Virus record (IMG/VR): IMGVR_UViG_3300043449_000712
Coordinates: 1-25,931 of that record
Direction: 5' to 3' (one strand)
DNA length: 25,931 nt
Origin: a virus
In this document: positions 1-25,931 of the stretch, one piece after another
Numbering within the stretch: position 1 is the stretch's first letter
How the letters are laid out: each line of letters opens with the position of its first letter
Translations under genes and position numbers: made by a program
The notes under the pieces: model-generated
Told to the model about the DNA's origin: nothing
Seen by the model: the letters and a program-made list of their open reading frames with translations, nothing else
Databases searched by the model: none

Positions 1-2
1 TG

Positions 3-1013
3 GTTCCAATTTTATATTACCACATTTGGGATAATGTCCCTGACCCATCTTATAATAGAAATTATTATGAGAGTTGTGATTGGTTAGGATGTATTTCTAA
101 ATTAACATATGGTATTGTTAATCGAGTTGGTAAATCGACCGAAAAACCATCATTTAAACCATTAGAGGATTGGCAAGTATCATATGTACCGCATGGTATC
201 AATGAAAATCTTTTCAAACCTTTGGAACACATATCTAATAAAGTAAGGACGATGGTCTACGGTGATAAAGAATATGATTTCATAGTTTTTTATAACAATA
301 GAAACATTAGAAGAAAGCAACCATCTGATGTTGTTCTATCATTTAATTTGTTTTGTGACAAGTTAACTAAAGAACAATCAAGTAAATGTTTGTTATTGAT
401 GAAGACATCTACTGTTGATGCGAATGGTACGGATTTAAGTGCAGTAATTAACACACTGTGTAAAGATTACGATGTGAAAATTATCGAAGAGAAGTTTGAA
501 CAAGAGACGTTAAATGAATTATATAACATTTCGGATTGTACGATTAACATTGCGAACAACGAAGGTTTTGGTTTAGCAACTGCCGAGAGTATCATGGCAG
601 GAACACCTATCATTGTAAACGTAACAGGTGGTTTACAGGATCAATGTGGATTTGATTATAGTGCAGATGATTACATTAACATCCAAACTCTTCACCATAA
701 AGACACATATGGAAAAACTGAACATGGTGAGTGGGCGTTTCCAGTTTGGCCGTCATCAATCAATGTAAATGGTTCACCAGTTACTCCATTTATTTTTGAT
801 GATAGAGTGAACAATGATGATGTTGCAAATTCAATTTACGAAGTTTATAACTTAGGTAAATCAGAAAGAAAATCTCGTGGATTAAAAGGTAGAGAATTTG
901 CAATTAAAAATCTCTCATCTAAAATTATGTGTGATGAGATGGTGAAAGGCATCGAAGGTGCTTTGGAAAACTATAAACCTAAAAAAAGATTTAATTTATA
1001 CAAAGTAATATGA
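3..1013 (+). CDS. GT4-like glycosyltransferase, 5' end outside window
   Basis: This is the C-terminal part of a GT-B fold, GT4-like glycosyltransferase. The reading frame is open from base 3, so the TTG at 222 is an internal codon, not the start. The stretch before it reads like protein of this family (HIWDNVPDP, then VSYVPHGINENLFKPL, the usual linker into the C-terminal Rossmann domain). The donor-binding signature is visible as NNEGFGLATAESIMAGTP at nt 553-609, with the E-x7-E pair of retaining GT4 enzymes. The protein should transfer a sugar from a nucleotide donor; donor and acceptor cannot be read. Its TGA overlaps the ATG of the next gene (ATGA), so the two are probably translationally coupled. 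Family assignment is firm; specificity is unknown. Confidence 0.9.
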   Translation, partial: VPILYYHIWDNVPDPSYNRNYYESCDWLGCISKLTYGIVNRVGKSTEKPSFKPLEDWQVSYVPHGINENLFKPLEHISNKVRTMVYGDKEYDFIVFYNNRNIRRKQPSDVVLSFNLFCDKLTKEQSSKCLLLMKTSTVDANGTDLSAVINTLCKDYDVKIIEEKFEQETLNELYNISDCTINIANNEGFGLATAESIMAGTPIIVNVTGGLQDQCGFDYSADDYINIQTLHHKDTYGKTEHGEWAFPVWPSSINVNGSPVTPFIFDDRVNNDDVANSIYEVYNLGKSERKSRGLKGREFAIKNLSSKIMCDEMVKGIEGALENYKPKKRFNLYKVI

Positions 1014-2260
1014 GTAAACCAGTAGTTTTATATAGGGGTCCAGTTAAAACAAGAAGTGGGTATGGTGCACATTCAAGAGATTTATTATGGGCATTAAGAG
1101 AAATGAATTTATTTGATATAAAAATTGACAGTTGTGGGTGGGGTGCAACTCCTCTCACCGCATTAGACAAAGAAAATGAATTTCATCAATGGATTGAGAA
1201 TAACATAGTTACTGAGTTAACAAACATTCCTGAAATATACATTCAAGTAACCGTACCAAATGAATTTAGAAGACTTGGTAAATTTAATATCGGTATAACC
1301 GCAGGTATTGAAACAACAGTGGCACCTAAAGAATGGGTTGATGGTTGCAACACGATGGATTTAATAATTGCAACTTCAAACTTTTCAAGAGATGTTTTAA
1401 TTTCAACTGTGTACAATGAGAATGAAAAAAATACCGGTAGATTAATTAAACAACATCGAATTCAAACACCAATCAAAGTATTGTTTGAGGGTGTGGACAC
1501 AAAAGTATATAACAATCTTTACAATGGTATTGATGTCGATATAAAAGAAGATTTCGCATATTTGTTTGTTGGTCATTGGTTAAAGGGTAATATTGGTCAA
1601 GATAGAAAAGATGTTGGGATGTTGATAAAATGTTTTTGTGACGCATTTAAGGATGGTGAGGACATGCCTGCGTTGATTTTAAAAACATCGTCAGCTTCAT
1701 TCTCAATCAAAGAAAGGGAATCTTTAATTAAAAAAATTGAGTCTATCGTTGGTGATAAAACTAATAAACCACCGATTTATTTATTATTCGGAGATTTAAG
1801 TGATGAAGAAATGAATGAACTTTATAATCACCCTAAAATCAAGGCAATGGTTTCAATCACAAAAGGTGAGGGATTCGGTAGACCATTACTTGAATTCACC
1901 ATGACAGGTAAGCCCGTAGTAGCGTCCAATTGGTCAGGACATAAAGACTTCTTATCATCCGATGGTTCAATAATGATTGGTGGTAAGTTAACTGATGTTG
2001 ACAATAGTGCAATTGATAATTTTATTATTAAAGGTTCTAAATGGTTCACCGCAAATTATGATGAAGTAGTGGGAGTTTTGAAATATGTAAAAACTGATTA
2101 TGAAAAATTATTAGTAAAATCGGAATCATTAAGAATTAAAAATAATGAAGACTTTACCTTAAATAAAATGAAAGAAGTGTTTCAATCTTATTTAGAACCC
2201 CACTCAAAAATACCAGAACAAACAAAATTAGTTTTACCTAAATTAAATAAAATCAAATAA
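1010..2260 (+). CDS. GT4-like glycosyltransferase
   Basis: A complete 416-residue GT-B glycosyltransferase. The N-terminus has the glycine-rich opening of this family (RGPVKTRSGYGAHSRDLL), which resembles the start of the large fusion protein at 13162-15882. The C-terminal domain carries EGFGRPLLEFTMTGKPVVAS near residues 288-307, with the E-x7-E pair that contacts the nucleotide sugar. The start ATG overlaps the stop of the preceding glycosyltransferase, and the next gene begins 1 nt after its stop. No signal peptide or membrane segment is visible, so it should act in the host cytoplasm. It is related to but clearly diverged from its neighbour, so the pair may add successive sugars (inference). 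Substrate unknown. Confidence 0.9.
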   Translation: MSKPVVLYRGPVKTRSGYGAHSRDLLWALREMNLFDIKIDSCGWGATPLTALDKENEFHQWIENNIVTELTNIPEIYIQVTVPNEFRRLGKFNIGITAGIETTVAPKEWVDGCNTMDLIIATSNFSRDVLISTVYNENEKNTGRLIKQHRIQTPIKVLFEGVDTKVYNNLYNGIDVDIKEDFAYLFVGHWLKGNIGQDRKDVGMLIKCFCDAFKDGEDMPALILKTSSASFSIKERESLIKKIESIVGDKTNKPPIYLLFGDLSDEEMNELYNHPKIKAMVSITKGEGFGRPLLEFTMTGKPVVASNWSGHKDFLSSDGSIMIGGKLTDVDNSAIDNFIIKGSKWFTANYDEVVGVLKYVKTDYEKLLVKSESLRIKNNEDFTLNKMKEVFQSYLEPHSKIPEQTKLVLPKLNKIK

Positions 2261-2261
2261 C

Positions 2262-2519
2262 ATGTCAAGAAAAAAGAAACAACAACCAGTACCTGACATA
2301 ACATCAGAAATGACGAGTGTTATTCAACACTTTATGCCTTGTGAATGGGTTATACAATTCGATAATGATGAACCTGTTGTGTTCACAGAATCAGACGAAG
2401 ATAGACCACTTAAAGAAGTTGTTATCACAATATCAAATCACAGTGAATCACATATAATGTTTACAGATAATAAAACCGGAAAAAAATTCAGAATCTATTC
2501 AAGACAAAAACAATCATGA
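2262..2519 (+). CDS. Small protein of unknown function (paralogue of next gene)
   Basis: An 85-residue protein I do not recognise. It starts Lys-rich and Gln-rich (MSRKKKQQPVPD) and continues into a predicted beta-rich part with alternating hydrophobic residues (WVIQFDNDEPVVFTES, then HIMFTDNKTGKKFRIYSRQ). That part aligns with residues 27-76 of the next gene product, which has FQFGDNEPIVFASG and NMTFTDDNNTFKLFARE at the same spacing, so the two probably come from tandem duplication. It begins 1 nt after the upstream stop and its own stop overlaps the next start. No signal peptide, membrane segment or metal site is visible. A small virion or accessory protein is possible, but the sequence gives no function. 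Confidence 0.7.
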   Translation: MSRKKKQQPVPDITSEMTSVIQHFMPCEWVIQFDNDEPVVFTESDEDRPLKEVVITISNHSESHIMFTDNKTGKKFRIYSRQKQS

Positions 2520-2755
2520 TGAATTTTAAGTTTTTTAAAGGTGATGAAACACCAAGTATATATTTTACACCACATAGATTCGAACCTCAAAACGTTGAGT
2601 TTTGTTTTCAATTTGGTGATAATGAACCGATTGTTTTCGCATCGGGTCCTAATGTATGTAGTATTAGTTTAAGTCCAACATCTAATAGTAACATGACATT
2701 CACTGATGATAATAACACATTCAAATTATTTGCAAGGGAGATAACAAATGTATAA
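2516..2755 (+). CDS. Small protein of unknown function (mosaic paralogue)
   Basis: A 79-residue protein without a recognised family. Two parts can be told apart. Residues 1-17 (MMNFKFFKGDETPSIYF) resemble the first 17 residues of the following gene (MYKFKFFEGLDKNTIVF). Residues 27-76 resemble the preceding gene (FQFGDNEPIVF and TFTDDNNTFKLFARE). The protein therefore links the N-terminus of one neighbour to the body of the other. It overlaps the upstream gene by 4 nt (ATGATG; either ATG could be used, differing by one Met) and the downstream gene by 8 nt. It is probably expressed with both. Function unknown. Confidence 0.7.
   Translation: MMNFKFFKGDETPSIYFTPHRFEPQNVEFCFQFGDNEPIVFASGPNVCSISLSPTSNSNMTFTDDNNTFKLFAREITNV
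2734..2740 (+). promoter_or_regulatory. Shine-Dalgarno site for gene at 2748
   Basis: AAGGGAG lies 7 nt before the ATG at 2748 and supports that start even though it sits inside the preceding gene. Clear Shine-Dalgarno sites are rare in this window, so this one stands out. Confidence 0.6.
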
Positions 2756-2990
2756 ATTTAAATTTTTCGAAGGGTTAGATAAGAATACAATTGTGTTTAA
2801 CATGGTTGATTTGGAACGTGAACACGGTTTAGACATCGAAGACGAATTAACTCATAGATTATCTGAACAAATTAGAGAAGAGATTGATAATGACATTATC
2901 AATGAATTAACAAGAAGAATAAACGGTGGTAGTAATCATGGTATTGATTACTTAAACCATTGGATTAGGATAGGAGATAATAGAGCATGA
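2748..2990 (+). CDS. Small acidic helical protein of unknown function
   Basis: An 80-residue protein. The first 17 residues share the FKFFxG pattern of the previous gene product. The rest is charged and predicted helical (LTHRLSEQIREEIDNDIINE), then a Gly/Asn-rich stretch (NGGSNHGIDYLNHW). Helices with an E-I-D-x-x-I-I pattern occur in several T4-like structural proteins, but the match is too short to assign a role. A Shine-Dalgarno sequence at 2734-2740 supports the start. Its stop overlaps the next ATG by 4 nt. No membrane segment or signal peptide is visible. Confidence 0.7.
   Translation: MYKFKFFEGLDKNTIVFNMVDLEREHGLDIEDELTHRLSEQIREEIDNDIINELTRRINGGSNHGIDYLNHWIRIGDNRA
2972..2976 (+). promoter_or_regulatory. 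Shine-Dalgarno site for gene at 2987
   Basis: AGGAG lies 10 nt before the ATG at 2987, inside the preceding coding sequence. It is the main reason to accept the short overlapping ORF at 2987-3190 as a real gene. Confidence 0.5.
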
Positions 2991-3190
2991 AATGTGAGAG
3001 ACATAGTTGGGACACTGATGATAGGGAATGGTGTTGGAAGTGTGAAGAATTAACCTTAAAAGAAAATAAACAAAAATATGAAGATAAGTTTCGCAATAAC
3101 AGTTTGCAACGAGTTGGAGGAAATCAAGAAATTAGTTCCGTTCTTATTGAAACACAAAAGACCTCAGGACGAGATAGTAATTCTATATGA
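2987..3190 (+). CDS. Small Cys/His/Trp-rich protein, possible zinc binder
   Basis: A 67-residue ORF. The first 30 residues look like real protein: MKCERHSWDTDDREWCWKCE has three Cys and one His at spacing that could bind zinc, with three Trp. The remainder is low complexity and is encoded within the first 113 nt of the glycosyltransferase that starts at 3078 in another frame. Either the overlap is real or the glycosyltransferase uses a later start, which is unlikely because MKISFAITVCNE is a typical family N-terminus. A Shine-Dalgarno site and the 4-nt overlap with the upstream gene favour a true gene. The last 35 residues may be incidental. Function unknown. Confidence 0.5.
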   Translation: MKCERHSWDTDDREWCWKCEELTLKENKQKYEDKFRNNSLQRVGGNQEISSVLIETQKTSGRDSNSI

Positions 3191-3701
3191 CGAAAAGAAT
3201 GGTAATAAAGATGTTTTAGATTTTCTTTTACCTTTTAATAAATTACCCAACGTTCAGACGTGGAGATGTTTTGATTGGAATAATAACTTCGCAGAATGGA
3301 AAAACATTCTTAATGATTATTGTAAAGGTGATTACATCTATCAAATCGATGCGGATGAAATGATTAGTCAATATATGGTTGAGAACTTATCGGTTATTTT
3401 AGAAATGAACCCAGATGTTGATTTAATATTTGTTCCAAGAATTAACACCGTTGAAGGTTTAACAGATGAACATGTAAAAAAATGGGGTTGGAGTGTAAAT
3501 GATAAGGGTTGGGTAAACTTTCCTGACGCACAAGGAAGAATTTACAAAAAGGGAATGACTTGGTACGGTAAAGTACACGAGAGAATAATAGGTGGTCAGA
3601 AATTTTCATCTCTACCAACTGATGATGATGATTATTGTATCCAACACCATAAAACAATTAGTCGTCAAGAAAAACAAAATAATTTTTACAGTACTATATG
3701 A
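3078..3701 (+). CDS. GT2-like (GT-A fold) glycosyltransferase
   Basis: A 207-residue GT-A glycosyltransferase, shorter than typical GT2 enzymes and probably only the catalytic domain. It opens with the first beta strand of the nucleotide-binding fold (MKISFAITVCNELEEIKKLV), has a second strand in EIVILYDEKNG, and carries the metal-binding DxD-type motif as YQIDADEMI near residue 95. A His-containing segment further on (WYGKVHERI) fits the acceptor side of this fold. The enzyme should transfer a sugar from a nucleotide donor in the cytoplasm; donor and acceptor cannot be read. No Shine-Dalgarno sequence precedes the ATG, which lies inside the small ORF at 2987-3190. Its stop overlaps the next start (ATGA), and the next gene is also GT-A. 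Confidence 0.85.
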   Translation: MKISFAITVCNELEEIKKLVPFLLKHKRPQDEIVILYDEKNGNKDVLDFLLPFNKLPNVQTWRCFDWNNNFAEWKNILNDYCKGDYIYQIDADEMISQYMVENLSVILEMNPDVDLIFVPRINTVEGLTDEHVKKWGWSVNDKGWVNFPDAQGRIYKKGMTWYGKVHERIIGGQKFSSLPTDDDDYCIQHHKTISRQEKQNNFYSTI

Positions 3702-4816
3702 ATATAAGTTTTGTTTTAGCGATTTATAATAGATTAGAATTAACGAAGGAATGTTATATTAGATTACGTAATTTATATCCTGAAGCACCATTTGTTATCA
3801 CTAGCGGTGGATCTGATGATGGTACTAAGGAATGGTTGCAATCTTTAGATGACGATTATCTATCTTACATACACGATGATGATAGATTGACATTTTCTGA
3901 CAACTACAATGCGGGTATTAAATTAGTTGATACTGAAAAATTAGTTTTAATCCATAATGACATGGTAATTGGTGAGGGGTTCTTGGAATCTATTGAAAGA
4001 CTATTAACTCCTGATATGTTATTGTCTTATACAACAATTGAACCTCCGATATTTGCTGGACATAAAAGACCAGGTAAAGTTTTATTAGATTTAGGAAGTA
4101 CATTTGTCGATTTCGATGATTATAATTTCAACAATTATGTTCAACAATGGAAACATTCCAATAACTTACATTCGGGTGCAGTATTTTTTATGAGTGGGTA
4201 TAAGAAAATGTTTGAGGATGTTGGTATGTTCGATGGTTACAGTTTCTTTCCATGTTTTTCCGAAGATGATGACTTTCTACTTCGAGCGAAATTAAAAGGA
4301 TATAGATTAATGACTTGTGATTCCGCAATTACATATCACTTTGTTTCTCAAACATCGAGATTTAGTGATGATATGAAAGACAGGAGACTTTTGATTGAGA
4401 TGAATTCAAATAGAAACTTTATTAGGAAGTGGGGAATACCTATGAAATCATTTCAAGAAATTAGATATTGGGAAGAACAAGAATTTAAATACAAAACATT
4501 TAATATGGGTTTAGTTACCCGTAATAAAAATAGATTAATTCAGGTTGAGCCATTCTTTGATAAGATTGAAATTGGTGAAATACCTGAGGACTATATCGGC
4601 AGTGAACAACCTAATACTAATTACGATTTAAGAAGTAAGTTCACGTTTATTGATACGTGTGATGTTTTAATTTACGAGATTAAAGAATTTACGGACCAAG
4701 ACATCTACACACTATTCACATTGAGGTTATCAATACCACAATACGAGCCGGGTGAATATGAGATGGGTAATATGAAGATTGTTATTAAAAAGGATTTTCA
4801 GACTCCGAAGGCGTAG
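3698..4816 (+). CDS. GT2-like glycosyltransferase
   Basis: A 372-residue protein with an N-terminal GT2 catalytic domain. Visible elements are the first strand (MNISFVLAIYNRLELTKECY), the ITSGGSDDGTKEWL segment after strand 2, the NYNAGIKL helix and the LVLIHNDMVIGEGFLE strand, in which HND takes the place of the usual DxD. FFPCFSEDDDFLLRAKLKGY near residues 180-200 matches the E-D-D-F acceptor/base motif of the family. The last 120 residues form an extra domain I cannot assign. The gene overlaps the previous one by 4 nt and is the last of the + strand series. Its stop lies 19 nt inside the 3' end of the opposing gene at 4798-5439, leaving no room for a terminator between them. Confidence 0.88.
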   Translation: MNISFVLAIYNRLELTKECYIRLRNLYPEAPFVITSGGSDDGTKEWLQSLDDDYLSYIHDDDRLTFSDNYNAGIKLVDTEKLVLIHNDMVIGEGFLESIERLLTPDMLLSYTTIEPPIFAGHKRPGKVLLDLGSTFVDFDDYNFNNYVQQWKHSNNLHSGAVFFMSGYKKMFEDVGMFDGYSFFPCFSEDDDFLLRAKLKGYRLMTCDSAITYHFVSQTSRFSDDMKDRRLLIEMNSNRNFIRKWGIPMKSFQEIRYWEEQEFKYKTFNMGLVTRNKNRLIQVEPFFDKIEIGEIPEDYIGSEQPNTNYDLRSKFTFIDTCDVLIYEIKEFTDQDIYTLFTLRLSIPQYEPGEYEMGNMKIVIKKDFQTPKA

Positions 4817-5439
4817 TTTCCAATATGTTTAATGTCTTTACTTAACACAGTATCAATATAAACATCGTAACCCAATTTTCTTAGTTTAGCTAATAGATTA
4901 AAGTCTTCTCCGTACCAATCTTGACTATCTTCTTTGAAGGTAAACTCAAAGTACGGTTTCACTAACGGCTCAAACACATTCGTCTTCATTAACATACATC
5001 CCATACCAACTCCTTCTACTTTTACAAGTCCATTTACCTTATCCAAAGGAACCCACGATTCCCAATCACTCACGTCCGTATATGCGACCGTTTTTTCACC
5101 TTTGGTACGTTTCATATAGTTGCACGCAATGATGTCCTTGTTGTGTTCTAAAAGACGTAATGCGGTGGTTGATGGGAACATCATGTCACTATCTAACCAA
5201 AGGACATAGTCAGCTCTCACTTCTTTCGCCTTTTCAATTAATTTCTCTCTTTGATTCAATAGAATGGTACTTGAATCGTAAAACAAGTATGTATCAATAC
5301 CCATTTCAGATGTTGTCTTCATTAGTTGAGCCAAACAATATGAAAAGTGTGAATGTACCATGTCTCTTGTTGGTACTAATATCGCTAATTTACAAGTCTT
5401 TCCGTCCCAAATGGAACTGTTATAAAATGATTTACTCAT
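4798..5439 (-). CDS. GT-A fold glycosyltransferase
   Basis: A 213-residue protein with the features of a minimal GT-A glycosyltransferase. The first strand is CKLAILVPTRDMVHSHF. A helix and strand lead into YVLWLDSDMMFPSTTALRLL near residue 80, with DSD as the metal-binding DxD. VEGVGMGCMLMKTNVFEPL is the usual small-residue loop before the acceptor region, and DWYGEDFNLLAKLRKLGYDV holds the E-D-F motif. Proteins of this form are common in phage genomes and are often annotated only as glycosyltransferase. It is transcribed leftwards, with its start overlapping the stop of the upstream gene (ATGA at 5436-5439). Its 3' end overlaps the convergent gene by 19 nt. Confidence 0.85.
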   Translation of the reverse strand: MSKSFYNSSIWDGKTCKLAILVPTRDMVHSHFSYCLAQLMKTTSEMGIDTYLFYDSSTILLNQREKLIEKAKEVRADYVLWLDSDMMFPSTTALRLLEHNKDIIACNYMKRTKGEKTVAYTDVSDWESWVPLDKVNGLVKVEGVGMGCMLMKTNVFEPLVKPYFEFTFKEDSQDWYGEDFNLLAKLRKLGYDVYIDTVLSKDIKHIGNYAFGV

Positions 5440-5882
5440 AGTCCTGGTATGTCGTTTGAAATATCGTCTGATTGATGTGTAACTTCTCTATTTAATTTAA
5501 CCATTTCCTCAATTCGTTTCATAATTAATTGATAGTCTTTAATTGGTAAGTTACTGATTATTGTGAAGGTTCCTCTTGAGTATGAATTGGTCAACAGAAT
5601 ATCGATTGCCGCAATTCTAGCCCATTTTTCAATGAGTGCCCATCTTGATATGGTCTCATCGTTATTTAAAATACCTTTCAAGGTATCTTCATTATACTGA
5701 TTGTATATTTCTAATAAGATTTTTAATTCCTCTCTTTTAGATTTTGAGAAGATAGATATGATTTTTAACCACTTAACACGTTTAATGAATTGAATTAGTT
5801 TCTCTTTGTCAAAACCAATACCATTCCATTTGATGTAATATAACTCGTATTTACTTGGAAAATTTTTATAATTAATATCCAT
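5436..5882 (-). CDS. Protein of unknown function
   Basis: A 148-residue protein I do not recognise. It is predicted mostly helical and basic in the middle (FIKRVKWLKIISIFSKSKRE). The central part (TISRWALIEKWARIAAIDIL) is hydrophobic but carries charged residues, so it is more likely a buried helix than a membrane segment. The stop overlaps the start of the downstream glycosyltransferase gene. The start ATG follows TTAATATCATATT, similar to the A/T-rich sequence before many starts in this window. The small putative virion gene lies 41 nt upstream. Position suggests a fibre-linked or glycosylation-linked accessory role, but nothing in the sequence shows it. Confidence 0.7.
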   Translation of the reverse strand: MDINYKNFPSKYELYYIKWNGIGFDKEKLIQFIKRVKWLKIISIFSKSKREELKILLEIYNQYNEDTLKGILNNDETISRWALIEKWARIAAIDILLTNSYSRGTFTIISNLPIKDYQLIMKRIEEMVKLNREVTHQSDDISNDIPGL

Positions 5883-5923
5883 AATATGATATTAATATAA
5901 GAAAAAAAAATGAAAATGTAAAA

Positions 5924-6148
5924 TTAATATGTGAATGAAGATGACATACCACCAAAATCGGAAGATTCTGCTGTGGTACCTGAGGCTGCAATGTTTGCGT
6001 TTTGTGCTACTGAACCTGATAATCTTGAACGGTTAACACCTAAAGTTGAGTTTAAACCAACGTTTGTTGTTGCTAATCCCATTGCTCCTGCAATTCTACC
6101 CATACTTATTTCAGTTCCCGTTGCTGGTATAACACTAACTAAAGCCAT
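5924..6148 (-). CDS. Small putative virion/tail-associated protein
   Basis: A 74-residue protein, Ser/Gly/Ala-rich with no long helices. Its pattern (TEISMGRIAGAMGL, then NSTLGVNRSRLSG, then SGTTAESSDFGGMSSS) resembles the short repeat units in many phage tail and fibre proteins, in which I-S-(M/L)-x-x-I is followed by an aromatic/Gly segment near the end. It is the first gene after the fibre on the same strand, separated from it by a hairpin terminator. The 21 nt between GTATTTATA and its ATG may include a promoter-like element. A minor structural protein is the best guess (inference from pattern and location). No Shine-Dalgarno sequence is visible. Confidence 0.65.
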   Translation of the reverse strand: MALVSVIPATGTEISMGRIAGAMGLATTNVGLNSTLGVNRSRLSGSVAQNANIAASGTTAESSDFGGMSSSFTY

Positions 6149-6177
6149 TTTTTATTTAAATTATATTTTTATAAATA

Positions 6178-6207
6178 CCCACCATATCTTTTTATCAATA
6201 TGGTGGG
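6178..6207 (-). terminator. Hairpin terminator after the fibre gene
   Basis: A perfect 10-bp inverted repeat, CCCACCATAT and ATATGGTGGG, encloses a 10-nt loop. It lies 12 nt after the stop codon of the fibre gene on the - strand and is followed on that strand by T-rich TATTTATAAAAAT. GC pairs are clustered at the base of the stem, as expected for an intrinsic terminator, though the downstream run is not pure T. It separates the fibre gene from the small gene at 5924-6148. Confidence 0.65.
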
Positions 6208-6219
6208 ATTCTATATTAC

Positions 6220-9200
6220 TTATTTTATTTTAGCTTCAAGTGCCTCAACTCTTGCTAATAATTCTTTATTTGTTTGAATTAGTAATGCTACTAATTTTTC
6301 ATATTTAACGGCTTTGTATCCATTTTCTCTTGTTGTTACAACTTCAGGTAAAACCTTCTCAATTTCTTGTGCTATAACTCCAATGTCGTGACCTTCATTT
6401 TCGTGTACACCTTCCATTGGGACCCAATCAAAGTGATAACCATTTACTTGCTTTAATATATCTAAAGAACCTGAGATTGTCAACACATTTTCTTTTAATC
6501 TTTCATCAGAACTTGCGTATGCGATTACGTCGTTAGATGCTCTGATTAAACCGACAGTTGTTGACGTTGTAGCTCCACCGACAATTAACGCACCTGTTAC
6601 AGATGTTGTACCTGCGTTTAACGTAACACCTCCGTTGATAGTTAAACCTGCAAATGTTGGTGTTGCACTTGTATGAATGTTTTGAGGTGTTGATATTGTT
6701 ACACCACCTGTAGCGGCACTTACACTTACTTGGTTTGCCGTTCCCGCTAATGACGTTACACCCGTGTTTGTAACTGTAACTGCACCTGTTGCACTTACGT
6801 TTGAACTCAAACCAGTATTAGTTGTTAATGACGTTACACCCGTGTTTGTAATTGTTACACCACCCGTAGCAACATCTCTAGATATACCTGTTCCTGCACT
6901 AATTCCTGTTACACCCGTGTTTGTAACTGTAACTGCACCTGTTGCACTTACGTTTGAACTCAAACCAGTATTAGTTGTTAATGACGTTACACCTGCGTTG
7001 TTTAATGTTACAGATGAACCTAAAGCAACCGCTCCACCACCACTCAAACCTGTTCCCGCTGTTACAGTTACTGATGAATTCGCCAATTTACCATTCGCTA
7101 CGGATGTATTAACCAATTGAGATCCGTTGATTGTTTTGTTAGTAAGGGTTTGTCCTCCACTTACAGTAACAAGTTCCACTTCGGCACCCGCCAAACCAGC
7201 TTCCCATACATCTGTAGTTTCGTCCCATATTAAACTTGCGTTTGTAGATGTTCCTCTTCTAATTTCAATACCACCATTTTGTGATGGGGTACCTGTTTCG
7301 TCTGAATTAAGAACTAAAATATTATCCCCAATATTAACCGTATTCGAATTGACTGTTGTAGTTGTACCGTTTACAGTTAAATTACCCGCGATTGTAACAG
7401 TTGTACCATCATCTGTGATGGTTGAGTTACCAACTGTTGAAGCTGATGTAAATTTAACAAGAACATTGTTTGTTCCTGAAACACTTACTGAAGTTCCTGA
7501 AGTTCCTGAACTACCTGAAGTTCCTGAACTACCTGAAGTTCCTGAACTACCTGAAGTTCCTGAAGAACCACTAGTTCCACTTGACCCACTAGAACCTGAA
7601 GTTCCTGAAGAACCACTAGTTCCACTTGACCCACTAGAACCTGAAGTTCCTGAAGAACCATTTGAACCTGAACTTCCAGATGAACCACTTGTTCCTGACG
7701 AGCCACTAGAACCTGAAGTTCCCGATGTGCCACTTGATCCATTAGAACCTGATGAACCACTTGTACCAGCAGTTCCTGAAGAACCGCTAGAACCTGAAGT
7801 TCCTGAAGAACCATTAGAACCTGATGAACCACTTGAACCTGAGGTTCCTGAAGATCCACTAGAACCTGAAGTTCCTGATGTGCCAGCTGAACCGCTAGAA
7901 CCCGATGTGCCACTAGTTCCTGATGATCCGCTAGAACCTGAAGTACCACTAGAACCATTTGAACCTGATGAACCACTGGTTCCTGATGAACCGCTAGAAC
8001 CACTTGTACCTGACGTACCAGCACTTCCTGAGGAACCACTTGTACCTGAAGTACCACTAGTACCGCTTGAACCTGAACTACCTGATGTACCCGCCGTTCC
8101 TGATGAACCTGATGTTCCTGAAGAACCACTAGAACCTGATGAACCCGATGTACCACTAGTTCCTGAAGAACCACTAGAACCTGAAGTTCCTGATGTACCT
8201 GACGTTGCGGCCGTGTATGATGTTCCGTTAATATTTAAACTTGTTACTCTTAATGAACCTGTAACTTCCGTATTTGTACTAATTCTTACAGTTGTACCAT
8301 CGTCAGTAATATTACTATCACCAAGATGTTCTTGACCTAAAGATTTTATTACTTTATTAAGTGTTGGTAATGTTTCACCACCTAAGTTATTATATGTTTG
8401 AGCTCCTACTAAAACTACTGAAGATGTAACTGTTGATTGATTTGTGTGAACATAAAGAAACTGATTGTTTAATGAATCAAATAACATTGAACCCGAAACA
8501 GTTGGTGATGATCCACTATCAATTACAGATAAACCCGCAAATCTCACACTTGGTGATGACGCGTTAACTGTTATTATATTGTCCGCAACTCTTAATTGTG
8601 ATGCTGTAGTAAATGTGATTGATGATGAACCTAAAACTGTTAAGTTTTGTGTGATAGTTAATGAACCGGTTATTTGTTGATTACCATTAACTCTTAATAA
8701 AGAACCATCAAATGTTAAATTTGCCTCTGCAGTTGCATTTGGTGCCGAACCATTTAATGTTAATAATGCATTATCTGTAGTTCCTGCAATTGTAACTGTT
8801 CCTGAAGAACCTGATGAACCACTGGTTCCTGATGAACCTGAACTACCCGATGTGCCGGCAGTTCCACTTGAACCACTAGAACCTGATGTACCACTTGACC
8901 CACTTGTACCACTTGTACCTGCAGTTCCAGAAGTTCCCGATGAACCACTTGTACCAGCAGTTCCTGAAGAACCACTAGAACCTGATGTACCACTAGTTCC
9001 TGATGAACCTGAACTACCTGATGTACCAGCTGTTCCTGAAGATCCACTAGAACCCGATGTGCCACTAGTTCCTGAAGAACCACTAGAACCTGATGTACCT
9101 GATGTACCTGAAGAACCGCTAGAACCTGACGTACCGGCCGTTCCTGAAGATCCGTTAGAACCACTAGAACCTGACGTTCCTGAAGATCCACTAGAACCTG

Positions 9201-9741
9201 AAGTTCCACTAGTGCCACTTGAACCTGAACTACCTGAAGTTCCTGCAGTTCCTGATGAACCACTAGTACCTGAAGTGCCGGATGTTCCTGAAGAACCAGC
9301 GGCAGCTAACCAAGTTGTTCCATTGTATCTATATATGTTGTTATCTGTGGTATTGTAATATACCTGACCTGATACAGTACCTGTAGGGTTTGCCGACGAT
9401 TTCGGTAATTGTAATGACCCCGTTATATTAACAGAACCAGTGAAGTTATGAAAATCGTCAAACGTGTTACCAAATACGTGTGAACCACTTGCAAATGATT
9501 CTGTTACATAAAGAACAGAAGAACTTACAATGTAGGATTGTGCACTTATTGATCCTGTAATGACTACATTTCCATTTATTGTTTGGTTTCCGTTGAATGT
9601 GTTGGATCCCGTGGTTGCACCACCTCCGACACTACCTTCAATGTTCGCACGTAACGTACCTGTTACTGTTAAATCACCTGTTATTCTTGCGGAACCCGAT
9701 ACCATCAGGGAACCGGTTACGACTGGGTCAAATATATTCAT
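6220..9741 (-). CDS. Tail fibre/adhesin with Gly-X-Y repeats and S74 chaperone
   Basis: A 1,173-residue virion fibre, and the largest protein here. The N-terminal part (1-145) is beta-rich with repeated V-x-G-S/T-L/I units (GSLMVSGSARITGDLTVTGT), ending in VYYNTTDNNIYRYNGTTW, a frequent fibre element. Residues about 148-313 and 512-750 are Gly-X-Y tracts made almost only of GTS, GSS and GTA. Between and after them lie more beta-repeat segments, including a duplicated GLSSNVSATGAVTVTNTGVT unit. Residues 1078-1173 are a peptidase S74 intramolecular chaperone: SDERLK carries the Ser-x4-Lys pair (S1078, K1083) of the autocleavage dyad known from endosialidases, followed by IGVIAQEIEKVLPEVV and a terminal coiled coil. 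The chaperone should trimerise the fibre and then cut itself off. The upstream heptosyltransferase-like gene makes Ser/Thr glycosylation of the tracts plausible (inference). Confidence 0.93.
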   Translation of the reverse strand: MNIFDPVVTGSLMVSGSARITGDLTVTGTLRANIEGSVGGGATTGSNTFNGNQTINGNVVITGSISAQSYIVSSSVLYVTESFASGSHVFGNTFDDFHNFTGSVNITGSLQLPKSSANPTGTVSGQVYYNTTDNNIYRYNGTTWLAAAGSSGTSGTSGTSGSSGTAGTSGSSGSSGTSGTSGSSGSSGTSGSSGSNGSSGTAGTSGSSGSSGTSGTSGSSGSSGTSGTSGSSGSSGTAGTSGSSGSSGTSGTSGSSGSSGTAGTSGSSGTSGTAGTSGTSGSSGTSGSSGSSGTAGTSGSSGSSGTSGSSGSSGTVTIAGTTDNALLTLNGSAPNATAEANLTFDGSLLRVNGNQQITGSLTITQNLTVLGSSSITFTTASQLRVADNIITVNASSPSVRFAGLSVIDSGSSPTVSGSMLFDSLNNQFLYVHTNQSTVTSSVVLVGAQTYNNLGGETLPTLNKVIKSLGQEHLGDSNITDDGTTVRISTNTEVTGSLRVTSLNINGTSYTAATSGTSGTSGSSGSSGTSGTSGSSGSSGSSGTSGSSGTAGTSGSSGSSGTSGTSGTSGSSGSAGTSGTSGSSGSSGTSGSSGSNGSSGTSGSSGSSGTSGTSGSSGSAGTSGTSGSSGSSGTSGSSGSSGSNGSSGTSGSSGSSGTAGTSGSSGSNGSSGTSGTSGSSGSSGTSGSSGSSGSNGSSGTSGSSGSSGTSGSSGTSGSSGSSGTSGSSGTSGSSGTSGSSGTSGSSGTSGTSVSVSGTNNVLVKFTSASTVGNSTITDDGTTVTIAGNLTVNGTTTTVNSNTVNIGDNILVLNSDETGTPSQNGGIEIRRGTSTNASLIWDETTDVWEAGLAGAEVELVTVSGGQTLTNKTINGSQLVNTSVANGKLANSSVTVTAGTGLSGGGAVALGSSVTLNNAGVTSLTTNTGLSSNVSATGAVTVTNTGVTGISAGTGISRDVATGGVTITNTGVTSLTTNTGLSSNVSATGAVTVTNTGVTSLAGTANQVSVSAATGGVTISTPQNIHTSATPTFAGLTINGGVTLNAGTTSVTGALIVGGATTSTTVGLIRASNDVIAYASSDERLKENVLTISGSLDILKQVNGYHFDWVPMEGVHENEGHDIGVIAQEIEKVLPEVVTTRENGYKAVKYEKLVALLIQTNKELLARVEALEAKIK
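6755..6840. repeat. 86-bp direct repeat, copy 1
   Basis: This stretch is identical, base for base, to 6908-6993. The two copies start 153 nt apart, a multiple of three, so they encode the same peptide in the same frame of the fibre (the unit containing NTGLSSNVSATGAVTVTN). Perfect identity at the DNA level implies recent duplication or gene conversion. Confidence 0.9.
6908..6993. repeat. 86-bp direct repeat, copy 2
   Basis: Second copy of the repeat at 6755-6840, identical over 86 bp. A diverged third related segment (GTTACACCCGTGTTTGTAAT) starts at about 6834, overlapping the end of copy 1. Recombination between the two copies would remove or add 51 codons without shifting the frame. Confidence 0.9.
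7490..8206 (-). repeat. Gly-X-Y Ser/Thr repeat tract 2 of the fibre
   Basis: About 80 consecutive 9-nt units coding for GTS, GSS, GTA, GSN or GSA. Glycine occupies every third position, X is only Thr or Ser, Y is mostly Ser, and there is no proline. The DNA is degenerate at third positions rather than perfectly repeated, so the tract is maintained at the protein level. The periodic base composition also keeps the other reading frames open, which creates long spurious ORFs on both strands. Confidence 0.92.
8800..9299 (-). repeat. Gly-X-Y Ser/Thr repeat tract 1 of the fibre
   Basis: About 55 units of the same GTS/GSS/GTA type as the second tract, starting just after the fibre's N-terminal head region. 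It has a regular higher-order pattern in which GTAGTSGSSGSSGTSG-like blocks recur. It is separated from the other tract by about 200 residues of beta-repeat sequence. No proline is present. Confidence 0.92.
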
Positions 9742-9801
9742 ATCTTATATAGTATTATACTTACATAAATACTACAAGAATTATATTTTGACCAACAAAA
9801 A

Positions 9802-11937
9802 TTAAAATATTAAACAATTAATTTCTTCAATAACACTTTCACTCATAATATTTTTACTACATTCAAATTGTCTTTCAGTTCCTTTGTGTTCAGGACACCA
9901 ATTCCAATCACCAGCATCGAATTCATGTTTGGACCAACAACCGTGACAAACTTCTTTATTTATAATACGGATAACACCACCTTCCAACGGTTCTAAATCA
10001 ACATCAGTGAATCCCGATATGATTACGGTTGGGATGTTGCAAGCCCAAGACAACCAACTTAAACCACTACTAATTCCTATAAAAAATTCAGATTCTTGTA
10101 ATAATTCTATTAAATCATTTAATGTTCCCTTGGGATTTCTAACAACTCCTTTGGGTTGGAAGTTACCCATGTATCCATCCTCTTCGGCAGAAATCAATCT
10201 AACTTCATATCCTTTGTCGATTAAATAATCAACAACTTCCTGCCAACCTGTCGGGTTATTCCAATATTTTGCTTGTGAGGTTGAGTGAATGGCAATACAA
10301 ACTCTCTTTTGTTTTTTCTTTTTAGTCTTTTTTAATTTTGGTTTTCTCTCTTCGTAATCTAAACCTAAAATATCCGAAGCAACCTTCAATAACGGTTCTT
10401 TTAATGGGTTGGTTGGGTGATACGACATATCGATGTGACGATTTGGTTTATCTCCTTTATAAAAAATTCCCAATCTATATAGTGCGGTGATTCCCGTAAC
10501 ATTACTTCCTGGCTCTACAAATTGTATATCAGGATATTGTGCTTTAAACAGATGATTGTGGAACGTTGAACAAACAACCTGAGCTTCCTTATCTGTCTTA
10601 AATTTCTCCACATATGGCATGAAAGCCAAAGTGTCACCTAATGATTTACTTTCAAAACTAATTAGAATTTTATTTCCTTTAGGTTGGATTAAATGTTCCA
10701 AGTGGAAATCATTATCAATTCCTTTTATAACGATTTTCCAATCAACATAATATTTTATACCACATTTCGCCCAATGATTACTCTTCAAATCTAATTCATA
10801 CATTACCTTATTGTTTAAAGTATTAATGAATTGAACGTGGTATAATGACTCAACCGATTCCTTGATTTCCACAAACGGACCATCTATATTATGTATGTTT
10901 ACCTTTCTATCTGAAACTTGGTTGGTGTGGTTCACACTATTTTTTCTTCTAAACTCCCCAAAATTATCTTTTAGATATTCATTAAAAATTTCAACTCCTT
11001 GGTAATATATTTTAACTCTATCTCCTTTTCTATATTTCCCAATACTTTCTAAAGAGTATTGTCCTTTAATAATATTATAGAACGATTTGTGTTTACCGTA
11101 ATTTACCTCGACCAAATAATCTTTTTCCGCGGGTTTTTCGTGGAAACCAGAAATAAAATGAACATACAGATTCTTATTGATGTCACCAACCAAATAAATT
11201 TGGAATCTTGCACCATTCCTATCCATACCATCCCTATTCCAAACCGCTTGGGTGTTTAATTCATTGTTGTTTGCGATGTACTTTGAGATTTCAATATTAT
11301 TAGTAACCTCTTTTAAGTGTTGTAAGAATACTCGTTCTAATTGCCAACCTTTCGGTCTGTTAACAAAGTATTCTCTTTTTGATTTAACCTTATCAATAAC
11401 TTGGACTGCAACATCAGTTTTAATTGAGAAGATGAATGTTGCACAATACTCTGCGAAATGTGTGTCTTTTGATGACCCCTCATTATATTCATATAACACA
11501 GCATCGTGGTTTCTACTATATTCTAAGAAAGCTTGTCTATATTGTATTGGGTCAGGTAAGTTATCATATTCTAAAAAGTGAATGTATTTCTTACCCAAGG
11601 TCTTTGCGAAATTGAAAGCGTTTCTCATTGCACACCATATCGCATAGTCGTGATGAAACTCCATTTTATTATCGGTTCTCCAATTTCCAATACTTGTCCA
11701 TCTACCACTTGAAACTCCGTAAGCCTCAAATTCGTGTTCCATTAATAAATCATTGTTCTTATCAAAGAGATAATAATCCACCATCTTTTGTATTTCAGGT
11801 TTAACCGCGTAGTGACCCGTTAATAAAATTGGGATGTTAAATTCTTTTAAGATTTTAATTAAACCAATTAAATCGTTTTCTTTACTCTTAGTGTCAGTCC
11901 AACAATCTATAATGAAAATATCGTCGTCAAAAATCAT
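9802..11937 (-). CDS. Two-domain glycosyltransferase with TibC/Aah-like O-heptosyltransferase half
   Basis: A 711-residue protein. Residues 1-250 look like a GT-A type domain: IPILLTGHYAV, then KYIHFLEYDNLPDPIQYRQA with an E-x-D pair where DxD is expected. From about 345 the sequence follows the layout of bacterial autotransporter heptosyltransferases: HNIDGPFVEI and a small beta domain with SNHWAKCGIKYYVDWKIVI, then LISFESKSLGDTLAFMPYVE, STFHNHLF, CIAIHSTSQAKYWNNPTGWQ and FIGISSGLSWLSWA. The end carries CHGCW, FDAGDWNWCPEHKGT and RQFECSKNI, giving Cys664, Cys667, Cys681 and Cys693. TibC uses a four-Cys iron finger at its C-terminus to form its dodecamer. Known relatives O-glycosylate Ser residues in autotransporter repeats. 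The gene lies immediately upstream of the Ser/Thr-repeat fibre on the same strand, 60 nt away, so the fibre is the obvious candidate substrate (inference). Confidence 0.82.
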   Translation of the reverse strand: MIFDDDIFIIDCWTDTKSKENDLIGLIKILKEFNIPILLTGHYAVKPEIQKMVDYYLFDKNNDLLMEHEFEAYGVSSGRWTSIGNWRTDNKMEFHHDYAIWCAMRNAFNFAKTLGKKYIHFLEYDNLPDPIQYRQAFLEYSRNHDAVLYEYNEGSSKDTHFAEYCATFIFSIKTDVAVQVIDKVKSKREYFVNRPKGWQLERVFLQHLKEVTNNIEISKYIANNNELNTQAVWNRDGMDRNGARFQIYLVGDINKNLYVHFISGFHEKPAEKDYLVEVNYGKHKSFYNIIKGQYSLESIGKYRKGDRVKIYYQGVEIFNEYLKDNFGEFRRKNSVNHTNQVSDRKVNIHNIDGPFVEIKESVESLYHVQFINTLNNKVMYELDLKSNHWAKCGIKYYVDWKIVIKGIDNDFHLEHLIQPKGNKILISFESKSLGDTLAFMPYVEKFKTDKEAQVVCSTFHNHLFKAQYPDIQFVEPGSNVTGITALYRLGIFYKGDKPNRHIDMSYHPTNPLKEPLLKVASDILGLDYEERKPKLKKTKKKKQKRVCIAIHSTSQAKYWNNPTGWQEVVDYLIDKGYEVRLISAEEDGYMGNFQPKGVVRNPKGTLNDLIELLQESEFFIGISSGLSWLSWACNIPTVIISGFTDVDLEPLEGGVIRIINKEVCHGCWSKHEFDAGDWNWCPEHKGTERQFECSKNIMSESVIEEINCLIF

Positions 11938-12506
11938 ATGTTGTATTTTAAATAATCCTTACCATTTTTTATTCCTGTGAAATATAAATCACAACTCTCA
12001 CCATTGTAACCAAATACACCATCAGGAAATGTACTTTTAAACCCATCAATGATCATAACATCTTCAGCAACTAAATTCTTATAATAATCGGCCCACTCAT
12101 CTTTCTCCATTAATAGAGGTGCAGCCCAACTACCATCACTTCTCCTTGTACCATGTTCCGCTCTACCTGTTGATGCACAAGTGAATAGAAACAATCCACC
12201 AGGTTTTAACATTCTCATTACATTAGTAATTGTTTTCTCATAATGCATGTCATGTTCAAACACTTCAGTTGAGATGATTGTGTCAAAATAATTGTCGGGA
12301 CCCTCGAATTCATGTCCAACACAAACTAAATCGACATTACGACCTTCACCAACATCTATTCCTAAGTAATCACAATCTTCAAACAAGTATCGATTTGATC
12401 CATTAATGTCTAAAGACCCAATGTCCAAGACTTTTTTATTTTTAAAATATTGTGGGTATTTTGATTTAACCGATTCACAATATCTGATTTGATTTAAATG
12501 TGCCAT
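11934..12506 (-). CDS. Class I SAM-dependent methyltransferase
   Basis: A 190-residue methyltransferase of the Methyltransf_11 type. KKVLDIGSLDINGSNRYLF is motif I, binding the methionine part of SAM. The Asp of CDYLGIDVGEG is the ribose-binding acidic residue after strand 2. YFDTIISTEVFEHD is motif II with the following His/Glu, and MRMLKPGGLFLFTCAS is the post-motif strand. GRAEHGTRRSDGSWAAPLL is an insertion where the acceptor may bind. The substrate is not readable; the setting among glycosyltransferases favours sugar O-methylation (inference). It overlaps the upstream gene by 1 nt (TAATG) and the downstream one by 4 nt (ATGA). Confidence 0.88.
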   Translation of the reverse strand: MAHLNQIRYCESVKSKYPQYFKNKKVLDIGSLDINGSNRYLFEDCDYLGIDVGEGRNVDLVCVGHEFEGPDNYFDTIISTEVFEHDMHYEKTITNVMRMLKPGGLFLFTCASTGRAEHGTRRSDGSWAAPLLMEKDEWADYYKNLVAEDVMIIDGFKSTFPDGVFGYNGESCDLYFTGIKNGKDYLKYNI

Positions 12507-13165
12507 TATCTTTTTGTTATTATTATAATTCCGTTTAGGAAGTTTATTGATTCAATATCGGTGATACAATCAGGTTGAGTTTCTTTTGATAGGTTTGTTA
12601 ACCAATCTTCTCTTCTTGCATGAACATTCTCAGTATCAAAATTTTGTAATCCTCTAAAATTAATATCGTCTGATAATTTCTTAAAGTATTCCATAGATGT
12701 GTTCTCTCTTAGAAATCCTCCACCCCATTCATCCCAATATGATGTACCCACATCTTCAATAATATAGATGCCACCTGACTTAACACTACCCCATAGATGT
12801 TCAAATGAATAAATTACATGTTCATTCATGTGTGAACCATCGTCCAATATCATATCAAATGGACCATATTGTTGCCACGTTCTGGATAAAAATGCACCAT
12901 CACCTTGTGAACCAATTTCAACTGATATTCTTGGTTCTTCATATTTTTTACAATCAGGATTAATATCGATTCCTAAAATATATGAACGATAAAAATATTC
13001 TTTCCATGTAAGTAAAGACTTACCATCCAATATTCCGATTTCAAGTATGTTTAACTTATCATATCTTTGGAATGGAATGTACTTCGCGTACTTATCACAA
13101 TAGTTGTGGATTTCAGAACTCTTATCGGTTCCATATTTTTTTGCCAAATCATTTAACGTACTCAT
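12506..13165 (-). CDS. Class I SAM-dependent methyltransferase, MycE/TylE-like
   Basis: A 219-residue methyltransferase. The opening (LAKKYGTDKSSEIHNYCDKYAKYI) and the core LNILEIGILDGKSLLTWKEY, ILGIDINPD, GDGAFLSRTW, FDMILDDGSHMNEHVIYSFE and SGGIYIIEDVGTSYWDEWGG match the family containing the macrolide sugar O-methyltransferases MycE and TylE. That family binds Mg2+ through acidic residues around DDGSH and methylates hydroxyls of sugars such as 6-deoxyallose. A role in methylating a surface or virion glycan is therefore reasonable. It overlaps the genes on both sides by 4 nt and 1 nt, so it is part of one transcription unit with the large fusion protein upstream and the second methyltransferase downstream. 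Confidence 0.88.
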   Translation of the reverse strand: MSTLNDLAKKYGTDKSSEIHNYCDKYAKYIPFQRYDKLNILEIGILDGKSLLTWKEYFYRSYILGIDINPDCKKYEEPRISVEIGSQGDGAFLSRTWQQYGPFDMILDDGSHMNEHVIYSFEHLWGSVKSGGIYIIEDVGTSYWDEWGGGFLRENTSMEYFKKLSDDINFRGLQNFDTENVHARREDWLTNLSKETQPDCITDIESINFLNGIIIITKR

Positions 13166-15882
13166 CTTGTAAAATATAACATTTGTAAAGCATTATTTGA
13201 ACCCATAAATAAAAGATATGAATTAAACCCTAGTTTATTCATTCGGTCTATTAAGTCTTGTCTAAGTTCTTCGTTGTAATCTAAATGTGCATGGTGATAT
13301 TCCATAGCCACAGTCTTAACCTTCATTAAGTTTTCATCTGAAATACCTGCGAACGCATGATGTTCCGCACCTTCAATATCGACTTTAAGAAAATCAATCT
13401 TATCAATTAAACCAGTTTCAAAAAGATAATTTAGTGTATAGGTTCTAACAGGATATGATATACCATCACCTGAACCAAGTAAAGTAGATCCACCCAAATG
13501 GTCTGTTTGATATAACGTAAACTCACCTATTGTGTCAGCGATGGCCGCATTAAATAAAATTGAACGTGGGTCGGCATTTAAAGATAGTAATTTAAAATAC
13601 CTCCTATCAGGTTCAAACGAAATCACTTTACTTGCACCTTGACTATAAGCCCATCTATTGAAGATTCCTACGTTACCTCCTAAGTCAACAACGACGTCAC
13701 CCTCATTTATAGTTCTTTCTCTATTCTTATAGTAATCCAACAAATTAAATATTTCATGATAGATTGCCCTAAACCAACCATACTTTTCTGCAACTTCTAT
13801 CGTTCCTCCTTCCACACCTTTTATGTCACCTAAATTCTCAACTTTATAAATGTCAGTATAGAAATATTCAGATTTATGAAAAGAATTATCTCTTTTCATT
13901 TTAATGAATTCAATCATCTTATCCGATATTTCCGCATTTTTATTACCGTGGAAGTAGATGATTTTAGATTTATCTTTTGGTATGAATTGATATCCAAATA
14001 TTCTATTGAAATTTTGCGGACCCTCTTCATTCCAAAACTTATAGAAATGGTCTAACATTTCATTAGTGTTACCTAAATCACCATCATAACCTGAAGTATC
14101 AAAGTTCGATAGTGGTAAGAATTTATTACATCCGTGTTTCCATCTCATCGCATTATCAATCCCCTCATCATTCCATAGGTAAAGACGTTTATAATCTTCA
14201 GGTTTGAGTTTAATTACTTTTATATAATGTTTAAGAATTTCATCAAACCAATCACCACAATTTTTATTGTAAACATAAAAACAAATGTGTGCATATGGAT
14301 TTCTTTTATTTATGCCCCATTCATTCGCCAATTGTTCGTTGAACAACTGTGAATTCTTTCCATCGTTGTATGTTCCAAAAAATTCTGTTTGTACGTGAAT
14401 ATCAGGAATCGGGTATGTTGATATTTGTGAGAAGTATTCTTTCACGTTATCAATGTTGTAGTTTACTACGACATCACCATCAATCCAAACGTAATTATCA
14501 AAATCCTCTTTAAGTGATTCCAAACAAGCCCATTGTTTCCAATACCACTTATCATGTTCTGAAATCTTATTTGTTTCTATTTTTTTCCTAATAACATTAG
14601 GATAATCGAATGGTACTTCACAATCGACACCATATACAATAATCTTATTATTTGAAAATTCTAATAGTGATTGAACAAGCTTTTCAATTACAGGCATATA
14701 TTGTAAATTACCTGTGGTTACAAATGCAAATGGTTTGTTATTTCTTTCCAATATTTCACAAGCACCTTTAGCAATTGTATCCCAATTAAAATCTTTATGG
14801 ATTCTCTTTGCGTCTTCCTTCGAACTAATCCACATTGCAGTGTTATAGTCATAAGCTTGACGTAATTTAAATTTTAAATCATCCCAATCAGGTTCACAAT
14901 AGTCACCAGGAAAATCTTTATGTTCATGATTAGCAGGTGTCAATCCTTTTATTGATACAGGAACACCTTTATCTGATGTAAATTGTAATTGTCCACCCCA
15001 ATTAGAATAAATCGATGGTGTACCACAAGCCATGGCTTCAATTAACGGTAAGTTCCAACCCTCACTTCTTGCACATGATACAAAAACATGCGCCTCTTGT
15101 AAGTATTTAACATATTCTTTCCTTGATGGGAAATTGATAAATTTAATATTCTTGGTATTAATACCATAATGTTCAATTCTTTCCTGTGTGGTCTTTAAAC
15201 CGTCTGAAGGAAATGGATTTTCTACCGATGCAATTAATTCAACATCATCGACATCATCAAATACCTCACCAAATGCTTTTAATATTTCAGTTGTACCTTT
15301 TCTCCACTCCCATCTTCCAAACATCACAAATCTTGTTTTCTTTCTTTTTGGGAATTTCTTTAGAGGTTTAAATGTTTCCACGTCAACACCTTCAGGTACT
15401 ATGAATACCCTTTCTTTTGGGTAACCTTGTTCAACAATACAATCGTATTGCCATTGAGTTGGGACCCACATTTCATCAAACGTAAGTAGTCTCTTAAAGA
15501 ATCCGTCACTGAATTTTGTTGACTCCCAAACACAGTATGCAATCTTATACCCTTCATAATTGTCATAATAATAATGGTTGTTATTCTCCATCAATACGAT
15601 ATGAACATCTGGTTTGAAGTCGGGGTCGTATGAATAGATTGGGTAATCGGTTCTTGAGTTATCACTATTAACAAGAGTTTGTTGGAATAACATTCCCTTC
15701 ATCTCATCTGTGATATATGACTCTCCGTCGTGGGGGGTTTTGTTATAACCTGACCAACTACCTCCAACGGTCATATTTCTAACCTTTACTTGGTGATACT
15801 TGTTAAGTGCGGTAAAGAAGGAACGAGCATGATTTGCATATCCCGTTGTACCGATGAATGGTGCGTGTGCTAATATTTTCAT
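13162..15882 (-). CDS. GT4 + GT-A + FkbM methyltransferase fusion
   Basis: A 906-residue protein with three domains. Residues 1-375 are a GT4 glycosyltransferase: start HAPFIGTTGYANHARSFFTA, linker VFIVPEGVDVETFKP, and SEGWNLPLIEAMACGTP near 272-289 with the E-x7-E pair. Residues about 380-640 look like a second, GT-A or GT8-like transferase: PFAFVTTGNLQYMPVIEKLV, then YVWIDGDVVVNY near 465 with DGD as the metal site. Residues about 715-906 are an FkbM methyltransferase: VVDLGGNVGIFNRWA, VISFEPDRRYF and FLKVDIEGAEHHAF. Such a protein could add two sugars and then O-methylate (cap) the product without releasing it (inference). It is preceded by 54 nt with a possible promoter, and its stop overlaps the next start. 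No frameshift separates the domains. Confidence 0.88.
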   Translation of the reverse strand: MKILAHAPFIGTTGYANHARSFFTALNKYHQVKVRNMTVGGSWSGYNKTPHDGESYITDEMKGMLFQQTLVNSDNSRTDYPIYSYDPDFKPDVHIVLMENNNHYYYDNYEGYKIAYCVWESTKFSDGFFKRLLTFDEMWVPTQWQYDCIVEQGYPKERVFIVPEGVDVETFKPLKKFPKRKKTRFVMFGRWEWRKGTTEILKAFGEVFDDVDDVELIASVENPFPSDGLKTTQERIEHYGINTKNIKFINFPSRKEYVKYLQEAHVFVSCARSEGWNLPLIEAMACGTPSIYSNWGGQLQFTSDKGVPVSIKGLTPANHEHKDFPGDYCEPDWDDLKFKLRQAYDYNTAMWISSKEDAKRIHKDFNWDTIAKGACEILERNNKPFAFVTTGNLQYMPVIEKLVQSLLEFSNNKIIVYGVDCEVPFDYPNVIRKKIETNKISEHDKWYWKQWACLESLKEDFDNYVWIDGDVVVNYNIDNVKEYFSQISTYPIPDIHVQTEFFGTYNDGKNSQLFNEQLANEWGINKRNPYAHICFYVYNKNCGDWFDEILKHYIKVIKLKPEDYKRLYLWNDEGIDNAMRWKHGCNKFLPLSNFDTSGYDGDLGNTNEMLDHFYKFWNEEGPQNFNRIFGYQFIPKDKSKIIYFHGNKNAEISDKMIEFIKMKRDNSFHKSEYFYTDIYKVENLGDIKGVEGGTIEVAEKYGWFRAIYHEIFNLLDYYKNRERTINEGDVVVDLGGNVGIFNRWAYSQGASKVISFEPDRRYFKLLSLNADPRSILFNAAIADTIGEFTLYQTDHLGGSTLLGSGDGISYPVRTYTLNYLFETGLIDKIDFLKVDIEGAEHHAFAGISDENLMKVKTVAMEYHHAHLDYNEELRQDLIDRMNKLGFNSYLLFMGSNNALQMLYFTR

Positions 15883-15933
15883 TACACATAATATAATAAA
15901 AATACCTTAAAAAATCAACTTTGGGGTTTGTTT

Positions 15934-15941
15934 TATTTATA
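15934..15941 (-). promoter_or_regulatory. Possible T4-type late promoter
   Basis: TATAAATA, the core of the T4 late promoter, reads leftwards here and overlaps the stop codon of the SGNH gene. It lies 51 nt before the start of the 906-residue fusion gene, in one of the few intergenic gaps of this strand. The octamer is easily met by chance in such AT-rich DNA, so confidence is low. Confidence 0.25.
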
Positions 15942-16599
15942 ATAATTTTTTACTGTCCATTAAGGAATAAAGGTAATGTGCAAAATCTAAATGTCCTTTG
16001 AAAGAGAAATGACCATCGTTTATTTTACCTTTAGTGTCATCTTTAATTTTATGAAATGTATTATATATTTTATCATCATCTTCTAATGACCACGTGTAAA
16101 AAAATTGTACTTTTTTATCTTTCTTGAGTCTATTCTCGATAAATTTAAATCTCTTCTTGTGTCTTTCTTTGTAAAATGGGTGATTTGAAAAATAATATTG
16201 GAAATTTAGTACCGCTTCAATTTTTTCTTTTTCTTTACTGTCATTACCGTCCCCAATTATTTTGATTGCATTTTCATAGGTTGACAAGACATTACGGGTA
16301 TAATCATCAAACGGAACCTCAATTCTACCGTGTAATGTCATGTTAACAATTACAACGTCCCCTTCGTTGATTTCATCATATTTTTCAATTATTGAATCAA
16401 ATATATAATCATTTGATGCTCCGTTCTTACCTAAATTTTTAACTTCGTAGTTCAATAATTTACCTAAATGATTTACCCAAACATCATCACCTTCTTTTTT
16501 ATATGGTAGATACTCTTCTTTAGTTTCCGACACACATAACTCATTACATCCGTGACCGAATGTCATTGAATCTCCAAATGTCCAAAGTGTGTTTTTCAT
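15937..16599 (-). CDS. SGNH/GDSL-like hydrolase
   Basis: A 220-residue SGNH-fold protein. Block I is LWTFGDSMTFGHG with the nucleophile Ser11. Gly60 and Asn63 in GKNGASNDY are the oxyanion residues of blocks II/III. NDGHFSFKGHLDFA at 194-207 supplies the Asp and His candidates of block V. Phage and bacterial proteins of this layout act as esterases or acyltransferases on carbohydrates. With FkbM and glycosyltransferase genes directly upstream, removal or transfer of acetyl groups on a glycan is the likely role (inference). No signal peptide is present, so it is cytoplasmic or part of the virion. It starts at an ATGA overlap with the FkbM gene, in the TTTAATATGA context shared by several genes of this strand. 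Confidence 0.82.
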   Translation of the reverse strand: MKNTLWTFGDSMTFGHGCNELCVSETKEEYLPYKKEGDDVWVNHLGKLLNYEVKNLGKNGASNDYIFDSIIEKYDEINEGDVVIVNMTLHGRIEVPFDDYTRNVLSTYENAIKIIGDGNDSKEKEKIEAVLNFQYYFSNHPFYKERHKKRFKFIENRLKKDKKVQFFYTWSLEDDDKIYNTFHKIKDDTKGKINDGHFSFKGHLDFAHYLYSLMDSKKLL

Positions 16600-17204
16600 A
16601 TTAAATTTATATAATTCTTATTAAAAAATTCAACGTTACCATCGTGATGGTGTTTATTAAGTTTATTGTTAATGTCTCTCCAATTACTTATTACAAAACC
16701 ATTATTTTTCAAAAAATCAACCACACTATGTAAGTCGTTGGTGACGTTTTTATATAATTCCTCACTAAAACTAACTTCAACCTTCCCCCTTTTTATTAAG
16801 GATAATTTATTTCCAAATGAATTTAATATTTTTAAATCATTTCCTTGTGCATCACAATGAAAATAATCAATCTCATCAATACCATTTTCATTTATAAATG
16901 TATCCATTCTTACAACATTAACATTTATCTGATTTTTAAATCTAACATTAGTATTGTTAATTGAGTAATCCGTTAGTTCGTTTAAAGATGATGACATTCC
17001 ATTGGTTGCAATATTAAATGATGAGGTTCCATTAAAATCGCTTACAGCCTTTTCTATTATCACCAAATTTTTATTATTAATAAATTTATCTTTTAATATT
17101 TTTATATTTGAGGGGTCAGGTTCAAAAGCCCACACCTTAGAATTTTTTAAGAATTCAAGTGTGTGTCCTCCATCGTTTGCACCAATTTCGATAATATTCA
17201 TCAT
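16596..17204 (-). CDS. FkbM family methyltransferase
   Basis: A 202-residue stand-alone FkbM methyltransferase. NIIEIGANDGGHTLEFL is SAM motif I, VWAFEPDPSNIKIL holds the acidic residue binding the ribose, VVRMDTFINENGIDEIDYFH and CDAQGNDLKILNSF match the V-D-x-x-G-x-E region of the family, and KRGKVEVSF is a late strand. FkbM enzymes methylate hydroxyl groups, often at glycan ends. It is distinct from the FkbM domain of the large fusion (about 180 residues of low similarity apart from the motifs). Two adjacent ATG codons at 17204 and 17201 overlap the upstream stop; either may be used. Confidence 0.87.
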   Translation of the reverse strand: MMNIIEIGANDGGHTLEFLKNSKVWAFEPDPSNIKILKDKFINNKNLVIIEKAVSDFNGTSSFNIATNGMSSSLNELTDYSINNTNVRFKNQINVNVVRMDTFINENGIDEIDYFHCDAQGNDLKILNSFGNKLSLIKRGKVEVSFSEELYKNVTNDLHSVVDFLKNNGFVISNWRDINNKLNKHHHDGNVEFFNKNYINLI

Positions 17205-17899
17205 AATAAAGTTTTATTTTTTATGAAACTACCAATCATATTCTTTTCCGCCATATGACAAATTCCATTAATGTTCAAATCGTCAAATGTCGGGTTTTTA
17301 TTATATAGATAATTTATATTATTAAAATATACATTTAAATATTGTTGATTCAAAGTGATTGGTGGTATATCATTATATCTTTTTGTGAAAAAATCATAAT
17401 TTAAATTAAGAATATTCAATACGTCCGAATATGTTTTATTAACATTAAGATAGTCGTTTGAGCCGATTATACAAGTGTTATTTAATTCGTTGAAATCTAA
17501 TGGTATGTCTGAATATCTTTTATATATTTCAGTAAAATGATTCGTTTGTTGTTCCGTTAGTGGGTGTTTATATCCTAAATTTAATCTGTCTTCCTTAATT
17601 ATGTTTCTTAATTTACTAAAATCATTTACAATTAAGTCATTATCTAAGTGTATAAACGGAAAATGTATTGTTGACAACACTTTTAATTTAGGATATGACC
17701 ATAGTGATGGTTTTTTATGTTTAATATCAATATCAAACCCCACCCAATCATAATTTAATTTAGTATTTTTAAAGTAATCCTTATCTGAATATATTATAGG
17801 GGTTATATTTTGAGCATTTAAATTTTCAATTGAATACTTTAAATAGATTTCAGTAACTTCTTTAAGTCTGATTGGTAAGTATGTAAAAACTACTTTCAT
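17201..17899 (-). CDS. Putative GT-A-like glycosyltransferase
   Basis: A 232-residue protein. The start MKVVFTYLPIRL, followed by a helix and ITPIIYSDKDYF, fits a nucleotide-sugar binding Rossmann-like half. SLWSYPKLKVLSTIHFPFIH leads directly into LDNDLIV, a DxD-type motif near residue 96. NNTCIIGSNDYLNVN and NGICHMAEKN near the end resemble the later acceptor and metal-ligand (His) positions of GT8/GT-A-like enzymes found in Bacteroidota and phages. The family name is not certain, but a metal-dependent glycosyltransferase is the best reading. It overlaps the upstream gene by 1 nt and the downstream gene by 4 nt. Confidence 0.65.
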   Translation of the reverse strand: MKVVFTYLPIRLKEVTEIYLKYSIENLNAQNITPIIYSDKDYFKNTKLNYDWVGFDIDIKHKKPSLWSYPKLKVLSTIHFPFIHLDNDLIVNDFSKLRNIIKEDRLNLGYKHPLTEQQTNHFTEIYKRYSDIPLDFNELNNTCIIGSNDYLNVNKTYSDVLNILNLNYDFFTKRYNDIPPITLNQQYLNVYFNNINYLYNKNPTFDDLNINGICHMAEKNMIGSFIKNKTLL

Positions 17900-19149
17900 T
17901 ATATTAAAGATTTATTGATTACAAATTCTGTCTTTAGTCCTTTGTCAATTATCAAATCCAATAATGAATTTTCATTTTCAATTTTGTACATCAACTTAAC
18001 ATGAACTAAATCCGACCATTCTTTACACAGTTTATAATTTTCATCAAAATTCTGTAAAAACTTGTCCACAAATTCAGCAAACAATTTACTATTGGTTCTA
18101 CATCTTTTTGATTCATTATAAAATGGGTGAGGTGGTACATTCAACATTCTCTCAATTATTTGTAATGGATAATCGTGTGTTGATATAAATGGGATACCTG
18201 ATAATAACAAACCAAAGGTTTTTTCTGAAAGATATTGTGATGTGAATTCTTTATTACTCCACGACCAACTTTCACATAATATCTGCATTTTAGCTTTAGG
18301 TAGGACTCTAAAAAAGAGATCCATATATCCTTGGTGATTAGATATATAACTTATGTCATCAAAATCAACATTTCCGTAAAGTGAATTTGTGTGTATATGA
18401 GATATTTTTGGTGAGTTTTTTTCATACGATGGATTTTTTAGTGCGTCCGTGTGTTGTAGATACAATCTATCGTTCTTTAATTTACTTAACTCATTTAGAA
18501 TCTCAACTCTATTAGATTTGTGATTTTTGATGGTGTACATCAAATCATAATCAAAGTGTAACCTATCATAAACTTGTTTAAATTCATAATACCATCGTAT
18601 GCTCCAATTATGATTCCATTGGAATATTGTATTAGTTAAAGTATAATAAAAGTTTGGGTGTAGGGATTTTATCGATTCATTTAAAAATACATTGTCCGTA
18701 ATAATATGATGACTTTTTAATTTATCAATTAAAGACTCAATCTCAATCCATTTTTCGTCAATGTAATTAACATCTCTTGTCTGTAATATTTTTTCGGTTC
18801 TCAAATATGTTATTAACCATTTTTGATTATCGGGACAGTCCTTCAAAAGGTTTATGAAAATTTTAAAAACTTGCTGGGTTTCTCGTTCCATATAATCTCG
18901 GTCAGGTAAAATGTGTCCAATTTTTGAATCGTTATCTCCGTAAAAAAATGCGGTAAAATAGTCTAATATGTGATATCCATCATCTTCAAAACTAATTTCT
19001 TTTTTAAATACAAATTCAATATCGACATTTCTGTATTTACATAAAATATTACCTTCACCATTATCAATAAAATATTCCCTATCGGTTGTGTTGTGCCCCA
19101 ACGTATAGAATATTTGTTTTTGGTATGGATGGTGAACATAAATTTTCAT
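17899..19149 (-). CDS. Putative GT-B-like glycosyltransferase
   Basis: A 416-residue protein whose family I cannot name with certainty. The C-terminal part contains SQYLSEKTFGLLLSGIPFIS near 309-328. This resembles the S/T-E-K-T-(x)n-G-x-P-F-I signature of the donor-binding half of GT-B enzymes such as fucosyltransferases and related phage proteins. The N-terminal 250 residues are rich in aromatic residues and His (MKIYVHHPYQ; NTIFQWNHNWSIRWYYEF) and show no clear motif. It starts with TAATG-independent spacing, 3 nt after the sulfotransferase stop, and ends in the TTAATATAATG junction. A transferase acting on the same glycan as its neighbours is likely (inference). Confidence 0.6.
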   Translation of the reverse strand: MKIYVHHPYQKQIFYTLGHNTTDREYFIDNGEGNILCKYRNVDIEFVFKKEISFEDDGYHILDYFTAFFYGDNDSKIGHILPDRDYMERETQQVFKIFINLLKDCPDNQKWLITYLRTEKILQTRDVNYIDEKWIEIESLIDKLKSHHIITDNVFLNESIKSLHPNFYYTLTNTIFQWNHNWSIRWYYEFKQVYDRLHFDYDLMYTIKNHKSNRVEILNELSKLKNDRLYLQHTDALKNPSYEKNSPKISHIHTNSLYGNVDFDDISYISNHQGYMDLFFRVLPKAKMQILCESWSWSNKEFTSQYLSEKTFGLLLSGIPFISTHDYPLQIIERMLNVPPHPFYNESKRCRTNSKLFAEFVDKFLQNFDENYKLCKEWSDLVHVKLMYKIENENSLLDLIIDKGLKTEFVINKSLI

Positions 19150-19152
19150 AAA

Positions 19153-19650
19153 TTAAATTAATTTTTTAATAAAATTTTCTTTATCTCCAATTCGTAACCT
19201 ACCATCTCCACTTGGATTAAATAAATCTTCATAGTATAAGATAGGTACATTAAGTTGTGATGATAATTTTTCCATATCATCCGTCCATTTTAATATGTCA
19301 TTATAACACAACTCAAATACATCTTTAGGTGTCTCTTCATACACATATGGATTATTTGAATGGTAGTTTTTTGTCTTTGAGAAGTGAGTTTGATATGCAT
19401 GTGATTCCGCACACTCTTTTAAATTTTTTCTTGATAATAATATAACATCGTCGAATTCTTTGCTTAATTCTAAATTATTGGGGTGATGACATATTATTGT
19501 TTTAACAACTATATCTTTTTCGTTACTATATTGAACTCTGTCTGTGTTGTCAAATGGTTCGAATAATGGTTTAAGATTTTTTTCTTTGGCAATTTTATAA
19601 AGTAAAGAAGTTGATCCTGTCCTTGGTAATGCAATTATTAATATACTCAT
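19153..19650 (-). CDS. PAPS-dependent sulfotransferase-like protein
   Basis: A 165-residue protein. SILIIALPRTGSTSLLYKIA at 2-21 is the 5'-phosphosulfate binding loop of sulfotransferases (strand, P-R-T-G-S-T-S, helix). VILLSRKNLKECAESH at 69-84 matches the 3'-phosphate binding strand and helix, with Arg and Ser as PAPS ligands. The protein is shorter than most sulfotransferases (about 250-300 residues), so it may be a minimal form; no disruption is visible. It should move sulfate from PAPS to a hydroxyl, here probably on a sugar or protein residue. It sits between a 2OG oxygenase and a glycosyltransferase-like gene with a 4-nt overlap upstream. Confidence 0.8.
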   Translation of the reverse strand: MSILIIALPRTGSTSLLYKIAKEKNLKPLFEPFDNTDRVQYSNEKDIVVKTIICHHPNNLELSKEFDDVILLSRKNLKECAESHAYQTHFSKTKNYHSNNPYVYEETPKDVFELCYNDILKWTDDMEKLSSQLNVPILYYEDLFNPSGDGRLRIGDKENFIKKLI

Positions 19651-20213
19651 ATTAAAGTACTATTTACCTTTACTTTTGGATAATTAAAATCAGTTTCGGT
19701 CATCCAAATATTTAAAGCGTAACGTGTTCCGTTTGTTACAGGTAACACTCCGTGATATGTTGTTGATCCATTAAATGATATACTATCGCCTAATTTTAAA
19801 TCGCAAATAGTTAATCCATCTAATGTTTCAAAATGAAATGGTGGATTATCATCTTCGGTTAAAACAAATTGCCCCCCTTCAAAATTATCCGATAGGACAA
19901 TAACTGTTGTTAATTCACTTGATTTATCTTTATGTAAATTAAGATATCTACCATCATAATATGATGTCAAACTAATATTAAAATTTTTTAGATTGAAGGT
20001 GGTGTAATCAAACCATAATTTAAAATCTCCGTTTTTATAATTGGTCGTAAGTAGTTCAATTATTTTCTTTTTAAATTCAGAATCGTACATCCTCCTACAA
20101 TCCCAACTTTCCGTTGGTTTGTATGAAAACGGTTCCCCAAATTCAAGACAAAAATCAATTATGTTTTTAGCCTCTTCCTTGTTACAAAAATTATTATTTA
20201 TGTTATAATTCAT
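19647..20213 (-). CDS. 2OG-Fe(II) oxygenase, prolyl-hydroxylase-like
   Basis: A 188-residue double-stranded beta-helix dioxygenase. The iron ligands are visible: His94 and Asp96 in RYLNLHKDKSSELTTVIVL, and His154 in TTYHGVLPVTNGTRYALNIW. Arg164 binds the 2-oxoglutarate carboxylate. The FEGGQFVL segment between them is the typical E-G-G-x-F/L turn of the P4H-like class. It should hydroxylate an amino-acid side chain or small molecule using O2 and 2-oxoglutarate. It overlaps the sulfotransferase gene, so hydroxylation followed by sulfation of the same molecule is possible (inference). A second enzyme of the same class is at 23869-24438 and is not especially similar outside the motifs. Confidence 0.9.
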   Translation of the reverse strand: MNYNINNNFCNKEEAKNIIDFCLEFGEPFSYKPTESWDCRRMYDSEFKKKIIELLTTNYKNGDFKLWFDYTTFNLKNFNISLTSYYDGRYLNLHKDKSSELTTVIVLSDNFEGGQFVLTEDDNPPFHFETLDGLTICDLKLGDSISFNGSTTYHGVLPVTNGTRYALNIWMTETDFNYPKVKVNSTLI

Positions 20214-21031
20214 AACAAATACGAATTTTTTGGTTTACTATGTGTTAATAAATTACCCTGACTTATAAATTTATATAACTCATCCGCAATCAATTTATAC
20301 CCATCACTACTTGGGTGTTTACCCGCGGTGGAGTCAACCCAATGGTTGTTGTCTTCCCACACATCTTTTCTATTTGTGTCGATTAATAAATTAGCCATTG
20401 TTTTACTTCTATAACCCCAATACCTATTATCATCAATCAAATTAGTTTTGTCAACTAAAACATCAATATTTTTATTAATCATAGTGTCAAACGCATCACA
20501 AAAAACATATCTAATTCCCAATTCTTTAAAGATAAATTGTAAGTGTAGAATGTAATTTTGATTAATTATATCATAGTACGTGTCATTAAACAAATTACTA
20601 ATATAGTAATCCCTAAAATTTTTTTCTGCCCTATTATAGTTCACATTATCCCCATTAACACCATCAAAAATATATTTGAAAAGATGTTGTTTACTTTTAT
20701 ATCGCTGACCCCAAATGTGAAAATTATTCTCATTTGGAAAGAATGGTAATTGATCTCTTAATGAGGAGGACCACATAATAACAACAAAATCGTCTTGAGT
20801 GACGATTTCATTTTTTAATTGATAACAAATTGAATTGAATATTGCATTGTTAGAAAATGCTCCTACTCCATTATTTTTTACTTCACATTCAAGTAGTTCG
20901 GATAAGTATTTTGGCCAACAATATTTTTGTCTTATGTTAGTTCTTTCTTCAGGAATTTCTGTTGTTAATTCTTCCTTAACATTGCCCCCAACACCTTCAG
21001 TCCAACTATCTCCATATGTAAATAACTTCAT
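20210..21031 (-). CDS. SGNH/GDSL-like hydrolase
   Basis: A 273-residue SGNH protein. MKLFTYGDSWTEGVGG holds the nucleophile Ser9. GVGAFSNNAIFNS supplies the Gly and Asn oxyanion residues near 57-62. FVVIMWSSSLRDQLPF is the third conserved strand, and His239 in KHPSSDGYKLIADEL is the catalytic His, with Asp in the same block. It belongs to the same broad family as the protein at 15937-16599 but is longer and not a close copy. An esterase or acyltransferase role on a glycan or modified protein is likely. The start codon follows the 47-residue ORF by 11 nt. It overlaps the downstream oxygenase gene by 4 nt. Confidence 0.82.
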   Translation of the reverse strand: MKLFTYGDSWTEGVGGNVKEELTTEIPEERTNIRQKYCWPKYLSELLECEVKNNGVGAFSNNAIFNSICYQLKNEIVTQDDFVVIMWSSSLRDQLPFFPNENNFHIWGQRYKSKQHLFKYIFDGVNGDNVNYNRAEKNFRDYYISNLFNDTYYDIINQNYILHLQFIFKELGIRYVFCDAFDTMINKNIDVLVDKTNLIDDNRYWGYRSKTMANLLIDTNRKDVWEDNNHWVDSTAGKHPSSDGYKLIADELYKFISQGNLLTHSKPKNSYLL

Positions 21032-21042
21032 AAAACATTGTC

Positions 21043-21186
21043 TTATTCTCCCAAGTGTTTAACCTTAATTGCCGTTACAACCGCTTGAAATGCTGTTGCC
21101 ACTTTTGTTTTTAATTCACTTGAAATTGGTGCAACAATTGCTTTGATTGTTTGTGCCGGTCTTTCTATTCTTTCTTTTACTGCCAT
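21043..21186 (-). CDS. 47-residue protein of unknown function
   Basis: An ORF of 48 codons with a stop. The protein begins MAVKERIERPAQTIKAIVAP and ends TAIKVKHLGE; it is Ala/Val/Lys-rich with alternating basic and hydrophobic residues, likely an amphipathic helix. It lies in line with its neighbours, 27 nt after the Hint-protein stop and 11 nt before the SGNH start, and would otherwise leave an unexplained 180-nt gap in an otherwise gap-free strand. No Shine-Dalgarno site is visible; the leader is an (AAAAT)n repeat. Function unknown. It could be a small virion or regulatory protein. Confidence 0.55.
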   Translation of the reverse strand: MAVKERIERPAQTIKAIVAPISSELKTKVATAFQAVVTAIKVKHLGE

Positions 21187-21195
21187 GGTATTTTT

Positions 21196-21215
21196 ATTTT
21201 ATTTTATTTTATTTT
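21196..21215. repeat. (ATTTT)4 pentanucleotide repeat
   Basis: Four perfect tandem ATTTT units (AAAAT on the coding strand), extended by one imperfect unit, fill the gap between the Hint-protein stop and the start of the 47-residue ORF. Such tracts can slip during replication and can act as A-rich translation enhancers. Confidence 0.85.
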
Positions 21216-22704
21216 AAAGTTTTGGTATTGGGGTGTTACTACAACCTGGGCAATACCAACTATTACACCAGTGACCACAATAGTTCCAAGGACACCAACA
21301 AGTGTTGTGCATCACACTAAAATCACCATCACCAATATCTACTAAGAACAAATCTGAAGGTTCAAAATCTAAACTATAGATAGTTTTTTGAGCGTGTGCC
21401 ATTTCCAAACCTGTAATAGTAACCGTGGTTAATTCATTTGTGTTTGCATCAGTAACAATTAATTTGTCCCCAACATACATTTTATTTACTTTTTCAAACC
21501 TTGTTGCGGTTGAACCTGATTCCTCAATGTAGTAAACACAAGATGGTGCATCTGTCCAAGTTCTACCATCTTCCAATGTTATTTTTATATATATGGTATC
21601 AACTTGAGATGAAACCATATGTTGTAGGGTTGAACCTGTCTGTATTAACGTATCATTAGATTGTTGTAGTGTACTATCCCAACCAAATGTGTTTATTTTA
21701 TTTTCTTCAAATTTTGCACCATGATTATCATTAAAATCGACAAAATCTATACTACGGACTAAATCACCTATTTGAATAGTGTTCACATCTTCCAATGTAC
21801 CATTGAATTTTAATATAACACTATCGTCGTCGGTGTGATAATCATTCTTTAAGAAATTACCTAATTCCTTAGTAATGTATTTGTATCTACTTTTTTGATT
21901 TAGTTTTTTGGTTCCACTAACAAATTCATCATCGCAAAATGACAACGGTATGATTGTTGATTGTGTGTATCCTCCCATGTTAATCACATCCAAATTTAAT
22001 CCGTATATGATGTCGATACTTCTTATAATTGAATACCTACCTTCTACTAAATTATCTTCTGAAAATATGAATTCTTGAACTAAATGATTTGATTCTAACC
22101 CATCTTTTAAAGTGGTTAACTCTAAACCATTTGAAACCCTGTGTAATTCGGGATATGTTAAAACATCATAACTTGGGAATCTAGCTTTAATCAATGTGTT
22201 TGGTGTTGTTGTGGTTTCATAATCAACCGCATCCAACGTATTTAAAGATAAACCATCCGATGTGAAGTAAGTTTTTGGAGTGTAATTTGATTCACTCATC
22301 AAAGAAAAAAACTCAAATTTGTCAGCACAATACGTTTCATCCACTAAAGCTGTGGTGTCGAATGCTTGTCTTAAAATAAATTTATGTGATGCATCCTCCA
22401 CATATGGTACCGTAACTGACCCAACTGGAACCATATAATCGGTAAATGTGATGTTATTTTCAACACATTTTTCCTCTAATATTTTCTTAAATCTATACTG
22501 TTCTGTTAGAGGTTTGTAAGCGTCTCCCTCTGTCCATATAAAATGAAATTCAGTGATGTTATTGGTATTTAACACATTAAATAATGACGTATAATCCAAT
22601 AAATCCGCACCCTCATTGTAAATGGTGGTGTTTGTGTTTATTTCCAAAAATTTAACAGAATTCTCTGTTTGTAGTAAATCGCTCCCTATTATTGTTGCTT
22701 TCAT
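21214..22704 (-). CDS. ATP-grasp-like protein with Hint domain and Cys/Trp-rich tail
   Basis: A 496-residue protein with three parts. Residues 1-285 resemble an ATP-grasp type fold: MKATIIGSDLLQTENSVKFL, NTLIKARFPSYD, then HLVQEFIFSEDNLVEGRYSI; this is tentative. Residues about 290-467 look like a Hint domain: VILKFNGTLEDVNTIQIGDLV (block A region), ITLEDGRTWTDAP, KMYVGDKLIV, TIYSLDFEPSDLFLVD (block F) and FSVMHN at 462-467 (block G, His-Asn). No Cys is at the expected first position, and the block-B His appears replaced (TDAPS), although TLQH occurs earlier. Splicing ability is therefore uncertain, while C-terminal cleavage at Asn467 could persist. Residues 468-496 begin with Thr and hold six Cys and four Trp (TCWCPWNYCGHWCNSWYCPG). 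There is no homing endonuclease. Splicing or cleavage would join or release this tail. Confidence 0.6.
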   Translation of the reverse strand: MKATIIGSDLLQTENSVKFLEINTNTTIYNEGADLLDYTSLFNVLNTNNITEFHFIWTEGDAYKPLTEQYRFKKILEEKCVENNITFTDYMVPVGSVTVPYVEDASHKFILRQAFDTTALVDETYCADKFEFFSLMSESNYTPKTYFTSDGLSLNTLDAVDYETTTTPNTLIKARFPSYDVLTYPELHRVSNGLELTTLKDGLESNHLVQEFIFSEDNLVEGRYSIIRSIDIIYGLNLDVINMGGYTQSTIIPLSFCDDEFVSGTKKLNQKSRYKYITKELGNFLKNDYHTDDDSVILKFNGTLEDVNTIQIGDLVRSIDFVDFNDNHGAKFEENKINTFGWDSTLQQSNDTLIQTGSTLQHMVSSQVDTIYIKITLEDGRTWTDAPSCVYYIEESGSTATRFEKVNKMYVGDKLIVTDANTNELTTVTITGLEMAHAQKTIYSLDFEPSDLFLVDIGDGDFSVMHNTCWCPWNYCGHWCNSWYCPGCSNTPIPKL

Positions 22705-22740
22705 ATAAGTTTTTATTCTTGTTTATAAATATAAATATAA

Positions 22741-22797
22741 CGATTAGAAAATCGATAATAAAGTATTAAAAAAATATATACGTATATATTTAATCAT
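22741..22797 (-). other. Intergenic segment with palindrome, hairpin and 17-codon ORF
   Basis: This part of the 89-nt gap at 22705-22793 separates the halogenase-side genes from the Hint gene. It holds a perfect 20-bp palindrome (22772-22791, AAATATATACGTATATATTT) followed on the - strand by more T, which looks like a weak intrinsic terminator. A 5-bp hairpin CGATT/AATCG with a 4-nt loop follows at 22741-22754. A 17-codon ORF (MIKYIRIYFFNTLLSIF) starts at 22797 by overlapping the stop of the preceding gene in the same way the large genes do; it is probably a remnant or chance. The rest, 22705-22740, is A/T-rich leader with two TATTTATA octamers 19 nt or more before the Hint start. Confidence 0.45.
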
Positions 22798-23081
22798 ATC
22801 AATGTATTAGAATTTTTATCGATTATCGGTTCCAAATATTTTGAATCTACATCTAACCATTTTTTTTGTGTGCAAGGATTAAAATTTTTAGAAAATACTT
22901 TCTTATTTAAGGGGCATCCGCAATCACCGCAATAAGCCGACCATTTGATTCCTTTTAAAACTTCTTTTCTATAAGTGCAACCTAAACAAACATCTAATCT
23001 TTTTTGCGCCAATTCCTCCTGTGTTGGTGTTGGGTTAAACGATGATTTCCAAGCGTCAAATATTTCTTTATAATCAATCAT
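22794..23081 (-). CDS. Small zinc-ribbon-like protein
   Basis: A 95-residue protein with six cysteines arranged as Cys32-x2-Cys35, Cys51-x2-Cys54-x-Cys56 and Cys70. The surrounding pattern AQKRLDVCLGCTYRKE, YCGDCGCPLNKKVF and NPCTQKKW is that of small phage proteins with R-x-x-x-C-x-x-C and C-x-x-C-G-C-P-L followed by a C-x-x-x-K-W element. They are presumed to bind zinc or iron and have no assigned role in the knowledge available to me. The start overlaps the sulfotransferase stop (ATGA). Position within the halogenase-oxygenase block suggests an accessory to it (inference). Confidence 0.75.
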   Translation of the reverse strand: MIDYKEIFDAWKSSFNPTPTQEELAQKRLDVCLGCTYRKEVLKGIKWSAYCGDCGCPLNKKVFSKNFNPCTQKKWLDVDSKYLEPIIDKNSNTLI

Positions 23082-23869
23082 ATTAAAGTTTTTTGTAATT
23101 TGGGGAAATCGTAATAATCGTAAACACTATCGTATTTTTTTATAAAATCATCATTTAGCATTATTTTACATTCCATATGTTTGCTTGAATTGACTGAATG
23201 TAGTGTAAATGGTTTTTGTAATTTTTTAGAAACCCATTCCTCTAATTTATTTAATTCATTAAAATTGAACCAAATGATATTCTGATCATTATTAGTCCAA
23301 TTTGATAATGGGGTCAATAAAATATCTATCATATTGATGGCGTATCCTTTAGTATTTGTTTTAAAATATTCTTCATCTGATTTCCTGAACTTTGATGTGA
23401 CAGAAATGTCTATCTTTTTATCTAACAATTTCAAATCTATTAGATATTCACATATTTTATCCCATCTTTGTTTTTTAGTTGCTACATCATCTTTACTGAA
23501 GAAAAACAATTCGTCTAACGTTAAATTTGAAAATTTTTCATATATTTTTTCGTATCCCATTCTTTTTAAATCAAACAATATATGTTTATATAAAGAATAG
23601 AATCTATCATGTCTCTCTCTTTTTACTGCAATGATTGGATAATTATTACCAAATTTAACTTGTAAATCTATCAGAGATTCATGTCCGTGATAGATGTGAT
23701 TCATTAATTCTTTCTTATCTATTGATTTAAAATCGATATCAGAATTTGACAATTCCCAATCACCATTATGTGTTTGAACATTAACATCATTAACTAAGCA
23801 AGAATAGTGAAATGCTGTAGATGCACACCTTGGTAAACTTAAATAAAAAAATTTATCATCTACTAACAT
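23078..23869 (-). CDS. PAPS-dependent sulfotransferase
   Basis: A 263-residue sulfotransferase, of normal length for the family. FFYLSLPRCASTAFHYSCL (residues 7-25) is the phosphosulfate loop, and YPIIAVKRERHDRFYSLYKH (77-96) is the 3'-phosphate binding strand and helix with Arg and Ser. The start at 23869 (MLVDDKFFYL) is preferred to an ATG 36 nt further upstream. It forms the same TTAATATAATG overlap with the preceding stop that other genes here use, and the family fold begins right after it. It should sulfate a hydroxyl on a sugar, protein or small molecule. It sits between a 2OG oxygenase and the zinc-ribbon gene. Confidence 0.85.
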   Translation of the reverse strand: MLVDDKFFYLSLPRCASTAFHYSCLVNDVNVQTHNGDWELSNSDIDFKSIDKKELMNHIYHGHESLIDLQVKFGNNYPIIAVKRERHDRFYSLYKHILFDLKRMGYEKIYEKFSNLTLDELFFFSKDDVATKKQRWDKICEYLIDLKLLDKKIDISVTSKFRKSDEEYFKTNTKGYAINMIDILLTPLSNWTNNDQNIIWFNFNELNKLEEWVSKKLQKPFTLHSVNSSKHMECKIMLNDDFIKKYDSVYDYYDFPKLQKTLI

Positions 23870-24438
23870 TATATTAAGGATTTTTTTATTAATTTGGATG
23901 GCCACACATTTATTGAATAACGTAATCCATTTGTTATGGTGTTTACCGAATGTAGTAGATTTGAATCGAATATAAACACACTACCTTGTTTTTTATTAAC
24001 TGTATGTTCAATCTCATTGATTGAATATTTCACCTCTCCTCCATCATAATTATCATTAAGTTGAATAACAAATGTAATTGTTGCACCGTTTAGTATTTCG
24101 TGATTATCAGGATGCCAATCTAAAAAATCTCCCTCACCGTATCTATTAAAAGAATATTTGGGGACTCCATTATATATAATTCCATTATAAGGGTTTAATT
24201 CGTTTGATAAACTAATTATTTTATTAGTTATAGTTTTTAATATCGGTAAGTCTAATAATTCATCGGTAAAATAGGATCCCATTCGTTTATTACCTTTGTA
24301 TTCCAAATTTTCAGATATGAGTTTACCATTAACAAAATATGAAGATTTCATTTGTATTAACTCAGTTGAGTTACCTAAATCGATAATAGATTTACATTCC
24401 TCTTCAGTTAAAAAATTTTCAATGTATTTGGTGAACAT
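23869..24438 (-). CDS. 2OG-Fe(II) oxygenase, prolyl-hydroxylase-like
   Basis: A 189-residue dioxygenase. His109 and Asp111 in GDFLDWHPDNHEILNGATI, with distal His163 in SNLLHSVNTITNGLRYSINV, bind iron. Arg173 binds 2-oxoglutarate. YDGGEVKYSI is the usual G-G turn between them. All four catalytic residues are present and spacing is normal for the P4H-like class, so the enzyme should be active. The acceptor is unknown. It has the same layout as the oxygenase at 19647-20213. It overlaps both neighbours by 1 nt in TTAATATAATG contexts, so it is likely made together with the halogenase and sulfotransferase. Confidence 0.92.
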   Translation of the reverse strand: MFTKYIENFLTEEECKSIIDLGNSTELIQMKSSYFVNGKLISENLEYKGNKRMGSYFTDELLDLPILKTITNKIISLSNELNPYNGIIYNGVPKYSFNRYGEGDFLDWHPDNHEILNGATITFVIQLNDNYDGGEVKYSINEIEHTVNKKQGSVFIFDSNLLHSVNTITNGLRYSINVWPSKLIKKSLI

Positions 24439-25091
24439 TATATTAATGATTTTTCTTTTTTTATGAAATCAAACCCAACGTTACCCGCCATAACAATTCT
24501 ATCTACTGTCGAATTGGGTGCGTTATTCGGTGAATGTGGCATATCACCTTCCATAATTATTAAATCATCTTCTTCAGGTCTAATCCAGTATTCCTTTTTA
24601 TTTTTACCTCTGAAATATATAACACCATCTTCACCGTTCATCACATCTGGCATTTGTATGTAATAGACATAAGTATAATGAGGAAAAAATGATTTCATTT
24701 CTTTATTTATATCAGTATGTGTGTGAAATTTATCAATACCCCTTAAATCTTCGTGTTGAAATTGTATTTGTACGGGATTTTTTGACCTAACAACATTAAT
24801 CCAAGCGTCAGTATTGATTTTGTTATAGATTGTATTTGTCTCTTCATAAAGTTTTTTACAAGAATCTATTCCTATTTGTACTATCTCATCTAATTTTGAT
24901 TCGATATTGACTTCACCTAAATAATTCAAATTTTGATTCCATTCTTTTTTATAACCAAACCCATCCGTTTTAATGTGTGGTTGTGATTCGATTACCGAAT
25001 AAGCTTCTTTTAAGAAAGATGCTTTATCGCCTAATTTATTTAATTTAGTTTTCCATAAAAAGGTTGTTTCGTCAAAATATAATTTTTCCAT
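24438..25091 (-). CDS. 2OG-Fe(II) oxygenase-like protein
   Basis: A 217-residue protein of the putative 2OG-Fe(II) oxygenase class common in marine phages. FHTHTDINKE gives His125 and Asp127, EGDMPHSPNNAPNS gives distal His186, and Arg198 in VDRIVMAGNVGF is the 2-oxoglutarate ligand. YTYVYYIQMPDVMNGEDGVI is the conserved strand region with its acidic turn. The start at 25091 (MEKLYFDETTF) is preferred to the ATG at 25109: it lies right after the halogenase stop in the TAATATG context and avoids a 17-nt overlap. Five extra residues would precede it otherwise. Oxidation of the halogenase product or of a separate amino acid is possible (inference). Confidence 0.87.
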   Translation of the reverse strand: MEKLYFDETTFLWKTKLNKLGDKASFLKEAYSVIESQPHIKTDGFGYKKEWNQNLNYLGEVNIESKLDEIVQIGIDSCKKLYEETNTIYNKINTDAWINVVRSKNPVQIQFQHEDLRGIDKFHTHTDINKEMKSFFPHYTYVYYIQMPDVMNGEDGVIYFRGKNKKEYWIRPEEDDLIIMEGDMPHSPNNAPNSTVDRIVMAGNVGFDFIKKEKSLI

Positions 25092-25092
25092 A

Positions 25093-25931
25093 TTACAATA
25101 ATTGTACATTTGTTGCCCTTTTATTTTTATTAAAAATTAGGGAATAACTATATACCCCAAATATGATTGTCTCGAGAGTAATTTCTTTTAAATCCAATTC
25201 TTTTATAATTTCAGGATTAGTCTTTAAAAACATAAAATTATTAGAGTCTAAAATATTTTTTAATTTTTCAGGTATTGGCATAGAAAAAGATTTTCTCCAA
25301 AACGGAGTATCAAATCTCTCACACAAATAATGATACCTTACAAAACACATATTTTGTTCCATTATGTTTTTACAGAATTCATTGTACGAATCACTATGAT
25401 TTTCATCAAAATTAATATCCATTAATTTTTTTAATTGCATAATTGTTGTCATTAGTGATGTTGCCTCTATTGGTTCTAAAAATCCATACGATAAACCAAT
25501 AGATATGCTATTACCTACCCAAGATCTTTCAAATCTACCAGGATTAAATTCAAACACCTTTTGGATTGTAATTTCACTTCCAACGTATTCCTCAACCTCT
25601 TTTTTTGCATCCTCAATACTTATGAATGAATCGTTAAACACATAACCACATCCCCATCTATGTTGTAATGGAATTTGCCACATCCATCCTGAATTCATTG
25701 AAACTAATTCTGTATGTGTATTATCTGTAAACTCAAATTGTTTGTTCTGAGGTAAGAAATAACCTATGGCTTTATTTAATGAAAGATATTCAGAATAACT
25801 TACCCATTTCTCATTAAAAACTTTTCCGTTTACAATTCGAGCAAATCCACTGCAATCAAATACAAAATCAATTTCATTAATTTCATTACTATTTTTTAAT
25901 TTTATAGTGTGTATTTTATTATTGATTTCTT
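25093..25931 (-). CDS. Flavin-dependent tryptophan halogenase, 5' end outside window
   Basis: This is the C-terminal 278 residues of a flavin-dependent halogenase, cut at the window edge. The ATG at 25698 is internal; the frame stays open to the last codon and encodes FDCSGFARIVNG, the conserved D-C-x-G-F-x-R segment. SGWMWQIPLQHRWGCGYVF carries the W-x-W-x-I-P motif that separates halogenases from monooxygenases. FNPGRFERSWVGNSISIGLS and GFLEPIEATSLM match the substrate- and flavin-contacting region. The GxGxxG nucleotide loop and the catalytic Lys lie outside the window. Viral members include VirX1 of cyanophage Syn10, shown to halogenate with a preference for iodide. Substrate here is unknown. 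The gene leads a unit that continues into oxygenase and sulfotransferase genes. Confidence 0.93.
   Translation of the reverse strand, partial: EINNKIHTIKLKNSNEINEIDFVFDCSGFARIVNGKVFNEKWVSYSEYLSLNKAIGYFLPQNKQFEFTDNTHTELVSMNSGWMWQIPLQHRWGCGYVFNDSFISIEDAKKEVEEYVGSEITIQKVFEFNPGRFERSWVGNSISIGLSYGFLEPIEATSLMTTIMQLKKLMDINFDENHSDSYNEFCKNIMEQNMCFVRYHYLCERFDTPFWRKSFSMPIPEKLKNILDSNNFMFLKTNPEIIKELDLKEITLETIIFGVYSYSLIFNKNKRATNVQLL

Follow-up and report, generated by a model that had tools for sequence, protein, structure and literature searches.

The window, which is the whole stretch of DNA analysed, is a virus contig of 25.9 kb from IMG/VR that also carries a Gp23-like fragment. It encodes a protein of 711 residues with the features of a two-domain glycosyltransferase and, 60 bp downstream of its gene, a collagen-like tail fibre; two methyltransferases and a GT4 glycosyltransferase-FkbM O-methyltransferase are encoded on the other side (Table 1). 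The second of these methyltransferases (phrog_21658) is the one situated directly before the enzyme gene in most of the relatives, as revealed by synteny comparison. The genes often terminate in TTAATATGA or TTAATATAATG and either overlap the following start codon or run directly up to it. As an explanation for the repeated C-terminal Leu-Ile, a T4-type late promoter (TATAAATA) was ruled out, with 6 matches against 6.1 expected.

Table 1. Genes and features identified at the locus, with the evidence for each
Feature	Position	Strand	Evidence
1173-aa tail fibre, likely acceptor substrate	6220..9741	(-)	Pfam Collagen and Peptidase_S74; PHROG tail fibre families
Peptidase_S74 intramolecular chaperone, fibre C-terminus (residues 1078-1135)	6337..6510	(-)	57.7 bits against a cut-off of 22 bits
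Gly-(Ser/Thr)-(Ser/Ala) run 2, 79 triplets (residues 515-751)	7489..8199	(-)	Triplet count
Gly-(Ser/Thr)-(Ser/Ala) run 1, 56 triplets (residues 149-316)	8794..9297	(-)	Triplet count
711-aa two-domain glycosyltransferase	9802..11937	(-)	N-terminal GT-A-like and C-terminal TibC-type (GT-B, GT9-related)
TibC-type catalytic domain (residues 346-711)	9802..10902	(-)	TIGR04414 score and Foldseek match to 4rap
Four-Cys finger (residues 664-693)	9859..9948	(-)	Alignment; model confidence low here
D435 codon (SLGD), equivalent of TibC catalytic base Asp110	10633..10635	(-)	Alignment
N-terminal 345 residues, possible second sugar transferase	10903..11937	(-)	Model matches GT-A enzymes
SAM-dependent methyltransferase	11934..12506	(-)	Pfam/PHROG matches; 4-bp overlap with enzyme gene
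Second methyltransferase	12506..13165	(-)	phrog_21658, synteny
906-aa GT4 glycosyltransferase-FkbM O-methyltransferase	13162..15882	(-)	Domain matches, synteny

The initial annotation had described an adjacent fibre with about 135 Gly-(Ser/Thr)-(Ser/Ala) triplets, and the count is exactly 135, in two uninterrupted runs. The X position is occupied by Ser (72) and Thr (63) and by nothing else, and the Y position by Ser in 119 triplets (88%), Ala in 10, Asn in 5 and Val in 1; Pro and Lys are absent from the runs. Five stretches of the fibre match the Pfam Collagen family (PF01391) with 179 bits. The triplets represent six tripeptides encoded by 47 different 9-mers, and the pattern is therefore kept at the protein level and not by DNA slippage alone.

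The C-terminal part of the 711-residue protein belongs to the Aah/TibC type. The profile TIGR04414 matches residues 365-707 with 270.8 bits (1.7e-80), above the curated family cut-off of 200 bits, and the best sequence match in the PDB is TibC (4rap/4rb4, E 6e-56). A model of the catalytic domain matches 4rap in Foldseek with an E-value of 2.7e-31 and a TM score of 0.83 (0.80-0.84, by target length). The profile search of residues 345-711 and the structural comparison with TibC, both proposed in the initial annotation, thus bear out its assignment of the protein. PHROGs gave no match for this enzyme. Asp occurs at the position of D435 in all 106 rows of an alignment comprising autotransporter-clade, bacterial triplet-linked and viral groups, and the donor-site residues of TibC are kept (T553, K557 and W628 for T226, K230 and W305). 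The four Cys residues pointed out earlier, C664, C667, C681 and C693, align in sequence with C339, C342, C358 and C370 of the TibC iron finger, and together with D435, T553, K557 and W628 they are invariant across 28 viral homologues. Phe265 and Val266 of the TibC beta-hairpin thumb are placed opposite Y589 and M590 in a gapped region of the alignment.

The N-terminal 345 residues have no match in Pfam. A separate model of this part (pLDDT 86) matches sugar-nucleotide enzymes of the GT-A fold with E-values of about 1e-5. The previous description of the entire part as GT-A-like therefore stands at the level of fold for residues of about 1-238, and the region of about 239-325 forms an additional beta domain in the model.

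The enzyme had also been likened to the bacterial autotransporter enzymes, and this needs correction as to clade: in a quickly built, midpoint-rooted tree it falls outside the 20-row autotransporter (Aah/TibC) clade. Chromosomal homologues of methanotrophs and other gammaproteobacteria adjoin small secreted or lipoprotein-like proteins with GTS/GSS repeats; in Methylobacter luteus the neighbour is a triplet protein of 287 residues. The two autotransporter-clade members that were tested both adjoin AIDA-type adhesins, and no GTS/GSS-triplet proteins were found near classical members of this clade. The phage enzyme is a member of a large separate group that accompanies collagen-like Gly-Ser/Thr-X proteins, not beta-helical autotransporters.

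The survey of co-occurrence suggested in the initial annotation shows the pairing in both directions. Among 51 viral TibC homologues distinct at 90% identity and chosen regardless of triplets, 38 have a Ser/Thr-rich Gly-X-Y protein in the same record (36 within the locus and 2 elsewhere), and in 9 cases the triplet gene starts 20-103 bp downstream of the enzyme, on the same strand every time; no triplets are present near the enzyme in L033, L075 and L084. Conversely, when 50 viral contigs of at least 20 kb were picked solely by eight consecutive Gly-Ser/Thr-X triplets, TIGR04414 was found above cut-off in 20 of them, including 7 of the 10 contigs of at least 100 kb. The corresponding figure is 0/50 for random viral contigs (Fisher p 2e-7), which also have no triplet matches, and 0/44 for contigs with GGNCC repeats (p 4e-7), 40 of which encode Gly-Pro-X runs. 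The triplet contigs with no such match above cut-off may be fragments, or represent other solutions. A terminase-based control for lineage yielded mostly short contigs and was set aside.

By means of the neighbouring GT4-FkbM protein, 25 loci have been collected. The enzyme lies next to the GT4-FkbM gene in 18/18 loci that extend far enough, and the fibre follows the enzyme in 14/14, with triplets in 13 and the fourteenth cut by the contig end; the fibres that are not cut short have 27 to 250 triplets. The cassette of GT4-FkbM, methyltransferase, enzyme and fibre is conserved among close relatives, and the cultured Microcystis phage Mel-JY01 has the GT4, FkbM and TibC domains fused in one protein, with a triplet ORF in L082. 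The link between enzyme and fibre is strengthened by these observations, since it rests on more than one locus, namely on co-occurrence in both directions, on operon conservation and on independent cases in bacteria. As many phages that are unrelated to one another, and ordinary bacteria too, show the pairing with triplets, the enzyme probably glycosylates the fibre. Searches of open-access papers turned up no published case in which a phage fibre is paired with a TibC-type enzyme.

Most GT9 enzymes are heptosyltransferases for LPS, and the glycosyltransferases of the island, including the TibC-type enzyme, could modify the LPS or O-chain of the host against superinfection, the fibre being adjacent by virtue of a shared host-recognition island. 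Fibre modules and glycosyltransferase genes do occupy the same hypervariable islands, and this is the published reading of fibre-adjacent glycosyltransferases in pelagimyophages (PMC7029224). However, the C-terminal domain is TibC-like with a four-Cys finger and not WaaC-like, the enzyme goes with Gly-Ser/Thr-X proteins and not with the Gly-Pro-X contigs, and its bacterial homologues are paired with short proteins made of triplet repeats; in neither L543 nor L558 were LPS genes recognised in the surroundings of the homologue. A role in LPS modification is hence improbable.

We regard it as similarly unlikely that the targets of the enzyme are other virion proteins or fibre segments outside the triplets (the TGSL/ITGS beta-repeats, for instance), with the triplets serving as a passive stalk. 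Such a role would agree with the known substrates of TibC, which are beta-helical passenger domains (PMC4358343), and with L024, where the enzyme is located between fibre-like genes having TGS-rich repeats and no Gly-X-Y runs. Against it, the bacterial partners in L552, L554, L555 and L558 (6500-6889) have little beyond a signal sequence and triplets, and between phage relatives the fibre ends are swapped while triplets and enzyme are retained. An association by descent, with enzyme and triplet fibres frequent in the same lineages of aquatic phages and no functional link, is very improbable: both genes do reside in the large accessory islands that metagenomic phages carry, and no TIGR04414 match above cut-off is seen in 30 of the 50 triplet contigs, but the homologues extend down to 33-40% identity in records of 9 to 735 kb with differing gene order and strand, separate bacterial groups have the same pair, and immediate same-strand adjacency keeps recurring.

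Based on homology, the conserved active site, the operon, the two-way co-occurrence and the parallel bacterial pairs, we consider it likely that a clade of TibC-type O-glycosyltransferases is specialised for collagen-like Gly-(Ser/Thr)-X proteins and that its member here glycosylates the phage's own fibre, a putative substrate, since genomic association cannot establish it as one. The enzyme would transfer a sugar onto Ser of the 135 triplets before or during trimerisation. Because TibC glycosylates Ser and not Thr (PMC4358343), the acceptor is more likely to be Ser, found mostly at the Y position, than Ser and Thr alike. By homology the sugar would be heptose from host ADP-heptose. Arg286 of TibC reads adenine and is required in that enzyme (PMC4358343); it is aligned with Leu609 here, and Arg occupies the position in 19/20 rows of the autotransporter clade, 9/16 of the bacterial triplet-linked group and only 10/70 of the viral group, so that ADP-heptose need not be the donor. 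The heptosyl part of the earlier term heptosyltransferase-like is less sure for the phage enzyme. Sugar-nucleotide genes of the HldE type are rare: among 50 records examined for HldE/RfaE domain II there were 8 weak matches, all below cut-off, which support neither possibility. The fused GT-A-like domain, the GT4-FkbM protein and the two methyltransferases would probably extend and O-methylate the first sugar, giving a fibre with glycosylated shafts. Glycosylation may stiffen or solubilise the proline-free collagen-like shaft, or shield it.

A broader proposal, which we slightly favour, is that a so far unrecognised branch of TibC in phages and bacteria such as methanotrophs is dedicated machinery for collagen-like Gly-Ser/Thr-X domains, and that phages, with fused glycosyltransferases and O-methyltransferases, coat their long fibre shafts in methylated oligosaccharides from a donor possibly other than ADP-heptose. 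Heavily glycosylated tail fibres, in which one chain could have as many as about 250 Ser/Thr sites, are accordingly predicted in many phages, and the Gly-Ser/Thr-Ser repeat is a candidate protein glycosylation tag, also in bacterial secreted proteins. A testable substrate is thereby offered for phage glycosyltransferases of a kind usually assigned to LPS modification. If the shafts are glycosylated, receptor binding, stability and the laboratory production of such fibres would be affected.

The enzyme for mimivirus collagen acts on hydroxylysine, and the sugars of Bacillus BclA sit on Thr. The predicted system has in common with these the glycosylation of a Gly-X-Y protein by a virus- or bacterium-encoded enzyme, and differs in the TibC-type enzyme and in triplets without Pro or Lys; mimivirus collagen glycosylation and the glycosylated BclA collagen-like proteins have been reviewed (PMC8968730). 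Mycobacteriophages are also known for self-encoded virion glycosylation (Freeman et al. 2023, as cited in PMC12363180 and PMC12619734), and a phage enzyme acting on its own structural proteins, as predicted here, is the common feature; their targets are capsid and tail tube proteins, and the citing passages name no fibre or collagen-like acceptor. In the host-recognition islands of pelagimyophages, which are hypervariable, genes for glycosyltransferases likewise lie clustered with those for tail fibres, whereas the parts of that report considered here read these enzymes as LPS-modifying and describe no TibC-type enzyme or fibre acceptor (PMC7029224). With TibC and Aah themselves (BAHT, TIGR04414; 4rap, 4rb4; PMC4358343) the phage enzyme shares the fold, the catalytic Asp, the donor-site Thr, Lys and Trp, the four-Cys finger and a catalytic domain scoring above cut-off. 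It differs in belonging to a separate clade, in the replacement of Arg286, in its extra N-terminal GT-A-like domain and in its partner, which is a collagen-like fibre in place of an AIDA/TibA-type autotransporter.

A domain family of autotransporter O-heptosyltransferases (TIGR04414, hepto_Aah_TibC, also known as BAHT) has been assigned by profile search to residues 365-707 of the 711-residue enzyme, at 270.8 bits over a cut-off of 200 bits. The best sequence match in the PDB is TibC, which is also the top fold match of the AlphaFold2 model (TM 0.83 by target length, E 2.7e-31); WaaC-type LPS heptosyltransferases and heptosyltransferase II are far weaker matches (E 1e-8 to 1e-6). The functional residues taken from the TibC structure paper (PMC4358343), namely Asp110, Thr226, Lys230 and Trp305, align with D435, T553, K557 and W628, and the four iron-binding cysteines with C664, C667, C681 and C693. 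The family match, the likeness to TibC and the four-Cys finger proposed in the initial annotation are thus borne out. Arg286, which contacts adenine and is required in TibC (PMC4358343), is replaced by Leu; Arg occupies this position in 10 of 70 viral sequences against 19 of 20 of the autotransporter clade. Tandem pairs of TibC-type ORFs or matches are seen in a viral locus (L073, 9938-12008) and in a triplet-picked contig (G045, 4622-6558).

The window is a virus record of 25.9 kb. The enzyme and fibre ORFs lie 60 bp apart in the same direction, and the fibre, expected to hold about 135 Gly-(Ser/Thr)-(Ser/Ala) triplets, has exactly 135 Gly-X-Y, split between two runs. Position X is always Ser or Thr (135/135) and Y is Ser in 119 (88%); 47 different 9-mers encode only six tripeptides. 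The C-terminal end is a Peptidase_S74 chaperone (Pfam). Three 2OG-Fe(II) oxygenase-like ORFs are also encoded, and hydroxylases close to a collagen-like fibre could be of relevance.

Positions of the features discussed
Feature	Position	Strand	Basis
80-aa ORF, short piece of T4 major capsid protein family Gp23	2748-2990	+	34.6 bits
1173-residue fibre ORF	6220-9741	-	ORF calling
711-residue enzyme ORF	9802-11937	-	ORF calling
Neighbouring GT4-FkbM protein	13162-15882		
2OG-Fe(II) oxygenase-like ORF	19647-20213	-	
496-aa ORF	21214-22704	-	No Pfam match
2OG-Fe(II) oxygenase-like ORF	23869-24438	-	
2OG-Fe(II) oxygenase-like ORF	24438-25109	-	Under Pfam cut-off
Tryptophan halogenase, C-terminal part, cut by contig end	25093-25929	-	PF04820, 175 bits

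The pairing of enzyme and triplet protein is found widely among viral sequences. From 80 viral loci fetched with the enzyme, 51 homologues distinct at 90% identity were considered, including the window and phage-collection loci and excluding those chosen by triplets. A protein of Gly-X-Y triplets in which Ser/Thr make up no less than half of the X and Y positions is encoded inside the locus in 36 and elsewhere in the record in 2 more (38/51); the 13 homologues with no triplet protein include many cut by the contig end. Nine of the 51 have the fibre on the same strand as the enzyme gene, beginning 20-103 bp downstream of it. Conversely, 50 viral contigs, none shorter than 20 kb, were picked only by eight consecutive Gly-(Ser/Thr-like) codon triplets; 20 of them encode a TIGR04414 protein over the cut-off (7/10 of those of at least 100 kb). 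Control contigs drawn with arbitrary words of 14 and 16 bases have neither enzyme (0/50) nor triplets (0/50). The enzyme is also absent from 44 GGNCC-repeat contigs, 40 of which encode Gly-Pro-X runs, so it is the Ser/Thr triplets that the enzyme accompanies, rather than collagen-like sequence generally.

No Pfam family matched the N-terminal 345 residues, and their predicted structure fits GT-A-fold sugar-nucleotide enzymes (E ~1e-5, TM-scores 0.3-0.5), in keeping with the GT-A-like character suggested before. The TibC-type domain of most viral homologues forms the C-terminal portion of a longer chain, with about 700 residues or more in all; Pfam detects Glycos_transf_1 (GT4-type) in 41/49 of these and the FkbM methyltransferase in 4/49, so the domain is as a rule fused to another module that transfers sugars. 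The GT-A-like partner is one among several kinds. Seven viral loci (L036, L041, L042, L044, L062, L063, L076) encode a stand-alone relative of this domain (about 330 aa) upstream of their TibC-type gene.

A search with the neighbouring GT4-FkbM protein retrieved 25 close loci. Where they reach far enough the order is kept: GT4-FkbM, usually a methyltransferase, the protein with the N-terminal and TibC-type domains (18/18) and the fibre (14/14). Triplets occur in 13 of the 14 fibres, the remaining one being cut by the contig end. What varies is the set of other accessory genes, the ends of the fibre and the count of triplets, which runs from 27 to 250 where the fibre is uncut. In Microcystis phage Mel-JY01 the GT4, FkbM and TibC-type domains occur in a single 1226-residue protein with a triplet open frame 1.7 kb away. 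The conserved operon and this fusion support a single pathway that would attach a first sugar and then extend and methylate it, in an order that is our inference. At the start of the Mel-JY01 record (L082, PP395634.1) a long Gly-Ser/Thr triplet frame (2-3049) is absent from the annotation, which has an opposite-strand ORF (739-2298) in its place.

The acceptor of TibC is Ser rather than Thr (PMC4358343), and across viral fibres Ser takes the Y position in 78% of triplets on average; together with the higher share in this fibre, these make Ser at Y the first-guess acceptor. With Arg286 replaced, the donor may be something other than ADP-heptose. HldE-like genes are rare in the viral records examined, and a donor would hence have to be host-supplied. 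The sugars of BclA, a glycosylated collagen-like protein of Bacillus, are thought to aid hydration (PMC8968730), which by analogy would suit the proline-free fibre shaft. Shielding, reported for mycobacteriophage virions (PMC12363180, citing Freeman et al. 2023), may be another benefit. For fibre-adjacent glycosyltransferases of pelagimyophages the published view is LPS modification (PMC7029224); for TibC-type enzymes a protein acceptor is more likely given the present data.

The minus-strand region 16596-25109 includes several consecutive ORFs ending in -(S/T)LI or -LL. In many cases the DNA of these ends reads TTAATATGA or TTAATATAATG, which overlaps or abuts the next ATG, and most starts are without a Shine-Dalgarno sequence. 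Our guess is a Bacteroidota-like host. The 496-aa ORF has a Cys/Trp-rich end and, by appearance, a putative Hint/intein-like middle.

A bacterial genome scan gave 515 relatives. Among the best 80, those nearest the phage enzymes belong to Methylobacter, Methylomicrobium, other Methylococcaceae and several gammaproteobacterial groups, and adjoin small proteins whose start is a signal sequence or resembles a lipobox and which carry GTSGTS or GSSGSS in long stretches. Such uncharacterised secreted or lipoprotein-like proteins are encoded in L543 (7031-7891), L545, L546, L549, L550, L552-L555 and L558-L560; in L558 a DUF6502 gene immediately precedes the enzyme. L541, L542, L551 and L557 could be phage sequences that ended up in bacterial bins. 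Within the same 80, the classical group (Kosakonia, Lentisphaeria and others) has no GTS/GSS-repeat protein near the enzyme, and two examples adjoin AIDA-type adhesins. In a quick maximum-likelihood tree, whose midpoint rooting leaves the direction of change unreadable, the 20 autotransporter-type sequences form one group (SH-aLRT 99), and in a separate group of 87 (support 97) 72 members are labelled as triplet-linked.

The heptosyltransferase-like assignment thus holds for family score, fold and most active-site residues, but not for the autotransporter partner and clade or for Arg286, and because of these two differences the enzyme is placed outside the autotransporter heptosyltransferases. 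It is assigned to a distinct clade that is related to the BAHT family, and probably works like TibC.

Follow-up and report, generated by a model that had tools for sequence, protein, structure and literature searches.

The window analysed here (the whole stretch of 25,931 nucleotides of IMG/VR virus record IMGVR_UViG_3300043449_000712) carries on its minus strand a 496-aa ORF in which an ATP-grasp-like part (residues 1–289), a Hint domain (residues 290–467) and a 29-residue tail follow one another. The ORF and its Cys/Trp-rich end after a His-Asn had been described in an earlier note made from the letters of the DNA, and both were found as described, within a run of genes for candidate tailoring enzymes (Table 1).

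Table 1. Features of the Hint gene and its neighbours (positions in the window)
Feature	Position	Strand	Basis or remark
Second SGNH/GDSL-like protein, ends KKLL	15937..16599	-	last gene of tagged run
FkbM-type methyltransferase, ends INLI	16596..17204	-	PF05050 9.5e-16
232-aa protein, ends KTLL	17201..17899	-	one relative matches DUF6734 weakly
416-aa protein, function unassigned, ends KSLI	17899..19149	-	sequence
Sulfotransferase-like P-loop protein (LPRTGST), ends KKLI	19153..19650	-	P-loop
2OG-Fe(II) oxygenase, ends STLI	19647..20213	-	PF13640 2.4e-9
SGNH/GDSL-like protein, ends SYLL	20210..21031	-	sequence, profile search
47-aa basic peptide MAVKERIERP...KHLGE, conserved	21043..21186	-	directly after Hint gene; sequence, alignment
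Whole ATP-grasp–Hint–tail gene	21214..22704	-	496-aa ORF, translation
Cys/Trp/Tyr-rich tail, 29 residues, TCWCPWNYCGHWCNSWYCPGCSNTPIPKL	21217..21303	-	translation; 68 distinct tails
Hint domain, residues 290–467	21304..21837	-	VIA-align Z 15.6 to 4o1r; alignments
N-terminal ATP-grasp-like domain, residues 1–289	21838..22704	-	AF2 model, VIA-align, 53-row alignment
Late-promoter-like motif ATATTTATA, two overlapping copies	22724..22738	-	upstream of Hint gene
95-aa Cys-rich zinc-ribbon-like protein, ends NTLI	22794..23081	-	family in 70/77 loci
Sulfotransferase-like P-loop protein (LPRCAST), ends KTLI	23078..23869	-	family in 73/77 loci
2OG-Fe(II) oxygenase, ends KSLI	23869..24438	-	PF13640 5.8e-14
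2OG-Fe(II) oxygenase-like, ends KSLI	24438..25109	-	PF13640 0.0014 (weak), PHROG 274 4.9e-7
Trp halogenase, cut by window edge, ends VQLL	25093..25931	-	PF04820 2.7e-51

Neighbouring genes and gene order were strongly conserved across loci, the 47-aa peptide being present at 68 of 77. Among the neighbours named in the earlier note, the Trp halogenase (PF04820 at 175 bits against a cut-off of 21) and one 2OG oxygenase were recovered clearly, the zinc-ribbon protein is a Cys-rich, zinc-ribbon-like one, the second 2OG oxygenase was a weak match, and the sulfotransferase was recognized by its P-loop only. The LPRCAST protein had no sulfotransferase match in Pfam and 4 of 10 sulfotransferase-like proteins tried had weak ones; since Pfam support is weak or absent, the name is owed mainly to the P-loop. 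Relatives of the weakly matching oxygenase gene begin at the Met at 25091. Tail-fibre-like and glycosyltransferase genes lie near the cassette. Most of the 40 loci inspected have a similar late-promoter-like motif upstream of the Hint gene, and in G028 the same motif also precedes large genes. The enzymes of the cassette (halogenase, 2OG, sulfotransferase-like, radical SAM, SGNH and methyltransferase) nearly all end in K-x-x-K-[ST]-[LI]-[IL]-COOH, in short K-x-x-K-[ST]-L-I, a shared tag that the earlier note does not mention.

The N-terminal part, which had been thought to look like ATP-grasp, was modelled with AF2 (pLDDT 87) and was aligned with yeast GSS and E. coli YgiC at VIA-align Z 9.9 over 216–231 residues; each of the best 27 VIA-align rows was either a protein of the GSS/GSP_synth kind or the ligase Cp1B, the Foldseek E was only 1.8e-3, and the viral structure library gave no match with E below 0.001. 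D9, E21 and N23 (candidate Mg ligands), K173 and Q210-E211-F212 were invariant in the 53-row alignment. By structural offset D9/E21/N23 are in register with D...E-x-N of YgiC/GspS, with an hhalign P of 0.22 that is not significant, and Pfam RimK was matched in 9 of 53 members (best E 0.023, not above the curated cut-off). An ATP-grasp interrupted by an intein had been considered, as the Mg motif seemed cut off; it was dropped because the model aligns from residue 1 to GSS/GSP_synth, whose D...E-x-N stands near the start of the aligned part. The phage domain resembles YgiC, GspS and eukaryotic GSS in fold (over residues 1–281) and, as the structural offset suggests, may do so in the place of D...E-x-N; it differs from GSP_synth enzymes in its identity of about 15%, in having no Pfam match above cut-off and in the fused Hint domain and tail.

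The predicted model of the Hint domain was aligned with intein 4o1r (VIA-align Z 15.6, rmsd 2.1, 139 residues) and also with Hedgehog and BIL structures, which bears out the Hint-type fold first suggested from the His-Asn. Intein residue 1 falls on model residue 290 in many VIA-align rows; this position holds His instead of Cys or Ser, and H290, H466, N467, C469, C471, C476, C485 and C488 were invariant in 54 sequences. The block-B Thr-x-x-His is replaced by W383-x-D385-A386 (alignment with two other phage Hint proteins), and Asp stands at the position of the block-F His, which assists Asn cyclization in many inteins. The C-terminal His-Asn (H466-N467) was present at 79 of 79 places showing the 3′ end (an 80th ends early at a contig edge), and the +1 residue in 68 distinct tails was S (35), G (11), T (8), P (6), A (5), Q (2) or N (1). 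The domain therefore lacks the combination that defines class 1 splicing inteins (Cys/Ser at position 1, block-B Thr-x-x-His, Cys/Ser/Thr at +1) and, of the type A BIL features, has the C-terminal His-Asn and His290 in place of the N-terminal thioester-forming Cys. It is like type A BIL domains and inteins in its fold (Z about 15), its His-Asn and a +1 residue that is not an obligate nucleophile, but differs in the invariant His at position 1, the absent block-B His and the Cys/Trp peptide on its C side. Splicing and N-side cleavage are not expected, because the position-1 nucleophile and the block-B His are lost, and splicing or two-sided cleavage was rejected; of the cleavage or splicing proposed in the earlier note, only cleavage on the C side by Asn467 would be possible, so that the domain would be one-sided and, if this reading is right, would represent a new class of Hint domain.

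The tail holds six Cys, four Trp and two Tyr. Six Cys were kept in 64 of 68 distinct tails, and the same two extra Cys were gained in two separate parts of the tree; the tail is therefore probably stapled by disulfides or metal. It directly follows the Hint His-Asn in 64 of 64 IMG/VR stretches matching the tail DNA pattern, and this, with the Cys pattern kept in 68 distinct tails, argues that the arrangement is not due to chance. Six-frame searches of the pieces G026, G028, L193 and L219 yielded no other protein with the same tail beyond low-complexity reverse reads.

The family of the 496-aa protein comprises up to 228 IMG/VR stretches, and its carriers are large uncultured phages. Isolate phages and bacterial genomes gave no family match at the sensitivity used, two pattern-limited scans of bacterial genomes gave no relatives, and a scan with one divergent family member as query returned only itself and one fragment. 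The domain search and structure prediction proposed in the earlier note gave both folds by structure and no meaningful match to any Pfam, PHROG, NCBIfam or PADLOC model. In the open-access literature no paper was found that joins Hint domain, ATP-grasp and phage, nothing was found on shared C-terminal tags in phages, and no paper was found joining a phage halogenase with sulfotransferase, oxygenase and collagen-like proteins.

We tentatively read the cassette as a tailoring module, expressed late, which brings together co-recruited enzymes and a peptide that the Hint domain releases or presents. In its central protein a glutathionylspermidine-synthetase-like ATP-grasp is joined to a one-sided Hint domain, and this to a Cys/Trp/Tyr mini-peptide that is probably stapled; the tag would dock the enzymes on a partner or substrate that they share. 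Asn467 may cyclize and release a peptide of 25–33 residues; with the N-side chemistry lost, the ATP-grasp–Hint part would remain intact. The released peptide has Cys pairs, Trp, Tyr and Pro and would be the best candidate for a substrate common to oxygenases, halogenase and sulfotransferase-like enzymes. Such a module would work like a ribosomal-peptide pathway with the core at the C-terminus of an enzyme. In borosins the core peptide forms the C-terminal end of the methyltransferase that modifies it; the phage protein is alike in its core-like C-terminal peptide and tailoring genes and differs in having ATP-grasp instead of methyltransferase, a Hint domain between and a strongly conserved peptide whose modification is predicted. 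Conopeptides are Cys-rich peptides with bromo-Trp, hydroxy-Pro and sulfo-Tyr; the phage peptide likewise has patterned Cys along with Trp, Pro and Tyr, and candidate enzymes that would match these residues, and differs in its phage origin, in showing no secretion signal and in that its modifications are predicted. Counted against the tailoring module were the Asp at the block-F His position, a +1 residue that is sometimes Pro, the window's tail having no Asp/Glu for graspetide-type crosslinks, a conservation far above that of most RiPP cores, the 13 of 65 loci without halogenase, and the isolate halogenases found beside 2OG genes without a Hint protein. A variant, which we consider unlikely, is an assembly line addressed by C-termini, in which the ATP-grasp would recognize or ligate K-x-x-K-[ST]-L-I ends and Hint would free the modified stapled peptide; the ATP-grasp is of a kind that activates peptide carboxylates, and the Hint protein's own tail mostly ends in Lys and an aliphatic residue.

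It is possible, and little less likely, that Hint is kept as a fold only and that the stapled tail is a binding module which is never released, the protein being a scaffold or virion-associated ligase and the tagged enzymes modifying virion proteins or glycans. The loss of N-side Hint chemistry, the paired gain of Cys (as in a stapled module), the late-promoter-like motif, the tail-fibre-like and glycosyltransferase genes nearby and the halogenase and 2OG genes among structural genes of isolate phages all speak for it, but if the Asn chemistry had no use, one would not readily expect His-Asn at every place that shows the 3′ end, and the end of the tail is variable in length, Gly/Pro-rich and linker-like.

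It is improbable that the substrates of halogenase and oxygenases are small molecules or host metabolites and that shared late expression alone explains the place of these genes next to the Hint gene. Halogenase was absent at 13 of 65 loci of known status, with 4 changes on the tree and tail Trp unchanged (mean 3 with and without halogenase; no link in counts or on the tree, so that a tie of Trp number to halogenase was rejected), and a collection without any Hint-protein match has 84 records with related halogenases. Against this, the common tag ties the enzymes into one module, and halogenase, matched in 19 of 32 records, lay within about 5 kb of the Hint gene in all 19. Tail and halogenase, for which the earlier note had proposed a joint search in other phages, stand together at 52 of 65 loci; that the tail is the halogenase substrate is unproven because Trp-rich tails persist at the 13 others and because related halogenases occur where no Hint protein was matched. 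A link of tail Pro to halogenase (CWCP at 30 of 33 halogenase-bearing loci against 1 of 8 without, as raw pattern) was also rejected, there being only 2 independent pairs, with L160 (halogenase, no Cys-Pro) and CWCC tails breaking the pattern. The family (PHROG 2928) includes halogenases of cyanophages and of pelagiphage HTVC008M, which likewise adjoin 2OG oxygenases and beside which no Hint protein was found; those of HTVC008M and P-SSM2 differ in lacking the C-terminal tag and in having no Hint or ATP-grasp gene annotated nearby.

The tag was present at the three genes before the Hint gene in 73/73, 72/72 and 67/67 cases and in 9/38 seven genes away; in G026 it was carried by 11/11 cassette ORFs of at least 60 aa against 12/173 other ORFs, and in G028 by 14/14 against 22/331. 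There is a small likelihood that the common C-terminus serves packaging (as capsid cargo) or degradation (as a protease signal) and not docking for peptide tailoring: the late-promoter-like motif, the tagged genes outside the cassette in G026 and the fact that hydrophobic C-termini are known protease signals are in its favour, but the tag is concentrated in the tailoring cassette and missing from the Hint protein (0/76) and the 47-aa peptide (0/50). A PDZ partner was rejected, as neither PF17820 nor PF13180 was matched in 7 phage records while both were matched in 14/14 control genomes. It is very improbable that the shared ends come from a DNA motif that couples translation (TTTAATATGA at the overlaps of stop and start): such overlaps occur in most cassette genes, with ATA as last codon in 262/428, but 76/76 genes without a coupled start codon (no ATG near the stop) keep their ends with varying synonymous Ile codons (ATT 37, ATA 26, ATC 4), and the last two positions hardly ever hold Phe, Asn, Lys or Tyr, the residues that AT-rich DNA would be expected to encode. 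Because uncoupled genes keep their ends while synonymous codons vary, the tag is selected at the protein level, and it is largely confined to the cassette; as nearly all its enzymes share it, they behave as one module.

The tailoring cassette proposed in the earlier note was thus found to be conserved and to bear a common tag on nearly all its enzymes, and it looks like an undescribed assembly line for peptide or protein modification. The rival readings, too, leave an abundant family of uncultured phages whose conserved protein has a new architecture, and a C-terminal tag throughout the cassette that calls for an explanation. If the tailoring module is real, these phages would run a ribosomal-peptide-like tailoring pathway that has its own release step and one address for its enzymes, and that is absent from the family libraries searched. 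Phage halogenases and 2OG oxygenases, which are widespread but orphan, would gain a testable target, and the short tag might serve to bring enzymes together at one site.

The cassette of tailoring-enzyme genes around the Hint gene gave an unexpected result, a C-terminal tag (K-x-x-K-[ST]-[LI]-[IL]) common to unrelated enzymes of the window and of related IMG/VR loci. Distinct proteins ending in two aliphatic residues were counted by family: such ends were carried by 128/129 C0 and 51/53 C5 2OG oxygenases, 67/67 sulfotransferase-like proteins (C2, so named from a P-loop and weak matches), 53/54 zinc-ribbon proteins, 44/44 flavin halogenases, 48/54 SGNH proteins, 15/16 proteins of the radical SAM family C13 (a member matching at E 4.2e-6, narrowly short of the curated cut-off), and 59/59, 17/17, 14/14 and 8/8 members of C6, C11, C14 and C25; an FkbM methyltransferase (9.5e-16) also has the tag. 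Families C18 (7/12), C26 (4/9) and C27 (3/9) were mixed, and neighbouring families outside the cassette gave 0/33 (C9), 0/34 (C10), 0/24 (C12), 0/7 (C15) and 1/12 (C17). Across 508 proteins of the tagged families, K stood at −7 in 54% and at −4 in 56%, T or S at −3 in 63%, and L or I at −2 in 97% and at −1 in 97%. By gene position (same-strand proteins of at least 80 aa, loci not thinned for relatedness), the tag was present in 73/73, 72/72, 67/67, 62/64, 51/60, 29/47 and 9/38 going upstream of the Hint gene and in 60/72, 68/70, 57/61, 46/57, 28/47, 17/43 and 7/34 downstream; the Hint protein itself had it in 0/76.

Two larger records of related phages, G026 and G028, were listed without the Hint gene, through which a piece boundary runs in each record. 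Tags ended 11/11 cassette ORFs of at least 60 aa vs 12/173 others in G026, and 14/14 vs 22/331 in G028 (Fisher p about 1e-15). Tagged genes elsewhere in G026 perhaps form a second tailoring site. The idea that the tag is merely a DNA start motif of overlapping genes was rejected, since 76/76 genes without an ATG near the stop codon keep these ends, with the Ile codons ATT (37), ATA (26) and ATC (4); coupled genes were tagged in 428/439 cases and preferred ATA. Among 12 proteins read from the halogenase regions of HTVC008M and P-SSM2 (2 halogenases, 6 2OG proteins, 4 others), the K-[ST]-L-I form occurred in none and two aliphatic end residues in two (a 2OG protein, YKIV; a tail-fibre-assembly protein, PPLI). 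Judged from these sequences, the tag clusters within the cassette, and selection on it acts at the protein level.

Features of the window and of related records, with coordinates
Feature	Record	Position	Strand	Remark
Tail-fibre-like protein, 1173 aa	window	6220-9741		long GTSGSSG repeats; name by eye
Tagged cassette enzymes	window	15937-25931
47-aa basic peptide gene	window	21043-21186		directly after Hint gene
Hint gene	window	21214-22704	minus	within run of mostly overlapping genes
ATATTTAT[AC] motif	window	22724-22738		about 20 bases before ATG
Further Hint protein	L193	5852-7513
Further Hint protein	L219	1121-1624
Tagged genes beyond cassette	G026	75452-84321, 122485, 149315		incl. weak radical SAM match, SGNH-like proteins

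A search for the Hint and ATP-grasp domains that the earlier note had proposed for the 496-aa Hint protein returned no meaningful match among Pfam, PHROGs, NCBIfam and PADLOC models; predicted structures bore out the Hint fold and agree with an ATP-grasp-like N-terminal part. In the whole-protein model (pLDDT 69.6), residues 286-470 matched intein, Hedgehog and BIL structures, best of all an intein (Z 15.6, with 139 residues aligned at rmsd 2.1), and in many structure-alignment rows intein residue 1 fell on residue 290 and the last intein Asn on 467. All 54 aligned sequences have His at residue 290; position-1 His was recovered by regular expression in 79/80 places, and the locus missed, L050, also reads Tyr-His. 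Two further Hint proteins of related phages (L193, L219) align with this family and have Cys at position 1, a block-B His and SEDHKH or THP motifs; one is encoded beside a tail-sheath-like gene, and one, of 167 aa, among PTPTPT-repeat proteins. In the window family, this alignment places W383-x-D385-A386 at block B; the block-F His is replaced by Asp, as in the L193 protein, and His466-Asn467 is retained. With His at position 1 and this block B, the N-side acyl shift has, on sequence grounds, lost the chemistry that it requires; Asn cyclisation on the C side may be possible. Excerpts of PMC4031507 describe type A BILs with His-Asn, C-side cleavage through Asn cyclisation, and block-F and penultimate His as dispensable in some inteins, and excerpts of PMC7664689 describe such active-site residues as varying widely.

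The N-terminal 289 residues, modelled separately (pLDDT 87), gave glutathione-synthetase-type ATP-grasp proteins as best Foldseek matches at modest E-values (1.8e-3), and aligned with yeast GSS and E. coli YgiC at Z 9.9 (VIA-align), the first 27 rows being all of the glutathione-synthetase kind, with ligase Cp1B. This Z lies above the 7-8 that the tool gives as usual for models lacking a clear match, yet falls short of overwhelming. RimK matched weakly in 9/53 members. By structural offset, R-x-D...E-x-N-A-D of YgiC and GspS corresponds to D9...E21-x-N23-T-N, of which D9, E21 and N23 are each invariant among aligned members; a profile comparison chose the same D...E-x-N register without significance (P 0.22), so that an intact Mg site is graded as likely.

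No match to the Hint protein was obtained in 50,697 GenBank phage records (tblastn), and no relatives in two pattern-limited scans of GTDB genome contigs; successive IMG/VR scans gave 111, 188, 212 and 228 stretches encoding relatives. Locus analyses used 77 loci, then 80 distinct places, among the matches listed, and alignments 42 to 54 members. In 33 loci the flanks reached 5 kb or more ahead of the Hint gene and 4 kb or more behind it; all 33 contained zinc-ribbon, sulfotransferase-like, C5 2OG and 47-aa peptide genes, with a C0-type 2OG gene before the Hint gene in 31/33 and a halogenase in 27/33. The upstream flank was 4.6 kb or longer in 41 loci, of which 39 had the zinc-ribbon gene (not found in L063 and L123) and 33 the halogenase. 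The 47-aa peptide, conserved in 68/77 loci, ends in KHL(S/G/GE) without the tag, and no family was found for it. Whole-record searches of 32 chosen records found PF04820 in 19, at most about 5 kb from the Hint gene wherever coordinates were compared, and not in the other 13, which are 7 to 93 kb and may be fragments. The expected co-occurrence of tail and halogenase in other phages held in 52 of 65 loci of known status and failed in 13 (five judged on 3.5-3.9 kb flanks, three of these with identical proteins), with 4 changes on the tree and no association there with tail Trp; mean Trp per tail was 3 with and 3 without halogenase (39 loci). The pairing of halogenase and Hint gene is thus common but dispensable, and the tail, which the earlier note proposed as the substrate, stays a candidate.

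Among 68 distinct tails, 64 had six Cys, three eight and one nine, the extra Cys lying at the same two places (CWCC...CxxCC) in separate parts of the tree, L073 next to a six-Cys sister and L178/L182/L184 as a group (support 89). Two independent gains are likely but not certain, and the pattern points to pairing of the tail Cys through disulfide or metal. Tail ends are often Gly/Pro-rich and mostly finish in Lys plus one further, usually aliphatic, residue. All 64 stretches matching the tail DNA pattern had it after His-Asn, and none apart from Hint.

In G028, the Hint gene and the first cassette gene each have ATATTTAT[AC] 19-21 bases ahead of their ATG, and the motif stands upstream of many other genes there, several large, structural-looking ones among them; a similar motif precedes the Hint gene in most of 40 loci shown. 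It may be a late promoter element in these phages, a reading that we infer, as the exact motif was not listed for the Hint gene in G026. The window, an IMG/VR virus record of 25,931 bases, also encodes glycosyltransferase-like proteins (named by eye), and its 1173-aa protein, whose C-terminal region resembles an intramolecular chaperone, is a further potential target for tailoring.

Borosins and conopeptides offer known systems for comparison, and VirX1 is a known viral halogenase. A RiPP brominase is the subject of PMC10858898. Beyond the anatomy, each step of a mechanism is our inference. A serious if somewhat doubtful candidate, nearly as likely as the reading that we tentatively favour, is a scaffold that does not cleave and whose targets lie in the virion or among glycans. 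In the favoured reading, the tag would gather the enzymes on one late substrate, this common substrate would be the stapled peptide, and Hint would release or present it through Asn467.
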